Below, one piece after another: positions 1 through 64,000 of a stretch of 64,000 bases of DNA. The notes under the pieces were generated by a model. It was given only the letters and a program-made list of their open reading frames with translations, was not told the origin of the DNA and searched no databases. The stretch's first letter is position 1. Each line of letters starts with the position of its first letter. Made by a program: the position numbers and the translations under genes. The stretch comes from a virus: positions 1-64,000 of the IMG/VR virus record IMGVR_UViG_3300044948_000997; one strand, 5' to 3'.

Positions 1-618
1 ATGAAAAATAAAATAAAAATTACGGAACCACAACTTAAGATGTTACAAGAATCGTTTAACGATTATAACAAACCAACTGAGTCTGATAAACTATTAGACT
101 ATAGCCACAATGAAATGAGTCCAGAACAAATTGGTCAAATATTCATATTGGCGGCTAATGTTGGAGTTATAAGAGATTCCGTTCAAAAATATTTTACAGA
201 ATTTGTACAAATGTGGCACACACGAGAAGAGGCTCAAAAACATATTGAATTGTTAAAACAAATGGTGGATAAAGAAGAGAGTGGTGGTGAAGGAGATTCA
301 ATGGATAGTGAGTTTTATAATCGTAATCAGGGTGGTGAAAATTTAAATGAACAAGTATCTCGTATAAAAAATATGATGGGGATAAATGAATCCCATCATG
401 ATTTAGATGAACCTAGAGAAACTCATATCGATAAAAGTCACGGTTCACCTTATGATAGAGGATCTGCCGATTCATATTATGGAAGAAGAAGAAATCCACA
501 TAAATGGCCTGAAGGAACAGGTCACGGTGAAAAGGTAACATTAACCGACCCTGATGAAATTGAACATTACATGAAAGGTTATAGTGAAAATAACGATTTT
601 AAAGATTGGGGGGAATAA
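1..618 (+). CDS. ITExQL-motif protein, probably virion-associated
   Basis: 205 aa, acidic and Gln/Asn-rich, no recognised enzyme domain. Residues 5-16 carry KITEPQLKML, a short N-terminal peptide shared with at least five other proteins here (at 4760, 7727, 14679, 28575 and 28884). A second amphipathic segment, RIKNMMGINES, lies near residues 120-131. The C-terminal third is rich in His, Gly and charged residues. The ATG is the first base of the window, so an earlier start cannot be excluded. The shared peptide suggests a sorting or packaging signal (inference). Function unknown. Confidence 0.75.
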   Translation: MKNKIKITEPQLKMLQESFNDYNKPTESDKLLDYSHNEMSPEQIGQIFILAANVGVIRDSVQKYFTEFVQMWHTREEAQKHIELLKQMVDKEESGGEGDSMDSEFYNRNQGGENLNEQVSRIKNMMGINESHHDLDEPRETHIDKSHGSPYDRGSADSYYGRRRNPHKWPEGTGHGEKVTLTDPDEIEHYMKGYSENNDFKDWGE

Positions 619-631
619 AAAAACATTTAAT

Positions 632-748
632 ATGGGAACAGCACCAAAAAAACCACGTGCAAAAAGAAGTGTACGTTCAGGTAGAAAGAAGATGGAATTA
701 TTTAAGAAGAATCAAGAAACCCTTAAGAAAGTAACTAAAGGATTATAA
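632..748 (+). CDS. 38-aa basic protein
   Basis: Short ORF starting MGTAPKKPRAKRSVRSG, nearly half Lys/Arg, 14 nt after the preceding stop and followed by a hairpin series ending in a terminator. Composition fits a nucleic-acid-binding or DNA-condensing peptide. The position between a probable late gene and a strong terminator and the clean ATG-stop frame argue it is real. No family recognised. Confidence 0.55.
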   Translation: MGTAPKKPRAKRSVRSGRKKMELFKKNQETLKKVTKGL

Positions 749-752
749 GATA

Positions 753-801
753 CCTCCGGTTTGAAGACCGGACTTAGGACCGGGACTAGTTACTAATCCC
801 G
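753..801 (+). other. two tandem hairpins upstream of a terminator
   Basis: A 5-6 bp stem (ccggt 756-760 with accgg 767-771) is followed by a second stem (cggga 781-785 with tcccg 797-801). With the terminator just downstream they make three consecutive hairpins in the 3' UTR of the 38-aa gene. This could protect the mRNA 3' end or be a small processed RNA. Confidence 0.45.
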
Positions 802-803
802 TT

Positions 804-836
804 GGGATGTGAATTCGCTACTCACATCCCTTTTTT
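804..836 (+). terminator. intrinsic terminator
   Basis: Perfect 9-bp stem, gggatgtga 804-812 with tcacatccc 822-830, then six T residues. Ends the transcript carrying the first two genes. Confidence 0.9.
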
Positions 837-863
837 GTATATCACAAATAACCATTACCTTTG
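833..863 (+). promoter_or_regulatory. Bacteroidota-type promoter
   Basis: TACCTTTG at 856-863 matches the TAnnTTTG -7 box. TTTTG at 833-837 sits 18 nt upstream as a -33 box. It lies directly before the 35-aa gene at 878. Confidence 0.65.
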
Positions 864-877
864 TAAAAATTAATATT

Positions 878-985
878 ATGCCAGTAAAGTACAAGAAGAT
901 TTATTCCCACACAAGAACCTCTAAAGCGGGTAAAAGAACTAACGTAAAAACCCATGTAAGGAATGTTGCCAGAAAGAGAAAATAA
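878..985 (+). CDS. 35-aa basic protein
   Basis: Begins MPVKYKKIYSHTRTSKAG and ends RNVARKRK; about 40 percent basic. It has its own host-type promoter and an ATG 15 nt after the -7 box. Together with the 38-aa protein it forms a pair of tiny cationic products. A DNA- or RNA-binding role is plausible from composition only. Confidence 0.55.
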   Translation: MPVKYKKIYSHTRTSKAGKRTNVKTHVRNVARKRK

Positions 986-1000
986 TTGTTACATTTTTCA

Positions 1001-1010
1001 TATTTATATA
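1001..1010 (+). promoter_or_regulatory. TATTTATA motif (candidate late promoter)
   Basis: TATTTATATA ends 2 nt before the ATG at 1013. Same sequence and orientation as many other gene starts here. If it is a -10-type element the mRNA would be nearly leaderless. Confidence 0.5.
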
Positions 1011-1012
1011 AT

Positions 1013-1687
1013 ATGAACATTTACGTATTTGGTGATAGTTTTTCGGTGGAATTTAATCTTGTAGGGTCAATTCCTAATCAGGGAGGTATGGATTACTGTG
1101 ATTGGAAAGGGTATATCCCAAAAAAATATTATCATCATTTAAAAGAACATTTTGGTGCTGAAAATATATTTAATTATTCAATTACAGGTAATGATAATGA
1201 AAATATGTTTGAGAAATTCACTGAAGTCTACAAAGAAATTAAAGATGATGATTTAATTATTTTTAGTTGGTCAAATATTAATAGATTTTCTATTGACACA
1301 AATATAGATTATCACGTTGAGGACTATAATTCATATTGGGGGTCATCCATTTCTAGCCATGACGATGTTGATTGGGTTGGTAAAATGACAATAAATAAAT
1401 CAGGTTCTTTATATTACAATAGAATGATTTGTTTAATTAATTTCATTAATGAAATATTAAAATCAAATAAAGTTATTCATTGGACGTGGGATTGTAATCA
1501 TAAAATTGAGCAGGATACAAGAACTATTAAATTTGAAACAGGGGGAGAAGTTAATGATTTCCATTGGAATGAAGATACTCACAATAAATTATATGAGGAT
1601 ATGGTCTTAAAGTTAAAAGATGATGACAAAATTTCTGTAAATCTTTGGAAAAGACCTTCTTTTCGTAATAAACCACGTCTTTTTTAA
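1013..1687 (+). CDS. SGNH/GDSL hydrolase-like protein
   Basis: 224 aa. The N-terminal block VFGDSFSVEF holds the GDS nucleophile motif of SGNH hydrolases, and DFHWNEDTH near residues 184-192 provides the C-terminal Asp/His pair. The family contains esterases and carbohydrate O-acetyl/acyl hydrolases. ATG 1013 was chosen over an upstream TTG because the conserved block starts at residue 4. Four other genes here carry related domains (5161, 6935, 8305, 45034). Inferred role: deacylating host or virion polysaccharide. The substrate is unknown. Confidence 0.7.
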   Translation: MNIYVFGDSFSVEFNLVGSIPNQGGMDYCDWKGYIPKKYYHHLKEHFGAENIFNYSITGNDNENMFEKFTEVYKEIKDDDLIIFSWSNINRFSIDTNIDYHVEDYNSYWGSSISSHDDVDWVGKMTINKSGSLYYNRMICLINFINEILKSNKVIHWTWDCNHKIEQDTRTIKFETGGEVNDFHWNEDTHNKLYEDMVLKLKDDDKISVNLWKRPSFRNKPRLF

Positions 1688-1692
1688 ATTGT

Positions 1693-1959
1693 ATGACTTA
1701 TTCTAAAGAATATATGGATTGGACGGGGAATGTTATTGAACCGTCATTTGAAATACGTTTGGTGTCCGCAGGAATGGCCGATGGTACCTATAGTGACGTT
1801 AAGTGCGATGGACTTGGTTTTATCGGTATGTATAAAAGAAAAAGTGACCACATGTTACTTTTAAAAATGAAATCATCCAATGAAAAAGGATATCAGTATC
1901 AAACATTCTTGGACGTTAAGAGAATATATGTTCCAAACTTTGAGACTCCGTTCGATTAA
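1693..1959 (+). CDS. conserved phage protein, paralogue of the 4128 gene
   Basis: 88 aa. Shares with the 82-aa product at 4128 the order EY.D, then G..S..KC.G.GFIGMYK, then LKMK..N..G. The central GFIGMYK block is identical. Predicted mostly beta. It begins 5 nt after the SGNH gene, so both are probably cotranscribed. No known domain; perhaps a small structural or decoration protein. Confidence 0.65.
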   Translation: MTYSKEYMDWTGNVIEPSFEIRLVSAGMADGTYSDVKCDGLGFIGMYKRKSDHMLLLKMKSSNEKGYQYQTFLDVKRIYVPNFETPFD

Positions 1960-1970
1960 AGTATTGGTAA

Positions 1971-1980
1971 TATTTATATA
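1971..1980 (+). promoter_or_regulatory. TATTTATA motif
   Basis: TATTTATATA followed by aca and the ATG at 1984. Same three-base spacing class as the copy at 1001. Confidence 0.55.
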
Positions 1981-1983
1981 ACA

Positions 1984-3534
1984 ATGAACTTTAAAAACTT
2001 ACTATCTGAGTTATTGGTTGAAGCCAATAAACGAGATGTATTAATCACCAAATTGGGATTAAATGAAATGAACGCAGAGACAATTTCAAAAATCTGTGGC
2101 CCATTTTCTGTGTTTATTGCAAACAAGATTATTGATATTGTTCAGAAACAAATCATAAAAGATAAGAATAGAGATTTCACTAGACAAGAAACCGTTGAAT
2201 ATTTAAACGGGGGGTATACCATTCGAACATCTCAGACCCAACTAACCACAATAATGGATTGGGTTCGTACAGGATTAAATGGTAATGTTAAACCATATCA
2301 AAATTTCACATACGACCAGTTGGTTCAAGAAGCCAAAAAATGGCACGATGATTTGGGTGTTGGTAATGGTGAAATTAATTATGTGGAAAAAGGTGAAACC
2401 CTATTGGATTATCGTGATGATGAGATTGGTTTTTATTGGGTTAATCTTAATACAAATGCCAGTGATGAGGAATGTAATAGAATGGGTCACTGTGGACGTA
2501 CAAGTTCTGACAACACAATCTACTCACTTAGAGAAGTTAAACGATTTAACGAGAAGTATACCATCAATAAGAGTCATCTAACAGCGGCGATAGGAAACCG
2601 TGATGGTATTGTATATCAAATGAAAGGTCCCAAGAATTCAAAACCTCAGGAAAAGTTCTTTCCTTACATCATTGACTTATTATTGAAAAGTGAAAACATT
2701 AAAGGTTTTGGTTTCGAATATAATTCAAATGACGATTTTAGTTTGGGGGATTTACCTGAAGATAAAATAAAAGAAATATATAGTCAGAAACCAATCCTAT
2801 TTGATAATAGAAAAGGTAAAAGAATATTACAGAAAATCGGAGTATTACCAAATAGGTCAACGGAAGATATGGTGTTTGAATTACAAATTGATCCAGCATA
2901 TATTTCACGTTACGTGGATGGTGATTGGACGGTTAGAAAATACAAAGACTCAAGTGGTAGACAAAGAGAGACGGGTATGTTTGAAACGTTGTTAAGTGGT
3001 GATTATTGGGATTTGTTTGAGGGTAATGGTGGAGATTGGGAATCTGCAATGTATTATATAGATGAGGAAAATACTAAAATTATATGGGATTTAATTGGGA
3101 GTATCACTAACCCCGATGAAATTGAGGGTATGTCATTAAATGAGGTCATTAACGAATTTGATAAAAATTATGAAATTCGAAATTCATTAGGTAACGCAAT
3201 ATCTTCCGCCGAAAGTGATTCATTTTACATTTATTATAAAAAAGCACTTCAGAACGCATTGGAAGAATATGGTGAAGTTACTAAATTAAATGATGAGGGC
3301 GCAATAATAAGAATTGATTTACAAAAAGTAATTGAAAATCATGGGATAAATGATGATGATTTGGATAGTTATTTTGAAAGATGTGGGGATAGATATGAAT
3401 GTGTATTTGACGAAGTGATGGGGGATTACTACGATAAACCCGATTTTAGAATAGACGATAGGTGGACACCTGATGTAAATGAAAATTATTTTAATGAAAT
3501 TCTAAATGATTACTTAGGTGATATTAGAATGTAA
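1984..3534 (+). CDS. large phage protein with Cys-containing GHCGRTS motif
   Basis: 516 aa. The N-terminus MNFKNLLSELLVEANKRD resembles short helical leaders of other late proteins here. Around residues 157-172 the segment EECNRMGHCGRTS parallels AWCITWRSGSNRWGSY in the 512-aa product at 11687, suggesting distant paralogy of a phage family with a conserved W/H-C core. The C-terminal half is strongly acidic. A TATTTATA motif precedes it. Function unknown; an internal virion protein is possible. Confidence 0.7.
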   Translation: MNFKNLLSELLVEANKRDVLITKLGLNEMNAETISKICGPFSVFIANKIIDIVQKQIIKDKNRDFTRQETVEYLNGGYTIRTSQTQLTTIMDWVRTGLNGNVKPYQNFTYDQLVQEAKKWHDDLGVGNGEINYVEKGETLLDYRDDEIGFYWVNLNTNASDEECNRMGHCGRTSSDNTIYSLREVKRFNEKYTINKSHLTAAIGNRDGIVYQMKGPKNSKPQEKFFPYIIDLLLKSENIKGFGFEYNSNDDFSLGDLPEDKIKEIYSQKPILFDNRKGKRILQKIGVLPNRSTEDMVFELQIDPAYISRYVDGDWTVRKYKDSSGRQRETGMFETLLSGDYWDLFEGNGGDWESAMYYIDEENTKIIWDLIGSITNPDEIEGMSLNEVINEFDKNYEIRNSLGNAISSAESDSFYIYYKKALQNALEEYGEVTKLNDEGAIIRIDLQKVIENHGINDDDLDSYFERCGDRYECVFDEVMGDYYDKPDFRIDDRWTPDVNENYFNEILNDYLGDIRM

Positions 3535-3557
3535 ATGAATTTTTTAACAAATCAAGA

Positions 3558-3567
3558 TATTTATATA
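3558..3567 (+). promoter_or_regulatory. TATTTATA motif
   Basis: TATTTATATA ends 14 nt before the ATG at 3582; the leader between is A-rich. Confidence 0.5.
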
Positions 3568-3581
3568 AAAACACAAACAAA

Positions 3582-3767
3582 ATGGCAGAAACATTCAAAA
3601 TTTGTTTAGCGGGTACAAACACACAAGTCGCTGGCACGGAAGAACTTACATTACCTAATGAAATTGAGGCTTGGTTACTGGTTAATCAAGTTTATTATGA
3701 AGATGGTGATCCTAACAAACCAGAACCTGATAGTTCTAAGTATGTTGTTTTACCAACAGATATGTAA
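3582..3767 (+). CDS. 61-aa protein of unknown function
   Basis: MAETFKICLAGTNTQVAG start, acidic and without Arg. It is monocistronic: a TATTTATA motif lies in front and an intrinsic terminator behind. No family recognised. High expression as a late product is plausible from this arrangement. Confidence 0.6.
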   Translation: MAETFKICLAGTNTQVAGTEELTLPNEIEAWLLVNQVYYEDGDPNKPEPDSSKYVVLPTDM

Positions 3768-3790
3768 TTAACTGACGTAAATAATTAAAT

Positions 3791-3823
3791 AATCCTTCAT
3801 AATACAATTTGAAGGATTTTTTT
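3791..3823 (+). terminator. intrinsic terminator
   Basis: aatccttc 3791-3798 pairs with gaaggatt 3811-3818, followed by a T run to 3823. Confidence 0.85.
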
Positions 3824-3867
3824 GTTTAAAAATTTTGAATTACCAAAAAACTTTACTATATTATAAT

Positions 3868-4098
3868 ATGGAAATGTTAATTATATTAGGATTTATAATT
3901 TTTGCGGTATTCTCTATTTTTGGTGTTATTAGTATGTTGAAACAAATAAATAGATTACCGGTTAAAAATAAAAAACCTAACCCAAAGATGATTTTAAAAG
4001 GAGTTGATGAAAGTCAACCATTTGTTAAAACAAGAAAAAGAAAACCTAAAACAACAAAAGAGTGGGAAGACGAATTTGATTTAGGTGGACATGAATAA
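3868..4098 (+). CDS. single-pass membrane protein
   Basis: 76 aa from the ATG at 3868 (MEMLIILGFIIFAVFSIFG); an upstream TTG start would add 11 residues. One N-terminal transmembrane helix (about 3-24), then a Lys/Arg-rich stretch ending in an acidic tail. Probably an inner-membrane protein with a cytoplasmic C-terminus. No family recognised. Confidence 0.6.
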   Translation: MEMLIILGFIIFAVFSIFGVISMLKQINRLPVKNKKPNPKMILKGVDESQPFVKTRKRKPKTTKEWEDEFDLGGHE

Positions 4099-4127
4099 AA
4101 AATAATTTTAATTTAAAAAAAAAGAAT

Positions 4128-4376
4128 ATGCCGTACTGCCAAGAATATGTTGATATTACCAACGCCGATGTTGAAGTTAATTTTCATGTTAAAATAGAAT
4201 CAGGTCTATTAATGCCAGGTTTTCACAGTAAATTCGCCTGTGAAGGGTTTGGGTTTATTGGGATGTATAAGGAAGAAGATGGGACACTAATGTTAAAAAT
4301 GAAAACAGACAATGATGAGGGATTTGAATTGGTTCCATATCATGTGGTTAAAAACAATTTAATACTCGCACAGTAA
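4128..4376 (+). CDS. conserved phage protein, paralogue of the 1693 gene
   Basis: 82 aa. Aligns along its whole length with the 88-aa product at 1693, including CEGFGFIGMYK and LKMKTDN. It ends at an intrinsic terminator. Two diverged copies of one family within 3 kb. Function unknown. Confidence 0.65.
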   Translation: MPYCQEYVDITNADVEVNFHVKIESGLLMPGFHSKFACEGFGFIGMYKEEDGTLMLKMKTDNDEGFELVPYHVVKNNLILAQ

Positions 4377-4398
4377 TCAATATTATTAAATTCTTAAA

Positions 4399-4424
4399 CT
4401 CCATCGAATTCGATGGAGTTTTTT
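4399..4424 (+). terminator. intrinsic terminator
   Basis: 8-bp stem ctccatcg 4399-4406 with cgatggag 4411-4418, aatt loop, then T residues. Confidence 0.85.
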
Positions 4425-4474
4425 GTTATTTAAAAGAATAACCACATATCAAACGAATTTAATTAATTTACGTA

Positions 4475-4484
4475 TATTTATATA
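4475..4484 (+). promoter_or_regulatory. TATTTATA motif
   Basis: TATTTATATA 28 nt upstream of the ATG at 4513. Confidence 0.5.
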
Positions 4485-4512
4485 ATAATCACAAAAAAGA
4501 TATATATTTAAA

Positions 4513-4746
4513 ATGGCATTAACTTCAGCTGCATCCACAAAGTCAACAACCGATACCGCAACAGGTAGTTTCACATACATTAATGGTTTATTATCAGCGG
4601 CGGCGGGAAATGGTCTATATACGATACATATTGATGGTCAATATGTTAATGATTCAATGACAGGTTCATTTATAACACAGGGATATAGAGTAACAAAAAA
4701 ATATACGGATATGGGTACTTACCCAACATACATGATTAGTTGGTAA
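4513..4746 (+). CDS. small probable structural protein
   Basis: 77 aa, rich in Ser/Thr/Gly/Tyr, starting MALTSAASTKSTTDTATG; almost no charge except near the C-terminus. Composition suggests an extracellular or virion beta-protein. It starts a two-gene unit with the ITExQL protein at 4760 (13 nt gap). Function unknown. Confidence 0.6.
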   Translation: MALTSAASTKSTTDTATGSFTYINGLLSAAAGNGLYTIHIDGQYVNDSMTGSFITQGYRVTKKYTDMGTYPTYMISW

Positions 4747-4759
4747 TTAAAAAAACAAA

Positions 4760-5116
4760 ATGGCAAAGAAACTTAAAATCACGGAAGAACAATTAAAAAG
4801 ATTAATGGTCTTAAAAGAAGAAAATCAAGAATTTGACGATTTTGATACTCAAATACAACCTGAGGAAATACCATCAACCGATTATGACAATATGAATGAC
4901 ATGAAAAATTCTAATCTTGAATTAGAAAGAATGGTAGATAGTTTTATTAAACAATTTAAAGAAAAGGCCACTTACGGGGTGGATGAAGCTATGATTGATG
5001 ACCTTTGTAATCAAATGCGTCAGGGTTTAAGTGGCGAAGAAACACGACCCCCTCTGAGTATTGGTTTTAGAGAATCGGTTAAAAAAATTAAATCTGAATT
5101 CCAAAGATATCTTTAA
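4760..5116 (+). CDS. ITExQL-motif protein
   Basis: 118 aa. The N-terminus LKITEEQLKRLMVLKEE is the clearest copy of the shared motif (I-T-E-x-Q-L-K-x-L). The rest is acidic and helical. It sits behind a TATTTATA motif in a two-gene unit that ends at a terminator. The N-terminal peptide could be a capsid-targeting or scaffold-binding tag (inference). No enzymatic domain seen. Confidence 0.7.
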   Translation: MAKKLKITEEQLKRLMVLKEENQEFDDFDTQIQPEEIPSTDYDNMNDMKNSNLELERMVDSFIKQFKEKATYGVDEAMIDDLCNQMRQGLSGEETRPPLSIGFRESVKKIKSEFQRYL

Positions 5117-5140
5117 TCAAATATAAAAAAGTAAATAAAA

Positions 5141-5163
5141 CCCTCCAAACGGAGGGTTTTTTA
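5141..5163 (+). terminator. bidirectional intrinsic terminator
   Basis: ccctcc 5141-5146 pairs with ggaggg 5151-5156, with a T run on the plus side and an A run in front that serves the convergent minus-strand gene. Confidence 0.85.
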
Positions 5164-6948
5164 TTTAACAAAAGAGTTTGGCTTTTTAGGTGGGAACTTT
5201 AAACTTTTATTAATTTCAATTAACAAATCATTTGCTAAGTCCACGTGACCTTTTTCGGAGTAATGTAAGTCATCAACCATTCCGTTTGTTTCCTCACTAA
5301 TTGTTTGATACCGTTTCCACGGAATGAAATTATTATAACATAATTTTTTATAATTGGTTGTATCATAGTACTCAAATCCCATTTTAAGTTGATTTATGGT
5401 TTCATGGTCAGATATTTTTAATTTATCACCATTAACTAATACAATTTTTTTACCTAAATTAATGTCAGTTCTTATTTTATCAATATCTAGATTTTCAAAA
5501 ACATCATAAATTACTTCAGATTCTCTTTTTATTAACTCTTTATGGTCTTCAGAAATGTTATCCCAATCACCTTTTACGTATAATCCAATATTAAACATGG
5601 GGTATCTTTTTGACCAAATTCTATTAGGTAGCGTTTGAATGGGGTCTACCCATGTCCAATGATAAATATTGTTTTTTAAAACCATTTTAATGATTTTAAT
5701 GTAATTATCAATTTCAGTCCAATAAATTGAATATGTACTACGATTAATTGCAATTTCAGATGTTGATTTGTTTGACACATCATCATTTTGTGGTGGATGT
5801 ATTGGGTTTCCAGTAACATCTTTAAAAAAATTAGCTTCAGTAGAGATTCTAAATCTACCAGGGTCAGTCCAATTAAATATTACATAATCATTTGGTTTAA
5901 TTTGAGAAACACAACGTAAAAAAGTATCAAAAATTGTTTGATTAGAACACCCACCATTACCATGATTTTCCAAATCAACATTCAACGAGTTCGCAATTAT
6001 CTCACTATAGTTTTTTGGAATGAAACCCCCTAATATGTTTTGTTTTATTTTATATTCTTTATATTTTGTTGCCCAATCATTATTAGTCTCAAAATGAGAT
6101 TTAAATGTTTGAGTGAAAGAATCCCCAAACACCCATAATTTAGGTTTTATTCTTTGTTCAATAATTTTTATTAATTTTTCAGAATATAATTTATGCCCAA
6201 AATATCCTGGATGACCGTCAGTGGTAAAATTATTTGTTTCTGTTCTTATGTTATGGTTTTGAAATCCACAAAACTGATTAATGGACATAAACCCATCTAC
6301 TATGATATTTCTTTTTTTATCTAAACTATCGTATATTTTTTCATAATGTAATTTTAATGTTGAGTCATTGAACATATAAAAATATTCAATATTGTTTTCA
6401 TTTAGAAAACTAAATAATCCAATTAAATCACCTCTAAATTTATTTGTAAACACAATAGGGTCATGATATTTTTCCAAATGAGATTTTAATTCATCATTCA
6501 TCTTACTATTAAAAATTTCAAGATTGTCTTTTTTAGGTTCATAATATTTTGGTTCCATTGAATGTACAAATTCATATGACCCATCGGATTTATATCCAAC
6601 ATTAACAATCATATAATCTTGTGTCTCTTTATTATACATATCAATTCTATGTATAGGGTCTGTAATTTCAAATAGAAATAACGTCTTTTTTGCTTGTTCT
6701 AAACCAACAGATTGGATATATTCATACGTCCTTCTTATTAATCTTGGGACACCAGACCCCGATTGTGCATCATGAACTAAGTCACATTCAAAATGGTTGG
6801 CAACATATTGTGGATATGTCACATCTTTTTGGTTGTCCCATTCAATACCGTATAAGTTTTTATATACCCTTTTAATTGCACTTTCACCTAAACCTCCACC
6901 GGCAGTTAATGAAGATCCATTAGCGTAAATTGTGTTAAAATTTTTCAT
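5161..6948 (-). CDS. tandem two-domain SGNH hydrolase-like protein
   Basis: 595 aa holding two SGNH-like domains. Domain 1 starts YANGSSLTAGGG (residues 8-19) and ends with DGHPGYFGHK. Domain 2 starts LWVFGDSFTQTF (about 272-283) and ends with DDLHYSEKGH. Each has a nucleophile Ser block and a distal D..H-type block. Its start overlaps the end of the neighbouring SGNH gene by 14 nt, so the two are translationally linked. This family removes acyl groups from sugars or lipids. No signal peptide is visible, so the protein may act in the virion or the host cytoplasm. Confidence 0.7.
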   Translation of the reverse strand: MKNFNTIYANGSSLTAGGGLGESAIKRVYKNLYGIEWDNQKDVTYPQYVANHFECDLVHDAQSGSGVPRLIRRTYEYIQSVGLEQAKKTLFLFEITDPIHRIDMYNKETQDYMIVNVGYKSDGSYEFVHSMEPKYYEPKKDNLEIFNSKMNDELKSHLEKYHDPIVFTNKFRGDLIGLFSFLNENNIEYFYMFNDSTLKLHYEKIYDSLDKKRNIIVDGFMSINQFCGFQNHNIRTETNNFTTDGHPGYFGHKLYSEKLIKIIEQRIKPKLWVFGDSFTQTFKSHFETNNDWATKYKEYKIKQNILGGFIPKNYSEIIANSLNVDLENHGNGGCSNQTIFDTFLRCVSQIKPNDYVIFNWTDPGRFRISTEANFFKDVTGNPIHPPQNDDVSNKSTSEIAINRSTYSIYWTEIDNYIKIIKMVLKNNIYHWTWVDPIQTLPNRIWSKRYPMFNIGLYVKGDWDNISEDHKELIKRESEVIYDVFENLDIDKIRTDINLGKKIVLVNGDKLKISDHETINQLKMGFEYYDTTNYKKLCYNNFIPWKRYQTISEETNGMVDDLHYSEKGHVDLANDLLIEINKSLKFPPKKPNSFVK

Positions 6949-7681
6949 TTATAATTTTTATAATGTCGTTAGCTAAATCTTGATGTCCTTTTTCAGAAAA
7001 ATGACCATTAAAACTAATGTCATTTGTTTCATCTTTTATTGTTTGATATGTAGATTTAAATGGTGTGATTAATTTTAAATATTCTGTGGTATAATCGTCC
7101 ACATTACTTGTATTTGAAAAATCAAGATGTATAATTAAGTTTTTATTAAACATTTGATTAACTAATTTTAAATTATTAGTTAACCATTTATAATATATGG
7201 AATAATTTTGTCTGTTATACAATAGTTCATTAATCGTTTGAGGACAAATATTTTTGTCAATATAATGGTCCTCATTAACCATTATGTTAATATTAGCCAT
7301 TTTATTTTTATCGTCCGCCAAATTAAATCTGGAATTATATGTCCACCCAAATATTAAAACATCATTTGGTTTAATTTGATTAGATGCCTCACTAAAACTT
7401 TGAAATATATTTTCGTTTGAGTAACTTGGGGTTGCAAGATTAATTAAATTTACGTCATAAATCTCAGCAATTATTTCAGGATATGATTTTGGGAAATATC
7501 CTTTATATTTAAAATATTTCATTCTAAAATCATCTGTATATAAATAACTACTCGGGTCAATTTCTGGATTTGATTTAGCTGAATAGGAATCGCCAAAAAC
7601 CCATAATGTTGGTTTTAGACCAATATTGGTGGTGTGCAAATAATTGTTAGTATAAATTGTCTTAAATTTCTCAAATCCCAT
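6935..7681 (-). CDS. SGNH hydrolase-like protein
   Basis: 248 aa. LWVFGDSYSAKS near residue 26 is the GDS block and FNGHFSEKGHQDLAND near the C-terminus is the His block. It closely resembles domain 2 of the downstream 595-aa protein and 1013-1687, so these arose by duplication. First gene of a minus-strand pair with a 14-nt overlap. Confidence 0.7.
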   Translation of the reverse strand: MGFEKFKTIYTNNYLHTTNIGLKPTLWVFGDSYSAKSNPEIDPSSYLYTDDFRMKYFKYKGYFPKSYPEIIAEIYDVNLINLATPSYSNENIFQSFSEASNQIKPNDVLIFGWTYNSRFNLADDKNKMANINIMVNEDHYIDKNICPQTINELLYNRQNYSIYYKWLTNNLKLVNQMFNKNLIIHLDFSNTSNVDDYTTEYLKLITPFKSTYQTIKDETNDISFNGHFSEKGHQDLANDIIKIINEKF

Positions 7682-7701
7682 GAGTTTAAATATAACTCAA
7701 A

Positions 7702-7711
7702 TATTTATTAA
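7702..7711 (+). promoter_or_regulatory. TATTTATA-type motif
   Basis: TATTTATTAA 15 nt upstream of the GTG start at 7727. Confidence 0.45.
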
Positions 7712-7726
7712 AAACAACGTTTTACA

Positions 7727-8065
7727 GTGAGAATTATAATATCAGAAACTCAGTTGGGGAAGTTAAAGGAATTGGTCAATAAAGAAGAGGATATTGATGA
7801 GAGAAGTCGAAGTTTTGCGTTTACAAGAAAAAAAAGACTTTTCAGTCAACCTGAAAGAATGTCAAATCCTTTGAGGTATAAACTAAAGGATAGACTTGAG
7901 GAAGAAAAACCATTAACGGATAAACAAGTAAAAAGTATTGAGGATATCAGTAAGGATTCTAAATTTTTAACTTGTAGAAATTGTAGAAAGAAATTTACTC
8001 AAACAACACATAAGGGTAAAAAGTCTCTACCAATTTGTCCTTATTGTGGAACACATAATAATTGA
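7727..8065 (+). CDS. ITExQL-motif zinc-ribbon protein
   Basis: 112 aa from a GTG start. The N-terminus RIIISETQLGKLKEL matches the shared motif. The C-terminus has a four-Cys zinc ribbon: LTCRNCRKKF and PICPYCG (about residues 83-108). The middle is Lys/Arg-rich. Combines a putative sorting tag with a metal-binding, probably nucleic-acid-binding, module. It has a TATTTATA-type motif and its own terminator. Confidence 0.7.
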   Translation: MRIIISETQLGKLKELVNKEEDIDERSRSFAFTRKKRLFSQPERMSNPLRYKLKDRLEEEKPLTDKQVKSIEDISKDSKFLTCRNCRKKFTQTTHKGKKSLPICPYCGTHNN

Positions 8066-8070
8066 ATTTA

Positions 8071-8095
8071 AACCTCGTCTATTCGAGGTTTTTTT
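8071..8095 (+). terminator. intrinsic terminator
   Basis: aacctcg 8071-8077 with cgaggtt 8084-8090 and a T run. The next gene's ATG follows immediately at 8096. Confidence 0.8.
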
Positions 8096-8308
8096 ATGCT
8101 TATGACAAAAACATGCGAACACAGAGGTTGTAATAATACAATCGAAAAAAAAGAAATGTATAAGGTATTAGACAGTGATTTTAAACTTTATACGTTTAAG
8201 GTATCTTTATGTAATAAATGTTATGAGGAGATACATGAAATTAAAGAAAAATTAGTTGGTGACTTTTCTATTTTTTTTAAAGAACCAATTAAAAAACGTT
8301 ACTATTAA
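8096..8308 (+). CDS. small Cys-rich (zinc-finger-like) protein
   Basis: 70 aa. CEHRGCNNTI at the N-terminus and LCNKCYEE in the middle form a probable four-Cys zinc site. The start may be 8096 or the Met at 8102. It begins inside the tail of the upstream terminator, so some read-through would be needed unless it has its own promoter. Converges with the minus-strand SGNH gene by a 4-nt overlap. Function unknown. Confidence 0.55.
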   Translation: MLMTKTCEHRGCNNTIEKKEMYKVLDSDFKLYTFKVSLCNKCYEEIHEIKEKLVGDFSIFFKEPIKKRYY

Positions 8309-9288
8309 ATTAATGATCTGTTTTTTTTATCTTCTTGTAAAAAATACCTTTCATCCATTAAGTCATAGTTTGGAATGATAACATTCTGATAATTTAAAAT
8401 ATGTTCATATACAATATCACAAATTAGTTCATGACCTTTTTTGGTTGGATGTTGGCATTTGGAAATCCAACCAAACTCACTAGTTTTTTCAATATTAAAA
8501 TTTCTAAAACCATAATTTGGTATTAAATCGTCTCTATTTTCTAAATGTAATAACATTTCAATCATAGAACCATACCCCATGGGTTGTATAATGTTATACC
8601 AAGGTATTTTATTAATTAATTTACTTACAATATTTCTTCTTAAAACACTTTCATTACCTTTCATTAATGTTTTAAAAAAATAGTCACGATTTAATTCTGG
8701 AGTAAAACCACTTATTAATAATAATTTAGTGTGGGTTATCTCACACCAATTTAACAACATAAACATATCTAACAAAAATTCTGAAAGTACAAATTTTTCA
8801 GTGTATATACTTTCACCAAAATGATCTTGTAATTGAGCGTAACCCAATCTATTTTTATCCGCATAACTTGGCCACAATGTTGTGGCGTGACAACTAACAT
8901 CACAAATTTCATTTGCCACATCAAATCTTGAAAAATCTGACACAACAAAAACCAATATTTTTTCGTGAGCAACTTCAATATTTAAACCCGGATTTAAAAA
9001 TAACTCCCTAATTGCAAACCGATTTCCTTTACCCGACATACCTAAATTTATTGGTATATAATCGGTTAAGTGTTTTTCACATAATTGATTTATAAATGAC
9101 CCAATCCTTCCTTGTTCAAACGCGGCTGGCTCACTTCTCATTTTCTCTACGTCCCAATTATTTTTTTCCCATAATTCGTAATCTTCGGTGCCTGATCCAG
9201 CACAAAAACTATCACCAATACCTATTAGTAATTTTGTTTCTGAATGTATTATTTTATTATAACCATTAGTGTTTTTTGACATGTCCAT
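8305..9288 (-). CDS. SGNH hydrolase-like protein
   Basis: About 327 aa. IGIGDSFCAGSG near residue 26 is the GDS nucleophile block and CQHPTKKGHE near the C-terminus supplies the His. More divergent than the other SGNH copies. The exact start is uncertain: ATGs at 9294, 9288 and 9282 are in frame, and a TATTTATGTA element overlaps the first, so a later one is preferred. Acyl-esterase activity is inferred from the family. Confidence 0.6.
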   Translation of the reverse strand: MDMSKNTNGYNKIIHSETKLLIGIGDSFCAGSGTEDYELWEKNNWDVEKMRSEPAAFEQGRIGSFINQLCEKHLTDYIPINLGMSGKGNRFAIRELFLNPGLNIEVAHEKILVFVVSDFSRFDVANEICDVSCHATTLWPSYADKNRLGYAQLQDHFGESIYTEKFVLSEFLLDMFMLLNWCEITHTKLLLISGFTPELNRDYFFKTLMKGNESVLRRNIVSKLINKIPWYNIIQPMGYGSMIEMLLHLENRDDLIPNYGFRNFNIEKTSEFGWISKCQHPTKKGHELICDIVYEHILNYQNVIIPNYDLMDERYFLQEDKKNRSLI

Positions 9289-9401
9289 ATACATAAATAT
9301 AACACTTTTTTTTCATAAAATAAACATATGTTTATGGTAAATTAAAGACCTCATTATTAAGTGGGGTTGATTATGTCTGATTTTAATTTTATATTTTACT
9401 T

Positions 9402-10769
9402 ATGAATTTACCAAAAATTATTTTAGGATACGATGTGGTGACATCCGGCGGTGAATTACCAAACTGTCTAAACCCCAAATATATTAATACATTTTATGAA
9501 TCTAATAAGTTTAAATTTAGTGACTCTGTAAAATATTTTAATAAGAATTGGGGTTTTGATTGTCCAGTTTTTATTGGTAATCATTATGACCAAATAACAA
9601 AAAGGAAATCAATTTACGATATCATTAACGATAGAAAAGAGAGAAATCCATATAATTGGTATTACTTAATTGAACCGTACGGAGGTCTTGACATCTTTTT
9701 TGGGGATCACTTAATTCAAAAAGATTTTGTATTAAATTTTATGTCAGATGAGGCAATTAATGAAATTGTTAACCATATGGGTAATTTATTAATCAATTAC
9801 GTAATTGATGGCGGTATTGGTATTAATGAAGAAAATTTTAAAAAGTTGGCGGAATTTACAAGAAGTAAAAAAATACCAGATGAAAAGGTGTTTTTAATAT
9901 TTTCAGATTTTAAATTAAAAGATAACTTACAAAAGTTAGGTATTAATTATAATTTTTTAGATTATAACTTTTATTTAATTTTTAAATCGTTAGAATTTGG
10001 TAGAAATATGAAATCCAATAAATCCACAATAACAACAAAAGAGGAATTTATTGATAGTATTGGTAAACCAAAAAAAGATTTTTTACATTTAACGGGTAGA
10101 TGGAAATTACATAGACTATTGATTTTAAGTCAATTACAAAAATTGGGAATTGATAATAATTTGGTTTCTTGGGATAATAGACATTATTATGACAGACTAA
10201 TCAACGATTTTTTAAAATTAGACAATAACATCATTTTTGCGGAAATGTTAAAAACAAAATCTAAAGTTTTAGATGTTGAAAACATAAAAAACGTAATGGG
10301 TTTTGGATTTGAAAATAAGGGAATTTACCTTAGTAGTTACATTAGTTTAGTTACGGAATCTATTTTTTTTGAGGAAAAAGGTAAAGGTTTAATTAATTCT
10401 AATTTCCCAAGCGGGTTTCTATCTGAAAAAATATGGAAACCGATTGGACACTGTCAACCTTTTATATTGATTGGTCCCGCTAAATCATTACAATACATTA
10501 AAGAACGATATCAATTTAAAACTTTTCACCCATTTATAGATGAAGACTATGACAATGAACTTAACGATGAATTAAGATTAGAATTAATACAAAAAGAAAT
10601 TGAAAAATTTTCAAATAAAACTGAAAATGAAAAAATTGAATTTTTAAATGAGGTTAAAGATATTTGCATTTACAATCAAGAAAAGTTTCTTTCTTTTGGG
10701 TTTGAAATGGATAATCCTGTTGAAGATAATCCAGAATTGGCGTCCGTATATCAATTTTTACAACACTAA
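9402..10769 (+). CDS. putative glycosyltransferase-like protein
   Basis: 455 aa, no signal peptide. The C-terminal part LSEKIWKPIGHCQPFILIG followed by TFHPFIDEDYD (about residues 342-387) resembles the acceptor/donor-site region of fucosyltransferase- or exostosin-like enzymes found in phage and capsule loci (sEK..kp....Pfi.ig...TF..fid..YD). The N-terminal half is not recognised. It stands alone between an SGNH gene and the endolysin. Glycan transfer is a moderate-confidence inference. Confidence 0.5.
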   Translation: MNLPKIILGYDVVTSGGELPNCLNPKYINTFYESNKFKFSDSVKYFNKNWGFDCPVFIGNHYDQITKRKSIYDIINDRKERNPYNWYYLIEPYGGLDIFFGDHLIQKDFVLNFMSDEAINEIVNHMGNLLINYVIDGGIGINEENFKKLAEFTRSKKIPDEKVFLIFSDFKLKDNLQKLGINYNFLDYNFYLIFKSLEFGRNMKSNKSTITTKEEFIDSIGKPKKDFLHLTGRWKLHRLLILSQLQKLGIDNNLVSWDNRHYYDRLINDFLKLDNNIIFAEMLKTKSKVLDVENIKNVMGFGFENKGIYLSSYISLVTESIFFEEKGKGLINSNFPSGFLSEKIWKPIGHCQPFILIGPAKSLQYIKERYQFKTFHPFIDEDYDNELNDELRLELIQKEIEKFSNKTENEKIEFLNEVKDICIYNQEKFLSFGFEMDNPVEDNPELASVYQFLQH

Positions 10770-10790
10770 TACTCAATATGATTTAAGGTG

Positions 10791-10800
10791 TATTTATATA
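10791..10800 (+). promoter_or_regulatory. TATTTATA motif
   Basis: TATTTATATA 27 nt upstream of the endolysin ATG. A lysis gene behind this element supports late timing for the motif. Confidence 0.6.
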
Positions 10801-10827
10801 AGAATAAACTTATAAACAAATACACGT

Positions 10828-11673
10828 ATGTTACTTAAATTAGGATCAGAAGGAGAAGATGTAAAAAAACTCCAAGTAAAATTAGGGGTTGACCCAATTG
10901 GTAAATTTGGACCAAAAACCGAAGCCGCGGTAAAGAATTGGCAATCTAAAAATGGATTATCGGCAGATGGTATTGTCGGAGATAAGACTTGGGGAGTTAT
11001 TATGGGTATAACCGAACAAGTTAGTGCACCTACGGTTATTACCGAACCCGCACCTGTTAAGAGTGTTGGTGGGTTAAAATTAGAAAAATTAAAAGGTCAT
11101 ATTCCAGATAGTGTTATCTCTATGATTCCTGATACTGCAGCTAAGTTTCAAATAGACACTCCGTTAAGGTTAGCCCATTTCTTGGCACAATGTGGACATG
11201 AGAGTGGTGGATTTAGATTGACAAAAGAAAATTTAAACTATTCAGCTAAAGGATTGAATGGTACATTTAAGAAATATTTTCCAACACTTGAATCCGCAAT
11301 TCCTTATGAGAGAAAACCTGATAAAATTGCAAATAAAGTATATGGTGGAAGAATGGGTAACGGACCTGAATCGTCAGGAGAAGGTGCAAAGTTTTGTGGA
11401 CGTGGTTATATCCAATTAACAGGAAAAGAAAACTACACAGCATTCGGTAAATCAATAAACGAAGATATATTATCTAATCCAGATAAAGTTGCATCAAATT
11501 ATGCGTTATTATCTGCGGCTTGGTTCTTCAGTAAGAATGGGTTACATAAAATGGCTGACGAGGGGTCAAGTGACACTGTTGTTACTAAAATAACTAAGAG
11601 AGTAAACGGTGGAACAATTGGATTACCTGACCGTATAAAACACTTTAAAGAATATTATTCTTTATTATCGTAA
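10828..11673 (+). CDS. endolysin: peptidoglycan-binding domain plus GH19 hydrolase
   Basis: 281 aa. Residues 1-60 form a PG_binding_1 domain (LGSEGEDVKKLQVKLG, then DGIVGDKTWG). Residues 85-281 form a GH19 chitinase/lysozyme-type domain with the catalytic Glu in CGHESGGF (E125) and the conserved GRGYIQLTGKENY (191-203). GH19 endolysins cleave the glycan strands of peptidoglycan at the end of infection. No signal peptide, so release probably needs a holin; candidates are at 54481 and 55104. Monocistronic, with a TATTTATA motif and a terminator. Confidence 0.92.
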   Translation: MLLKLGSEGEDVKKLQVKLGVDPIGKFGPKTEAAVKNWQSKNGLSADGIVGDKTWGVIMGITEQVSAPTVITEPAPVKSVGGLKLEKLKGHIPDSVISMIPDTAAKFQIDTPLRLAHFLAQCGHESGGFRLTKENLNYSAKGLNGTFKKYFPTLESAIPYERKPDKIANKVYGGRMGNGPESSGEGAKFCGRGYIQLTGKENYTAFGKSINEDILSNPDKVASNYALLSAAWFFSKNGLHKMADEGSSDTVVTKITKRVNGGTIGLPDRIKHFKEYYSLLS

Positions 11674-11680
11674 TAAAAAA

Positions 11681-11701
11681 GGGACTTTATAGTCCCTTTT
11701 T
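11681..11701 (+). terminator. bidirectional intrinsic terminator
   Basis: gggact 11681-11686 with agtccc 11691-11696, T run after and A run before. It separates the endolysin from the convergent minus-strand gene, whose stop codon lies inside it. Confidence 0.85.
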
Positions 11702-13225
11702 AAATTCATTTATATCTTGTGCGGTATCGGCATCTAATTCCGTACCTTCCGTTTTAAATTTATCTTTAATACCTTCCCAAGCGTTTTTACTTAAAAAATA
11801 AGAGTCAACGTCTAATAATGGTGTGATTGCAACAAAATAATCATTATCATTGGTTGAATACTTATCAACGTAAAATCTTTCTTTTGTTTTTGGGTTTTCT
11901 ATTATTTCCTCTTCAATTTTATCATAAGAAGGGTCATATACATTTCCATTTTTCTCTAACCAATCACTTGTAATGTTATTCCATAAACCATATTTTTTTT
12001 GAATTGTTTTGTATAAAATTATTGATTCATTTACAATTCCTGCCCTTTCTTCTTGTAAACGTAAATCTTTATTTAGATATTCACTTAATGACTTTATACC
12101 TTCATTTCTGTCTTTTTTAATCATCTCATCATTCAACAACTTACCTAAACCATATTTTTTAACGGCCCTAAGAATTTCAAAATTTGGAAATCTATTTCTA
12201 AAGTCACCAGCTGGTGTTAAAACAATATATAATTCACGTAACTTTTGATCCATAAAATCCCATGAATTAGGTTTTTGTATTTTTAACATGGCATCTATAT
12301 ATTGCTTTTTGTAAACCCTATCCATACGAGAAAATTCATACATATCACCTTCTCTCTCGTTTATTTTAGCCACGGTATTTTGAGCTTCAAGTTCGTTGTT
12401 ACTAAATTTAAGAGGTTGAAGTACATCTTTATATTCCGATAATTGCGGGTATATTGCTACAATTTCACCCCAAGTCTTTCCTACTTCACCTGGATTTTTA
12501 ATGTCTGTTATTTCGTAACCTGTTGCGTGATATCTTTCTTTTGAAAATACTTGTATTGCACACAAATAATATTTTTTAACTTCAGTATCTTCAGATTCAA
12601 ATTTTGATTCATCGATTACAAAATAAAATGTACCACCATCTTTTCTATAAGATCCCCACCGATTACTTCCAGACCTCCATGTGATACACCAAGCGTGCCA
12701 ACCAGGTCTAAGTTCATTCAGTAATTTTTCCTCATACCAACCAAATTTAACTGCATCGGATTGGTTCATTGGCTGGTAAACTCTAAATCCAGGTAGATTT
12801 ATTTTTGCAGATGGTTCATCAAACCAAAGTTTTTTTGATATTTCAGCGGTCTCTTCATTAAATTTTGTTTTACTTAAAAGTTCACTATTTTGACTTACAT
12901 CATCACCATCTTGAGGTTCAGTTGTGTACTCACCAATTAAAAATTTTAATTGTTCAATATTATATTTTGTAATGTCTTTTAAATCACTTTCAAATTTTAT
13001 AGTATCGTGATTACCACTGAAATGTCTTAAAAAAGTGTCGACTTGAGGAATCCCAAGTTTAAGTCCATTTTGTATTTGTTTAAAACGGGGATAATATTTA
13101 GTTGTAATATCGTTAACAATTTGGTCCCTAGACGGTGAGTTTTCCACCCCAGAATTAATCAATATTGAATTGATAATCGCTTTACTTGGTCCTGGTTGTT
13201 CTAAAAGTAAATCTGTAATCTTCAT
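11687..13225 (-). CDS. large phage protein with WCITWRS motif
   Basis: 512 aa, N-terminus MKITDLLLEQPGPSKAI. The central WHAWCITWRSGSNRWGSY followed by a beta segment (about residues 178-203) parallels the GHCGRTS region of the 516-aa product at 1984; similar W-C-T/I-x-R/S blocks occur in large uncharacterised phage proteins. It is preceded by a minus-strand TATTTATATG element 14 nt upstream, so it is probably late. The C-terminal region is Lys/Glu-rich. Function unknown; packaged virion protein is one possibility. Confidence 0.7.
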   Translation of the reverse strand: MKITDLLLEQPGPSKAIINSILINSGVENSPSRDQIVNDITTKYYPRFKQIQNGLKLGIPQVDTFLRHFSGNHDTIKFESDLKDITKYNIEQLKFLIGEYTTEPQDGDDVSQNSELLSKTKFNEETAEISKKLWFDEPSAKINLPGFRVYQPMNQSDAVKFGWYEEKLLNELRPGWHAWCITWRSGSNRWGSYRKDGGTFYFVIDESKFESEDTEVKKYYLCAIQVFSKERYHATGYEITDIKNPGEVGKTWGEIVAIYPQLSEYKDVLQPLKFSNNELEAQNTVAKINEREGDMYEFSRMDRVYKKQYIDAMLKIQKPNSWDFMDQKLRELYIVLTPAGDFRNRFPNFEILRAVKKYGLGKLLNDEMIKKDRNEGIKSLSEYLNKDLRLQEERAGIVNESIILYKTIQKKYGLWNNITSDWLEKNGNVYDPSYDKIEEEIIENPKTKERFYVDKYSTNDNDYFVAITPLLDVDSYFLSKNAWEGIKDKFKTEGTELDADTAQDINEFKKGL

Positions 13226-13239
13226 AATAAGATAAATAT

Positions 13240-13249
13240 CATATAAATA
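13240..13249 (-). promoter_or_regulatory. TATTTATA motif
   Basis: Reads TATTTATATG on the minus strand, 14 nt before the ATG at 13225. Shows the motif is oriented with the gene on both strands. Confidence 0.5.
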
Positions 13250-13278
13250 TCGTTTCCGTAATATCTAAACGAAATTAA

Positions 13279-13629
13279 CTATGAAAATACGTTTTCATTT
13301 TTTATACAACTATTTTTTAAATGACCTAACTCGTGCGAAATTGATTGAATCATTTTTTCAATCATTAAGATTTTAACCAAATTATCGGGACTATTTAAAC
13401 CACCATCTTGGTGATTATTATTTAAAAAGGCCATTTTAATGAGGTTGTCATTCTCCATTTTAGATATCCTTTCCTTTTTTCTTTGAAAATATCTTTTAGA
13501 GTTTTCTCTCGTACAATCAATACAGTAGTTACTATGACCATCTAAAACCAGTTTATTTTTATAAAAATGGTTGTTATCCAACGGCTTCTCACTTTTACAT
13601 CCTGAACACTTTTTCTTAATTTCTTCCAT
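13279..13629 (-). CDS. zinc-finger protein
   Basis: 116 aa. The N-terminal half has CSGCKSEKPL and NYCIDCTRE (about residues 8-40), the four-Cys ribbon common in phage HNH-associated or regulatory proteins. The C-terminal half is helical without an HNH motif. It has a host-type -7 box rather than TATTTATA, suggesting early expression (inference). Probably binds nucleic acid. Confidence 0.6.
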   Translation of the reverse strand: MEEIKKKCSGCKSEKPLDNNHFYKNKLVLDGHSNYCIDCTRENSKRYFQRKKERISKMENDNLIKMAFLNNNHQDGGLNSPDNLVKILMIEKMIQSISHELGHLKNSCIKNENVFS

Positions 13630-13649
13630 AATATAATTTATTTACAATA

Positions 13650-13657
13650 CAAAAGTA
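13650..13657 (-). promoter_or_regulatory. host-type -7 box
   Basis: TACTTTTG on the minus strand, 21 nt before the ATG of the zinc-finger gene. No convincing -33 box. Confidence 0.45.
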
Positions 13658-13689
13658 TGTATATTATTATAAATCACCAAATATTTTAA

Positions 13690-13697
13690 TATATTTG
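13690..13697 (+). promoter_or_regulatory. host-type -7 box
   Basis: TATATTTG matches TAnnTTTG, 20 nt upstream of the ATG at 13718. It is divergent from the box at 13650. Confidence 0.5.
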
Positions 13698-13717
13698 TGT
13701 GAGATAAATTTTCTCGT

Positions 13718-14287
13718 ATGGGTAAAGAATTAATTACAAAAATTGGATATTACTCAATATTCTCAGAAAAAACAATAAAGGGTGAGATGTTTATTGTTGA
13801 TAGTGGTAAAACACTTTATGTTGCTAAGTTTAAAAAGACCATAGCGAACCCATACAGGGACGTGAAGGAGTTTAAATCTCTTTCTAAGGCTAAAGACTAT
13901 GTTGGTCTTAAATTGGTTAAAAAACGACAGGAAAGGAAGAAAAAGATTGACTCACTACCTAAATGTCTTTATTTGGTTTTAATTAAAGAAGAATCGACAG
14001 AAAAGACCTTTGTTAAGGTTGGTATTACATCTAAAAGATTTATAATGAGACGTTTTAGTAAAGCTTATGGATATGAGGGGTATATTGTTGAAACCATACT
14101 AAGAAGGATAGACACTCCTAATGCCGAAAAATTAGAAAGTGAAATTAAAGAAAAACTTAATAAAAAAAGGTCTGTAAAAAAATACAGACCAATTTTAGAA
14201 TCTTTTTCAGGTTATTCCGAATGTTTTGATTTCTTGTGTCTTGAAGAAATAGTTAAAATATTTGATCAAGTGTCGTCAAAAAGTTAA
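13718..14287 (+). CDS. GIY-YIG/T5orf172-like nuclease-domain protein
   Basis: 189 aa. From about residue 83: LYLVLIKEES, then VKVGITSKRFIMRRFS, then an AEKLESEIK helix and SGYSECFDF. This order matches the T5orf172/MUG113 branch of the GIY-YIG superfamily (Y-x-V, V-K-V-G-x-S/T, x-R-x, E). The N-terminal 80 residues are basic and may bind DNA. Inferred role: structure- or site-specific DNA cleavage, or a homing-type selfish function. It converges with the next gene by 4 nt. Confidence 0.65.
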   Translation: MGKELITKIGYYSIFSEKTIKGEMFIVDSGKTLYVAKFKKTIANPYRDVKEFKSLSKAKDYVGLKLVKKRQERKKKIDSLPKCLYLVLIKEESTEKTFVKVGITSKRFIMRRFSKAYGYEGYIVETILRRIDTPNAEKLESEIKEKLNKKRSVKKYRPILESFSGYSECFDFLCLEEIVKIFDQVSSKS

Positions 14288-14679
14288 TCACAATTTGGAC
14301 CCCATCCGAAAAAATCCATTAATTTACCCCATAAATCACGACCTAAGTAACCTTGTTGAATTAATTTTTTAGTGGATTTACAACCAACTAACCCATCAAC
14401 GTCTAATCCATTGTTTTTTTGGAAAATTGCAAGAGCACCTTTTGATTTGTCTCCCCACGCACCGTCAGTGTTAATTACAATAATTGGTGCCTTTGGGTTT
14501 AATTTAAAATCATATGACCCATCCCAAACACCTCTAATATTTTTAGATTGTAGATATTTGTTCAATGCTGATTGAACATGGTGAATATCTTCGGGAGTGT
14601 CGGTATCACCATATTGTTCATTTAATTGCGTGTCAATAATCTTTTTAATTTGATTTTCTGTGAATATATATTTTTTCAT
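14284..14679 (-). CDS. ITExQ-motif protein with peptidoglycan-binding-like domain
   Basis: 131 aa. The N-terminus KKYIFTENQIKKIID is a variant of the shared peptide. Residues 70-115 (GAWGDKSKGALAIFQKNN, then DGLVGCKSTKKLI) look like a PG_binding_1 domain. Such a module would bind the murein layer, fitting a virion protein that contacts the wall during DNA entry. It lies 6 nt downstream of the GAF-like gene in a late-motif operon. Confidence 0.7.
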   Translation of the reverse strand: MKKYIFTENQIKKIIDTQLNEQYGDTDTPEDIHHVQSALNKYLQSKNIRGVWDGSYDFKLNPKAPIIVINTDGAWGDKSKGALAIFQKNNGLDVDGLVGCKSTKKLIQQGYLGRDLWGKLMDFFGWGPNCD

Positions 14680-14685
14680 AATATG

Positions 14686-15312
14686 TTACTTTGATTTAAG
14701 GTATATTGATAAATATCCCGCTAATCGACTACCTCTCTCTATTAAAAAATCTTTTTGTGTTTGTGTTAGTTTCTTCTTATCTCTATAGTCCACCCCCATT
14801 GTTCCAATACATTTATCTGTTACAATGTCAAATAACCCAATTACATACGATGCATTAGTCCCCGTTGCATCAGCTGCGGACTTCAATCCATAAGTTGCAA
14901 TGGTGTCATCTTTAAAATCGGAAATCCACAAATGTTTATGTTCCATAATGTAATTCATTGATCTTGAATATAACGATAATGGGATGTCTGTGAATAAATG
15001 AATAATACTACCAATTCCGGGTTTAACATCCTCATATGTTATTGAAAACTTTTGAATTGATTTGTTAGTGTGAAGAAAATGACCGCCATTGTGAAATTGA
15101 CTTATCCAAATTCTGTCGGCATCTACCATATCTCTAATTTCCGATATTTCATCAAAAATAACCAAATTTCTTTCAATATCATCTTTAACGATGTCTTTTG
15201 ATACTGGTTTAGATAGTTTAGCTTTTACATATTCAAGTCCCGCTGGACCAACTAATGCGGTAATAACCGCAACTAAAACCATACCAATCAATTCTATTGT
15301 GTGTTGTTCCAT
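14686..15312 (-). CDS. membrane-anchored GAF-like protein
   Basis: 208 aa. One N-terminal transmembrane helix (about 8-28) and a linker, then a GAF-like alpha/beta domain (about 60-200) with DRIWISQFHNGGH, then NASYVIGLFD and GTMGVDYRD. GAF domains bind small ligands or mediate sensing. It heads an operon with the PG-binding-like gene and has a TATTTATAGA element just upstream. It may be a virion or lysis-timing membrane protein; not certain. Confidence 0.6.
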   Translation of the reverse strand: MEQHTIELIGMVLVAVITALVGPAGLEYVKAKLSKPVSKDIVKDDIERNLVIFDEISEIRDMVDADRIWISQFHNGGHFLHTNKSIQKFSITYEDVKPGIGSIIHLFTDIPLSLYSRSMNYIMEHKHLWISDFKDDTIATYGLKSAADATGTNASYVIGLFDIVTDKCIGTMGVDYRDKKKLTQTQKDFLIERGSRLAGYLSIYLKSK

Positions 15313-15321
15313 AGTAATAAT

Positions 15322-15331
15322 TCTATAAATA
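15322..15331 (-). promoter_or_regulatory. TATTTATA motif
   Basis: TATTTATAGA on the minus strand, 9 nt before the ATG at 15312. Confidence 0.5.
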
Positions 15332-15450
15332 CTGATATATAAAATAAAATTTTAAATTTTATAACGTTTACCTTATAATAAACCGAAATTTATTTTAAAC
15401 TGACAAATAGTCGTTCTATTTTTGAGTGTTTTTACAATATATAACTTATT

Positions 15451-15524
15451 TATTTTTGTTGTCGGGGGACAAAATAAACTTATATAAATTAATATACGGG
15501 AGATTTCACAAACTCCCTTTTTTT
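15451..15524 (+). promoter_or_regulatory. promoter plus leader terminator (possible attenuator)
   Basis: A TATTTTTG -7 box at 15451-15458 (another at 15417-15424) is followed by a leader ending in a hairpin (gggag 15498-15502 with ctccc 15513-15517) and seven T residues, 18 nt before the ATG at 15543. No plus-strand gene lies upstream to be terminated, so it either attenuates the downstream operon or makes a ~60-nt RNA. Confidence 0.45.
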
Positions 15525-15542
15525 ATGTATATTATGTGAGAT

Positions 15543-16094
15543 ATGAGCAAGATAATTAACTTTTTTGGTGGACCTGGAATAGGTAAATCCACACAAGCAT
15601 CAGGTTTATTTACCGAGATGAAAAAACACCATATGAGTGTTGAATATACATACGAATTCCCAAAAGAAGTTGCGTGGGAAGGAAATATATCCCAATTAAG
15701 AGATCAGTTTTTTATTACCGCAAATCAACATAGAAACATTAGTCGTCTTTATGGTAAGGTTGATTACATCATTGTTGATTCTCCAATAATTCTTGGTTGT
15801 TTTTACGAGCAAAGATATGGTGAGGGTTATCCAGCATCATTCTATGGGATGACCGGTTTAAGTGACTTTATTTGGAAATTATTTAAACAATATGAAAATA
15901 TAAACATAGTATTAAAAAGAAATAATGAGACATATGACCCTAACGGTAGGATACAAGATTTACGAGAAGCTGAAGAAATTGATAATGATATTAAACAAAC
16001 ATTGGATATTAATAGCATACCTTATAGTGAATTTTCTGTTCATAACAACACTCCTTTGGAGATTTACAACTATTTAATAGAAAACAATTTATGA
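15543..16094 (+). CDS. P-loop kinase-like ATPase (AAA_28 type)
   Basis: 183 aa. Walker A GGPGIGKST at residues 9-17 and VDYIIVDSP as Walker B near 76-84. The fold resembles NadR-kinase or deoxynucleoside-kinase-like P-loop proteins common in phages. Substrate not evident; nucleoside or ribosylnicotinamide phosphorylation are family possibilities. It overlaps the secreted nuclease gene by 4 nt. Confidence 0.7.
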   Translation: MSKIINFFGGPGIGKSTQASGLFTEMKKHHMSVEYTYEFPKEVAWEGNISQLRDQFFITANQHRNISRLYGKVDYIIVDSPIILGCFYEQRYGEGYPASFYGMTGLSDFIWKLFKQYENINIVLKRNNETYDPNGRIQDLREAEEIDNDIKQTLDINSIPYSEFSVHNNTPLEIYNYLIENNL

Positions 16095-16750
16095 GGAAAA
16101 ATTTAGGTTCTTATGTGGGGATAACATTGATGACGGTGATGTTATCATTAATTACAGTTTTTACATTTGCACAAGATGTGGTGGTATTAAAACATACAAA
16201 TTACACATCACATTTCAGTAAATCAAAGAAGTATCCGGTAATGGTAGAATGGTGGGAAACAAAGGTAAAAATTGGTTGTCCAAACCCTATTCCACGTAAA
16301 GATAATTTCAAACCAGACCCTCAATTACCAAACGAAACAAATATTGGAAACGATTATGTGGGAAGTGGATTTGATAGGGGTCATCTAATGCCAGCAAAAT
16401 CAAATCAATGTCAAACTCCCGCAATACAAGATGAGTGTTTCTATTATTCAAATATGGTGGCACAATATCACCGATTAAATGCGGGTGATTGGAAATCATT
16501 AGAAACTCTAACAAGAGATGTTGCATTAATAAGTGATTCGGTTCATGTATGGGCAGGAAATGTGGGTGAATTAAAAAAGATAGGAAAAATTTCCGTTCCG
16601 ACACAATGTTGGAAAGTTTTTTATGTGGTTAAGAATAAGGAATGGTTTGCGTTCTTATTTGAGAACGACTTATCTAAACCAGACGGTATAAATAATAACA
16701 AAGTAGAGGTTAGTGATATTGAAAAACTAACTGGATTTAAATTTAAATGA
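16091..16750 (+). CDS. secreted DNA/RNA non-specific endonuclease (NUC1 type)
   Basis: 219 aa. An N-terminal signal peptide (about 1-28, ending TFAQ) precedes a beta-beta-alpha metal nuclease domain. The motif DRGHLMPAKS (about residues 96-105) holds the catalytic His, and YYSNMVAQYHRLN supplies the Asn for metal binding. The family degrades DNA and RNA outside the cytoplasm. In a phage this could clear extracellular DNA, attack periplasmic DNA of competitors, or scavenge nucleotides. It is cotranscribed with the kinase (4-nt overlap), suggesting nucleotide recycling as one option. Confidence 0.85.
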   Translation: MRKNLGSYVGITLMTVMLSLITVFTFAQDVVVLKHTNYTSHFSKSKKYPVMVEWWETKVKIGCPNPIPRKDNFKPDPQLPNETNIGNDYVGSGFDRGHLMPAKSNQCQTPAIQDECFYYSNMVAQYHRLNAGDWKSLETLTRDVALISDSVHVWAGNVGELKKIGKISVPTQCWKVFYVVKNKEWFAFLFENDLSKPDGINNNKVEVSDIEKLTGFKFK

Positions 16751-16950
16751 TGTTACCAAGAGAATATGTAAATTACGAAGATAAACTGTATTGGGTTTAC
16801 CGTAAAGTTAAACATTACCAAGTTAAAGAGGGTAGTATTAACGATTTAAAGGAATTTTGGTTATGTGATATGGTTGTTAGAAATAAAAATCAAAACGACG
16901 ACACCCTTTTGTTTATGAGGGAAATTGAGGAGGCGGTTATCGTTTCCTAA
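16747..16950 (+). CDS. 67-aa protein of unknown function
   Basis: Overlaps the nuclease stop by 4 nt (ATGATG), so it is the third gene of that operon. Aromatic/charged: YEDKLYWVYRKVKHYQV, then FWLCDMVVR. It looks like a small single-domain beta protein. It converges with the HExxH gene. No family recognised. Confidence 0.6.
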   Translation: MMLPREYVNYEDKLYWVYRKVKHYQVKEGSINDLKEFWLCDMVVRNKNQNDDTLLFMREIEEAVIVS

Positions 16951-17326
16951 TCTCTTTTAAACATATTTTGGTGTATTTGTCCTCATTACGTTTGGCTTGT
17001 CTTTCTAACGGATTATGGGAATAGTATCTTGATAACTCATATTCCCGATATTTTCTACGAACTTGTAAATAATGCGTATATTCATGAATAACGGTTGCAA
17101 CTAAATCGTAGATTGTGTTGTTATTGGGTAAGTAAATTATAATTTCATTTCGATAAAAACAATAGTTACCAAAAATATCAAAGTTATCCGATTTTCGTTT
17201 TCTTTCACTAAATCTAAAGAGAAGTTTTCTCTTTTTTCTATGACACAACCCAAAATACAATTCACACCATTTTAAGGCGGCAGTTGCATAACGTTTTTTG
17301 GATTCAGTGTCGATAGTTCTACTCAT
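16937..17326 (-). CDS. HExxH zinc-peptidase-like protein (SprT-like)
   Basis: 129 aa. VIHEYTHYLQ near residues 87-96 is an HExxH metal-binding helix, and RQAKRNEDKY further on could supply a third ligand. The N-terminal half is basic. The architecture recalls small SprT- or Wss1-like phage metalloproteins. A protease role is inferred from the motif only. It is the last gene of a minus-strand trio (overlaps the upstream gene by 8 nt). Confidence 0.6.
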   Translation of the reverse strand: MSRTIDTESKKRYATAALKWCELYFGLCHRKKRKLLFRFSERKRKSDNFDIFGNYCFYRNEIIIYLPNNNTIYDLVATVIHEYTHYLQVRRKYREYELSRYYSHNPLERQAKRNEDKYTKICLKEIRKR

Positions 17327-17756
17327 CTTTATTTTTATCTGTTTTGATGGTCCTAATCTGTCTTTTTATTGGTTTAATTGAATCATTAACTGCGTCAAAA
17401 TTATTCGCAATGTCATTTAAAATTGCTGCAAACTCATAATTTTCAAGTTCTTCATTCTTTTTCCATAAAACCGACACAAAACTCCTCATTTCTAAATCGG
17501 TTAAAGTGGCTCGAATTGAGATGGATTTTTTCATCAGTTTAAAAACCATATACAAAACCCCCATTTTTTTCTCGTGCGATAAACAAAAATAGTTGTCGAT
17601 TGATATGTTACTTAAGATATTGTTACTTACATTATCTAAGAATGAAATAAAAGAGGGATGATTTAGGTTTACTTTCATGGTTTCTTTGTCGTTTAAAATA
17701 AATACTGATATAAATGTTCTTGAAATAAAAACGGGATAAGTTTTTTTTAAACTCAC
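17319..17756 (-). CDS. phage protein of unknown function
   Basis: About 145 aa from a GTG at 17756, preferred because the longest frame (from 17870) overlaps the upstream gene by 86 nt. Helical, with an ADP-like acidic patch absent. The core residues KKMGVLYMVFKLMKKSISI and ELENYEFAAILNDIA show the ExYExAAxLxD pattern seen in UVR-like helical hairpins. No clear family. Confidence 0.45.
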   Translation of the reverse strand: MSLKKTYPVFISRTFISVFILNDKETMKVNLNHPSFISFLDNVSNNILSNISIDNYFCLSHEKKMGVLYMVFKLMKKSISIRATLTDLEMRSFVSVLWKKNEELENYEFAAILNDIANNFDAVNDSIKPIKRQIRTIKTDKNKDE

Positions 17757-17784
17757 CCCCTTTTTATTATTTAAATTGTTTAAA

Positions 17785-18144
17785 TTATTTGGCCCATTTA
17801 CCTCTAATAACAATTTGAGCGATAATGTTATATACTGATAAATCTTGATATGTGTCCTCAATGGCTTCACCTACCGTATCTTCTTTACCTAATAACACTA
17901 ATTGCTTCAATCTCTGTATCTTATCGTTCATTCTGAACCAAAGACCTGTTTGGGACAATTTAACCTCGTCAGGGGTCTCTAAACGAGTTCCAACCGATAT
18001 GTTATCGGGTCCGTAGTTTAATTGTTTTCTACAAAAGATTTCATACTGTTCTTTTAAGATTTTTTTGAATTCTGCGGTTGTTTCGGGATACTTTTCCTCA
18101 CATTGTTTAACCGGTGACTGGGGTACTGTTTTATCTTCTGACAT
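17785..18144 (-). CDS. DUF1599-like (nucleotide-modification-associated) protein
   Basis: 119 aa. YEIFCRKQLNYGPDNI, then GLWFRMNDKIQRLKQL, then EAIEDTYQDLSVYNIIA matches the DUF1599/Nmad1 all-alpha family (K..nYG, R..DK..R......... E...DT..DL..Y). These proteins are linked to modified-nucleotide metabolism in phages, and their fold relates to MazG-type pyrophosphohydrolases. Probably acts on nucleotides. First gene of the minus-strand trio. Confidence 0.65.
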   Translation of the reverse strand: MSEDKTVPQSPVKQCEEKYPETTAEFKKILKEQYEIFCRKQLNYGPDNISVGTRLETPDEVKLSQTGLWFRMNDKIQRLKQLVLLGKEDTVGEAIEDTYQDLSVYNIIAQIVIRGKWAK

Positions 18145-18193
18145 ATATTTTGTGTTTTTTAATAATATAATCGTTTTTATTTGTAATACAAAA

Positions 18194-18203
18194 TATTTAT
18201 ATA
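18194..18203 (+). promoter_or_regulatory. TATTTATA motif
   Basis: TATTTATATA 16 nt upstream of the ATG at 18220. Confidence 0.5.
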
Positions 18204-18219
18204 AAAAAGATATTACACG

Positions 18220-18468
18220 ATGGACAATTTTAATGAAATCGAGGAGAAGGAATCGGGAGAAACCGCCTCAAAACCAAAACACAACCAATTTATCAAAATG
18301 TTAACATTTAGGGTTGTACCAGCATATTATAGAGAAATTGAAAAGGTTGCGAAACATAAGAAATCTTCAGTTTCTAAATTAATTAGAACATATATTAAAG
18401 AAGGTATGATTCGTGATAAAGAAATAACCACACAATCTGCGGACTTTGAAACAGAACCAACAGTATAG
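18220..18468 (+). CDS. ribbon-helix-helix-like regulator
   Basis: 82 aa. The core MLTFRVVPAYYREIEKVAK followed by KSSVSKLIRTYIKEGM (about residues 27-64) has the strand-helix-helix pattern of CopG/Arc DNA-binding proteins. Acidic N-terminal and polar C-terminal tails. Probably a dimeric repressor or activator. It leads a two-gene unit. Confidence 0.65.
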   Translation: MDNFNEIEEKESGETASKPKHNQFIKMLTFRVVPAYYREIEKVAKHKKSSVSKLIRTYIKEGMIRDKEITTQSADFETEPTV

Positions 18469-18469
18469 T

Positions 18470-18796
18470 ATGAAAGATAACATATTGAACGAGGATACGA
18501 TTAAAGAGGTGTTAGATAAGGTAATTTTAGAACATGTATCTAAAGTGTCTAGACAGGATTTTTCTAGAGTACAATTTAAGATTGAGGAATTACAAAATTC
18601 ATTAAATGAAACCGTTAAAGAATTACGAAAATTAGAAGAATCGGTACCGTCAGGTTTAAAAAACATGACAAATGGAAGAGTTAATGGGATGAGGATTGGA
18701 TTAGCGAATTCACAAAAACTATTACAACAATTAAAAGACAAAATTAGACAATATAAAAAGAGTCTATACTCTCAACCAATACAAGAAAAGAAATAA
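18470..18796 (+). CDS. coiled-coil protein
   Basis: 108 aa from the ATG at 18470, one base after the upstream stop; the longer frame from 18446 would overlap it. Heptad-rich regions QFKIEELQNSLNETVKELR and LANSQKLLQQLKDKIRQY predict a coiled coil. Could be a partner of the RHH protein. Ends at a terminator. Function unknown. Confidence 0.6.
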   Translation: MKDNILNEDTIKEVLDKVILEHVSKVSRQDFSRVQFKIEELQNSLNETVKELRKLEESVPSGLKNMTNGRVNGMRIGLANSQKLLQQLKDKIRQYKKSLYSQPIQEKK

Positions 18797-18797
18797 A

Positions 18798-19157
18798 TTA
18801 ACGGAGGTTAAAATCTCCGTCATTTTTTAACATTTTTTTTCCTTTTTGAGTTAGGAAAAACAACTCTTCAGTGTTGTCGTCCTCATATGAATTCACTAAC
18901 CCCTTATGTTTAAGGTCAGTTAATATTGAACCTGCGATAATTTCTCTAAGAATTACATTAAATTCCTCTTCCTCAAATATATCATCACTTTCTTCATCTA
19001 ATTCCCCTAATATAAATTTCTCAGTTAATTTATCGTTTAGGTATTTTATTGTGAAATCAAAATTTTCAATTTCGTAATCTTTAAAGAAATTGGTTTCTTC
19101 TAAAATACAAAGAATTTCAGTCGTTTTTTCTATTACAATAGGTTGATATTTCGCCAT
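18798..19157 (-). CDS. small protein with winged-helix-like C-terminus
   Basis: 119 aa from MAKYQPIVIEK (ATG 19157); the longer frame adds a hydrophobic AT-rich leader that is unlikely to be coding. The acidic middle is followed by ILTDLKHKGLV and FFLTQKGKKML (about residues 81-111), which resembles the recognition helix and wing of wHTH proteins. Possible transcription regulator; low certainty. Confidence 0.5.
   Translation of the reverse strand: MAKYQPIVIEKTTEILCILEETNFFKDYEIENFDFTIKYLNDKLTEKFILGELDEESDDIFEEEEFNVILREIIAGSILTDLKHKGLVNSYEDDNTEELFFLTQKGKKMLKNDGDFNLR
18801..18828 (+). terminator. intrinsic terminator
   Basis: acggag 18801-18806 with ctccgt 18815-18820, then cattttttt. It overlaps the stop of the convergent minus-strand gene. 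Confidence 0.75.
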
Positions 19158-19266
19158 ATCTACATGTTTAATGTTTATTAAATTATAAACTAAAAAATTC
19201 AAAAAAAGAAATTTAGAGTTTAATATTTTACCAATTTTTAATATATTATCATATAAAATATAAATA

Positions 19267-20517
19267 ATGGGAAACGGAAAAATATTCATTCAAATCGCCT
19301 CTTACAGAGACCCTCAATTAATACCTACAATTAAAGACTGTATTGAAAAGGCTAAAAACCCTAAAAAGTTAGTTTTTTCTATTGCTTGGCAACATTCAAG
19401 TGAGGATGCTTGGGATAACTTAGATGAGTTTAAGGGAGATAAACGATTTAAAATTGTTGATATAAATTACTTAGACTCAAAGGGTGCATGTTGGGCAAGA
19501 AATCAATTACAACAAAATTATGATGGTGAAGAGTATACATTACAATTAGATTCACACCATAGATTTGTTGAAAATTGGGACGTTGAGTTAATATCAATGA
19601 TAAAACAATTACAAACCTTAGGTCATAAAAAACCTTTATTAACAGGGTATGTTTCGTCATTTGACCCTGATAATGACCCGGCAGGCAGAATTCCACAACC
19701 TTGGAAAATGAATTTTGATAGATTTATTCCTGAAGGAGCTGTGTTCTTTTTACCCGCAACCATTGACGATTATATGGAAAGAACTCAACCGATACCAGCG
19801 AGATTCTATTCCGCACACTTTTGTTTTACTTTAGGTTCTTTCGTTATCGACGTTCCTCATGACCCTGAATATTATTTTCATGGAGAAGAAATATCCATAG
19901 CTGTTAGAGCTTACACACATGGTTATGATTTATTTCACCCACATAAAACATTAATTTGGCATGAGTATACAAGAAAGGGTAGAACTAAACAATGGGACGA
20001 TGATAAACAATGGGTAAGTAAGAATGTTCATTGTCATAAGAGAAATCGTAAGTTATTTGAAATGGATGGTGAAATAAAAGATGTCGATTTTGGGATATAT
20101 GATTTTGGTACTGAAAGAACATTAGAGGATTATGAAAGATATTCCGGATTGTCATTTAAAAAGAGAGCGGTTCAACAATTTACATTGGATAATAATTTAG
20201 CACCAAACCCTCCATTATATGGTGAGGAATTTGATAAATCGTTTTTAAGTATATTTAAACATTGTATTGATATTGCTTTTGATAAAATACCATTAACCGA
20301 TTATGAATTTTTTGTAGTCGCATTTCATGATAGTAATGACAATACGTTACATAGAAAAGATATGGATGTTAGTGAAATTAATAATCTTAAAAACGACCCT
20401 GATGGGTACGGTAAAATTTGGAGAGAATTTCAAACAGATAAAAAACCAACGTATTGGGTGGTGTGGCCATTTAGTACGTCTCAGGGTTGGTGTGATAGAA
20501 TAACGGGAGATTTATAA
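19267..20517 (+). CDS. GlcNAc-type glycosyltransferase (GT60-like)
   Basis: 416 aa. IFIQIASYRDPQL at the N-terminus, CWARNQLQQNY, the metal-site block LQLDSHHRF (about residues 96-104) and YYFHGEEISIAVRAYTHGYD match the GlcNAc glycosyltransferase family related to Skp1 hydroxyproline GlcNAc transferase. It would transfer HexNAc from UDP-HexNAc to a protein or glycan in the cytoplasm. First gene of a seven-gene plus-strand operon with gaps of 1-7 nt or overlaps. Confidence 0.8.
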   Translation: MGNGKIFIQIASYRDPQLIPTIKDCIEKAKNPKKLVFSIAWQHSSEDAWDNLDEFKGDKRFKIVDINYLDSKGACWARNQLQQNYDGEEYTLQLDSHHRFVENWDVELISMIKQLQTLGHKKPLLTGYVSSFDPDNDPAGRIPQPWKMNFDRFIPEGAVFFLPATIDDYMERTQPIPARFYSAHFCFTLGSFVIDVPHDPEYYFHGEEISIAVRAYTHGYDLFHPHKTLIWHEYTRKGRTKQWDDDKQWVSKNVHCHKRNRKLFEMDGEIKDVDFGIYDFGTERTLEDYERYSGLSFKKRAVQQFTLDNNLAPNPPLYGEEFDKSFLSIFKHCIDIAFDKIPLTDYEFFVVAFHDSNDNTLHRKDMDVSEINNLKNDPDGYGKIWREFQTDKKPTYWVVWPFSTSQGWCDRITGDL

Positions 20518-20518
20518 C

Positions 20519-21049
20519 ATGAAATTACATTTAGGATGTGGGAATAAACATATTGAGGGATACGTTAATATTGATATTAGATATTTGCCGGGTGTTGATG
20601 AGGTTAACAATGTCGGTAGATTACGAAATTATAAAAACAATTCGGTAGATATAATTTATGCATCTCATATCTTAGAACATTTTGGTAGATGGGAATATCA
20701 ATCGGTGTTAAAGAGATGGTATGATTTATTAAAAAATGGAGGAACATTAAGATTAGGGGTTCCGGATTTTGGTGCAATCGTAGAATATTATAATAAGACA
20801 AAAGACTTAAGAGGGGTTTCCGGTATGTTATATGGTGGGCAAGACTATCCTGAAAATAATCATTATTGGGTTTGGGATTTTGATGTGTTATCTAAAGAAT
20901 TAAAAGAGATTGGGTTTACTGAAATAAATAAATATGATTGGAGAGATACTGAACATTCCAATCTTGATGATTATACACAATCATATCTCCCACATATGGA
21001 TAAAGAAAACGGTGTTTTATTAAGTTTAAATGTTGAGGCAAAAAAATAA
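20519..21049 (+). CDS. SAM-dependent methyltransferase
   Basis: 176 aa. LHLGCGNKHIEGYVNID (residues 3-19) is the SAM-binding motif I and following acidic strand. SVDIIYASHILEHF and LKNGGTLRLGVPDF are motifs II-III of class I methyltransferases. The type is common in polysaccharide loci, where it methylates sugars. Starts 1 nt after the GT60-like gene. Confidence 0.8.
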   Translation: MKLHLGCGNKHIEGYVNIDIRYLPGVDEVNNVGRLRNYKNNSVDIIYASHILEHFGRWEYQSVLKRWYDLLKNGGTLRLGVPDFGAIVEYYNKTKDLRGVSGMLYGGQDYPENNHYWVWDFDVLSKELKEIGFTEINKYDWRDTEHSNLDDYTQSYLPHMDKENGVLLSLNVEAKK

Positions 21050-21055
21050 GAAATT

Positions 21056-21940
21056 ATGGATGAGAATAAATATTTTTTAGATTTATGGGGAGGATCTCAT
21101 TATTATGATAAAACTAATGGAACTTATCAATTTTCAAGAGATTGTGGATTATTTTCTTGTTTAACAGTATTAACATATGGTATAAAAAAATTCACTTTAC
21201 ACGGGTACATTCCAAAAAATATTTCATTAACATTATTAGAATATGATTACAATACGGATTATTATAATGATTTATTTAAAATTGGTGATGGCGATTTTAA
21301 GTTAGATGATATTGACAATTTAACAATGGAACATCAAATGAAATATTGTGAACCGAGTTTTATAGGAATAGGTCGAGCTAAATCTCATTTAAATTTTAAT
21401 ATTTTAAAAAGAATTTATGATAAATATTTTATTTTATCTGACACCGTAAAAGAATATATAAAAGAGATTGAAGATAAACATATTTCAGATTATTCTAATA
21501 CCGTTTTAATTTGGGCTAGAAAGACTGACAAAGATCTTGAAATATTAGTTCCGGATGTTGCCGATTACATTAAATTAGTTGATGAATTAAATTTAAGAGG
21601 TAAAGACATAATATTACAAACCGACGATTTAAGGGTATATAACGATTTTAAATCATTAGGTTTAAAGTGTAGAACATTAGATGAAATACCATACGCAAAA
21701 GATAATTACAGTGGGTTTCATCGAAAATTATGTAACATTACTGATGAAGAATTTTTAATTGAATATAACATGACTAAAAAATATTACTTACAAAGAATAT
21801 TGGCATTAGTTCACGTCGCATCTAAATGTGATACGTTAATTATATATCCAGGTAATCTATCCACATATATTCCATTAATAAGAGGTAATTGGGATAACGT
21901 ATATTCCTACGAAAATAAACATAATTTAATTCCAGAATAA
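21056..21940 (+). CDS. fucosyltransferase-like glycosyltransferase
   Basis: 294 aa. VLIWARKTDKDLEILVP (about residues 148-164) followed by DIILQTDDLRVYNDF resembles the R-x-T-D-K / TDD core of GT-B alpha-1,6-fucosyltransferase/NodZ-like enzymes. The N-terminal half is unrecognised. It shares general layout with the next gene. Probably adds a deoxyhexose to the same glycan. ATG overlap with the following gene. Confidence 0.55.
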   Translation: MDENKYFLDLWGGSHYYDKTNGTYQFSRDCGLFSCLTVLTYGIKKFTLHGYIPKNISLTLLEYDYNTDYYNDLFKIGDGDFKLDDIDNLTMEHQMKYCEPSFIGIGRAKSHLNFNILKRIYDKYFILSDTVKEYIKEIEDKHISDYSNTVLIWARKTDKDLEILVPDVADYIKLVDELNLRGKDIILQTDDLRVYNDFKSLGLKCRTLDEIPYAKDNYSGFHRKLCNITDEEFLIEYNMTKKYYLQRILALVHVASKCDTLIIYPGNLSTYIPLIRGNWDNVYSYENKHNLIPE

Positions 21941-22788
21941 TGAAAGTATTAGTACAACACACCTTTAACACAGGAATGGGAGATTTTTTAAATTGCATTT
22001 ATGAATATTTCCACACTTGTGAAAATTTAAAAAAGATTGGATATAACGATTTTAGTATAAAATTTTCTTTAAATAAAAACGTTTACTTACACAAAGATTC
22101 GTTTTTTGATTTTTTTAAAAGAGAAACTTTTGAAACAATTTTTAATAGTATTGAGATTATCGACAATCCAATCGTTTCGGTAAAATATGGAGATATGGAA
22201 AGAATAATCTCAATTGGAAACGCAGACCCTGGTGCACATTTATGGGATTTATTTGTTGAGGATGGATATGATGAAAATGTTAAAAACGCATTTAAACAAT
22301 ATTCATATAAAAAACCTGAAATCCCATATATTGATTTTTTTAATGACAAAATTAATGAAAAATATCAAAATTTAAAGAAAGAATATGGTTTAGATGATTA
22401 CGTCTCAATTTATTATCGTACACACGATTTACAAGATAATGAAGACACATATGTTAATTTTGAGTCTGAATTTGATGAAATTATAAGAAATAATGATAAA
22501 ATATATGTTTCATCTAACGCGTATTTATTTAAAGAGTATGTTAAAAAATATGGTGATAAAATAGTAATGTACGATATACCGGGAGAAGATGTTGCAGGAA
22601 ACCATTATAATTACAACCGTGTTTTTTATGACAATAAAGACATGATACATTTGAGGACTGAGTTTGTTTTATTTGAAATGTTAACACTATCGGACTCAAA
22701 AGAGGTTAATTTTTTCACATTATGGGGAAGAGAATCTAACTTCTTATTATTAACAAAAGTTAAAGAAACCCCTATAATTACAAAATGA
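21940..22788 (+). CDS. putative GT-B glycosyltransferase
   Basis: 282 aa. Starts MKVLVQHTFNTGMGDFLNC, a typical sugar-nucleotide-fold opening. VSIYYRTHDLQDNEDTY (about 150-166) and KIYVSSNAYLFKEYV correspond to the R-x-H/D and S/T-D-N positions of fucosyltransferase-like proteins. Overlaps its neighbours by 1 and 4 nt. Substrate unknown. Confidence 0.5.
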   Translation: MKVLVQHTFNTGMGDFLNCIYEYFHTCENLKKIGYNDFSIKFSLNKNVYLHKDSFFDFFKRETFETIFNSIEIIDNPIVSVKYGDMERIISIGNADPGAHLWDLFVEDGYDENVKNAFKQYSYKKPEIPYIDFFNDKINEKYQNLKKEYGLDDYVSIYYRTHDLQDNEDTYVNFESEFDEIIRNNDKIYVSSNAYLFKEYVKKYGDKIVMYDIPGEDVAGNHYNYNRVFYDNKDMIHLRTEFVLFEMLTLSDSKEVNFFTLWGRESNFLLLTKVKETPIITK

Positions 22789-23639
22789 AATTAAGTTTTA
22801 CTTTTGAACCGTTAATGAGTTCGTGGGCACCACAAAGAATATTTAATGAATATTACAAATGGTTTAAAGAATCACATCAAAATGTTGACATTGAATATAT
22901 TAACATCGACAATTTCAATAAAACACCATGTGGTCTTTATTCTCCACATAATATGACTATTAGAAATGTGGAAAATAAAAAATATATGATTGTCACATAT
23001 TGGGATAGACCTGATGATTTTACCACTGATTATAATGGTTGGGATATTGAAAATTGTGTAGAGATACTAACGTCGGCTGGTGTTTCAGATAAAGTTGTTG
23101 CAACCCCAACGTCGTATTGCACATATTCATTATCACACGAAAATATTGCAAATGATATTAGAACCACGTTTGATAAAAAAACAAATAACGAATTACTTTT
23201 TAGGGGATTTTTATACTCAATAAGAAAAGAAATGGGTGACTTGGAACCCAATATGATAACAAATGAAAAATTGGGGACGTTTGAATATATGTCTGAAATA
23301 AACAATAATCAAATATCATTAAGTTTAAATGGAGCGGCGGAAATTTGTAATAGAGATATTGAAATATTATCTGTTGGGTCAGTATTATTTAGACCAAAAT
23401 TAAAACAGAAGTTTTATAATCAATTAATTGATGGAGTACATTATGTTGGTTTTGATGAAGATGAAAATCCAAATAATCAAATTGAAATCATTAAAGAAAA
23501 GTTTGCAGAAATGAGAAACCAATACGATTTATTAAAATCAATTTCAGAAAATGGCCTTAAATGGTATCATGAAAATGGTTCAATAAAAGGTAATGTTAAT
23601 GTATTAAAAAAAGTAATAAAAATAGAAAATTTAAAATAA
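22785..23639 (+). CDS. putative GT-B glycosyltransferase (CgeB-like)
   Basis: 284 aa. The C-terminal segment ISLSLNGAAEICNRDIEIL followed by SVGSVLFRPKL (about 180-210) resembles the conserved N-G-x-x-E-x-x-x-R-x-x-E/D nucleotide-sugar site of CgeB/DUF3880-type glycosyltransferases. Overlaps the previous gene by 4 nt; the next gene starts 0 nt after its stop. Part of the glycan operon. Confidence 0.55.
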   Translation: MKLSFTFEPLMSSWAPQRIFNEYYKWFKESHQNVDIEYINIDNFNKTPCGLYSPHNMTIRNVENKKYMIVTYWDRPDDFTTDYNGWDIENCVEILTSAGVSDKVVATPTSYCTYSLSHENIANDIRTTFDKKTNNELLFRGFLYSIRKEMGDLEPNMITNEKLGTFEYMSEINNNQISLSLNGAAEICNRDIEILSVGSVLFRPKLKQKFYNQLIDGVHYVGFDEDENPNNQIEIIKEKFAEMRNQYDLLKSISENGLKWYHENGSIKGNVNVLKKVIKIENLK

Positions 23640-24404
23640 ATGACAAATCAATCAACTAAAGTCATTTTAACAATGACAACAATACCTAATAGATTGAATG
23701 ACTCAACATTAGAAACGGGGATTGGACCCGTTATTGTTAGGATGACAACATTATCATATGATAATTATGAATTACATTTAAACATACCATATATTAATGC
23801 TAAAATAAATCAAGAATACATTATACCTGATTGGTTACAAAATTATCAATCAGATAAATTAAAAATTTTTAGAACCATTGATTATGGTTCAGTTACTAAA
23901 ATCTTACCGACATTAGAAAGAATAAATGACCCTGAACAGATAATCATAACGGTAGACGATGATTTGGAATACATGGATGGATTTATTGAATATCATTTAT
24001 TAAAAAGAAACGATTATCCCGATTTTGCTTTGGGGTTTGCTGGCGTTGGATCAATAGGTGGTGATTGTCATTTTTGTACTACATTACCTAAAGACACTAG
24101 AGTTAAAATATTGGAAGGATATAAAACCGCGTCATATAAAAGAAGTTTTTTTAATGACGATTTTTATGAATTTTCAAAAGGTAGTTGGAGTGATGATGTA
24201 ATAATCTCAGCATACTTGGGTAAAAATAATATTCAAAAATATGTAATGAGTTATAATTTAGATGAAGACTTTAATCCAGTAGTTGAGTCTTTTCCTGTGG
24301 TTAGAATATTACCTAATGAAGCAGGTGGATGTCACGTGTTTAGAAATGAAAACATATACGATAATAGTAGTTCGTACCATAAATTAGGATATCTTGAAAA
24401 ATAG
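23640..24404 (+). CDS. GT-A-type glycosyltransferase
   Basis: 254 aa. ILTMTTIPNRL near the start, IIITVDDDLEYMDG with a DDD metal motif (about residues 100-113), and FSKGSWSDDVIISAYL near the C-terminus as an acidic acceptor-site block. Resembles uncharacterised GT-A enzymes of capsule loci. Follows without a gap in the operon. Confidence 0.6.
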   Translation: MTNQSTKVILTMTTIPNRLNDSTLETGIGPVIVRMTTLSYDNYELHLNIPYINAKINQEYIIPDWLQNYQSDKLKIFRTIDYGSVTKILPTLERINDPEQIIITVDDDLEYMDGFIEYHLLKRNDYPDFALGFAGVGSIGGDCHFCTTLPKDTRVKILEGYKTASYKRSFFNDDFYEFSKGSWSDDVIISAYLGKNNIQKYVMSYNLDEDFNPVVESFPVVRILPNEAGGCHVFRNENIYDNSSSYHKLGYLEK

Positions 24405-24407
24405 TAT

Positions 24408-26084
24408 ATGAGTAAAGTAACAATAGTAACAGGTATTTGGGACATAAAAAGAAGTGAACTATCCGAAGGGTGGAATCGTTCTTTTAATCATTATTTAATT
24501 CATTTATCTAACTTAATGAAAGTTGATGACAACATGATAATTTATGTTGAGGAGAAATATAAGTCATTTGTGGAAGAAAAAAGAAGTTCAAGCAATACAT
24601 TGATTATTGTCAGAGAATTAGAATGGTTTAAATCAAACGAGTTAATTTTCAATAACATACAAAAAATAAGACAATCGTCTGAATGGTACAATCAGTCTGG
24701 TTGGTTACCGGAAAGTACTCAGGCTAAATTAGAGATGTACAATCCGATTGTTATGTCTAAAATGTTTTTATTAAATGACGCATCTATTATGGACCCATTT
24801 AATTCTACACATATGGTTTGGGTTGATGGTGCGTTAACCAACACAGTACATGAGGGTTATTTTTGGAATGATAATGTTATTAAAAAATTAAACAAACATT
24901 TTAATAAATTTAGTTTTGTTTGTTTTCCATATGACGGTAAAGTTGAAATCCATGGTTTCAAGTATGATGAGATGTGTAAATATGCAAACGATGAAGTTAA
25001 TAAAGTTGCTAGAGGTGGTATTTTTGGTGGTCCTAAACATTTAATAAATCATATTAATCAAATATATTATGATTTATTAAGCGACACCTTATCAAAAGGA
25101 TTGATGGGGACTGAGGAGAGTTTATTTACCATAATGACTTATAAACATCCCGATTTAATACAATACTTTGAAATTGAATCAAATGGACTGTTGGGGTTAT
25201 TTTTTGAAAATTTAAAAAATGATAATTTAACACCTAAGATTGAGGGTAAACAATTAAATAACATTAATTTACATGATAGAGAAAATGTTGCATTATATGT
25301 TTTAACGTACAATTCACCAAGACAATTTGAAAAATTATGTTTATCCTTTGAAACGTATGATAGGAACTTCATAGATAGACCTAAAAAATTTCTATTAAAT
25401 AATTCATTAGATAGGTCGACAGACTTGGCGTATGCTGAACTTTGTGATAGATATGGTTTTGAAGAAATTAAAAAAGACAATATAGGTATTTGCGGTGGTA
25501 GACAATTTATTGCGGAACATTCAGATGAACATGGTTTTGATTATTATTTCTTTTTTGAGGACGATATGTTTTTTTATATGGGTCCCGATGAATTTTGTAG
25601 AAATGGTTTTAGAAGAAAAATAAAAGATTTCTACAATGTTATGATGGACGTTATTTGGAAAGAAAATTTTGATTATTTAAAATGGAATTTTAGTGAATTT
25701 TTTGGTGACAACACAAGACAATGGGCTTGGCACAACGTACCAGCAAATGTTAGGTCAGAATTATTCAAAGACGCACCAATCAAATTTAACGACGATTATA
25801 GTTTAGCTCCGTTTTTAAATTTTAAAAACATTAAATCACATAAAGGATTACCATACGCTACAGGTGAGATTTATTATTGTAATTGGCCACAAGTGGTTTC
25901 AAAAGAAGGTAATAAGAAAATGTTTTTAGATACAAAATGGGGTCACCCATACGAACAAACTTGGATGTCTCACATATATCAAGAAACAATTAAAGGTAAG
26001 GTTAACACCGCAATACTTTTAGCGTCACCAACAGAACATGATAGATTTGATCATTATCCCGGAAACGATAGAAGGGAAAATTAA
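24408..26084 (+). CDS. HtrL/YibB-like plus GT-A glycosyltransferase fusion
   Basis: 558 aa. The N-terminal half (about 1-280) has VTIVTGIWDIKRSELSEGW and a STHMVWVDGALT block, typical of HtrL/YibB proteins. The C-terminal half starts NVALYVLTYNSPRQ (about 291) and contains DYYFFFEDDMFFY, a GT2-like metal site. Two glycosyltransferase-like modules in one chain imply sequential transfer or coupled initiation. Last gene of the operon. HtrL homologues sit in LPS core clusters, so a surface-glycan target is plausible. Confidence 0.7.
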   Translation: MSKVTIVTGIWDIKRSELSEGWNRSFNHYLIHLSNLMKVDDNMIIYVEEKYKSFVEEKRSSSNTLIIVRELEWFKSNELIFNNIQKIRQSSEWYNQSGWLPESTQAKLEMYNPIVMSKMFLLNDASIMDPFNSTHMVWVDGALTNTVHEGYFWNDNVIKKLNKHFNKFSFVCFPYDGKVEIHGFKYDEMCKYANDEVNKVARGGIFGGPKHLINHINQIYYDLLSDTLSKGLMGTEESLFTIMTYKHPDLIQYFEIESNGLLGLFFENLKNDNLTPKIEGKQLNNINLHDRENVALYVLTYNSPRQFEKLCLSFETYDRNFIDRPKKFLLNNSLDRSTDLAYAELCDRYGFEEIKKDNIGICGGRQFIAEHSDEHGFDYYFFFEDDMFFYMGPDEFCRNGFRRKIKDFYNVMMDVIWKENFDYLKWNFSEFFGDNTRQWAWHNVPANVRSELFKDAPIKFNDDYSLAPFLNFKNIKSHKGLPYATGEIYYCNWPQVVSKEGNKKMFLDTKWGHPYEQTWMSHIYQETIKGKVNTAILLASPTEHDRFDHYPGNDRREN

Positions 26085-26135
26085 TATATTTATCACAACA
26101 CCATAATAGTTTAAACAATCGACAAATGACAGACG

Positions 26136-26381
26136 GTGATAGTAAAACACATAAAAAATTTAAAAAAACGAGAACACCGAATTCCGTTTCTAAAAGACAT
26201 GTTTTTAATGTTGTCCCTATTCTTCAATCCTTTTGGGTTCGATGCCGTACAGTATTCCCTAATATTACTAACAGGGAGTTTATGGAAAGCGAATTTCGTA
26301 TTGTATTGTATTGCGGGATTATTTTTTGGTTTATATATCTACTATACCAAATTGTTACATAAAAACAAAACCTCCGATTAG
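26136..26381 (+). CDS. small membrane protein
   Basis: 81 aa from a GTG start. Chosen over an overlapping 78-aa ATG frame at 26126 because this frame has a coherent sequence: basic N-terminus, FFNPFGFDAVQYSLI, and a C-terminal transmembrane helix VLYCIAGLFFGLYIYY. Its stop lies within a terminator stem. A TATTTATC element sits at 26087-26094. Function unknown. Confidence 0.5.
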   Translation: MIVKHIKNLKKREHRIPFLKDMFLMLSLFFNPFGFDAVQYSLILLTGSLWKANFVLYCIAGLFFGLYIYYTKLLHKNKTSD

Positions 26382-26392
26382 GAGGTTTTTTT
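26369..26392 (+). terminator. intrinsic terminator
   Basis: aacctcc 26369-26375 with ggaggtt 26381-26387 and a T run. It ends the plus-strand gene and overlaps the end of a convergent 48-aa minus-strand ORF. Confidence 0.8.
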
Positions 26393-26524
26393 AGTTTTAT
26401 CTTTTTCAGGTTGTTTTAACCCTTTTTTTAAATCTTCTTTTTTATCTATATCAGATTTAATTGCTGTTTTGTGTTGGTTGGAAATTTTCTTTTTTTCCTC
26501 TTCCGACATTTCTATAATACTCAT
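26378..26524 (-). CDS. 48-aa highly charged protein
   Basis: MSIIEMSEEEKKKISNQHKT start; over half of residues are Lys, Glu or Asp. The ATG lies 2 nt after the stop of the 104-aa gene, as the third gene of a minus-strand operon, which is the main reason to call it. Probably helical. Function unknown. Confidence 0.5.
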   Translation of the reverse strand: MSIIEMSEEEKKKISNQHKTAIKSDIDKKEDLKKGLKQPEKDKTKKTS

Positions 26525-26526
26525 GA

Positions 26527-26841
26527 TTAAATTGTTTTACTTTCTTTTACTTTTATTGATTCTTCTTTTTTATTTTTTAATGTCACACACATTTCATATT
26601 CTTCTCTTTCTTCAAATATCAAAATTAATGAATCTAAAATTTCAACATAAAGTTGTAAGTCATTGTCATAAGAAAGTATGGTACATGTATTATTATAATC
26701 ATTTAAAATTTCATTGTCAACAGCACACATAAAATTAGTTATCATAGACAATTCATCCTCATCATATGTATTATGATTTAATACTCTTGTTGCCTGTAAT
26801 AAAAAATTCATTGGTAAACTCATATCATAAATACCACTCAT
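26527..26841 (-). CDS. acidic helical protein with E-Y-E-x-C motif
   Basis: 104 aa. The C-terminal segment FEEREEYEMCVTLKNKKEE parallels FEMIEDYEKCCEIKNLYQE in the 109-aa product at 59109, a UVR-like helical hairpin pattern seen in several phage proteins. It overlaps the upstream gene by 4 nt. Function unknown. Confidence 0.6.
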   Translation of the reverse strand: MSGIYDMSLPMNFLLQATRVLNHNTYDEDELSMITNFMCAVDNEILNDYNNTCTILSYDNDLQLYVEILDSLILIFEEREEYEMCVTLKNKKEESIKVKESKTI

Positions 26842-27161
26842 ACTTTCTCCTTTTTTATTTTATCTAATAATTTAAAACAATGAAAAAAACCATTAACCTC
26901 ACATTCTTCTCTTGTTGTTGTGGAATCTTGGGTTGGGCCAAATACTATTCCGTTATGTAGTGAGATGGTAAAAACCCATTGTTGTGGATTGTACATTTCC
27001 GTGGTTAGATACACACCTTCTTTATCAAAAAAATGATATAGTTTTTTTGTATCATACGTTTCTAAAGTAGAAATACTCAACACCCCCATATTTGGGAACA
27101 TAATTTCTGAAAACCTTGTAAAGGCCGTCGGAAACAAATATTCAATTTCATACCAATTCAT
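26838..27161 (-). CDS. phage protein of unknown function
   Basis: 107 aa, start MNWYEIEYLFPTAFTRF. The mixed alpha/beta sequence with PQQWVFTISLHNGIV suggests a compact domain. First gene of the three-gene minus-strand operon (4-nt overlap). No recognised motif. Confidence 0.6.
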   Translation of the reverse strand: MNWYEIEYLFPTAFTRFSEIMFPNMGVLSISTLETYDTKKLYHFFDKEGVYLTTEMYNPQQWVFTISLHNGIVFGPTQDSTTTREECEVNGFFHCFKLLDKIKKEKV

Positions 27162-27256
27162 ATTATTAATTATAAGAAAAAATAACTCATTTTGTATCTA
27201 AAATTTGAAAATATTTGGGATTATCAAAATTATTAATATAATTATGTTTATTTACA

Positions 27257-27496
27257 ATGAATATAATCGAATATTATTACAACGACGATAACAGGATGTT
27301 ATACGTCGAATTTTCAACAAAAGAAGACGGAGATAGTTATTATCGAGTGTTAAAACTCAATTATGACGATATTGAATTCTATTCTCCCGAAATTATAGAT
27401 GAGGAAGACATAGACGGAATAGATGAGGATTTCGTAATTGACCTAATTAATCAGTATTTATTAGATAATGACTTACCAGAAGAAATAAGTCTCTGA
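27257..27496 (+). CDS. 79-aa strongly acidic protein
   Basis: About one third Asp/Glu, with DEEDIDGIDEDFVIDLINQ near the C-terminus and an N-terminal beta hairpin MNIIEYYYNDDNRMLYVEF. Acidic phage proteins of this size are often DNA mimics or inhibitors, but nothing specific shows it. Precedes the HExxH gene by 11 nt. Confidence 0.6.
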   Translation: MNIIEYYYNDDNRMLYVEFSTKEDGDSYYRVLKLNYDDIEFYSPEIIDEEDIDGIDEDFVIDLINQYLLDNDLPEEISL

Positions 27497-27507
27497 TATT
27501 TATTACT

Positions 27508-27876
27508 ATGAGTTTTTTAACCGAAGATAAAAAAAAGGTGTTAGATAAGTTTGTCCTATTTGTAAAAAAACAATTAGAATTAAAGACAATCCCCACAATT
27601 AAAATCCAAAACGATAGAGAGGGATTAAAAACAACAGCAAATTACGACTACACCAAAGAAAACAAAATAATTAAGGTTTGTGCAATGAACAGAGCGTTAG
27701 TTGATGTGTGTAGAAGTATTGCACATGAAATGGTTCATCATAAACAATTTGAGGATGGTCGTTTAGAGGTTAAACCACCTGATATTGGAGGTGAAATTGA
27801 GGATGAGGCAAATGCTAAGGCCGGTCAATTCATCAAGATGTACTCCAAGGAAGACCCCACCATTTACGACTTGTAA
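27508..27876 (+). CDS. HExxH metalloprotein
   Basis: 122 aa. SIAHEMVHHKQFEDGRL (about residues 72-88) is an HExxH helix, and GGEIEDEANAKAG downstream supplies a Glu that could be the third ligand, as in small phage and toxin-like zincins. An unrelated HExxH protein is at 16937. A TATTTATTAC element ends 1 nt before the ATG. Peptidase activity is inferred. Confidence 0.65.
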   Translation: MSFLTEDKKKVLDKFVLFVKKQLELKTIPTIKIQNDREGLKTTANYDYTKENKIIKVCAMNRALVDVCRSIAHEMVHHKQFEDGRLEVKPPDIGGEIEDEANAKAGQFIKMYSKEDPTIYDL

Positions 27877-27877
27877 A

Positions 27878-28495
27878 TTAATTTCTCATAAACACTAATT
27901 GTAGTTTATAAGTTAATAATTTATCTGTTGACCTGTTACTTAATAAAACATCAGTTGTTACGTTTGGGGATGTTAAAATTAAGACTTCTTTTGGGGTTAC
28001 CCCTAGTTTTTTTTCAGTATAATATGTCCATGACGTATACCCTATAGGTCTTTGGTCAAATTGTTTTATATCATGTACCGTTATTCTGGTACCACTATTA
28101 AAAGACACCCAACAATTTTTGGTTCCTTGATTACCATTAAAAAAGGTAGAAAGTTCATAAGTTTCAAATTCCCATTTTGTTGAATTTACCCCATCTCTAT
28201 CTAAAATAAATAATCTAGATAATGGAGTTTTAGAAAAGTCTTGGGTTAATGTTAATGTTGTATCAGTCTGTTGTTTGAATCTAAATGATTGTAAACCAAC
28301 ACTATCGGTTTTAATTACTTCTATTTTGCTTATGTCGGATGCCTTGTCACAACCTTGGCAACTCACCAATTTTATTTCATAATCGGATAGAAACCATTGA
28401 CCCCCATTTAACGTTAGTGGGACGTAGCTTTCTAACTCATATTTCTCACAGCTAAGTAAGGTCAATGATATTATAAAAAAGATTAATCTCTTCAT
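27878..28495 (-). CDS. lipoprotein
   Basis: 205 aa. Signal peptide with lipobox LTLLSC (Cys16), then a beta-rich domain of about 185 residues with four more Cys, including SCQGCD. It resembles Bacteroidota lipocalin-like surface lipoproteins in layout. A host-type promoter box precedes it, so it may be made early. A phage-encoded outer-membrane lipoprotein could block receptors (superinfection exclusion); this is inference. Confidence 0.7.
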   Translation of the reverse strand: MKRLIFFIISLTLLSCEKYELESYVPLTLNGGQWFLSDYEIKLVSCQGCDKASDISKIEVIKTDSVGLQSFRFKQQTDTTLTLTQDFSKTPLSRLFILDRDGVNSTKWEFETYELSTFFNGNQGTKNCWVSFNSGTRITVHDIKQFDQRPIGYTSWTYYTEKKLGVTPKEVLILTSPNVTTDVLLSNRSTDKLLTYKLQLVFMRN

Positions 28496-28511
28496 GTCTT
28501 TATGTTTTCAC

Positions 28512-28519
28512 CAAAATTA
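28512..28519 (-). promoter_or_regulatory. host-type -7 box
   Basis: TAATTTTG on the minus strand, 16 nt before the lipoprotein ATG; a TTTG lies about 22 nt further upstream. Confidence 0.45.
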
Positions 28520-28562
28520 CGTATTTTTTATGATATACATACAAATATCTCACTTTTTTTTG

Positions 28563-28572
28563 TATTTATACT
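28563..28572 (+). promoter_or_regulatory. TATTTATA motif
   Basis: TATTTATACT, 2 nt before the ATG at 28575. Confidence 0.5.
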
Positions 28573-28574
28573 AT

Positions 28575-28850
28575 ATGAAGATGTTTATCAGTGAAAAACA
28601 ATTAGAGTTAATATACTCAGAACGTAATGGTAATCAAGAGATTGATGAAGAAGACGCTGGAACGGACCCTGAGGCAGCAAAACCAACTGCGGGTACGTCA
28701 TCAACACAAACGGGTGGTCAAGGGTATCCTGAGGTCGGTAAATGGGAAAGTGGGGTAACAAGAGGTCCTGGTAATCAAGTTGGTATAACGAAGTGGGCGG
28801 ATGTTGTCGGAGCTAATCTTAAACGAGGTAAGGATAATCCATTAAAATAA
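28575..28850 (+). CDS. ITExQL-motif small protein
   Basis: 91 aa from MKMFISEKQLELIYSE; the longer frame (from 28494) would precede the TATTTATA motif and overlap the lipoprotein start. After the shared peptide the chain is Gly/Thr/Pro-rich and probably disordered, ending in a basic KRGKDNPLK. Possible virion-packaged protein. Confidence 0.65.
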   Translation: MKMFISEKQLELIYSERNGNQEIDEEDAGTDPEAAKPTAGTSSTQTGGQGYPEVGKWESGVTRGPGNQVGITKWADVVGANLKRGKDNPLK

Positions 28851-28860
28851 TATTCTTAGA

Positions 28861-28870
28861 TATTTATATA
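28861..28870 (+). promoter_or_regulatory. TATTTATA motif
   Basis: TATTTATATA 13 nt upstream of the ATG at 28884; heads a four-gene operon. Confidence 0.55.
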
Positions 28871-28883
28871 CGTAAAAATAAAC

Positions 28884-30050
28884 ATGGTATACCAAAGAAG
28901 ACAAATTATTACAGAATCTGAAAGAAATCATATTAGAAAAATATATGGTTTAACTCCACAAAAGGAGTTTGTTTTTGATTTGGTTATTACCGAAAATGAG
29001 AAATATCTAATTTTTTTAGATAATGTTTTTGTTAAAAACGGTGACGGAAAATCAATCGGTACAATATGGGAAAACACCTATATTTTTAACGAAATTTTAA
29101 TGGATTCGGTTAAACATTTAAATGAGTCAGTTCAATCTTCTGTAAATGAACTTATATCAACAATTAAATGGTCTAAAGAATTGATAACTGAATGGATTAA
29201 AGATAAGGGTGTTATATCGGAAGAAGAAGGTAGTTGGTGGGATAACATTAAAAGTGGAGCAATAAATTTAGGCCAAAAAGTAAGTTCATCTTTTTTAAGT
29301 TCAATGGAATCTATTTTTAAGGGAGCAATTCTACCCGCACTAAGATGGATTAGACGACAATTATACACAATTGAAGGTATTATTATAGATATTCTTATGT
29401 CATTTTTTTTAGTTAAAAGTAATGCAATTTTATGGGGTATTATAGTTTTATTAGATATTGGTGAAATTGCATTTAATGATTTTGACCCACAAGACCCTGC
29501 GAGGTCACAATTACCGTATTTCTTTTTAATTGCAGATACCATTGGCGCACTATTCTCTGGATTAGCCGCAAAAGCTGCAGCAAAAGAAGTTCAAATCATT
29601 TCAAAATCTGGTTTATCAAAAGGGTCACCAACATTAGTGAAAATGATAAACACATTAGCGGAAAAAATACCATCATTAAAAAATATTTTAAAAACGGCAG
29701 CCGATGCCATTTCTAAAAAACTTACTAACGGTAAAGGGGTTATTTCAAAAATATTAGGGTTTGTAGATACAATATTATCTAATTTTTCAGTGTTTTTATC
29801 AAAATTAACTGGTAAAACAAACGGTAAACTTAACATATTAAATCCCGCAAAAACAGCCGCGGTAGCTCTCGGTGTTGGTAAGTCGGCCGAATATGGTATT
29901 GAACATTTAGATAAAAATAACAAGGTTGGCGGATTTATTGTTGGAACAAATGATAAGGTTAAAAATTTGGTCGGAGTTAGAACACCGGTTTTTAATCCTG
30001 AAACATCTTCAGCAGTTTTAAGAGCAAGACAATTAGGACTATTAAAATAA
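28884..30050 (+). CDS. probable internal virion protein with membrane segments
   Basis: 388 aa. The N-terminus RRQIITESERNHIRKIYGL is a variant of the shared I-T-E peptide. The middle has hydrophobic helices (about 160-200 and 205-235), including IDILMSFFLVKSNAILWGI; the C-terminal half is Lys/Ala/Leu-rich and amphipathic. First gene of an operon whose products all combine an N-terminal helical leader with membrane-prone segments. They may be ejected with DNA to form a channel. Function inferred only. Confidence 0.6.
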   Translation: MVYQRRQIITESERNHIRKIYGLTPQKEFVFDLVITENEKYLIFLDNVFVKNGDGKSIGTIWENTYIFNEILMDSVKHLNESVQSSVNELISTIKWSKELITEWIKDKGVISEEEGSWWDNIKSGAINLGQKVSSSFLSSMESIFKGAILPALRWIRRQLYTIEGIIIDILMSFFLVKSNAILWGIIVLLDIGEIAFNDFDPQDPARSQLPYFFLIADTIGALFSGLAAKAAAKEVQIISKSGLSKGSPTLVKMINTLAEKIPSLKNILKTAADAISKKLTNGKGVISKILGFVDTILSNFSVFLSKLTGKTNGKLNILNPAKTAAVALGVGKSAEYGIEHLDKNNKVGGFIVGTNDKVKNLVGVRTPVFNPETSSAVLRARQLGLLK

Positions 30051-30058
30051 AAAAAAAC

Positions 30059-32212
30059 ATGAAAACATTTGACATTGCAAAAGAAATTATGGGATACCAT
30101 AATTTTGTTAAAAAAGAAATAAACGAAGGTACTCTCACAAAGATAATCACAAATGCCACAGTAAAATCTGCAGTTCAAGCGATTGAAAAGGACGTTGCAA
30201 ATTTAATCACACAACTAATACAAAAAGCTGGTTCTGCAAAAAAAATAACTGTTAATGCAATTAAAAACGATATAACTTATTTAAAAAGTTTAGAAAGTTT
30301 AGCGGAAATAGCCGCAAAATTAGAAAAAAACCCTTCAACGGGAATAAATTACAAATCTTTCAAGGAATATCAAACAGCTAATAGAGATGGGGCAGATGCT
30401 TTATTAAAAAAGGTATCTGAGGGGATGAATCAAGAAATATTAAACACCACCAAATCAATGGGAGCAACTATTGAAGGTGCCGAAAGTTTAGCCAAAGGTG
30501 AATTAAATGCTGCAACAAAAAAAGTTGGTAAAGATGGTGCGGTTATTGACCCGTTATTTAAAAACGTTGAATCTAGTACAAATTTATCCACTAAATTGTC
30601 AAAGGGTCGAGCAGAAGCATCAAAACTTGGTCCAACTACTTTGAAAAATTTTGAAAAAGAAATGAATAAGTTGGCACAATTAAGAGCACAGGGTCCAGGA
30701 GCCACAGTTTGGAAGAAGGTTAGGACTAAAAACAATAAAGTAAATGTTGTGAAAGGTGGAAAAGGTTATTCAATGACTGTGGACCAACTTAAAATTTATG
30801 GCGGTAATGTAAAAAACTTTGTGTTTAGTAAAAAAGGACTGGGTGTTTTAGCCGGTTTAGCTACAATTGGGGTTATCTATTATTTACTACAACAACAAAA
30901 TCCAAATGATCTTCTTATTATATCAGATGAGGATGGAAATGATTTAAGTGATATTGGAGGATGGGCACCATGTATTCAAGAATTATTAAAATCGGGAGAG
31001 GCTAAGGTGATAAAAAATGTGAGTGGTCAAATTAGTGTTAGACTTATACCAACGGAGTATCCTGGTGGATTACAATTTTACCCCAATGGTAAAGTTATGG
31101 ATGTTGCAAGTAAAAAAATGGGTACTTGGAAATGTAAAGATGGTAAAACGGTAATTGCTGAAACTCAAAAAATATCATTAATTGGTTTATTAAATGAACA
31201 AGGTGGTCAAGTAACAGATGAACAAATGGATTCTTATGTTGACACCGCAGTAGATGATTTAGACGGATATGTTGCAGAATATAATTTAAAAAGTCTTTTA
31301 AATATTTTAACTGCATTAAAAGGTAAAACAAATAATGGTGAGGATGCAATTAAAAAATTCTTACAATATTATAAAGAAGATGAGGGTGTTGATTTTGTGT
31401 CTGATGTGAATAGTGTTGGAGTTGCAAATCTAAGTGTGATGGCAAAAAATATGAAGCCACAAATCATTGCTTTAGCGAAAGGTGGGGGGGTACCAACCGC
31501 AACTAAAACACCACCAACGGGAGGTAATAAAGGTTTAGGTGGTATCGATATTATTTGGGATGGTCAAAAGAAAACAGGAGAAAAAGAACCTATAGTAACG
31601 ACACCAAAAAAATCAAAATATCACGATTGTTCAGGAAAAGATACATTTGAATTTGGATGTAAATCACCAAAAATTAAAGAGATACAAACATGTTTAGGAA
31701 TGGAAGAAAGATATCAAACGGGTAATTTCGGTCCATTAACAAAAAAGGCATTAGAAGACATGAGTTATGATACAAGTAAAGGTATTACTGTTGAGATGTA
31801 TAACAGAATTAAATCAACGTGTACAGACAACTCTGATGATGGTGAGGGTGTTGGTGTGACAAAATTAGACGGTTCTGTAGAACCTTTAAAAACAGATTCA
31901 ATACCTAAAGTTGCATCGGTTAACGCTGATAATTTAAATAACGTACCAAACTTACAACCAATATCCCAAGGTAATAAAGGAGAAAAAATTTACAACCTAT
32001 TAAAAGGTAATTTTGATACAAGAAATGACGAGGGTAATGAAGGTGATTCTTACATATTCCAAGAAGGAAATAGAATAAAATATAAGGGTAACGCATTATC
32101 TCAAGAGAATTTAGATATGTTAACTAGTTATATTTCAAGTTTAGGTTATGATTTTATGAAAGCAAAACCTAAAGATGATTATGAATTTAAATATGTTTGG
32201 TTAAAAAGATAA
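30059..32212 (+). CDS. large membrane-anchored protein with PG-binding-like domain
   Basis: 717 aa. The N-terminal 240 residues are helical, starting MKTFDIAKEIMGYHNFVKK. One transmembrane helix lies near 258-278 (GLGVLAGLATIGVIYYLL). A Cys-containing PG_binding-like module (CKSPKIKEIQTCLGM, then TGNFGPLTKKALEDM) occupies about 532-575, and a globular C-terminus follows. A protein spanning the membrane and touching murein suits a genome-ejection or tail-tip-associated role. Second gene of the operon. Confidence 0.6.
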   Translation: MKTFDIAKEIMGYHNFVKKEINEGTLTKIITNATVKSAVQAIEKDVANLITQLIQKAGSAKKITVNAIKNDITYLKSLESLAEIAAKLEKNPSTGINYKSFKEYQTANRDGADALLKKVSEGMNQEILNTTKSMGATIEGAESLAKGELNAATKKVGKDGAVIDPLFKNVESSTNLSTKLSKGRAEASKLGPTTLKNFEKEMNKLAQLRAQGPGATVWKKVRTKNNKVNVVKGGKGYSMTVDQLKIYGGNVKNFVFSKKGLGVLAGLATIGVIYYLLQQQNPNDLLIISDEDGNDLSDIGGWAPCIQELLKSGEAKVIKNVSGQISVRLIPTEYPGGLQFYPNGKVMDVASKKMGTWKCKDGKTVIAETQKISLIGLLNEQGGQVTDEQMDSYVDTAVDDLDGYVAEYNLKSLLNILTALKGKTNNGEDAIKKFLQYYKEDEGVDFVSDVNSVGVANLSVMAKNMKPQIIALAKGGGVPTATKTPPTGGNKGLGGIDIIWDGQKKTGEKEPIVTTPKKSKYHDCSGKDTFEFGCKSPKIKEIQTCLGMEERYQTGNFGPLTKKALEDMSYDTSKGITVEMYNRIKSTCTDNSDDGEGVGVTKLDGSVEPLKTDSIPKVASVNADNLNNVPNLQPISQGNKGEKIYNLLKGNFDTRNDEGNEGDSYIFQEGNRIKYKGNALSQENLDMLTSYISSLGYDFMKAKPKDDYEFKYVWLKR

Positions 32213-32215
32213 GAT

Positions 32216-32821
32216 ATGAATAATATAAAATTAGATATTAAGAAAATTGTAAGTGAGAACTTACAAAAGACAAGAAAACAACGTCTTGAAGAATCTTTTA
32301 ATCACATCAAAGATATTAAAGATATTGAAACCCTATACAGTCAAATACTATATACCTCATCAAATTTAATTGAGGAGGGATATGAAATTGGGGAAGTTGA
32401 ATCCGTTGTTAATGGTTTAACCAAAGAAGGTATTATGGATAGTGCATTAGGTGGAATGGAAGACTTAAAAAATAGAGATTGGGCTGGTGACGTTAAAACA
32501 GGTTTGTGGTCTGCGGCTAAGGAATATGTTATAAAGTATTTTGTAAGTGCTTTAGGTGTGAATGAATTTTGGAGTAAAGAACTTTCGGTAATATTTGCAA
32601 ACATGTCACCAATAGAGATATTGAAGCCATTTAAAAATGCACAATATTGTACTCAGTATATGCCGAAATTAGCGGGAACAATTATTGAAGCAACTGTAGC
32701 TGGATATATGGGAAAAGACAATGCCGTAAAAAACATTACTAGAAATATATTAACCGAAGCTTTTAATGAATCAAATATTAACCAAGTATTAGCAAACAAA
32801 TTATGTAAAATAATACATTAA
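32216..32821 (+). CDS. helical protein of the virion-like operon
   Basis: 201 aa. Starts MNNIKLDIKKIVSENLQ, followed by a charged helix. The middle GLWSAAKEYVIKYFVSAL is amphipathic and may bind membranes. Starts 3 nt after the 717-aa gene. No known family. Confidence 0.6.
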   Translation: MNNIKLDIKKIVSENLQKTRKQRLEESFNHIKDIKDIETLYSQILYTSSNLIEEGYEIGEVESVVNGLTKEGIMDSALGGMEDLKNRDWAGDVKTGLWSAAKEYVIKYFVSALGVNEFWSKELSVIFANMSPIEILKPFKNAQYCTQYMPKLAGTIIEATVAGYMGKDNAVKNITRNILTEAFNESNINQVLANKLCKIIH

Positions 32822-32823
32822 TC

Positions 32824-33765
32824 ATGGAAAAAAAATATTATACAAAACAACAAATATTGGAAGATAAACAACCGTTAAATGAAGAAGGTTGGTTTACATT
32901 AGAAAACACGTTAATGGCTTTAGGATTTGTTCCTGTTATTGGTGAGATTGCCGACTTTGCACTTATTATTTATTATTTAAAAAAAGGTCAGAACTTATAT
33001 GCCGCATTGATGTGTATAGCACTATTTCCCGTTGTAGGTGATTTAATTGCTAAACCATTTATTAAATTATTAAAATTAGGTAAAGAAGGTAATTTAGCAC
33101 TTAAAGGTGGTGTTGAAATGACTGAGTATCTTGCTAAAAATCCACAAATGGCGGCTAAGGCTGCTGAAATGGCAAAATACGCTACGTCACCAACCGCAGG
33201 AAAGGTTGTTGCTAGTGTCGCAAATGTCAATAAAGGTTGGGGGTTAGGTTTAAAGGGAGCTCTTGCGGAATTAGGTAGTATATTTGCTAAAGTAAAACCT
33301 GTTGGTGCAATTAGTGCTGGTGTTGGTGCTAAAGTTGCAGGGTCAACATTTAAAACAGGATTTAAAGGATATTATCAAGGTGAAAGAATTGCACAATATG
33401 CGGTTAAAAATGGTATGAAACCAGAAGGGTTTATAAAAAATTGGTATATACCATACATGTCGAGATTGGATAGGAAAAATTCATTTAGAAAATTTATAAT
33501 TGCTAATAATTTATTAGCAGTATTTGGAATACCGTCATTAACAACATTTGAAGAAAAAGTTATGAATGATGAGAAATTTAGGGAAAAATTGGCTAATAAC
33601 CCAGCAATGAGTGAATACATTGCATCAAACACAACACCCGATGTTGCGGCACAAGTAACAAACAAACCTGCAGGTTCAGAAGGTGTTGGTGATAAAGCGG
33701 CAAATTTAGTTGGAGGTACAATAGGATTAGGAATTATTAAGAGAATTGCTTCAACTATTGTCTAA
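32824..33765 (+). CDS. membrane-active protein of the virion-like operon
   Basis: 313 aa. N-terminal KKYYTKQQILEDKQPLNEE, then two strongly hydrophobic segments (about 30-55 and 60-80: LYAALMCIALFPVVGDLIA), then Ala/Gly/Lys-rich amphipathic helices. The F-P-V-V/I-G-D/E repeats resemble colicin/holin-like hairpins. Last gene of the operon. Pore formation during ejection is an inference. Confidence 0.6.
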   Translation: MEKKYYTKQQILEDKQPLNEEGWFTLENTLMALGFVPVIGEIADFALIIYYLKKGQNLYAALMCIALFPVVGDLIAKPFIKLLKLGKEGNLALKGGVEMTEYLAKNPQMAAKAAEMAKYATSPTAGKVVASVANVNKGWGLGLKGALAELGSIFAKVKPVGAISAGVGAKVAGSTFKTGFKGYYQGERIAQYAVKNGMKPEGFIKNWYIPYMSRLDRKNSFRKFIIANNLLAVFGIPSLTTFEEKVMNDEKFREKLANNPAMSEYIASNTTPDVAAQVTNKPAGSEGVGDKAANLVGGTIGLGIIKRIASTIV

Positions 33766-33772
33766 AACAAGA

Positions 33773-33782
33773 TATTTATATT
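33773..33782 (+). promoter_or_regulatory. TATTTATA motif without a downstream ORF
   Basis: TATTTATATT followed by about 100 nt with no ATG-initiated frame, then a hairpin. Suggests transcription of a small RNA. Confidence 0.5.
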
Positions 33783-33784
33783 CA

Positions 33785-33885
33785 GAGTTTGATTGGTTTG
33801 GTCGCCATTAAACGATAATACTTATAAACGAAAAGGAGGTGTTTTAAATCTCGACAAAGGAGCTCTAAAGGCTCTTTTGTTCGTT
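33785..33885 (+). ncRNA. candidate small RNA with perfect Shine-Dalgarno sequence
   Basis: About 100 nt between a TATTTATA motif and a hairpin (stem 856-863 with 871-878 in the 33 kb block, GAGC/GCTC core). It contains AAAGGAGGTG at 33832-33841, a full anti-SD complement, but no start codon follows within reach (GTG there reads GTG-TTT-TAA). Bacteroidota rarely use Shine-Dalgarno pairing, so this is unlikely to be a ribosome-binding site. The terminator is weak because most of its T residues are inside the stem. Confidence 0.45.
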
Positions 33886-33908
33886 AATAGACTTTCCATA
33901 TTAAAAAT

Positions 33909-33937
33909 ATAAAAAAAGGTCCTTAAAAAGGACCTTT
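33909..33937 (-). terminator. intrinsic terminator of the tmRNA gene
   Basis: 7-bp stem (aaggtcc 33917-33923 with ggacctt 33930-33936), with a T run on the minus strand. It lies 2 nt past the tmRNA acceptor stem. Confidence 0.85.
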
Positions 33938-33939
33938 TG

Positions 33940-34333
33940 TGGAGATGACGGGACTCGAACCCGTGTCTTTCCGGTTCAACAATAAATGACTACACGTTTA
34001 TTCAATTAGTTCTTAATTGACAAATAGAAGGTTAATATCAGGAAACCTACAATACTGTTCCTAACCGGATTTTCAAGAGCCGTCAAGTTTGCTCCAACAC
34101 TCTGGGGTTATGTTCCACCGAAGGGACTTCTGTTCCTAGGTTATATGTCCATCGACCCGATTGTAGTTTCGCCTTAGGCTACTGCTACGTTAGAAGTTGC
34201 AAGTAAACCTGCAATTTCCATGTTTGTGTAAACGTTTCCGTTTGAAATTTTCCACCGTAGATTTAAGTCATAGATGAAGTCTGACTACGTGCCATTTATC
34301 CCTGATACCTGAAATCAATTCCATGGCATCCCC
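33940..34333 (-). ncRNA. ssrA: tmRNA (transfer-messenger RNA)
   Basis: 394 nt. The 5' strand GGGGATG pairs with CATCTCC at the 3' end, with a G3-U70 pair as required by alanyl-tRNA synthetase. The T arm reads GGGTTCGAGTCCC-like and the discriminator is A; CCA is not encoded. A tag frame ends in TAA at 34174-34176 and reads NVYTNMEIAGLLATSNVAVA before the stop; the resume codon is probably GGA (34237-34239) or the preceding AAC, giving 21-22 residues. Typical Bacteroidota tags are about ten residues. It would rescue stalled ribosomes and tag nascent proteins. Own -7 box and terminator. Confidence 0.93.
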
Positions 34334-34346
34334 AAATGGTATTTAA

Positions 34347-34354
34347 CAAAAATA
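34347..34354 (-). promoter_or_regulatory. host-type -7 box of the tmRNA gene
   Basis: TATTTTTG on the minus strand, about 14 nt before the 5' end of the tmRNA; consensus TAnnTTTG. Confidence 0.6.
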
Positions 34355-34356
34355 GA

Positions 34357-34388
34357 TAAAAAAGGGTTAAAAAACTAATTTTAACCCT
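34357..34388 (-). terminator. intrinsic terminator
   Basis: agggttaaaa 34363-34372 with ttttaaccct 34379-34388, then six T on the minus strand. Ends the Lys-rich gene at 34414 and separates it from the tmRNA. Confidence 0.85.
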
Positions 34389-34413
34389 GAATAAATCTAT
34401 GTAAAGAAAAAAA

Positions 34414-34614
34414 TTACTTAGTAGTAGTTTTCTTTGGTGCCTTTTGAGTTGCGTCTTTTACTTTTTTAACCTTAGCTTTAACTTCAGTTACAACCGCTTT
34501 AACAACTTCAACTTCTTTAACAACCTCACTTTCTAATTGTTGTAATTGTACTGCTTTCTCAGCTGTAGTTCCACTACTCAAAAGTTTCTTAATCAAATCA
34601 ATAATTTTTTTCAT
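34414..34614 (-). CDS. Lys/Val-rich helical protein
   Basis: 66 aa from MKKIIDLIKKLLSSG (ATG 34614); the longer frame overlaps the TATTTATA-type motif. A long amphipathic helix of EVVKEVEVVKAVVTEVKAK type is followed by a TTTK tail. It resembles histone-H1-like or membrane-binding peptides in composition. Has its own late-type motif and terminator. Confidence 0.6.
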   Translation of the reverse strand: MKKIIDLIKKLLSSGTTAEKAVQLQQLESEVVKEVEVVKAVVTEVKAKVKKVKDATQKAPKKTTTK

Positions 34615-34629
34615 AAAAGTTTTTTTATA

Positions 34630-34639
34630 ATAATAAATA
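34630..34639 (-). promoter_or_regulatory. TATTTATA-type motif
   Basis: TATTTATTAT on the minus strand, 15 nt before the ATG at 34614. Confidence 0.45.
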
Positions 34640-34660
34640 TATACAAATTTGGTTAAATTA

Positions 34661-35341
34661 TCAAGAGGTAAGTGGGAGATTTTTATCAAATAATGCCTCA
34701 AAGTATAATTTATTCTTTTCCCACTTCTTATTTGTCATTCCGATTGAAAGGTGAGTTACCCCAAATTTGGTTGTTAACCCAATTTTAACCCCCTCTAAAA
34801 AATTCTCAACACAGAAGGGAATGTCATAAAAATGAAACCCTTCAAATTGTTCGTTAAATTCCTTCTTTATACGTCCCTTATGAACCGCAAAGAATAAACC
34901 GTCTACTATTACCACATCCTTAAGAACGTCGTTGTATGACCCCTTAGAATACTTGTTAACGTGTCGTTTACCTTCATGTATATGACCAACAACACCAAAC
35001 ATATTTTCCCTATTCTCCCACCAACATCCACTTGTTAATTTATCGGTTCCTGCAATGCCAATTATACCATATTCGGAATGCTTTTCAAACATTTTCACAA
35101 CCTTAGGAGTCATATTTGGAGTTTCTAAAATAAGATCGTCGTGCATAAACACGACTATATCATTTTCAGATTCCTTTAGACCAATATTATAAATTTGAGT
35201 TAACGATTTTTCACCATCATTCTCATAAATAAGAATTTGAGTTTTTGGGTGTGAAAACATCTTTTTAACGTGATTAACGTAAGTCTCATCTATTTTACGT
35301 GTTGATATAACAACACTCACTATTTCATTATTCTTCGACAT
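34661..35341 (-). CDS. GT2-like glycosyltransferase
   Basis: 226 aa from MSKNNEIVSVVIST. DIVVFMHDDLILETP (about residues 66-80) carries the metal-binding acidic pair, and VIVDGLFFAVHKGR is the acceptor-side block of GT-A family 2-like enzymes. Overlaps the metallophosphoesterase gene by 14 nt. Probably part of glycan modification; substrate unknown. Confidence 0.65.
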   Translation of the reverse strand: MSKNNEIVSVVISTRKIDETYVNHVKKMFSHPKTQILIYENDGEKSLTQIYNIGLKESENDIVVFMHDDLILETPNMTPKVVKMFEKHSEYGIIGIAGTDKLTSGCWWENRENMFGVVGHIHEGKRHVNKYSKGSYNDVLKDVVIVDGLFFAVHKGRIKKEFNEQFEGFHFYDIPFCVENFLEGVKIGLTTKFGVTHLSIGMTNKKWEKNKLYFEALFDKNLPLTS

Positions 35342-36080
35342 AGGTTGCAATTATTTTACCTTCAACTTCTTCTAAGTCAACTATGATTGGTTTATTTGAT
35401 GGTTCATATCTTTCCGTACAAATTGATGCATTAACATAAAGAGTTTCTCTATTATAAACCGCACCATAAGCTCCGTGGATATGTCCAAATACATGTAATA
35501 ATGGTTTTAATCTATTTTCTAATTGATGTCTTAATAATTCACAACCCACGTTCATATCCCCTTGTCTCCAATTACTTACAAAATCTCTAATCTCATTTGG
35601 TGGTCCGTGTGTAATTAGTACATCAGTATCATCAGGAATCATATCCCATTTAGTTTTAAGTTCATCACCCATTCTTGGTAAGTTAAAAGCCCAATCATAA
35701 AAATTTGGTTGCCAAGGACTTCCGTAGATTTTAATTGGTCTTGAGAATTCAGGACTATTTATTACAATAAATTCATCCTGTAAGTAAAATACATTCGATT
35801 CTACTAAATTATCAAAACTCATTAAATCATTTAACCAATCATAATCACCTCTATGATGAGGTTCATCGACTTTTTCAAAACAAAAATCGTGATTACCTGC
35901 AATGAATATTTTATATTGAAAATCATCAATATTTTGAAACCAATGTACAAAATTGGTAACATCTTTCTCACCTCCTTTATTTGAAATGTCCCCTGAATGT
36001 ATCAACACATCACCTTTGGGGATTGGGTGGGACATTAGGTCCTGAAGACTATGCGTGTCTGATAAGCAGATTATTCTCAT
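35328..36080 (-). CDS. calcineurin-like metallophosphoesterase
   Basis: 250 aa. All family motifs are present: SDTH (residues 7-10), HSGDIS, AGNHDF, THGPP and FGHIHGAYG. Closest in style to MPPED-type phosphodiesterases. It could hydrolyse nucleotides, cyclic nucleotides or phosphoprotein. Middle of a GT2-phosphoesterase pair; a small gap separates the dioxygenase-like gene. Confidence 0.85.
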   Translation of the reverse strand: MRIICLSDTHSLQDLMSHPIPKGDVLIHSGDISNKGGEKDVTNFVHWFQNIDDFQYKIFIAGNHDFCFEKVDEPHHRGDYDWLNDLMSFDNLVESNVFYLQDEFIVINSPEFSRPIKIYGSPWQPNFYDWAFNLPRMGDELKTKWDMIPDDTDVLITHGPPNEIRDFVSNWRQGDMNVGCELLRHQLENRLKPLLHVFGHIHGAYGAVYNRETLYVNASICTERYEPSNKPIIVDLEEVEGKIIATYVEE

Positions 36081-36120
36081 AAAACAAATATAAGAAATTA
36101 AACGTGAAATATCAAATTAC

Positions 36121-36711
36121 TTAAGGGGTTACTTCAAAAACTAAATTTACCCTAACTTTATTTGATGCATTAATGAAGGTATGTAGGGAATTTCCAATCG
36201 AATAGACTGAACCTGATTTTAAATTATGAATAGAATTTAATTCACTATCATTTAAAAAAAACTCATTAAACTCATCAAAATTTTCAGGGAAATCTTTTCT
36301 CATTTTATTATAGATTTCACCTTTTTCATGTAGTTTTTGTTCAAGTAAACATTCATAATTATAAAACTTAACGTCATCATTTAATGGTAAAATATACCTG
36401 TTTAATCCTCTATCAATGTGAAAATTAATCTCACCCTTTTGTGCGTACTCTAAATAAAATAAGATGTTAATATTAAATAATTTTTTTAAACTATCAATAA
36501 AGTTAGTTAAATCATCTTTTACTCGATAACTAATTTCATGAATAGAATCTAAACTATATACTTTCTTAAAATTTGGGTCTCTATTATAAATGATGTAATT
36601 AACATTATGATTTAAAAAATGTTTTAAGTGAAAAGAATCGGAATTATAAAAATCAATGACTTTTGTCAAATAAACATCATCTATTTCCGTTATCTTTTTT
36701 AATCCTTCCAT
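36121..36711 (-). CDS. 2-oxoglutarate-dioxygenase-like (Asp/Asn hydroxylase type)
   Basis: 196 aa. NFHIDRGLNRYILPLN contains the HxD metal pair, and SLHTFINASNKVRVNLVFEV supplies the distal His and the Arg that binds 2-oxoglutarate. The fold matches the aspartyl/asparaginyl beta-hydroxylase cupin group. Would hydroxylate a protein or small molecule. A second dioxygenase (PhyH type) is at 46802. Confidence 0.6.
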   Translation of the reverse strand: MEGLKKITEIDDVYLTKVIDFYNSDSFHLKHFLNHNVNYIIYNRDPNFKKVYSLDSIHEISYRVKDDLTNFIDSLKKLFNINILFYLEYAQKGEINFHIDRGLNRYILPLNDDVKFYNYECLLEQKLHEKGEIYNKMRKDFPENFDEFNEFFLNDSELNSIHNLKSGSVYSIGNSLHTFINASNKVRVNLVFEVTP

Positions 36712-36728
36712 TTATATAATTATATGGC

Positions 36729-36756
36729 AAAAAAAAAAGTCAGAATTTCTTCTGAC
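36729..36756 (-). terminator. strong intrinsic terminator of the large RNA
   Basis: 7-bp stem gtcagaa 36739-36745 with ttctgac 36750-36756 and ten T on the minus strand. It marks the 3' end of the structured RNA upstream. Confidence 0.9.
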
Positions 36757-37683
36757 TGGTTTTTCTTTAGGCCGAACGGTTTTAAAACGTTCCGATTCCA
36801 CCACTTTGTTTTACTAAACAAAGAAAATAAAACACTGAGAATACATGTCTTAATGAGAATCTTTTAAACGGATTATTGTTTCCCGTTTGTTTCCACTACC
36901 TTTTGAGTAGTAACCCTCAGCGGCGGTCAATTAGATTAACCAATCCTAAAGTCATCAGATACTCTTTTAATACTCATTACTCTTCGAGATTGCCATCCCA
37001 ATTAAACCTTATGAGTTTAGAGAACTTTTTTAAAAATCATATTGGGATTGAGTCCCTTTATGGCCGTGAACCCCTCACGACTAAGTAGCCACCTGTCTCC
37101 AATGACTGACGAACACTTTTTCTTTTATTTTTTTAGTTTTCACCATTGAAAGTAAAAGTTTGGTTTGCAGATTAGGAAAGTAGCGGTTCGTCGACCAGCC
37201 AAGCCACCTTTTGAGCGACTCGATACTAAACTACTCTCTAAGACATCCCTGCCTTCATATTTTTGGTTTCCTTCAGAATTAAACCCTTGGTAGAGTTTAA
37301 TTAAGGATGATAACAGCACCACCTGTTTTCCACCATACCTTTCGGTTTTAAAGATACCATTATATTGAACAACACAATTATAAGGTTGGAGACCTTATTT
37401 CTTGTAATAGTTCTACAAGTTATTCTTATTGTTCTTCCGAACTCAGTCAAACGACCTGCATCGCTTGACCACCAAACCACTTTCCCTACAGTGTTACCCT
37501 CAGTACTTAAGGTTCGATGATACCTTGCTTGCCTACTCGAGTTCTATTTCTAAAACCGCAATCTCATTCAACCAAATGAAATTACTTTATCCCACTTTCA
37601 TGGTTTATTTTGTTGACCATAGGCGGCCAATATTTTTAATTCAAAGAACTTTTTCTTTCGATAAAACCACCTTTGTGATTTCT
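36729..37683 (-). ncRNA. large structured non-coding RNA (~950 nt), GOLLD/ROOL-like candidate
   Basis: Almost 1 kb without a convincing reading frame, between a -7 box and a strong terminator. Minus-strand stems: 37446-37454/37461-37469 (9 bp), 36995-37002/37041-37048 (8 bp), 37277-37284/37295-37302 (8 bp), 36804-36811/36816-36823 (8 bp), 36925-36931/36935-36941 (7 bp), 37380-37385/37393-37398, 37401-37406/37414-37419. GNRA loops: GTTC-GGAA-GAAC at 37431-37442 and ACC-GAAA-GGT at 37337-37346. The size, GNRA loops and phage context with tRNAs recall GOLLD and ROOL, but I cannot confirm membership; no RNase P, group I or group II core is seen. Confidence 0.7.
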
Positions 37684-37687
37684 TTTA

Positions 37688-37695
37688 CAAATATA
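37688..37695 (-). promoter_or_regulatory. host-type -7 box for the large RNA
   Basis: TATATTTG on the minus strand, about 5-10 nt before the apparent start of structure; no clear -33 box, so co-transcription with the 77-aa gene is also possible. Confidence 0.5.
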
Positions 37696-37719
37696 CAACT
37701 TATATTTGGTAATAAAAAA

Positions 37720-37953
37720 TTATTTAGAAACTTTTTTATTATTTTTTTTCTTTTCAACCTTAACTTCGTAAGTTCCACCCATATCGTGTTGAGTTTCAAC
37801 AACTTGTGTTTTTTTATTACCCTTCCAATCTGATTTAGGGATAAATTTCCAAACACCGCTAGCCACTTTTTGGTCTGCATCAATATCGTCAGTTCTACGA
37901 ATTTCTCCTAATGTATAGGATTTTGTTTCTTTAATTGCTTTAATACATTTCAT
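37720..37953 (-). CDS. 77-aa basic protein
   Basis: Starts MKCIKAIKETKSYTLGEIRR and ends in a Lys-rich tail (VEKKKNNKKVSK). The middle KVASGVWKFIPKSDWKGNKK is beta-like. It sits directly upstream of the large RNA on the same strand, so it could bind that RNA (pure inference from context and charge). No known family. Confidence 0.6.
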   Translation of the reverse strand: MKCIKAIKETKSYTLGEIRRTDDIDADQKVASGVWKFIPKSDWKGNKKTQVVETQHDMGGTYEVKVEKKKNNKKVSK

Positions 37954-38006
37954 ATGTCCATGTTTTAATTATAATAAAATATACAAAAAAATATTGATAA
38001 AAAAAA

Positions 38007-38360
38007 CTATTTCCAAAATAATGATATAACAATTATTGTAAATGCCAATAATAATTGTGTAACAGTTTTCATAGTAAAAGGTTGATCAAAATGATAAGGA
38101 TATAACACCGCTGCGATAATAATTCCAGTCACAAAAAATAAAAATCGATTACTCCACATTTCACCATTGAAAGCTTTTACCCCATAATGTGACGCCATTA
38201 TCCATAAAAAAGTACATACAATAGAAATTAAATATGGCCAAGGTGTTTTAACCCAATTAGGTAATTTAAATTGCCAATACATAATATACCAATGTCCAAT
38301 GGAACCCAATAGAAATAATAGTATTGAGTATAAAAGATTTATTAATTGTGACTTAATCAT
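38007..38360 (-). CDS. four-helix membrane protein
   Basis: 117 aa with four hydrophobic helices (about 8-28, 43-62, 73-90, 98-115), resembling small-multidrug/DMT-type transporters in size. Overlaps the sulfotransferase-like gene by 4 nt, so it is the last gene of the operon. May carry a lipid-linked or nucleotide sugar; not certain. Confidence 0.6.
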   Translation of the reverse strand: MIKSQLINLLYSILLFLLGSIGHWYIMYWQFKLPNWVKTPWPYLISIVCTFLWIMASHYGVKAFNGEMWSNRFLFFVTGIIIAAVLYPYHFDQPFTMKTVTQLLLAFTIIVISLFWK

Positions 38361-39130
38361 GTTAATTTAATATTTGTGTCATATCCGTAATATTCCAATT
38401 CAGGTAAAAAATATTTATATAGTTGTTTCATGTTGTTTAAAGTGGCTTCTTCAGAATAATCCCACCTCAAATGATGTTTTTGATTGAAATATACTTTATA
38501 ATATGAATATAACATTATAAAATCGAATGTTAATTCTTTATCAAAAAAACTTAAAAAATCAAAACTTTTAAGTAACGAATCAACATTTTGTGTGGTGTAA
38601 TCTAATTTAGAATCATATAATACACCATTATTAACATTGTATTTATTTGCTAAATCCTCAATTCTGTAAAAATTAAACGTTGAGTGTTTAAATTTCTTTG
38701 CAAAATCAGATTCTAAATTTTTATACTTGGTAAATTCGTATCCATTAGTAAATTCTTCTAATAGATATGTTGATTGTGGTAGGAAATGTGGGTCACCATA
38801 ACTTTTAATAAAATTAGGATATTCCTTAACAAAGGTATCTAACGAGTTTATGTTCAATTCAGATACCAAATTCCTTAACTTATCGTTTTCACGATTTTCT
38901 TCATCATATTTTAATCTATTTTGTAACCAACTATAACATGAAAAAAATCTATCGACTGGATTTCTAACAAAAATATTACAACATTCTTGAATACCGCTTA
39001 AATCTTCTCTAATAAAATGATTTATATCATGTATCCTAAATAAATGAGATAATGTCGTCCCAATTAAATTTTTTCCTGATTTAAATGGGATAATATACGA
39101 AACGGAACAATCCGGTAGACTTAAAACCAT
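38357..39130 (-). CDS. sulfotransferase-like protein
   Basis: 257 aa. PFKSGKNLIGTTLSHLF (about 16-32) sits where sulfotransferases have the 5'-phosphosulfate loop, and CNIFVRNPVDRFFSCYSWL (about 51-69) is a very typical 3'-phosphate-binding block (V-R-x-P-x-x-R-x-x-S-x-Y). The family transfers sulfate from PAPS to carbohydrates. Phage sulfotransferases are rare. No PAPS-synthesis gene is visible, so host PAPS would be used. Confidence 0.65.
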   Translation of the reverse strand: MVLSLPDCSVSYIIPFKSGKNLIGTTLSHLFRIHDINHFIREDLSGIQECCNIFVRNPVDRFFSCYSWLQNRLKYDEENRENDKLRNLVSELNINSLDTFVKEYPNFIKSYGDPHFLPQSTYLLEEFTNGYEFTKYKNLESDFAKKFKHSTFNFYRIEDLANKYNVNNGVLYDSKLDYTTQNVDSLLKSFDFLSFFDKELTFDFIMLYSYYKVYFNQKHHLRWDYSEEATLNNMKQLYKYFLPELEYYGYDTNIKLT

Positions 39131-39166
39131 ATAAACTAATATACAAAAATTTTGTGATAATACAAA

Positions 39167-39511
39167 TTATTTAATAAATTCAGAAAAACAAACCGCTTTG
39201 TCGTCAATTAAATAATCATAGTGTAATTTACCCATTATTAAACCGTGGTGTTTAATCCCCCACTCTTCCAAACTATTTAATGTTAAAACATACAAAGAAT
39301 TGTAAACCTTAACTAAATCACCATTAAATTGACCCATACCTCTTGCGGTATAAATGTAAATGGTGTTACCTTCATCGTAAAGTTTATTTAATTTTTCAAT
39401 CATTGCTGGAATGGGATGACAATGTTTGTATTTGTCAGGACCTAAATGTTCAACTCCTTCTTCTCTTGTACATAACGTATCATCCAAATCAAACGCGTAA
39501 ATTTTAGACAT
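39167..39511 (-). CDS. HAD-family phosphatase
   Basis: 114 aa. FDLDDTLC (residues 6-13) is motif I, YIYTARGMGQ motif II, and GKLHYDYLIDDKAV covers motifs III and IV. Short C0-type HADs like this occur in capsule loci. Likely dephosphorylates a sugar phosphate made by the neighbours. Overlaps the GatZ-like gene by 8 nt. Confidence 0.8.
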   Translation of the reverse strand: MSKIYAFDLDDTLCTREEGVEHLGPDKYKHCHPIPAMIEKLNKLYDEGNTIYIYTARGMGQFNGDLVKVYNSLYVLTLNSLEEWGIKHHGLIMGKLHYDYLIDDKAVCFSEFIK

Positions 39512-40466
39512 AACTTAACAATTCATTTAACTTATTCATTATCATAGATTTAACTTCAGTTGTTATTTTAATATCACTTGCAATAGAATTAGGTAAGTTA
39601 TCAAAATTATAGTGACCACAAACCATTATTAACTTTTTCTTATCTAAAATATCAAAATCATCGTTAACCCATTTTTTCCATTTTTCAGATTTAAAACATT
39701 TTAAATAAAAATTATCAATTTCAGATTGATTCATGTGTTTTAAATAAATTTCAGTTTCAATTTGTGCAATTTCAGGACCAATATTAATAGAACTTAAACC
39801 ACTATCAAACCTAATTCGAAAATCGGTTTCTTTTAAGTAATCACCATTATGTTCTTTTGTTTGTTTACCAAAAAAAGTAGATAATGTAATCATTTGTTTT
39901 AGTTTATCAATATTAAAAATACCGGTGTTTATTTGGTTAACTAAATCGAGACCAACTCCTGATTGAACACACACATAAGTTATGTTCTTAAACATTTCGG
40001 GAGTTAATCGAATATGTAATTCGTCAATGTATCTGTCTAATTCATCTATTGAGAATGGACGAATTGCCTCTTCGGTACCCACCTCAAATTTAATGCTTTT
40101 ATTATGTTGGTGGATGTATTCAATATTTTTTATTGTTTCGTTTATCCCATCAAATAATAATTTATGTTTCATCCATGGGTCTAAATGGATTAAATCAAAA
40201 TATTCCAAATCTTCCTCAAATGATACATATTCATCACCATCTTTTTTTCCTTGTTTACCCCCCGAATGATCTCTTTGAATTATTATGTTAGATTTTGTTT
40301 TTACATAATCGGTAAAACTTTTAGTATTCCATTCATTAACATATCCACCATCGTAATCAATTTGGCGACGACTTGGTAGTAGTCCTAATTTTTCTGAATT
40401 AATCTCTATAACCGAATCAACAATGTTTTTAGACATTGGGCATATGAAGAATTTAACTTTAGACAT
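39504..40466 (-). CDS. GatZ/KbaZ-like aldolase-associated protein
   Basis: 320 aa, TIM-barrel-like. IIQRDHSGGKQG, then FDLIHLDPWMKH, KFEVGTEEAIRPF and KEHNGDYL follow the order of motifs in class II tagatose-1,6-bisphosphate aldolase subunit GatZ. In sugar loci such proteins act in phosphosugar aldol chemistry. It overlaps both neighbours by 8 nt, indicating a coupled pathway. Confidence 0.65.
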   Translation of the reverse strand: MSKVKFFICPMSKNIVDSVIEINSEKLGLLPSRRQIDYDGGYVNEWNTKSFTDYVKTKSNIIIQRDHSGGKQGKKDGDEYVSFEEDLEYFDLIHLDPWMKHKLLFDGINETIKNIEYIHQHNKSIKFEVGTEEAIRPFSIDELDRYIDELHIRLTPEMFKNITYVCVQSGVGLDLVNQINTGIFNIDKLKQMITLSTFFGKQTKEHNGDYLKETDFRIRFDSGLSSINIGPEIAQIETEIYLKHMNQSEIDNFYLKCFKSEKWKKWVNDDFDILDKKKLIMVCGHYNFDNLPNSIASDIKITTEVKSMIMNKLNELLSYV

Positions 40467-41088
40467 AATCTTTTCCTGTGTATAATTTAAACTGTTCCAA
40501 AGCTTGGAGTTTGAATATTTCCTTACCAGTCTTTGTAAATGGTCTACCGTCGATTATTGTATTTCTTTTTGATTTGATGTCTGCTGGCGTTGCATTAATG
40601 AAATATTGATTAACAACCTCATCTATATGTTCAACATCTTCTCTATTATATATGACATATCCTATTTTCAATAAATCAAATGCATATTGAATTGATTTAC
40701 TAAACCCACCGTTACCTATTATACTCACAAATTTTAAATTTTTATCTTTAAAATATTCATATGCACCAATGTAATCCGTGTTATATCCCCACAATAAACT
40801 ATCTTTAATTAAAACGGTATTTGCAGCACCAATAGATTTAACCGATTCGGAAATGACATCAAGATATGGTACAACTTCAATTTTTAACGGCATACTTAAT
40901 GCAAAACCTGAAAAATTAAGATGTTTAACCGAACCTATTGTTTTTTTAATATCAGTGGAATAAAATGATTTATAGATTGCATCAATTTTATGTTTCTTAA
41001 ATCCTTTATTAAAAAATATACAACCATTATTACCTGGTTTATCAGAAAACGAACCGTATAATTGAGTATCTTTATTTATCATAGTCAT
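40459..41088 (-). CDS. shikimate-dehydrogenase-like (AroE-family) protein
   Basis: 209 aa, shorter than the usual ~270. FALSMPLKIEV holds the catalytic Lys, GAANTVL and GYNTDYIGAYEYF match the substrate Asn/Asp motifs, and SIIGNGGFSKSI replaces the normal GAGG(A/S) dinucleotide loop. The NADP motif is degenerate and the C-terminal domain is trimmed, so it may act on an unusual polyol. Overlaps its neighbours by 8 and 17 nt. Confidence 0.7.
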   Translation of the reverse strand: MTMINKDTQLYGSFSDKPGNNGCIFFNKGFKKHKIDAIYKSFYSTDIKKTIGSVKHLNFSGFALSMPLKIEVVPYLDVISESVKSIGAANTVLIKDSLLWGYNTDYIGAYEYFKDKNLKFVSIIGNGGFSKSIQYAFDLLKIGYVIYNREDVEHIDEVVNQYFINATPADIKSKRNTIIDGRPFTKTGKEIFKLQALEQFKLYTGKDYV

Positions 41089-42979
41089 CTATCATTTCAA
41101 TACCTTTAAACCATAACATTTTACCAAATTTTTCGTCATGTAATGGTGACATATTAAGAAAGATTAATCCTGTAATTAATTTTATTTTTTGTAAATCATA
41201 TCCATTAAGAATTAACCAATTTTCATATATTAACTTAAATCTAACTAAATTTTCAGATATTGGGTAGTCATATTTTATTGAATACAAACCTTCGGTATAG
41301 TTTAGGTTATCATTATTTTTCATGGTGTTATATGGAATTAATAATCCACCATATAATTTAGATAAGTCATAATAAATGTCACCACTATCTACCGATTCAC
41401 CAAACGAGTCTCTCCAATCAATGTAGTAATATCTACTTTCCTCAGAGTTGTAGATAACATTATCAAACTGTAAATCACCGTGAAATAATACATAGAAATC
41501 ATTTGATAATTCAAATGTCGGTTTACTATGTAGTAAACTACTAAGTGATGGTCTTTTAATACCATTAACCTCATGTTCTAATTCTAAATAATTAAACCCG
41601 TTTTTTTGAACAAATGAGTCAATCCGTTTCTTTGTTTTTGTAACGTAAAACTCTTGAATGTCATTGTCATTACCGGCAACTTTACTTTTAAGATTATACT
41701 CAAGCAATTCTAAGAAATTTGTAAAAACATCTAAATTATCAATTTCATATAGGGTATTACCCTTAACCCAATCATAATGAATGAATTTACTTGTTGAACC
41801 AAAATTAGGAGGTATTAACGAATCTAAAAGTTTCGCTCTTTTACTACGGTTATTTAAAATTGTGATATCAGGAACAAATTTTAAAAATTTATCATTATCA
41901 CAATATGTAATTTCGTTAGTATTTTTTTGTAATGATAATGGTTTGTCTTTAAAATACTCTCTGGTTTTTTGTAAGTCATCTAAATTACCTGTATCAAACC
42001 ACTTTAGTTTTTTTACCTTAAATGTTGGGTAATTTTTTGGGTTAATAAATGCCGATACTATTTCACCATTTAATATGTTTTTAGAAAGTTCATTCCAAAA
42101 AATTTGATAGTCCAAAATTGAACCTAATCCAATAAATGCATTATCGTGACCGTGAATGTCTTTATCTGAAAATGATTGGATGTTGTCAAATTCGTCAATG
42201 TTAATTGTTGAATATTTTTCAGGGTATGACGTAGGATAACATCCTAACCAATTACCATCTAAATACGGTAATGGAGAATCAATTACACAATCACCCGTTA
42301 TAAAATAAAATGGCCTTTGTAAATGTTCTGAACACATTAATGCGCTATAACCAGGACCACTATTTTCAGAATCAAACACATCCACATCTACAAAAATAAA
42401 ATTACAATTTTGATGTGTAATTTTACAATATTCCTTTATTGATTCACTTTCATATCCTAATGCAATTACAATATCATAGTTTATTGGGAACATATCGATG
42501 ATATGTGATATAATCGCTTTGTTATTAATTGGTAATAATACTTTATTAATATTATTTGTAAGATTTTTTAATCTAGTTCCATAACCGGCAGCTAAAATTA
42601 AAACTGCTGGTGTTTGATGTTCACCATCTATCTTACCGTCCATTCGATTTGTATCATCTTCAATTCTAATAACATCATCAACCTCGGGTGTGGACACTTC
42701 TTGCAATATTATGTCAGTTAACGCAATGACCCTATGTTTTTTAGGTGGTGTTACATTAAAATATTCACCAGGACCCATTATTTTTTTCTCAACAATACCT
42801 TCATCATTTTCTAACCATATTTCCGCTTGACCTGAAATAATGAAATTTGTTTCTCGTTTAAAATTATGATATTGGTATGATGTTTTATATCCCGCGTTTA
42901 TATAAATTCTTTTATAGCAATAGGAATCATTTAATTCTAACCACTCTTCTCTACCCCAAGGTTTGTGTATTGTTTTCAT
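41072..42979 (-). CDS. tri-domain cupin / nucleotidyltransferase / kinase fusion
   Basis: 635 aa. Residues 1-105 form a mannose-6-phosphate-isomerase-type cupin (HKPWGREEW, then YKTSYQYH). Residues 125-345 form a sugar nucleotidyltransferase (LILAAGYGTRLKNLT, then FITGDCVID). Residues 380-635 form an APH/choline-kinase-like domain with LFHGDLQFDNVIY and YYIDWRDSF. One chain could phosphorylate and activate a sugar or polyol (LicC/LicA or HddA/HddC logic). The 17-nt overlap with the AroE-like gene ties it to the same pathway. The product sugar is unknown. Confidence 0.8.
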   Translation of the reverse strand: MKTIHKPWGREEWLELNDSYCYKRIYINAGYKTSYQYHNFKRETNFIISGQAEIWLENDEGIVEKKIMGPGEYFNVTPPKKHRVIALTDIILQEVSTPEVDDVIRIEDDTNRMDGKIDGEHQTPAVLILAAGYGTRLKNLTNNINKVLLPINNKAIISHIIDMFPINYDIVIALGYESESIKEYCKITHQNCNFIFVDVDVFDSENSGPGYSALMCSEHLQRPFYFITGDCVIDSPLPYLDGNWLGCYPTSYPEKYSTINIDEFDNIQSFSDKDIHGHDNAFIGLGSILDYQIFWNELSKNILNGEIVSAFINPKNYPTFKVKKLKWFDTGNLDDLQKTREYFKDKPLSLQKNTNEITYCDNDKFLKFVPDITILNNRSKRAKLLDSLIPPNFGSTSKFIHYDWVKGNTLYEIDNLDVFTNFLELLEYNLKSKVAGNDNDIQEFYVTKTKKRIDSFVQKNGFNYLELEHEVNGIKRPSLSSLLHSKPTFELSNDFYVLFHGDLQFDNVIYNSEESRYYYIDWRDSFGESVDSGDIYYDLSKLYGGLLIPYNTMKNNDNLNYTEGLYSIKYDYPISENLVRFKLIYENWLILNGYDLQKIKLITGLIFLNMSPLHDEKFGKMLWFKGIEMIDDYDK

Positions 42980-43708
42980 TTATTTTATATTATTTTTATC
43001 CCAAATTCTTAGACATTTTAAAAGTACTTCTAAATTTAATACATCACTTTTTTCAAACTCTCTAACATTAGGTCTTACAACTACACTATTAAATTCTGAA
43101 ACCGCATCTACATATAACCCTAACGATAAAATGTGTTTAGCTAATTCGGTATGTATATTAAATGTAATTTTATTTGGTAATGTATCGATTAATTTTGAGA
43201 TGTTATGAAATGTACCACAAAAAAATGTATCGACTAAAAAATAATGTTTTAACCCCGTTATATGTATAAAATTACAACCATAAATTCTATCATCTAAAGA
43301 ACATTCTTTTAATTTTTTAATCCCATCATCATTTAACATCATATAGGAATCAGGTCTCATTAAAACAATTAAATCATACTCTTTCCCGCTTTCTTTTATT
43401 AATTTTAAACCATTTTTCCAATGGTAAATCATTTTAGTACTATTAATTAAACCGGGTCCTAACCCATTAAAATCAAATTCAACATTATCTTCATTAACAA
43501 CATCAATAACTGCATTTGGTATGTGTTTTGATATCATTTCGGATGTTATATCTTCATTTAAATCGTATCCCAATGATTCACATTTTTGAATTGATTTACT
43601 CCATGTCGAGAAGTAAAAATCAAAATCGGAATCATTAAGAAATTTCCATGATTTGACTGCAATATCAAATTCTCTATACATTCCATATACAATTATAGCA
43701 ATTTTCAT
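42980..43708 (-). CDS. putative glycosyltransferase, paralogue A
   Basis: 242 aa. MKIAIIVYGMYREFDIAVKSW start, DFDFYFSTWSKS, then LIVLMRPDSYMM (acidic site) and VVVRPNVREFE. Over the whole length it matches the next gene, so they are a tandem duplication. The Rossmann-like start and a DxD-like position suggest a GT-A enzyme of LPS/capsule type. The preceding fusion gene ends immediately before it. Confidence 0.55.
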   Translation of the reverse strand: MKIAIIVYGMYREFDIAVKSWKFLNDSDFDFYFSTWSKSIQKCESLGYDLNEDITSEMISKHIPNAVIDVVNEDNVEFDFNGLGPGLINSTKMIYHWKNGLKLIKESGKEYDLIVLMRPDSYMMLNDDGIKKLKECSLDDRIYGCNFIHITGLKHYFLVDTFFCGTFHNISKLIDTLPNKITFNIHTELAKHILSLGLYVDAVSEFNSVVVRPNVREFEKSDVLNLEVLLKCLRIWDKNNIK

Positions 43709-43710
43709 AG

Positions 43711-44388
43711 TTATAGTGTGTTATTCCATTCATTTCTTTTACTATGAATAGTTTCGTGGTTAATTTTGATGTCATCAATTTCAATAACATTTGGTCTAAT
43801 TACATTTATATGTAAAAATTCAATCATTTCAACATTTAAATTCAAATCATGAACATGTTTACCTAAAAAATGATGAATATCACTATGTATTGTTGGTACT
43901 GTGTCAATTAATTTCTTCATCATGTCATATGACCCTAATAAAAAAATATCACTTAAAAAAAATCTATCATTATTGTATTTTAAAATACTTGTTGAATAAA
44001 GAATGTTAGGTTTAATCAAATTTGGTAACATTTCAGATGGGACACTTAATTCAAAATAATCGTCAAATCTAAGTAATAAAATATAATCGTAATTTTTATT
44101 TAAAAGCGATAAACAATTTTTCCAATGAAAAATCATTTTTTCAGAATTACTTAACCCAATGTAATTTATTTCATCTAAAATATCTACGGTTGCATTTGGA
44201 TAATATTTTAATATCATATTTTCATTGACATTAAATTCACGTCTATATCCAAGGTTTTCATTCACTTGTTTTGATTTGTTCCACGTCGAAAAATAAAAAT
44301 CACAATCAAAGTTATTTAATACTTCCCAAGATTTAACCGCTATGTCAAATTCTCTATATTGTCCATAAACTAAAACCGCTATTTTCAT
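43711..44388 (-). CDS. putative glycosyltransferase, paralogue B
   Basis: 225 aa from MKIAVLVYGQYREF (ATG 44388); the longer frame runs into the tRNA-like RNA and is rejected. DCDFYFSTWNKS, LLLLRFDDYFEL and VIRPNVIEI align with paralogue A. First protein gene of the 38-44 kb operon, directly downstream of the tRNA-like element. Confidence 0.55.
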   Translation of the reverse strand: MKIAVLVYGQYREFDIAVKSWEVLNNFDCDFYFSTWNKSKQVNENLGYRREFNVNENMILKYYPNATVDILDEINYIGLSNSEKMIFHWKNCLSLLNKNYDYILLLRFDDYFELSVPSEMLPNLIKPNILYSTSILKYNNDRFFLSDIFLLGSYDMMKKLIDTVPTIHSDIHHFLGKHVHDLNLNVEMIEFLHINVIRPNVIEIDDIKINHETIHSKRNEWNNTL

Positions 44389-44402
44389 AATAACATATAT
44401 TG

Positions 44403-44550
44403 CTGTAGTGGATGGATTCGAACCACCAAGATGAGATTCAGTAAGTAACACTATGCCGGCCGGCTGGTGGTCTACCCCATATTACTTACCTATTTCTTTG
44501 TCACCACCCCCGAGACAGGAGGGCACGTTTGCCAATTTCGTCACACTACA
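44403..44550 (-). tRNA. tRNA-like RNA with giant variable region
   Basis: Acceptor strands TGTAGTG (44544-44550) and CACTACA (44404-44410) pair over 7 bp. A tRNA-Leu-like D arm (ACG-AAATTGGCAAA-CGT), an anticodon arm CCCTC-CTGTCTC-GGGGG and a T arm GGTGG-TTCGAAT-CCATC follow. The position-34 triplet would be GTC, but the base after it is T, and Leu-type D arms do not go with Asp. The variable region is about 79 nt with an 8-bp stem (GTAAGTAA / TTACTTAC). No CCA. Either a decayed or repurposed tRNA or a new tRNA-like RNA. Confidence 0.55.
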
Positions 44551-44735
44551 AAATAACACCCTTTTATCAGCCTAAGCCTCACATAACCTTAGTGTGGAAC
44601 CACCGGTAGATGTCATGAATGAAGTTATCACGGAGAATGTAGATTTTCACTAACTCGATTTAGCGGTCTCTATGATAACAATGATGGATGAAAAACTTCT
44701 GCCTTTCTTGTGGACTTCCATCGGAGTCCCATAAC
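44551..44735 (-). other. structured non-coding segment
   Basis: About 185 nt without a gene between a small membrane-protein gene and the tRNA-like RNA. Minus-strand stems include GTTATCA with TGATAAC (7 bp, enclosing GAGA/TCTC), CTAA-ATCGAG-TTAG, GGACT-loop-AGTCC near 44720, and CTAAG with CTTAG around 44580. May form one RNA with the tRNA-like element. Confidence 0.4.
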
Positions 44736-44966
44736 TTACAAGATTTGTTTGTCTTGTCTTCTTCTTGCTTCTTCTGCGTCTTTATACCAACGAATCCATG
44801 TTAATGAAATATCAACAGGAGCTAAAACCCATGCCATTACTATTACCATTATAACATCCAATTCTGGAGAACCTCCAGTTGGGTCGTTACTATATCTCTT
44901 ACTTAAATTTTTAAATAATTGATAGAAGCAATAAATAATACAAATAACATAATAACCTATAAACAT
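44736..44966 (-). CDS. small two-helix membrane protein
   Basis: 76 aa. Hydrophobic N-terminal helix MFIGYYVICIIYCFYQLF, a hydrophilic loop (SNDPTGGSPELD), a second helix VIMVIVMAWVLAPVDISL, then a basic tail AEEARRRQDKQ. Lies between RNA elements on the tRNA-cluster strand. Holin-like topology but no family recognised. Confidence 0.55.
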   Translation of the reverse strand: MFIGYYVICIIYCFYQLFKNLSKRYSNDPTGGSPELDVIMVIVMAWVLAPVDISLTWIRWYKDAEEARRRQDKQIL

Positions 44967-45033
44967 AATTTTTAATTTTACTGTGGACCAAATAAGAATA
45001 GTACTTAGTGATTTACAAATCCATAACGTTCAA

Positions 45034-45726
45034 TTAAACCCATCCTAAAGACACTAATTTAGGATAAATTATTTTTTCTGAAAAAATTTCTCCCGAAACT
45101 GGTGCCGGATGTTTATCATCTAACATTTCCAAATTATTTTTAATTGCATATTCTAAATATGGGTCATCAATATAATTAATCTGATGTTCATGTAACTGTT
45201 TTTTAAATATCCTCATTGTTGAGTTTGGCATTACATTTTCCCATCCAAACACAACAATAATTCGAGGTGTAAAATGTGATGCCAAAATTATGGTGGACAA
45301 CAATTTTTGTAGTTCTTGATTTACATCAAAATCTATTGGTTCTTGATTTACATCATATTCTATTTTTATATCGGGAGAATTTGATAATAAATCTATTCTA
45401 TTTTTCCTATCAAATATATTGACGCTATCACAAACATAGTGATGGAAAACCCCCGCAAATTGTTCTTTCTGAATTTTATCAATTTCTTCAAATTTATTCA
45501 TTTGCAATCGTTTATACGGTCGATAGCATCCTGTCACTTGCCAATAAATTATATCTGTTTTATCAATTTGTTTATTAAGTGTCGCCTCGTGAAAACGATT
45601 AATTTGTAGTTGATTTGATCCCGCTGAGTGTGCTAAATTTAACAAATCAACATTCATTAGATTTGATAACTTTTTAACAAGACCGTAATGATGAGTTAAA
45701 CTACAACCAAATGTTACTAATTTCAT
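45034..45726 (-). CDS. SGNH-like protein with GCS in place of GDS
   Basis: 230 aa from MKLVTFGCSLTHHYGL (ATG 45726); the longer frame would run into tRNA-Met. The nucleophile Ser is kept but the usual Asp before it is Cys. NLAHSAGSNQLQI is a plausible block II and DKHPAPVSGE gives the distal D..H. Fifth member of the SGNH set. It lies 17 nt downstream of tRNA-Met and could be cotranscribed with it. Confidence 0.6.
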   Translation of the reverse strand: MKLVTFGCSLTHHYGLVKKLSNLMNVDLLNLAHSAGSNQLQINRFHEATLNKQIDKTDIIYWQVTGCYRPYKRLQMNKFEEIDKIQKEQFAGVFHHYVCDSVNIFDRKNRIDLLSNSPDIKIEYDVNQEPIDFDVNQELQKLLSTIILASHFTPRIIVVFGWENVMPNSTMRIFKKQLHEHQINYIDDPYLEYAIKNNLEMLDDKHPAPVSGEIFSEKIIYPKLVSLGWV

Positions 45727-45743
45727 AATTCTTATTTTTAGAG

Positions 45744-45817
45744 TGGACCAGATAGGAATCGAACCTATTACCTTCACATTATGAGTGTGCCGCTCTAACC
45801 TAGTGAGCTACAAGTCC
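45744..45817 (-). tRNA. tRNA with CAT anticodon (Met or Ile2)
   Basis: 74 nt. Acceptor GGACTTG with CTGGTCC, D arm TAGCTCACTAGGTTAGAGC, anticodon loop CTCATAA, T arm ATAGG-TTCGATT-CCTAT, discriminator A. CCA not encoded. With CAT it may be elongator Met or a lysidine-modified Ile tRNA; G1-C72 argues against an initiator. Confidence 0.9.
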
Positions 45818-45827
45818 AAAATTTACG

Positions 45828-45901
45828 TAATCCCGTTTGGATTCGAACCAAAGACCCACATCTTAGAAGGATGTTGCTCTATCCAACTGAGCTACGGAAC
45901 C
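45828..45901 (-). tRNA. tRNA-Arg(TCT)
   Basis: 74 nt. Acceptor GGTTCCG with CGGGATT (two G-U pairs), anticodon loop CTTCTAA, T arm TTTGG-TTCGAAT-CCAAA, no CCA. It reads AGA, the Arg codon an AT-rich phage would use most. Ten nt upstream of tRNA-Met. Confidence 0.9.
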
Positions 45902-45941
45902 AAAATTAACACTATCGTCTTTGAAAGTTTTTATTTAATCG

Positions 45942-46190
45942 TTATGCCTTACGGCTTATTGTTATTTTACTCTCAAGTTTATCTAAACGTGAATCCAATA
46001 CACGATAAACATCGTTCATTGCATTTTCACGTTCTCTGTTTTGATTTTCAATCTCTCTTCCGAGACATTGTTCTACTTCTCTAATTTCTTTGTTTAGTTT
46101 ATTAACCTTAACAAAGGCAATAACCGCAACTACCGCAACTGCGATAACCACAACTATTGACATTCCTAAAATAAATGATAATATATCCAT
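45942..46190 (-). CDS. single-pass membrane coiled-coil protein
   Basis: 82 aa from MDILSFILGMSIVVV (ATG 46190). One N-terminal transmembrane helix (about 5-30), then a long charged coiled coil (KVNKLNKEIREVEQCLG to SRLDKLESK). Topology resembles inner-membrane spanin subunits, though spanins usually face the periplasm and pair with a lipoprotein. Lies between the tRNA pairs. Confidence 0.6.
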   Translation of the reverse strand: MDILSFILGMSIVVVIAVAVVAVIAFVKVNKLNKEIREVEQCLGREIENQNRERENAMNDVYRVLDSRLDKLESKITISRKA

Positions 46191-46243
46191 ATTAATTTTC
46201 TCCTTTATTTTCAAAGAACGATAGTGTTGTAATAAAATATAAC

Positions 46244-46276
46244 AAAAAAAACCCGAATAAAAAAATTCGGGTTTTT
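46244..46276 (-). terminator. intrinsic terminator of the tRNA-Asp/Ser unit
   Basis: cccgaat 46252-46258 with attcggg 46265-46271, T runs on both sides, so it can work in both directions. On the minus strand it lies right after tRNA-Ser. Confidence 0.85.
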
Positions 46277-46281
46277 CTGTT

Positions 46282-46372
46282 TGGCGGAGAGAGTAGGATT
46301 CGAACCCACGGGCCAGTTTCCCGGCCTCCTGATTTCAAGTCAGGTGCAATAGACCAACTCTACCATCTCTCC
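46282..46372 (-). tRNA. tRNA-Ser(TGA)
   Basis: Class II tRNA of 91 nt including an encoded CCA. Acceptor GGAGAGA with TCTCTCC, anticodon loop CTTGAAA, long variable arm, T arm GTGGG-TTCGAAT-CCTAC. It reads UCA and is the only tRNA here with an encoded CCA. Confidence 0.92.
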
Positions 46373-46379
46373 AATTTTC

Positions 46380-46490
46380 CCGTTTTTTCCTCACATTTAG
46401 CCCAATCAACAGTGAGACATTGATTGGATTTTGATCATAGAAGCTTATAAGGTTTCCCCATTAAGCCGTTACCACGGGCAAACTAAATCA
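46380..46490 (-). other. structured spacer between tRNA-Asp and tRNA-Ser
   Basis: About 110 nt. A 7-bp hairpin (CAATCAA with TTGATTG) and a GCCGTTAC...GGGC-type stem are visible. Unusually long for a tRNA-tRNA spacer and may be a processed RNA of its own. Confidence 0.4.
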
Positions 46491-46491
46491 G

Positions 46492-46565
46492 CGGACTAGA
46501 CGAGACTCGAACTCGCGACCTTCGGCGTGACAAGCCGACATTCTAACCAACTGAACTACCAATCC
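46492..46565 (-). tRNA. tRNA-Asp(GTC)
   Basis: 74 nt. Acceptor GGATTGG with CTAGTCC, discriminator G, anticodon loop CTTGTCA-type with GTC, T arm GCGAG-TTCGAGT-CTCGT; CCA not encoded. First tRNA of the promoter-driven unit. Confidence 0.92.
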
Positions 46566-46572
46566 AAAAATT

Positions 46573-46756
46573 ACAGGTTTTTTGTACCCTTCCGTACATC
46601 ATAACAAACATATCTCTATATCTGTGGTTACATTTTCGCCATTGGGTAATTACTCCCGACTTATAGTAACTCTACCCTCACCGCTTTGATATCTAGAATC
46701 AAGACAGCTCTTTGGGATTTATATACCGTGGGGTTACACCACAGTCGTCACCTGTT
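46573..46756 (-). ncRNA. structured leader RNA of the tRNA unit
   Basis: About 184 nt between a strong promoter and tRNA-Asp, with no ORF. A long-range stem ACAGGT/ACCTGT closes the domain. Internal hairpins: GTGG-TGTAA-CCCAC type, TTGAT-loop-ATCAA, GTTACT-loop-AGTAAT inside GGGTA/TTACCC, and GTAC-GGAAGG-GTAC. The size and closed shape recall 6S RNA, but several internal hairpins argue against it. Could be an independent ncRNA processed off the tRNAs. Confidence 0.5.
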
Positions 46757-46759
46757 TTA

Positions 46760-46791
46760 CAAAGATAAGAAATAATTAATGATATACAAAA
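46760..46791 (-). promoter_or_regulatory. Bacteroidota consensus promoter for the tRNA unit
   Basis: Minus-strand -33 box TTTTG (46787-46791), 19-nt spacer, and -7 box TATCTTTG (46760-46767). A full match to the TTTG-N19-TAnnTTTG consensus. Confidence 0.8.
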
Positions 46792-46801
46792 TTATTTCAA
46801 A

Positions 46802-47584
46802 TTATTTTGACCAATGTTTATCTCTTAATTCATAAACGTCAATAGGTTCACGTTTCATATGACTTCCTTGATTATAAAAGGCTCCTTTTTTCAAAAATCC
46901 ACCTAAGAAGTTTCTTCTCATTCTATTTGAGTTGTTAGCCTCTGAACCGTGTACACAATGTGAGTGTAATAAAACCACCTGTCCTTTTTTAAGAACTCCT
47001 TCTATTTTACGGAAATCATGTCCTTCTGGCATAATACAAGGCTTACCACGTTCGTTCCTCCAAAAAGATGGATTTGTTTTGGCTCTCTCTTCATCAACCT
47101 CAATAGGTAATGTTGGTAGTCTGTGAGAACCTTCATAATTCCAAACTGACCCGTTACCATCATCGTGATTGTCTAATGCTAATGCTGTGTTGATAATTTC
47201 ATTATGACCACACCCTGTGTAAAATGCGTTTTGATGCATATCTCTACCTAATTGTCCAGGTGGTTTAAAATACGCCCAACTTTGCATCCCAACAATGTCA
47301 CCTTCCATTAGAAACTGACAAGCTTCAATTAATTTAGGGTGAACATATAGTTTTGCCAGTTTATCGGATAATTTATGTGGATATGCAAATGGATCCCATT
47401 CACCCCACTCCTTACCATCGTCTGTTAACGTTCCTTTTCTCTCCTGACGTAAACGTTCAAGTTCGTCATTGATTTCATCACATTCTTCTTCGGTTAAGAG
47501 TTCTAATGCAGTAAATCCTCGGTACCTCCAGTCAAATGTCATTTGTTGGATTTCCAATTCTGTTAAATGTTTAAAATTTCCCAT
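46802..47584 (-). CDS. phytanoyl-CoA dioxygenase (PhyH) family protein
   Basis: 260 aa. GRDMHQNAFYTGC and ALDNHDDGNGSVWNYEGSH (about residues 139-157) carry PhyH-type iron-site residues, and VVLLHSHCVHGSEANNSNR gives the distal His and the 2-oxoglutarate Arg. Fe(II)/2-oxoglutarate oxygenases of this type hydroxylate small molecules or modified bases. It stands alone downstream of nothing else on the strand. Substrate unknown. Confidence 0.75.
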   Translation of the reverse strand: MGNFKHLTELEIQQMTFDWRYRGFTALELLTEEECDEINDELERLRQERKGTLTDDGKEWGEWDPFAYPHKLSDKLAKLYVHPKLIEACQFLMEGDIVGMQSWAYFKPPGQLGRDMHQNAFYTGCGHNEIINTALALDNHDDGNGSVWNYEGSHRLPTLPIEVDEERAKTNPSFWRNERGKPCIMPEGHDFRKIEGVLKKGQVVLLHSHCVHGSEANNSNRMRRNFLGGFLKKGAFYNQGSHMKREPIDVYELRDKHWSK

Positions 47585-47684
47585 AATACTTAGTTTAATA
47601 CATTAATATAACCATATTTTTTAAGAAAACAAAACATTTGTTAAAAAATAACATATGAGTTTTATCAGTAGTTCATTTTAGCAG

Positions 47685-47694
47685 TATTTATAGA
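47685..47694 (+). promoter_or_regulatory. TATTTATA motif heading the exported-protein island
   Basis: TATTTATAGA about 96 nt upstream of the ATG at 47791. The predicted leader would contain direct repeat A and a start-proximal hairpin. Confidence 0.5.
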
Positions 47695-47696
47695 CA

Positions 47697-47729
47697 GACA
47701 AAAAATAAATGTATCTCTCTCATACATTA
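47697..47729 (+). repeat. direct repeat A at the left edge of the island
   Basis: 33 bp beginning gacaaaaaataaatgtatct. It differs from the 34-bp copy at 59060-59093 at about four positions. Holds an inner inverted repeat (ATGTAT / ATACAT). No third copy noticed in the window. Confidence 0.7.
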
Positions 47730-47731
47730 CG

Positions 47732-47788
47732 TATTATATTAATATTATATTAATATGTGGTTCTGAGCGGGTATATAAACTTAGAACC
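47732..47788 (+). promoter_or_regulatory. tandem repeat and start-proximal hairpin in leader
   Basis: An 11-bp unit attatattaat occurs twice in tandem around 47732-47753. Then ggttct 47759-47764 pairs with agaacc 47783-47788, only 2 nt before the ATG at 47791, so it could mask or present the start codon. Confidence 0.4.
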
Positions 47789-47790
47789 TT

Positions 47791-48441
47791 ATGGAAAAAA
47801 TCAAATCACTCACTATTAACATTAGCGACAAACTTGTAACGATATTATTATCGTTAGTTGGAGTTTGGATTGCGTTCGCACTATGTTTTCAATTATTCTT
47901 CGTTTATTTAGAACTTTCTGGTAAAGATGAATTGCAAAGAAATGTAATAAATTGGATTGAATGGAGAATCGACGGTACATTCAAAAATTCACCTGAAAAC
48001 ATTTGGTATAATGCTGACGACCACATGTGGGTTGAAAGTGTAACCAACGAGGTTAAAATCGGTAAATTGGCCGGTAATAGAAATTTAGCTTTTGGGGTTA
48101 AAAATGTTTTAGAAGAATTACTACAAGAAAAGGGGTATGATTTATCTGAGTCATCACCATACAAAATAAAAGTACAAATTGTTTATTTAGATGTTCTTAC
48201 AACAAAAAAGAACATATCTGTTTTCCATTCTGGTGTGGAGGAAGTGGTTATTAGACTGAAGGGAACGTTAACAAAAGACGGTAAAAAAGAAAAAGAATTA
48301 GTTGTTGAAGAATCATCATCTGAGGTTTCTATGTCTACACTAATTGTTGATGAAGGAGGTTCATTTAACCAAACTTCTTTAAGTAACGCACTCAAAAAAG
48401 CAAGTGAAAAACTAATAAATAAATTAATAGACAAAAAATGA
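47791..48441 (+). CDS. membrane-anchored periplasmic protein
   Basis: 216 aa. One transmembrane helix (about 17-38, ILLSLVGVWIAFALCFQLFF) and a 170-residue C-terminal domain that is probably periplasmic. The latter (KIKVQIVYLDVLTTKKNIS, then VIRLKGTLTKDGK) resembles CsgG/LptE-like alpha-beta folds but weakly. Its stop overlaps the ATG of the next gene (ATGA). First gene of the exported-protein island. Confidence 0.6.
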   Translation: MEKIKSLTINISDKLVTILLSLVGVWIAFALCFQLFFVYLELSGKDELQRNVINWIEWRIDGTFKNSPENIWYNADDHMWVESVTNEVKIGKLAGNRNLAFGVKNVLEELLQEKGYDLSESSPYKIKVQIVYLDVLTTKKNISVFHSGVEEVVIRLKGTLTKDGKKEKELVVEESSSEVSMSTLIVDEGGSFNQTSLSNALKKASEKLINKLIDKK

Positions 48442-50099
48442 AAAAACTAATCTCCATCATTGGGTTGTTCTTAATAACCTACACGTCATTTGGTCAACTG
48501 ACCATTAATCAATCGTTCACTCCGACTTCAAATTTAAAAGTTGGTGACACTCTTTCGATAAAATATACCGTTGATAGAGGTACAACAACACCAAGATATT
48601 TTTGGTTAAGGTATCAATTTAATAATAAGGCATTATCTTACGTTTCAACCGTATTTTCACAAGGAACTTCGGTACAAACATTTTATACTGGTTGGACTGG
48701 ATATAAATTTACACCAAGTACTGCAAATAGTATTACCGCCACAAGTTTATATGCACAATATTTAGTAAGTCCTTGGGGTTATGCGGCAAACGTAGATTGG
48801 AACGTTGGTCAATTAACAGTACAAAGAACTGACGCATCAATCAACGGAGATATTGCAACTCAAAAATATGTAATCAAAGATTTAGTTGATTACACAAATA
48901 TTCATAAATTAGATTTATCATATTCAATCGATGCAACAAGTGCAAGTATTACACCAATTACCACAAATCCCGGTACAATATCATTAGGTTCAGTAAAAGG
49001 TGGTACTTCTTCATTTAAGGTGAGAGTGTTGTTTCCACAAGGATATACGATTGCTGACCACGGGATTTCGTTATTACAATTAAACGCGACTAAAACTGAT
49101 GTTGATTGGACTAAAGCCCCATTAGCATTTAAACAATTAGATGCAAGTGGTGAAGCGACATTTACAACCGAAGTTAAAGTAGGAGATACGATTGGATTAA
49201 TGGTGAGTCCGCCAAATGGTAAAACATGGATGAACAATGTTATAACAGTGTCTGACGCATATAAAGCATTTTTAGGTATTGCTCAAACTGACATTAATGG
49301 CACAAAAAACTTTTTCCAATATAATCGAGAAAGAATAATGGCTAATGTATCTAAAGATGATGGTACGGGTACAGAGATTTATAATGAGACAGATGCATAT
49401 TATTTATTTTCACATGTAATGGGTATAGATGTGAGTACAAAGGCATTTATTCCGTCATCTACCGCCACAACACTTCGTTATGGTAGTTCATTATTAAATC
49501 AAGGATGGTTAGATGGTACAAATAAGTATATAACAACCGTAACATCAGCAACACAAGCGGTGGATATGGTTTTTGCTTGGAATGGTGATTTAGATTTTTC
49601 TCACTCATCTTCATTAACTGAAATTGCAAGTAGAATATCAACTGGTAATTACGCAAATTCAATTAAAGGTAATGATGAAGTTGGAGTTAATAAATCAATG
49701 TCAGTTCAATCAATGTCATATAATCAAGTATTTGAAACTGCTAAATTAAGTTTAACCTCTACAATAGTTAACGGTAAGGTAGTATTGACTGGTAATTTAA
49801 CAAAAGAAGGTTTAGCTGGTTTAGAGGTTATATTACAATATGATAATTCTAAATTAACTTTTGATAACATTTCATTTGATGCGGGTCCAAGTGTAACTAA
49901 CTTTTCAACAAATGCAGATGGTAGATTAACATTTGGTTCTATGGATCAAACAAAAACCGCAAGAATTAAGACAGGTACACCATATAAATTAACATTTACA
50001 CCAAAAGAAACCATAACAAACACCTCAGGTTTATTCTATACAGTTTTAGCTGATGCTGTTGATGGAAACGGAAACAAAATTAATTTGACAGTGGAGTAA
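48438..50099 (+). CDS. exported protein with dockerin-like and cohesin-like regions
   Basis: 553 aa. Signal peptide MKKLISIIGLFLITYTSFGQ (cleavage after GQ). Ser/Thr/Asn-rich beta domains fill the middle. NETDAYYLFSHVMGI (about 315-329) resembles a single dockerin-type EF loop. The C-terminus from about 445 (VVLTGNLTKEGLAGLEVIL) is a cohesin-like beta sandwich. The C-terminal half is paralogous to the 764-aa neighbour. Probably exported and displayed at the cell surface or assembled on the virion. Confidence 0.65.
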   Translation: MKKLISIIGLFLITYTSFGQLTINQSFTPTSNLKVGDTLSIKYTVDRGTTTPRYFWLRYQFNNKALSYVSTVFSQGTSVQTFYTGWTGYKFTPSTANSITATSLYAQYLVSPWGYAANVDWNVGQLTVQRTDASINGDIATQKYVIKDLVDYTNIHKLDLSYSIDATSASITPITTNPGTISLGSVKGGTSSFKVRVLFPQGYTIADHGISLLQLNATKTDVDWTKAPLAFKQLDASGEATFTTEVKVGDTIGLMVSPPNGKTWMNNVITVSDAYKAFLGIAQTDINGTKNFFQYNRERIMANVSKDDGTGTEIYNETDAYYLFSHVMGIDVSTKAFIPSSTATTLRYGSSLLNQGWLDGTNKYITTVTSATQAVDMVFAWNGDLDFSHSSSLTEIASRISTGNYANSIKGNDEVGVNKSMSVQSMSYNQVFETAKLSLTSTIVNGKVVLTGNLTKEGLAGLEVILQYDNSKLTFDNISFDAGPSVTNFSTNADGRLTFGSMDQTKTARIKTGTPYKLTFTPKETITNTSGLFYTVLADAVDGNGNKINLTVE

Positions 50100-50102
50100 T
50101 CT

Positions 50103-52397
50103 ATGAATAAATTATTTTTAATATTATTTTTATTTACATCATTCTTAGGGTTCGGACAGAGTGTATCTGCTCCGGACTCTAAATCTTTTTTACCATCCAC
50201 AAATGGACAAGATGCAAGTGGGTTTATATTAAGTGGATTCAGTTCTACGGCAACTCTATTAGCATCAATCAGTTTAGTAGAATTCCCAACAGGTACAACA
50301 TTTGTATTAAATACAACAACGGGCCTAACTGCTGCAAGTGGATTTACTTTAAGTGGTAATAAAACTCGTTTAGTAATAACGGGTACAATGACAAGTATCA
50401 ATACGGCATTGACATCCCTAAAAATAAACACAGGTTCGGTAGTTGGTAATGTAAAATTATCGGTTGCTGCAACAATTAATCCAACAGGATTTTATTACAA
50501 TGGTGTAAATGGTCATTTTTATAAACCCGTAACGGCAGGTACAACTTATACTGGTGCTAGAGCAGCATCGTTATTAACAACATTCAAAGGGCAGACGGGG
50601 TATTTGGTAACAATAACATCGGCATCTGAAAATGCTTTTATATTTGCTAATGTACCACAAGCTAACATATGGTTTGCAGCAACGGATGAAGTTACCGATG
50701 GTAGATGGGTAATTGATGCGGGACCTGAAAAGGGGACGGTAATGAAAACCCAAAACGGACAACTTAATGGAAACATTGCCGGCGTATATAACAACTGGGC
50801 ACAAGGTGAACCAAATGGTGGTAATCATACTGAGGATTATGCAGTAACAAATTGGAACGGACAATCAACATGGAATGACTTATCAAACAATTGGACTAAT
50901 CCATACATAATTGAATATGGAACTTGGACTAATCCTGATGATGCAACATTTACGGAGTTTTACACCAATAGTGTATCTCATTCAAATGGTGAAGTCCTAA
51001 CTGCTAAATTTAATTTTGACTTTGGTGGTAATGTGGATGAAACTAAATTTTCAACAAAGGCAAATAGATATGTAAATAATCTATGGAGTACCACTACCAA
51101 CACATCAAGAGCAATAAGTGGATTGGGTAAGGTTGATATTACAAATGATTTGGATACCGCAAAGGTAAGTGGGGTTGGTACTAAAGCAACAACATCCGCC
51201 GGACAAGTTGAATGGGCAATAATAAATCCATATGATGCAAATTTAGGTGGACATCAATTGTTAATAGATGAAAGAGAATTTGATGGAACTGGAGTATCTC
51301 CAAGTAATGTAACATCAATTAAATTATTTGATATATACGATGGACCGGTTAGTGTTCATAGTGTAAGTGGTTTTTGGAAAACTTATATAATGCCGGGTAA
51401 TTTGACAACCAAAATAACTTCATCTACATTTCAAGCTCAATTAAGATTACAAGATGGTTGGTATGGAACGAGAGCTGAATTTACTTTCTCACCAATTCAA
51501 AGTTATAAACAACACGGGATTGAATTAACATATACCAATCAAACGGATTTAAACACTTTATACAATAGTGTTGTGACCGTATCGGATGTGTTTATTGCAT
51601 TCAAAGAATTATCAAATGGTGGGATATTTGGAAATGAAAGTGGAAATGAATTCACATCAGGTATTCAATTTTTGAACGCGGATGTAGATGGTAATGGTAT
51701 ATTCAACGAAGCGGATACATACAAACTATTACAACATTTGACAGGAGTTCAACCACTTACACAAAATCCACTATTAACTTTTCTGATGAAACTTTATAGT
51801 AAATCAGATTATGATTCAATTACTAAATCTAATTGGAATACAAAATTCAATTCAACAAGAAGTTTATATCCGTTTAGTTTAAATACGGGTACACTTAATA
51901 ACACATACAATGTTAATGTTACTTGGAAAGGTGATGTAAACCTATCTCATTCTGCACAACAAAGTGCAACTGGTGTCTCCGGTAATTCTATTAGAACTAT
52001 GAGTTTGAGTACTAATTCAGTTTCAAATGAAGTAAACGCTTTAATTATGGGCGAAACCGTAGGTAATAAAGTTATAGTTACAATATCAATAGACCCATTA
52101 CAACAAGAAGTGGTGGGAACACAATTTCAATTAAACTATGATAATACCTCATTAAGTTTTGAGAAGGTGGAGTTTACAACTAAGGGAAACCCAACCAATT
52201 TTGGAAGTGATAGAGGTAATTATATTACATTGGGTTCATTAATAACTGATGGGTCAACTCTATTAGATAAAACAACAGAATATAAAATAACATTTGTACC
52301 AAAAATTGAATTGGGTGGAATATTGGGATTGACTTCAATATCAACAACCGATGCCGTTAATAAAGATGGTAAACAATTAAAAATTAAATTGAACTAA
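50103..52397 (+). CDS. exported C-type lectin-domain protein with dockerin- and cohesin-like modules
   Basis: 764 aa. Signal peptide MKKLFLI-like (MNKLFLILFLFTSFLGFGQ). A C-type lectin fold spans about 135-275 (TYTGARAASLLTTFKGQTG, then NNWAQGEPNGGNHTEDYAV and WNDLSNNW). DVDGNGIFNEADTYKLL (about 525-541) is a dockerin/EF-hand-like loop and 650-764 a cohesin-like sandwich (TISIDPLQQEVVG). Would bind glycans outside the cell. The C-terminus overlaps the start of the next gene by 1 nt. Confidence 0.75.
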   Translation: MNKLFLILFLFTSFLGFGQSVSAPDSKSFLPSTNGQDASGFILSGFSSTATLLASISLVEFPTGTTFVLNTTTGLTAASGFTLSGNKTRLVITGTMTSINTALTSLKINTGSVVGNVKLSVAATINPTGFYYNGVNGHFYKPVTAGTTYTGARAASLLTTFKGQTGYLVTITSASENAFIFANVPQANIWFAATDEVTDGRWVIDAGPEKGTVMKTQNGQLNGNIAGVYNNWAQGEPNGGNHTEDYAVTNWNGQSTWNDLSNNWTNPYIIEYGTWTNPDDATFTEFYTNSVSHSNGEVLTAKFNFDFGGNVDETKFSTKANRYVNNLWSTTTNTSRAISGLGKVDITNDLDTAKVSGVGTKATTSAGQVEWAIINPYDANLGGHQLLIDEREFDGTGVSPSNVTSIKLFDIYDGPVSVHSVSGFWKTYIMPGNLTTKITSSTFQAQLRLQDGWYGTRAEFTFSPIQSYKQHGIELTYTNQTDLNTLYNSVVTVSDVFIAFKELSNGGIFGNESGNEFTSGIQFLNADVDGNGIFNEADTYKLLQHLTGVQPLTQNPLLTFLMKLYSKSDYDSITKSNWNTKFNSTRSLYPFSLNTGTLNNTYNVNVTWKGDVNLSHSAQQSATGVSGNSIRTMSLSTNSVSNEVNALIMGETVGNKVIVTISIDPLQQEVVGTQFQLNYDNTSLSFEKVEFTTKGNPTNFGSDRGNYITLGSLITDGSTLLDKTTEYKITFVPKIELGGILGLTSISTTDAVNKDGKQLKIKLN

Positions 52398-53290
52398 TGA
52401 AAAAACTAATAATAATTCTGTTACTAATTTCGATTACATTTGTTACAAAAGCCCAAATTGTAAAACCCGATACATTACAATTATCACCAAAGGAATTATT
52501 TGGTGAAAGTGATGATTGGAACGATGTGGGTGTATTACAATCCTATGTTAATTTTTCAAAAGATGTGCTTTCATCCTCAAACTTATCAGTTGGTATAATC
52601 GGAAAGCAAGTATCCACTACTCTTAATTTGGGTTACAATAAATCATCTATGAATGGGCAATGGGGTCACACATTCGCAGCATCAATAAATCCTATATGGA
52701 ACTATTATGGTGTGGGATATGGTCTTAGTAAAAATACCGAAAAGAGAACAACCACATTACAATCATTTTATTCAACCGATTTTGATTTTCAAAAAGATAT
52801 TACACTATCATTCATCGATGTATTCAGAACTAAAAAGTTTGGAACATTTGGATATAGTTTAATTGCATCAAAATCTTTTTGGGGAACATATGAAGGTCAA
52901 TGGGAAGGAAAATATACGGTAGATGAAAATGGTGATTTTAAAGATTTAATATACCCAATGATACCGGCATCAAGTGAAATAAGTTATAGAGGTATGGTGA
53001 TGTACACATATACATTGAAAACAAAGAGAGTAAACATATCACCACAAATATTTGCAATGAGTGATGTATATAAAGTATTTAAAGATGGTACTACATCGGA
53101 TTTATCGTATTTTGATGATTTCAATTTGGACTTATATTATGGTACATCTATCGATTGGAAGGTAACTAAAAGATTTGTATTAAATACTAATATTAGATAT
53201 AACACAACTTTTGATAAATTAAGTGAATCAGTTGGTTATAAAAAGAGTAACCCAATAATGTTTATGATAGGAACAAACTTTCAATTTTAA
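52397..53290 (+). CDS. outer-membrane beta-barrel-like protein
   Basis: 297 aa. Signal peptide (about 1-19, ending TKAQ) and alternating hydrophobic strands ending in Phe (IGTNFQF), as outer-membrane barrels do. VNISPQIFAMSDVYKVF and VLNTNIRYNTTFDKL match the order in the C-terminal domain of the 526-aa protein at 57446. A phage-encoded outer-membrane protein is unusual. Could anchor or secrete the neighbouring lectin proteins. Confidence 0.65.
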   Translation: MKKLIIILLLISITFVTKAQIVKPDTLQLSPKELFGESDDWNDVGVLQSYVNFSKDVLSSSNLSVGIIGKQVSTTLNLGYNKSSMNGQWGHTFAASINPIWNYYGVGYGLSKNTEKRTTTLQSFYSTDFDFQKDITLSFIDVFRTKKFGTFGYSLIASKSFWGTYEGQWEGKYTVDENGDFKDLIYPMIPASSEISYRGMVMYTYTLKTKRVNISPQIFAMSDVYKVFKDGTTSDLSYFDDFNLDLYYGTSIDWKVTKRFVLNTNIRYNTTFDKLSESVGYKKSNPIMFMIGTNFQF

Positions 53291-53631
53291 TGAAAAAGAC
53301 ATTACTCATATTTGTAATTTTATTGGTGGGATGTGTTAAACCAGACCTGCCTGTTCCAATACCACAAATTACCTATGTATTTGATGTAAAGGAAAGTGAA
53401 GTAACAAATGGACAGGATATATATTTTAAACTGCCATCCGATGGTATACATACTTTAACTTTAATTGATAAAGAAAGTGGGCAAGTGGTTAGTAGAGAAA
53501 AATTTAATGGTAAATCGGGTGAAAATGTGAAAAAAATTTACACCAATTCCCTACTTAAGGGATATTTACTATTAGTGTTGGAAGACAATAATAAGAATCA
53601 ATTAGGTAAAACAATAATAATAAATAAATAA
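53290..53631 (+). CDS. lipoprotein with T9SS-CTD-like fold
   Basis: 113 aa. Lipobox LLVGC (Cys15) and an ~80-residue beta domain: IHTLTLIDKESGQVVSREKF, then LLKGYLLLVLEDNNKN. The layout resembles the type IX secretion C-terminal sorting domain (I-x-D-x-x-G-x-x-V, L-x-x-G-x-Y/L-x-x-x-x). Overlaps the barrel gene by 1 nt. Either an outer-membrane partner of the barrel or a T9SS-related decoy; unproven. Confidence 0.6.
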   Translation: MKKTLLIFVILLVGCVKPDLPVPIPQITYVFDVKESEVTNGQDIYFKLPSDGIHTLTLIDKESGQVVSREKFNGKSGENVKKIYTNSLLKGYLLLVLEDNNKNQLGKTIIINK

Positions 53632-53647
53632 AAGAAACCCAAGTCAA

Positions 53648-54022
53648 ATGAAAAAGCTATTTATAGTGGTATTAAGTTTAATGATTCTTACAGGTTGTAG
53701 AAAAGAACAGGATTTTCTTCCAACTATTCAACAAGCACCCGAAGATTTGAAAATATCTAGTTCTTTAGGTATTAAATTACAATCACCATTTGTCACTTCA
53801 GAGGTTGCAATGAATGTTAAAAGTGAAATTGTGGGATCTGTAACAATTAAGATATTTGACATCTCAAATAGAGTTGTTTCAAAAGAGACCGTTAACGTAA
53901 TTGTTGGAGATAATATACTTAAAGTATATACGTCATCATTACCAAATTCAGCATATAGAATTGGTTTTTTTGATTCAAAAAATAATATGTTAGGAATAAC
54001 AGATTTTAATAAAATAAACTAA
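53648..54022 (+). CDS. lipoprotein with T9SS-CTD-like fold
   Basis: 124 aa. Lipobox ILTGC (Cys17). The C-terminal part VTIKIFDISNRVVSKETVN followed by LPNSAYRIGFFDSKNN repeats the sorting-domain-like pattern of the 113-aa neighbour, so the two are paralogues. 16 nt gap. Probably outer-membrane-anchored. Confidence 0.6.
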   Translation: MKKLFIVVLSLMILTGCRKEQDFLPTIQQAPEDLKISSSLGIKLQSPFVTSEVAMNVKSEIVGSVTIKIFDISNRVVSKETVNVIVGDNILKVYTSSLPNSAYRIGFFDSKNNMLGITDFNKIN

Positions 54023-54040
54023 AAATTAAACACAAATAAA

Positions 54041-54358
54041 ATGGCAGAAGAAACACAAGAACAAGAAGGAACATGGTCAAGTCTTAAAAAGACAATAATT
54101 GGAATTGCAGGAACAGTAGTAACCGCTGGCGGCGTATGGTTAACAACATTGTTAGGTGGTGGTGACAAAGCCGAACCCGCACCAGTACAAGCCGCACCAG
54201 TAATTAACATTACAACTAATCAAACTCAACAACAAGCTGCTGGTGGTAATAAAACTGTAATCATCAATAAAGGTGGTGATGGTAAAACAACCCAACCAGT
54301 TGCAAAACCTAAGAAAAAAGAAGGTGATGAGTTTAAAGAAGAGGCACCTAAATGGTAA
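54041..54358 (+). CDS. membrane protein with Gln/Lys-rich tail
   Basis: 105 aa. One transmembrane helix (about 16-38, IIGIAGTVVTAGGVWLTTLL), then Pro/Ala, Gln/Asn and Lys-rich low-complexity regions. It starts a set of four small membrane proteins (54041-55352). Possibly part of a lysis or envelope-spanning complex. No family recognised. Confidence 0.6.
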   Translation: MAEETQEQEGTWSSLKKTIIGIAGTVVTAGGVWLTTLLGGGDKAEPAPVQAAPVINITTNQTQQQAAGGNKTVIINKGGDGKTTQPVAKPKKKEGDEFKEEAPKW

Positions 54359-54360
54359 TT

Positions 54361-54474
54361 ATGCTTTCTATGATAAACCAACTATTTTATTTAATATCAG
54401 GATTATTGATAACAGTCGGAATTGTATGTGGCGTTATGTACACAGCAATTAAGTTAAATGAAAAATTAAATTAA
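54361..54474 (+). CDS. 37-aa membrane peptide
   Basis: MLSMINQLFYLISGLLITVG, then a helix through GVMYTAIK and a charged end. It begins 2 nt after the previous stop and 6 nt before the next ATG, so it fits the operon exactly. Single transmembrane peptide. Confidence 0.55.
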   Translation: MLSMINQLFYLISGLLITVGIVCGVMYTAIKLNEKLN

Positions 54475-54480
54475 AAAAAA

Positions 54481-55074
54481 ATGAGTAAACAACAATCACC
54501 AAGTGGTTTTAAAGATTTATTAAGTAACATGATGGCCAGAAGATGGTATATCACAGCATTGGTGTTAGGTGGGTTTATGTTAATAATTGGTGGTATGTTT
54601 GTTGCCATTATTAATAAAAATGAAATTGCCGGAGAATGGAAAGAACTTCTTTTATTATTATTGGGAGCTTTCATCGGTTCTTATGGTAAAATCATTGACT
54701 ATTGGTTTAGTGATACCGATAAGGATAAGATGTTAGTCCAAAAAATGGATGAAGAAGATGGTACCTCATTAAGTAACACTGCCGATTTACCAAACAACCC
54801 AATTGTACCTATGTCGACCGCACCATTGGTTTTACCAACAAGTGAAGAAGTTGAAGTACCCAAACCACAACCCCGTACAGGTGTTGAAGTAGATGAAGAT
54901 GGGGATGGCATAATGGACGGTATTGATTTTGATGGTGATGGTAAAATTGATATGTACTTTGCACATAGACAATGTGAGCACGTATGGGGAGATTTAGATG
55001 GTGACGGTATCGAGGAGTGTTTGAAATGTGGTAAAATAAAAGATGAAAATGCAGAAATGCACACGGAAGGATAA
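54481..55074 (+). CDS. holin-like protein with calcium-binding-type tail
   Basis: 197 aa. Two transmembrane helices (about 22-44 and 53-69) ending IGSYGKIIDYWFSDTDKDK, the YWF-S/G junction common in phage holin-like proteins. A Pro-rich linker leads to Asp-rich loops (DEDGDGIMDG, DFDGDGKID, DLDGDGIEE) like thrombospondin type 3/EF-hand repeats and a C-x-x-C near the C-terminus. A membrane protein with a metal-binding soluble domain. Confidence 0.55.
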   Translation: MSKQQSPSGFKDLLSNMMARRWYITALVLGGFMLIIGGMFVAIINKNEIAGEWKELLLLLLGAFIGSYGKIIDYWFSDTDKDKMLVQKMDEEDGTSLSNTADLPNNPIVPMSTAPLVLPTSEEVEVPKPQPRTGVEVDEDGDGIMDGIDFDGDGKIDMYFAHRQCEHVWGDLDGDGIEECLKCGKIKDENAEMHTEG

Positions 55075-55103
55075 AATAAACAAAAGACAAAAAATAAAAA
55101 ACT

Positions 55104-55352
55104 ATGAAATTTAAAGAATGGGCTATTGAACTCTTCAAAGACGAAAGAGGTTCAATTTCAGTAAAACCAGTTATCGCATTTGTGGGAGCAATGTTCCTAT
55201 GTGTAACTATGATCTTAAATTCGTTCTCTCACGCCGAATTTGCACCATCACCTGAATTGGTGAATGCTGTGATGATTATTACAGGAATCGGAATGGGCGC
55301 GGATACAATGGATAAATTCTCTCATAAAAAGAAAGAAGAAACGGAAGGTTAA
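55104..55352 (+). CDS. holin-like small membrane protein
   Basis: 82 aa. Basic N-terminus (FKDERGSISVKPVIAF), helix AFVGAMFLCVTMILNSF, a short loop, helix VNAVMIITGIGMGADTM and a KKKEE tail. The pattern is frequent among uncharacterised phage holin-like proteins. Last of the four small membrane genes before a terminator. Lysis pore role is an inference. Confidence 0.55.
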   Translation: MKFKEWAIELFKDERGSISVKPVIAFVGAMFLCVTMILNSFSHAEFAPSPELVNAVMIITGIGMGADTMDKFSHKKKEETEG

Positions 55353-55358
55353 TATAAA

Positions 55359-55382
55359 GGGAGTTAAAAACTCCCTTTTTTT
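55359..55382 (+). terminator. intrinsic terminator
   Basis: gggag 55359-55363 with ctccc 55371-55375 and seven T. Splits the island into two transcripts. Confidence 0.8.
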
Positions 55383-55385
55383 ATG

Positions 55386-55395
55386 TATTTATATT
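55386..55395 (+). promoter_or_regulatory. TATTTATA motif
   Basis: TATTTATATT 12 nt before the ATG at 55408, immediately after a terminator, which supports promoter function. Confidence 0.6.
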
Positions 55396-55407
55396 AAAAT
55401 AAGATGT

Positions 55408-56130
55408 ATGAAAAAATTATTAATATTATTAAGCGTTTTTTTACTAAGCGCTGTTGTCGTTGACGGACAAACAATAGGTAAAACTAAGACAGAGGACTAC
55501 AAGGCGGACTTTGAAAAAAAAAGAGATATAAGTGCGTACATGGATTACGATGGTCCTCAAATTCCAATTCAAATATTAAAGGCAGGAATTTCTGACGAGA
55601 TGTATGAAATGTATCCTGAACTAAAAGAAAAACGTGTTGGTTTAGGTGTTGCAAATATATCTATGGAATACCTTGAAAACTTAAACAGATTTAAATTTAC
55701 TGAAGACAAGACAGAAATTAAGAATAGGATGGTAAAACAATTTCAAGCATCTGCGGCAGGTATTTCTGAGAATAAATTAGATGGTCGTGGTAAAATCAAT
55801 TTGGCAAAGTATTTTGTGACGATTGAGTGTTATGACTACTCAGTGTCAGAAGATGAAACCATCAACCTTAAAAATGGTATACAAGACAATATGGTAACTC
55901 GTATAGGTCTTCAGGTTAGGTTTACAGATGCGGAGACAGGTGTCTTATTTGGTGGGTCAGGTTTAGGTGAAGCAACAACAAAAAGAGAATTAACTCTTTT
56001 ATCTGATGCATCTATTGACCCAATTAAATTCAACCAATCAACAATTAGTATTGCAACTAAAAAGGCGTTAGATATTGCCTGTGCTAACATTCTTGATAGA
56101 ATGATTAAAAAGGGAATATTTGCAAAATAA
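55408..56130 (+). CDS. CsgG-like exported protein
   Basis: 240 aa. Signal peptide ending VVDGQ; no lipobox Cys, unlike true CsgG. RVGLGVANISMEYLEN, NRMVKQFQASAAGIS and LQVRFTDAETGVLFGGSGLG follow the order seen in CsgG-type curli pores (anchor helix, A-Q/S-G loop, D-x-x-T-G strand). Might form an outer-membrane or periplasmic oligomer. Monocistronic with its own motif and terminator. Confidence 0.6.
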   Translation: MKKLLILLSVFLLSAVVVDGQTIGKTKTEDYKADFEKKRDISAYMDYDGPQIPIQILKAGISDEMYEMYPELKEKRVGLGVANISMEYLENLNRFKFTEDKTEIKNRMVKQFQASAAGISENKLDGRGKINLAKYFVTIECYDYSVSEDETINLKNGIQDNMVTRIGLQVRFTDAETGVLFGGSGLGEATTKRELTLLSDASIDPIKFNQSTISIATKKALDIACANILDRMIKKGIFAK

Positions 56131-56159
56131 CTATATTTTAAAGATTTAATAAAAAATAA

Positions 56160-56182
56160 GGGGTGTAATAACCCCTTTTTTT
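56160..56182 (+). terminator. intrinsic terminator
   Basis: ggggt 56160-56164 with acccc 56171-56175 and seven T. Confidence 0.8.
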
Positions 56183-56183
56183 A

Positions 56184-56193
56184 TATTTATAAG
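56184..56193 (+). promoter_or_regulatory. TATTTATA motif
   Basis: TATTTATAAG ending 1 nt before the ATG at 56195, directly after a terminator. Confidence 0.55.
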
Positions 56194-56194
56194 T

Positions 56195-56431
56195 ATGAGA
56201 GTGTGTGAAGTAATTGATGTACCACAAAAAGTTGATTGTGAAAACTGTGTCCCTTGTTTAAGATTAAAAATGATGGAGATGGGGTTTATATGTGGACAAC
56301 AAATTGAAATAAGTGAAAAAAAGTTAGGATTATATTTGGTTAATGTTTTATCCGGTAGTGGCCACGTAGAATCAACTTTAGCGTTAAGACCTGAAGAATT
56401 AGATAGAGTTATTTTAAAAGATATATTATGA
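56195..56431 (+). CDS. FeoA-like SH3-type protein
   Basis: 78 aa. CLRLKMMEMGFICGQQIEI followed by STLALRPEELDRVIL reproduces the R-L-x-E-M-G-F-x-x-G-x-x-I ... L-R-x-E-E-x-x-x-I frame of FeoA domains, which regulate ferrous-iron transport by FeoB or bind nucleic-acid/effector partners. Two N-terminal C-x-x-C residues (CENCVPC) are unusual. Overlaps the next gene by 4 nt. Iron link unproven. Confidence 0.55.
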   Translation: MRVCEVIDVPQKVDCENCVPCLRLKMMEMGFICGQQIEISEKKLGLYLVNVLSGSGHVESTLALRPEELDRVILKDIL

Positions 56432-56607
56432 AAAAATTTATAAGAATTCACGACGACAAAGTTTTTTTTGGTGTATGTAGTGGTTTAAGTCACCGTACTA
56501 ATGTTGATCCATTGGTTTGGAGGTTGTTGTTCTTTTTTTTAATATTTTCACCATTCCCAATAATAACCGGTTATTTACTAACCACAATTTTAACTGAAAC
56601 AGTATGA
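56428..56607 (+). CDS. PspC-domain mini-protein
   Basis: 59 aa, too short for most ORF callers. RIHDDKVFFGVCSGLSHRTN, then DPLVWRLLFFFLIF and a second hydrophobic stretch match a PspC domain (R-x-x-x-D-K-x-x-G-V-C-x-G-L, D-P-x-x-x-R), a stress-sensing inner-membrane module. ATGA overlaps on both sides tie it to the FeoA-like and the following exported protein gene. May sense or dampen envelope stress. Confidence 0.7.
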   Translation: MKKFIRIHDDKVFFGVCSGLSHRTNVDPLVWRLLFFFLIFSPFPIITGYLLTTILTETV

Positions 56608-57446
56608 AAAAGGTTTTATTAGTTACAGGTTTAATATTAATATTAATATTATTCTGCACAATAATGTTGAATGCTCAAGTATCAACTTGGAGGCAAACTG
56701 GTGGAAGCGTTCCATCACAAACATCACAATCAACTCAAACAAGAGTTCAACCATCTGTACCACAACAACAAAATGTGAGTAGTTGGAGAAACAACCCACC
56801 ACAACAATCACAACCATTACCACCACGTGGTAGGGGAGGTATTCAAAATTGGGGTCGAGTTAATCAGTTTGGTTACTATTGGGGTAATTGGGGATGGTAT
56901 CAACCTTATCCTTATACTTGGTATGATGATTATGGATGGAGACAAAGAAGTGTAATTCATGTATACGAAAATGGAAAGAGAGATACTATTAGAAAAGAAC
57001 GAGTTCATACCGCATTTGGATTTGGGTATACTAATAATAAACAAGCAACTTATTGGGGAATGGTTGGTGGTAAGAAAGGATATTTTATTATGGATTATGT
57101 AATGACTTATGCAAAAGACCAAAACCAATACTTTCCGTATGGACAAATTAACAATGTTGATTTTTCACTTAGTAAAGAAGATTGGAAAAAAGAATCAACT
57201 TTTTATATTGGTGCTGGTAAAAGAATTAATAATATAGGAATACATGGTATGATAGGGTTTGGTAGTGAAGTTATTAGATGGCAAGGTAAAGATGACTTAG
57301 GTGGTATATCATTTCCAAAATCAAATTCAACATTTACAACATTTAAAATTGGAATAATAAAAGATTTCAAATTCTTTACTTTAAAATTAGATAACGATCC
57401 AATAAGGGGGTACACACAAATAGGAATAGGATTGAATAATAAGTAA
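56604..57446 (+). CDS. exported aromatic/Gln-rich protein
   Basis: 280 aa. Signal peptide (about 1-25, ending LNAQ), then a Gln/Pro/Ser-rich linker to about 80 and a Trp/Tyr-rich segment (WGNWGWYQPYPYTWYDDYGW at 94-113). The remaining 160 residues are beta-rich and end in an outer-membrane-like amphipathic strand (GIGLNNK). Looks surface-exposed. Overlaps both neighbours. Family unknown. Confidence 0.6.
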   Translation: MKKVLLVTGLILILILFCTIMLNAQVSTWRQTGGSVPSQTSQSTQTRVQPSVPQQQNVSSWRNNPPQQSQPLPPRGRGGIQNWGRVNQFGYYWGNWGWYQPYPYTWYDDYGWRQRSVIHVYENGKRDTIRKERVHTAFGFGYTNNKQATYWGMVGGKKGYFIMDYVMTYAKDQNQYFPYGQINNVDFSLSKEDWKKESTFYIGAGKRINNIGIHGMIGFGSEVIRWQGKDDLGGISFPKSNSTFTTFKIGIIKDFKFFTLKLDNDPIRGYTQIGIGLNNK

Positions 57447-59026
57447 TGAAAAAAATAATAATATCTCTCCTAATATTATTTTTTTGTAGTAAGTCTTTTG
57501 GACAAAGTACAATAACACAAACGTACATAGACCCGTGTGATAATAAAGTCTATGTTGTTGTAATTCCATTCGGACAAAATCAAACTGTTGCTGTTATTAG
57601 GGGTAAATCTAAAATTGTAACATTAGCCGACATTAGTAGTGGTACTTTTCAAACATGGGTGAATAGTATATTTGCAACACCTTGTCCACAAAACGATAAT
57701 ATCAGATTAGCACAAGAAGCCGCAGCAAGGGCGGCAGCAGATGCCGCAGCTAGAGCCGCCGCGGATGCTGCGGCAAAAGCGGCTGCGGATGCTGCGGCAA
57801 AGGCCGCATCAGATGCTGCAGCAAAGGCGGCGGCAGATGCTGCAGCTGCAAGTGCATCGTCAGCCGCAAGTAATTCAGCATCATCGGCAGCAAGTTCATC
57901 GGCAAGTGCCGCCGCAAGTTCTGCAGCTGCAAATGCTGCAACACCTCCACCAATAAACATTGCACCTCCACCACCCGCTCCGGTAGTTACTGCACCTCCA
58001 CCAACGGCAGCACCTCCACCGGCATCAAGTAGTTCATCACCACCTCCCGCAAGTGGTGGTTCATCTTCTTCTTCATCAAGTAGTTCATCATCAACTGAAG
58101 CAAAACCAGCAGAAAGTAAACCAGCGGAAACTAAATCAGATAAACCAGCTGAACAAAAAACCGAAGAAAAGAAAACTGAAGCTAAGACAGAAGAAAAGAA
58201 AGAGGAAACAAAAACAGAAGAAAAGAAATCAGAAGAAAAAAAGACTGAGGAGAAAAAGGAAGAAGCTAAAAAAGAAGAAGAAAAGAAAGAGGAAACTAAA
58301 AAGGAGGAAGAAAAAAAGAAAGAGGAAGAAAAGAAAAAAGAAGAAGAAAAAAAGAAAAAACAAGAAGTAACAAATCCAACGTTACTTGCGTCAGATATAA
58401 CCGGTGCAGAACAACCAGACGGAACTTATTTAGCCTCAATTTCAATGGGACTTAGTAAATCATCTTTGGCGGGTGATGTAAGTTATAGTACAGGATTGGT
58501 TGTGAATAGTAATTTAAGTTCTATTGTAATGACGGGTGGAATTACTAAAATGGGATTAACAAAAGATGGACAGTTAGATGCAATACATTCATACGGAACC
58601 GCATTTGCATATTTAGGTGGGAATTACATGAATTTGTTAGGTTACACTTGGATTAAACCTACACCAAAAAAAGGTACATATGGTTATAACGTAGGTATTA
58701 TTAATTTATTTCTTAAAAATGATAGTGGTGGATTTGATTATAATATGGCCAGTTCGGCAATTGTATTTTGGACTAAACCTTATCAATATTCAAAAAAATT
58801 AACGGTTTCTCCACAAGTGTTTACAATGTTCTCACCCATATCATGGAATAGTTCAAATGGTGAAACAAACGTGAATAGACATATGGGATTTTTATTGGGG
58901 GCGGCTTTTGATTATAAAATAACAAAAAGATTTGGGTTTAGTTTTAATTACAAAATGAGTGGGAATACTAATCCAGGTTCTCCATTTTTAAGTAATTTCT
59001 TAATTGGCTCAAGAATGATGCTTTAA
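57446..59026 (+). CDS. exported repeat protein with barrel-like C-terminus
   Basis: 526 aa. Signal peptide (1-20, ending FGQ). About 90-155 is an Ala-rich region with AxAAAxAAAxA periodicity, 160-210 is Pro/Ser-rich, and 212-310 is a Lys/Glu-rich charged helix. The C-terminal 215 residues are a beta-barrel-like domain paralogous to 52397-53290 (KLTVSPQVFTMFSPI, then FGFSFNYKM). A long rigid or disordered stalk between exported N-terminus and barrel suggests an envelope-spanning stalk. Low-complexity DNA makes overlapping frames spurious. Confidence 0.7.
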   Translation: MKKIIISLLILFFCSKSFGQSTITQTYIDPCDNKVYVVVIPFGQNQTVAVIRGKSKIVTLADISSGTFQTWVNSIFATPCPQNDNIRLAQEAAARAAADAAARAAADAAAKAAADAAAKAASDAAAKAAADAAAASASSAASNSASSAASSSASAAASSAAANAATPPPINIAPPPPAPVVTAPPPTAAPPPASSSSSPPPASGGSSSSSSSSSSSTEAKPAESKPAETKSDKPAEQKTEEKKTEAKTEEKKEETKTEEKKSEEKKTEEKKEEAKKEEEKKEETKKEEEKKKEEEKKKEEEKKKKQEVTNPTLLASDITGAEQPDGTYLASISMGLSKSSLAGDVSYSTGLVVNSNLSSIVMTGGITKMGLTKDGQLDAIHSYGTAFAYLGGNYMNLLGYTWIKPTPKKGTYGYNVGIINLFLKNDSGGFDYNMASSAIVFWTKPYQYSKKLTVSPQVFTMFSPISWNSSNGETNVNRHMGFLLGAAFDYKITKRFGFSFNYKMSGNTNPGSPFLSNFLIGSRMML

Positions 59027-59056
59027 AAAAAATCCTCGAAGTAAAAACTCCGAGGA
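59025..59056 (-). terminator. intrinsic terminator (minus strand)
   Basis: Stem tcctcg 59033-59038 with cgagga 59051-59056 and eight T on the minus strand. Confidence 0.65.
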
Positions 59057-59059
59057 CAT

Positions 59060-59093
59060 GACAAAAAATAGATGTATCTCTCCAAATACATTA
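59060..59093 (+). repeat. direct repeat B at the right edge of the island
   Basis: 34 bp starting gacaaaaaatagatgtatct, near-identical to repeat A. Read on the minus strand its inner stem (ATGTAT / ATACAT) is followed by TATTTTTTG, so it may also serve as a second terminator for the minus-strand gene. Confidence 0.7.
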
Positions 59094-59108
59094 ATAAAAT
59101 ATAAAAAA

Positions 59109-59438
59109 TTAATTTTTATTTGTCAACTCTTGATAAAGATTTTTTATTTCACAACATTTTTCATAATCTTCAATCATTTCAAAATAAGGGATTAAATCTC
59201 TTTTTAATACTATAGATTCTTCTTTATGAAATATGAATTCAGTTTCCCAATCTACGTTCATAATTTTTGCAGACACAAAAAGGACTAATGATTTTTTTCT
59301 TGTATTCTTAAATTCTTTAAATATATTTAAAATATTTTCATATATAACGTCTTTATTTTCATCATAAAAATCGGTAAAATCTTTATATTTTCCATTAATT
59401 TGTAAAGAGATGAACGGTGCAGATTTTCTAGTTCCCAT
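59109..59438 (-). CDS. phage protein with E-D-Y-E-x-C motif
   Basis: 109 aa. An N-terminal beta/alpha region is followed by the C-terminal FEMIEDYEKCCEIKNLYQE, matching the 104-aa product at 26527. The motif resembles UVR-type helical hairpins that bridge protein subunits. Transcribed with, or downstream of, the RNA-repair cassette. Function unknown. Confidence 0.6.
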   Translation of the reverse strand: MGTRKSAPFISLQINGKYKDFTDFYDENKDVIYENILNIFKEFKNTRKKSLVLFVSAKIMNVDWETEFIFHKEESIVLKRDLIPYFEMIEDYEKCCEIKNLYQELTNKN

Positions 59439-59507
59439 TAAGTTTAGTTTAGTTAGTTAGTAAATGTTAGAACATAAAATTACAAATAATATTTTAATTA
59501 AAAAAAA

Positions 59508-59999
59508 TTATTTTTCCCCCTTTGTTCTGTCCCATTTAGCCGCTCTTGCTTCTGGTGACAAATGAAGTTTTTCGTCTATAGTGTGTTCAATTTTAACCCT
59601 AATACAGGTCTGAGGTGTCCTACAGTTCATAAAGTAGTTATTTATATAACCCATCATGTTTGCACTACCAATAGGATTGGCTGAATGGACATAAATTTGA
59701 GGTAAGGGTATTTTAGTATTCATACTTTCACTTACCAAATATCTACAACAATCCATACCGGTTTTTTCATCAATGTTATTATAATTTAATTCATAATTAT
59801 TTTTAACATTTGTATAATATTCAATCATAGCACCATCACCTAAATCGTGATCAAGTGATATAACATCAAAATTTTCTAATCCATGTAATTTAATTTTTGC
59901 AACAAATTCATCGTAATTACGAACAATTATCCAATCATTATCCAAAGGCGTACGAACGTCATCCAAATACAATCTCAATTTATTATTAATTTTCATCAT
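59508..59999 (-). CDS. cyclic-phosphate-processing receiver (cREC) domain protein
   Basis: 163 aa. LRLYLDDVRTPLD, then VISLDHDLGDG, a TGMDCCRYLV helix and YVHSANPIGSANMMGYINN follow the cREC family described for RNA-repair gene clusters (D-D-x-R, D-H-D-L-G, H-S-x-N-P-x-G). Proposed to act on 2',3'-cyclic phosphates. It overlaps the RNA ligase gene by 14 nt, a strong functional link. Confidence 0.75.
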   Translation of the reverse strand: MMKINNKLRLYLDDVRTPLDNDWIIVRNYDEFVAKIKLHGLENFDVISLDHDLGDGAMIEYYTNVKNNYELNYNNIDEKTGMDCCRYLVSESMNTKIPLPQIYVHSANPIGSANMMGYINNYFMNCRTPQTCIRVKIEHTIDEKLHLSPEARAAKWDRTKGEK

Positions 60000-61023
60000 T
60001 TTTAAATGGCTTTGAATAATTTGGATATATAATTTTCCAAATATTTTTTTTATGTTCTTTTCCGTCTAACATGTTAAATAAAATGTTAGAGTGTCTATAT
60101 TCTTTTGCTCTAATCGCAAACTCTTTTCTATCTAAATTTCGTGATTTTAAATTCTCATAAATCTCAATATAGTCCTTATTAATATTATCAAATCTAATAG
60201 TAAAATCCCTAATAGTTTCTTTAACCCAACCGTTAAATTCGTCTGGAACTCTTTCAAGTAATTCATCGAACGGTTTATTGTCTTTCAAATATTCCCATAT
60301 ATCACGATTAGATATGTTAGTTAAAATTTTGTGAAGTCTAACATATTCTTCTCCTTTGATTTTCATACGAAAACCATTCTTAAATTTAATTACATATCCC
60401 TCTCTGTCTTTACTAATTTCTTCTTTAAGTAAATCATATCCTTCTCCCCAAGTCTTATATGTCATTACAACTTCAAATCCCGAATCCTGCGTCCAAAACA
60501 AACTACTATCAGGTATTTCTTCACCTGTTTCTGTATGAAAACCACCAATAACAACTAATTTTTCTTCACCTTTATAATCAACAACAATTCTATTTTCAGG
60601 ATAAATAATTTCAAACAAATATGTATTGTCTTTTCTCCATGCACTGATGTCGTGTCTATCAAGAATTTCTTTACCCTTAATTGCCTGTGGTGATGTGAAT
60701 GATCCGCGTGTTGCCATTATCCACTCATTTTCATAATTAAAAAGAATACCTAATGAACCATCCATCTTTTCATATACGACATAATCTTCATTTGGAATAT
60801 CTTCTGGTTTATGTTCTTCGTAGTTGAAAAATTTCTTAAATGGTCGAGCAACAATATCACCTTTTGAATTTGTAACCAATCCACGACATTGCAAAGTAAT
60901 CTCATCCCATAATCTTTCGTACTGAACTTTTGGACTATAATTCCAAATAGTTAAATCAAGGGTTGGATGGGTTTGTTTATGTAACAAACCATCTTTGTGG
61001 TATCTTTCTAATGTTTCTAACAT
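59986..61023 (-). CDS. T4 Rnl1-type RNA ligase
   Basis: 345 aa. Nucleotidyl Lys in VYEKMDGSLG (K86), then WIMATRGSF, YLFEIIYPENRIVVDY (motif IIIa), DREGYVIKF (motif IV) and MKIKGEEY (motif V) cover all core motifs of Rnl1 ligases. Seals broken RNA such as tRNA cut by anticodon nucleases. Sits between an 81-aa protein and the cREC gene; the start overlaps the next gene by 1 nt. Confidence 0.9.
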   Translation of the reverse strand: MLETLERYHKDGLLHKQTHPTLDLTIWNYSPKVQYERLWDEITLQCRGLVTNSKGDIVARPFKKFFNYEEHKPEDIPNEDYVVYEKMDGSLGILFNYENEWIMATRGSFTSPQAIKGKEILDRHDISAWRKDNTYLFEIIYPENRIVVDYKGEEKLVVIGGFHTETGEEIPDSSLFWTQDSGFEVVMTYKTWGEGYDLLKEEISKDREGYVIKFKNGFRMKIKGEEYVRLHKILTNISNRDIWEYLKDNKPFDELLERVPDEFNGWVKETIRDFTIRFDNINKDYIEIYENLKSRNLDRKEFAIRAKEYRHSNILFNMLDGKEHKKNIWKIIYPNYSKPFKNDEN

Positions 61024-61268
61024 TACTTGATGGGTTTATAAAATCCAATATTGTAAGTCCATTTCAACCAATTAAATGACAAGTATATACCACATAATTT
61101 ATTATCTAATAATGTTCTATGTGATTCTGGTTCACATGTTTCAAAATAAAAATATACAAAGGGTAATGGGTATACAGCCCATTGATTTTTAAATAAACTT
61201 GAATGAAATTTCATATTTCGTTGTTTTGGTAATGTTGTTTTAAAATAAGATTCAATAAATTGACTCAT
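61023..61268 (-). CDS. 81-aa protein of the RNA-repair cassette
   Basis: Starts MSQFIESYFKTTLPKQRN; aromatic and basic, with FVYFYFETCEPESHRTLL in the middle. Placed exactly between the kinase-like and ligase genes (0-1 nt gaps), so it probably belongs to the same pathway. No recognised motif. Confidence 0.6.
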   Translation of the reverse strand: MSQFIESYFKTTLPKQRNMKFHSSLFKNQWAVYPLPFVYFYFETCEPESHRTLLDNKLCGIYLSFNWLKWTYNIGFYKPIK

Positions 61269-61697
61269 CTATAACTTTATTTCAAACCTATCCTTCATTT
61301 GTTGGAGTTTATTTTCGGGTACTCCGTGAATATTTTCATTACCATGTCTGTTTTCAACAACCACACAATGTACTCGGTAATTATACCTTTCAGCCATTTC
61401 AAAATAAGTTTTCATTTCCCATTCTTGGGTAAAAGTATTTGCAACAACTATACGAGCAATTCCCTGTCTCATTCTTTCTGAACATCTAAATTGACAATAG
61501 TTATGTGCTTCTTTTATTTTGGTGCCATCAAAAATATAATCACCATCATCGTTAACAAAAAAATCATCCGCAGATAAAACTTCTTGCGGATTATTATTTG
61601 GTTGTAATAATATAATATTTGCTATTGTTGATTTTCCTGAACCAGGAATTCCTCTTAAAAGTATTAAATCACCATTTATTTCATTTACATTATCCAT
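61269..61697 (-). CDS. polynucleotide-kinase-like P-loop protein
   Basis: 142 aa. Walker A LRGIPGSGKST (about 14-24), SADDFF as the acidic motif, a lid Arg region RCSERMRQG and VVANTF. Resembles the kinase domain of PNK/N4BP2-like proteins but lacks the phosphatase domain of T4 Pnk; the cREC protein may replace it. First gene of the RNA-repair cassette. Confidence 0.75.
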   Translation of the reverse strand: MDNVNEINGDLILLRGIPGSGKSTIANIILLQPNNNPQEVLSADDFFVNDDGDYIFDGTKIKEAHNYCQFRCSERMRQGIARIVVANTFTQEWEMKTYFEMAERYNYRVHCVVVENRHGNENIHGVPENKLQQMKDRFEIKL

Positions 61698-61714
61698 AGG
61701 AGAGATTTAGAATT

Positions 61715-61745
61715 AAAAAATAGGGGAAGGAATAACCCAACCCCC
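61715..61745 (-). terminator. weak intrinsic terminator
   Basis: gggg 61723-61726 with cccc of 61741-61745 and six T on the minus strand, after the small lipoprotein gene. Confidence 0.4.
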
Positions 61746-61751
61746 AATTTC

Positions 61752-61934
61752 TTATTTTACAACTGCGCTGTCTGCTGGAATTTCCCCAGCATTTCCTGTT
61801 TCGGGAAGTGAAGTAGAAGTTGTATCGGCTTGAACCGAAGTTGAGTCAGTTGTTTGAGTTGCGGTTGACTCTGAACCACAAGCTGATAGTGTAAGTGCTA
61901 CACCAAGAGCCAAAATAAATGTTACTTTTTTCAT
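61752..61934 (-). CDS. small lipoprotein
   Basis: 60 aa from MKKVTFILALGVAL (ATG 61934). Lipobox TLSAC (Cys19), then a Ser/Thr-rich disordered tail with almost no fold. The layout fits a spanin-like or surface-masking lipoprotein. It has a good host-type promoter and so may be early. Confidence 0.65.
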   Translation of the reverse strand: MKKVTFILALGVALTLSACGSESTATQTTDSTSVQADTTSTSLPETGNAGEIPADSAVVK

Positions 61935-61940
61935 ATATAG

Positions 61941-61972
61941 TAAATATACGATTTTTAAATCACAAAACAAAA
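61941..61972 (-). promoter_or_regulatory. host-type promoter of the small lipoprotein gene
   Basis: Minus-strand -33 box TTTTG (61968-61972), 19-nt spacer, and TATATTTA (61941-61948), one mismatch to TAnnTTTG. Confidence 0.6.
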
Positions 61973-61982
61973 TTTCAATAAA

Positions 61983-62007
61983 AAACCCCAACGAGATGTC
62001 GGGGTTT
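61983..62007 (-). terminator. intrinsic terminator of the Clp gene
   Basis: aaacccc 61983-61989 with ggggttt 62001-62007, with T residues on the minus strand. About 110 nt of structured 3' UTR separates it from the Clp stop. Confidence 0.75.
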
Positions 62008-62116
62008 AAGGTCTTTGGGTGGGTTCAACCCCACTTACTTATTAAAAAAACGAAAAGGTAATCGACAAAGAGAACCTTCAAGAATATAAATATATATGTT
62101 TTTACAAAAAAACAAA

Positions 62117-64000
62117 CTATTTATCAATCTTTTTCGTGATTATTAATTTTTGATCTTTGGATTTTAAAGTGATTTGTTCATTTTCAACAATGTTACCTTT
62201 CAATATTTCTTCACTTAAAAAATCTTCACAAAGATTTTGGATAATTCTTTTAATAGGTCTCGCACCATATTCTTCTTGTGAATTTAATTCAAATACTCTT
62301 AAGGTTACTGATTTGTCAAAAGTTACCTTGTAGTTTTTATCTTTTAAACGATTATTCAATTTACCAATTTCAATATTGATAATTTTCTTTAAGGTTTCAT
62401 CATTTAATGAATTGAATAGAACAACATCGTCAATACGATTTAAAAATTCAGGATTAAATTGTTGTTTTAATGCCTTTTGAATCATTGTCTTTCTAACTTC
62501 ATATTTTTGAACTTCAGAAGATGATGTTGAGAACCCAACTCCACCACCAAACTCTGAAACTTTTTTGGCTCCGATGTTTGATGTCATGATAATTAAACAA
62601 TTCGTAAAATTAACTTTTCTACCAAATGAATCTGTTAAATGTCCTTCATCTAAAATTTGTAATAGTAAATTGAAAACATCCTTATGAGCCTTCTCAATTT
62701 CATCAAATAAAATGACAGAGAATGGGTTATTTTTAACTTTCTCAGTTAATTGACCCCCTTCATCATAACCAACGAAACCTGGAGGAGAACCGATTAATTT
62801 TGAAACGTTATGTCTATCCATATATTCGCTCATATCAATACGAATAATTTTTTCAGGGTCACCAAATAAAAATTCAGCTAATGTCTTCGCCAAATATGTT
62901 TTACCAACACCGGTGGAACCTAAGAAAATAAACGAACCTATTGGTTTATTAGCGTCTTTTATTCCAACACGATTTCTTCGTATTGATTTAGATATTGTCA
63001 TTACAGCCTCTTCTTGACCAATTACTTTTTCCCCAAGTAATGTTTCAAAATTTAATAACTTTTGAGTTTCTTTAGAATCTAATTTTGAAATTGGTACTCC
63101 AGTCATTTCGGAAATAATCACATAAACGTCATCAACTGATACGGGTATTTTATTATCTTTTTGTTTTTCAGACCATTTTATTTTTTCGTCTTCAAGTTTA
63201 TCCATTATTTTTCGTTCATCATCTCTTAATTTGGCTGCTTGCTCATAATTTTGAGATTTCACTACTTGGATTTTTCTTTCTTTAATTTCGTCCGCCTGTT
63301 TCTTTAATTTTTCAATGGATTCAGGAATTCTAGTTGAAATCCTTTTTTCAGAACCAAGTTCATCTAAAACATCAATCGCTTTATCAGGAAATTGTCTATC
63401 AGTGATATAACGACCTGCAAGTTTAACGATAGTTTCAATCACTCCATCTTCATACGTTACTTTATGAAATTCTTGATATGAATTTTTTAGATTTTTTAAA
63501 ATCTCAATCGTTTCTAATGATGTGGGTTCTTTTAAAATAACTTTTTGAAAACGACGAACTAATGCCCCGTCTTTTTCAATGTGTTTTTTAAATTCATCAA
63601 AGGTCGTCGCACCAATACATTGTAATTCTCCACGAGCCAATGCTGGTTTAAGAATATTTGCGGCGTCCATTGCACCACTCGCATTACCCGCACCAACCAT
63701 AGTATGTAATTCATCAATGAATATGATAACATTTGGGGCTTCTTGTAATTCATTAATAATTGCTTTTATCCTTTCCTCAAACTGTCCACGATATTTAGTT
63801 CCAGCAACTAATGACGTTAAATCTAAAGACATAATTCGTTTATCCAATAAATTTGTTGGACAATCACCTTTAAGAATCATTAATGCTAGTTTTTCAACTA
63901 ATGCAGATTTACCCACACCAGGATCACCCACAATAACGGCGTTGTTTTTCTTTTTACGAGAAAGAATTTGAGCAATTCTTTTCACTTCCTTGTCCCTACC
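62117..64000 (-). CDS. ClpC/ClpB-type AAA+ unfoldase (5' end beyond window)
   Basis: At least 627 aa; the frame stays open to the window edge and reads GRDKEVKRIAQILSRKKKNN there, matching the start of NBD1 of Clp ATPases. Walker A GDPGVGKSA, pore motif GTKYRGQFEER, a UVR-like middle segment NYEQAAKLRDDERKIMDKL, then NBD2 with GSTGVGKTYLAKTL, GFVGYDEGGQ and LFDEIEKAHKDVF. The short middle domain favours ClpC over ClpB. Unfolds proteins for ClpP or refolds aggregates. A phage copy could degrade host regulators or process virion proteins. Confidence 0.9.
   Translation of the reverse strand, partial: GRDKEVKRIAQILSRKKKNNAVIVGDPGVGKSALVEKLALMILKGDCPTNLLDKRIMSLDLTSLVAGTKYRGQFEERIKAIINELQEAPNVIIFIDELHTMVGAGNASGAMDAANILKPALARGELQCIGATTFDEFKKHIEKDGALVRRFQKVILKEPTSLETIEILKNLKNSYQEFHKVTYEDGVIETIVKLAGRYITDRQFPDKAIDVLDELGSEKRISTRIPESIEKLKKQADEIKERKIQVVKSQNYEQAAKLRDDERKIMDKLEDEKIKWSEKQKDNKIPVSVDDVYVIISEMTGVPISKLDSKETQKLLNFETLLGEKVIGQEEAVMTISKSIRRNRVGIKDANKPIGSFIFLGSTGVGKTYLAKTLAEFLFGDPEKIIRIDMSEYMDRHNVSKLIGSPPGFVGYDEGGQLTEKVKNNPFSVILFDEIEKAHKDVFNLLLQILDEGHLTDSFGRKVNFTNCLIIMTSNIGAKKVSEFGGGVGFSTSSSEVQKYEVRKTMIQKALKQQFNPEFLNRIDDVVLFNSLNDETLKKIINIEIGKLNNRLKDKNYKVTFDKSVTLRVFELNSQEEYGARPIKRIIQNLCEDFLSEEILKGNIVENEQITLKSKDQKLIITKKIDK

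Follow-up and report, generated by a model that had tools for sequence, protein, structure and literature searches.

A full-length GOLLD RNA between tRNA and tmRNA genes of a large phage

The gene-free stretch and its surroundings

We analyzed a stretch of 64,000 nucleotides (hereafter the window), corresponding to positions 1 to 64,000 of the 129,722-base viral record IMGVR_UViG_3300044948_000997. The phage setting is apparent from the virus record itself and from an endolysin and other phage families, and the window also contains tRNAs. The endolysin (10828-11673, plus strand) carries peptidoglycan-binding and GH19 domains and is 57.5% identical to one in the huge uncultured phage LR745206. 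A ClpB/ClpC-like AAA+ protein is encoded at 62117-63985 (minus strand), and its homologues in LR745206 and LR756502 lie 2-6 kb from GOLLD. By eye, the ORFs at 19267-26084 and 34661-43708 form a run resembling glycosyltransferase and sugar-metabolism genes, a number unusual for a phage stretch; that at 34661-35350 was confirmed by Pfam.

Between an ORF of 77 amino acids (37720-37953) and one of 196 amino acids (36121-36711), both on the minus strand, we found no plausible gene, as the original prediction of a gene-free stretch of about 1 kb had proposed. The longest ORFs inside the stretch encode 60 and 59 amino acids on the minus strand, and 70 and 134 amino acids on the plus strand, the last extending past the 5' end of the RNA described below. 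Folding of the 946 nt from 36738 to 37683 (minus strand) gave an energy of -261.6 kcal/mol, compared with -216.5 +/- 5.7 kcal/mol for 20 dinucleotide shuffles (z = -7.9), so the predicted minus-strand RNA is structured beyond chance. If the stretch were coding or untranslated DNA with fortuitous structure, the short ORFs present in all frames would be expected, but three of the four longest frames were checked in 100 related sequences and are broken by stops in 84-91 of them, with no conserved reading frame among the three. Together with the fold energy and the covariation described below, this refutes such an explanation, to which we assign a negligible probability.

The putative transcript is bounded on both sides. 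A -7 box, TATATTTG, lies at 37688-37695 (minus strand) and probably belongs to a Bacteroidota-type promoter; TTTG-N19-TATCTTTG or TATATTTG occurs at the equivalent place in the close relatives L082, L029/L040, L076 and L046. At the other end, a terminator scan found an intrinsic terminator (36729-36757, minus strand), conserved in relatives, which consists of an 8-bp GAAA-capped stem (AGUCAGAA-GAAA-UUCUGACU, 36738-36757) and a T run. The host-like -7 box and the strong terminator noted in the original prediction were thus both recovered. From the promoter-like box to the terminator, positions 36729-37683 (minus strand) are a good estimate of the span of the predicted transcript, about 950 nt. 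Transcription would start from the RNA's own host-type promoter and end at the GAAA-capped terminator. The two GNRA-capped hairpins that had been pointed out are this terminator and a hairpin at 37592-37603. A third, CCGAAAGG, lies near 37340, where some relatives have longer stems instead of the loop.

Family membership and two-domain architecture

The Rfam GOLLD model (RF02032) matched the minus strand at 36832-37238 end to end (model positions 1-416 of 416) with 298.8 bits and an E-value of 1.7e-84, about twice the gathering score of 150 bits. ROOL and all other large-RNA models in Rfam gave no match at the gathering threshold, and the ROOL model found nothing in the stretch even at E<=1. 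RsaF scored 19 bits (cut-off 60, E 0.88), which we attribute to chance. ROOL, like GOLLD, is a giant phage RNA cage near tRNAs (PMC12286853), but the window RNA has no match to the ROOL family model. The original prediction had suggested a giant phage RNA of the GOLLD or ROOL type and had left membership or novelty open; the match settles this as membership in GOLLD. The record contains a single copy.

The Rfam model covers only the 3' half of the RNA, which we refer to as the 3' domain, and the upstream ~400 nt (5' domain, 37239-37638, minus strand) lie outside it. To characterize both halves, we collected at least 168 full-length relatives with both domains by pattern scans of viral contigs, of which 100 were non-redundant. 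Within the window's group, a match to one domain only always reflected truncation at a contig end, except in L150, a GOLLD of Acinetobacter type in which the sequence profile had failed to pick up the 5' part.

RNAalifold on 37 sequences predicted 195 pairs, 134 of them with at least one double-sided change. We then divided the non-redundant set by cluster into halves, between which identity reached at most 0.94-0.96, trained the fold on one half and counted pairs on the other. In the held-out half, 95.5% of pairs were standard in the 5' domain and 96.2% in the 3' domain, and double changes were seen in 73 of 102 and 62 of 86 pairs, respectively. When partners were slid by 1-3 columns, standard pairs fell to 37-42% (5' domain) and 38-47% (3' domain). 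Covariation across homologues, a check that had been proposed for this region, is therefore strong in both halves. Of the two observations named beforehand as refuting the original prediction, absent covariation and a conserved translated frame, neither was made. Many high-covariation column pairs do not stack into helices (for example, 37572 with several columns), and these we read as shared ancestry.

Several elements stand out in the alignment. The 5' domain contains the hairpin CCAU-GAAA-GUGG (37592-37603, minus strand), whose GAAA loop is invariant in all 100 non-redundant relatives and whose stem covaries. In the 3' domain, the strand at 36920-36924 forms a long-range pseudoknot with 37088-37092, supported by covariation with 98-100% standard pairs. 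An A-rich linker at 37124-37163 is variable and unpaired, and corresponds to the unpaired stretch in Rfam.

We considered whether the 5' domain might be a type specific to this clade. A sequence profile built from the entire domain had no match in the GOLLD of Acinetobacter phages (Herod MW316732 and YMC13/03/R2096), whose sequence has diverged beyond the reach of such a profile. A covariance model (R1) that covers the first 116 positions of the domain found the 5' end of the Acinetobacter phage GOLLD in the right place with 55 bits, and reading of the Acinetobacter sequence showed the same domain; we therefore regard it as the general GOLLD layout and not as a new 5' module. The 3' domain of these phages scores 225 bits to Rfam. 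The sole pattern match in a bacterial genome, L085 (Acinetobacter haemolyticus), reached 9 bits to the 3' profile with no 5' match and was set aside as either fortuitous or too distant.

Between the GOLLD core and the terminator lies a module of two hairpins (36774-36823, minus strand), CUUUGUUU-AGUA-AAACAAAG at 36804-36823 and GGUGGAAUC...GAACG/CGUUC at 36774-36792. This clade-specific 3' extension has no Rfam match, and L042, L046, L070 and L081 form equivalent hairpins from differing letters. The idea that it is a separate mobile element was dropped, as scans with a stricter motif gave hits solely beside GOLLD.

The 3' extension and the 5' ~400 nt are both without an Rfam model, which could be taken to mean that the RNA belongs to ROOL or to an unrelated or new giant class merely resembling GOLLD. 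This is already refuted by the full-length match to RF02032 at twice the cut-off; in addition, ROOL is unmatched, the 5' domain always accompanies the GOLLD 3' domain, and the GOLLD of Acinetobacter phages shares its 5' end. We consider a separate class exceedingly unlikely. Taken whole, the stretch almost certainly encodes a complete GOLLD RNA from a large phage.

Contacts corresponding to those of the GOLLD cage

GOLLD env-38, solved by cryo-EM, forms a 14-mer cage that has a 5' cap and a 3' ring (PMC12286853). The window RNA shares with env-38 all 416 model positions of the 3' domain, domains of ~400 and ~410 nt, a variable linker that is equally placed and, at equivalent sites, loops that are self-complementary as well as kissing contacts. 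The names of the contacts below were carried over from env-38 by position.

The two domains are predicted to be tied, cap to ring, by a 4-bp interdomain helix. Its strands, a 5'-domain hairpin loop at 37456-37460 and a 3'-domain strand beside the linker at 37166-37170 (both minus strand), covary through the variants GUGG/CCAC, CCGA/UCGG, GUAG/CUAC, ACCG/CGGU, GCAG/CUGC and GCGG/CCGC, indicating repeated compensatory change.

The env-38 study reports that L20 kisses J13/15, that L27 pairs with J24/26, and that two loops form symmetric kissing contacts: L21a, with GC or CG as its internal dinucleotide, and L21b (PMC12286853). By position, the L20-J13/15 contact (bridge B7) corresponds in the window to the hairpin loop at 37050-37051 kissing 37121-37122, complementary in 99 of 100 sequences with the variants GG/CC, GC/GC, GA/UC and UC/GA. 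The L27-J24/26 contact corresponds to the loop base at 36841 pairing with 36891 (UA in 71 and AU in 29 sequences, 100% complementary). At L21b (bridge B9), GC lies in the loop GGCA at 36992-36993, and an xGCR loop is present in 100 of 100 sequences. At L21a (bridge B8), the window has a self-complementary AU at 37011-37012 in place of GC or CG (all on the minus strand). Every one of the 100 sequences has a self-complementary dinucleotide in this loop: GC in 79, CG in 14 (GUCGA-type loops), AU in 4 including the window, and a shifted GC in 3. Such switching among GC, CG and AU is difficult to account for if copies do not contact each other in vivo.

The L21a-type loop of the window, CAUAA where CGCAA is usual, could instead mark a decayed or non-functional copy. 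We find this very unlikely, given that AU can pair with itself as well and is the dinucleotide of 4 of the 100 non-redundant sequences, and that the promoter-like box, the terminator and every other contact are intact. As judged from loops matched by position, the window RNA retains the contacts that keep the GOLLD cage of the cryo-EM structure assembled. Because the self-complementary loops and kissing contacts are preserved, the RNA most likely forms an RNA-only homo-oligomeric cage as in env-38 (14-mer), by analogy with which the ~40-nt A-rich linker, disordered inside the env-38 cage (PMC12286853), would lie within.

Gene neighborhood, host and possible role

As had been expected for an RNA of this kind, tRNAs lie nearby, and a tmRNA accompanies them. 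The gene order in the window is a tRNA array (Met, Arg, Ser and Asp, 45743-46565, minus strand) upstream of GOLLD, then GOLLD, a phosphoesterase and a phage tmRNA gene (33939-34333, minus strand; found by ARAGORN and matching Rfam RF00023 with 81 bits). In the window's group, it is a metallophosphoesterase gene (35328-36080) that separates GOLLD from the tmRNA. The predicted tag of the window tmRNA is ATSNVAVA, and relatives have ATSNVEVA or longer tags. Among relatives with enough sequence, a tmRNA lies at most 2.5 kb downstream of GOLLD in 12 of 62 and upstream in 0 of 70, counts in which several tmRNAs are on the opposite strand and the relatives are not independent, so that a binomial p-value computed from them is too strong. 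As a control, 475 kb of unrelated viral loci contained 1 tmRNA. Proximity of GOLLD to tRNAs is already known (PMC12286853, PMC6582537) and is shared with env-38, from which the window differs in its downstream tmRNA, its Bacteroidota-type promoter and the extra two-hairpin 3' extension. The tmRNA neighborhood appears undescribed in the titles and abstracts of the few papers naming both GOLLD and tmRNA.

In 15 of 97 relatives, the GOLLD core is followed after 6-20 nt by the start of a tRNA for Met, Leu or Thr. In L008 (2371-2444), L014 (8675-8747), L031 (8941-9014) and further relatives, the tRNA, most often tRNA-Met, starts ~10 nt past the GOLLD 3' end and ahead of the terminator, an arrangement that would suit a single transcript of GOLLD and tRNA. 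The Acinetobacter copy lies within a tRNA array and, in Herod, is followed by tRNA-Asp after 10 nt. This direct succession in some relatives suggests that RNase P would set the GOLLD 3' end there.

The nearest named records are the huge uncultured phages LR756502 (642 kb) and LR745206 (634 kb), whose GOLLD copies score 275 and 287 bits, contain both domains and are ~65-73% identical to the window's in aligned parts. They differ in their tRNAs, with one starting 10 nt after GOLLD in LR756502 and a tRNA-Met upstream in LR745206. For two window proteins, LR745206 provides the best or a near-best match in the phage collection. A paper on phages of these sizes assigns those >634 kb to the Mahaphages, for which it predicts Bacteroidetes as hosts, and has no mention of GOLLD in its main text (PMC7162821). 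Given these matches and that host prediction, the source is probably a jumbo phage of a Bacteroidota host, related to the Mahaphage group.

As GOLLD is encoded in a tRNA-tmRNA block, a role in translation can be proposed. Expression during phage lysis is a trait counted for the GOLLD family, and an RNA-only cage made during infection is the best-supported mechanism. The likeliest role for it, which we regard as possible rather than probable, would be within a phage translation program, handling tRNA, tmRNA or ribosomes. This role is conjecture, drawn from gene order and the ribosome pull-down cited in PMC12286853. A tmRNA is near only about one-fifth of the relatives with enough flank, so the link to translation may merely reflect where phages keep RNA genes. 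The more elaborate scheme strikes us as improbable: tRNA, GOLLD and tmRNA would form a translation block, RNase P would make the GOLLD 3' end at a tRNA 6-20 nt downstream in many relatives (with the hairpin extension and terminator instead in the window), and the cage would store or handle tRNA, tmRNA or ribosomes in infection.

The window RNA adds a member to an already known family, GOLLD belonging to a small set of natural RNAs that are known to form a hollow, protein-free cage, and supplies useful comparative data on its assembly contacts, for which the full-length relatives provide a covariation test. The one-sided tmRNA neighborhood and the tight tRNA spacing are testable leads on how GOLLD may be processed and what it may do.
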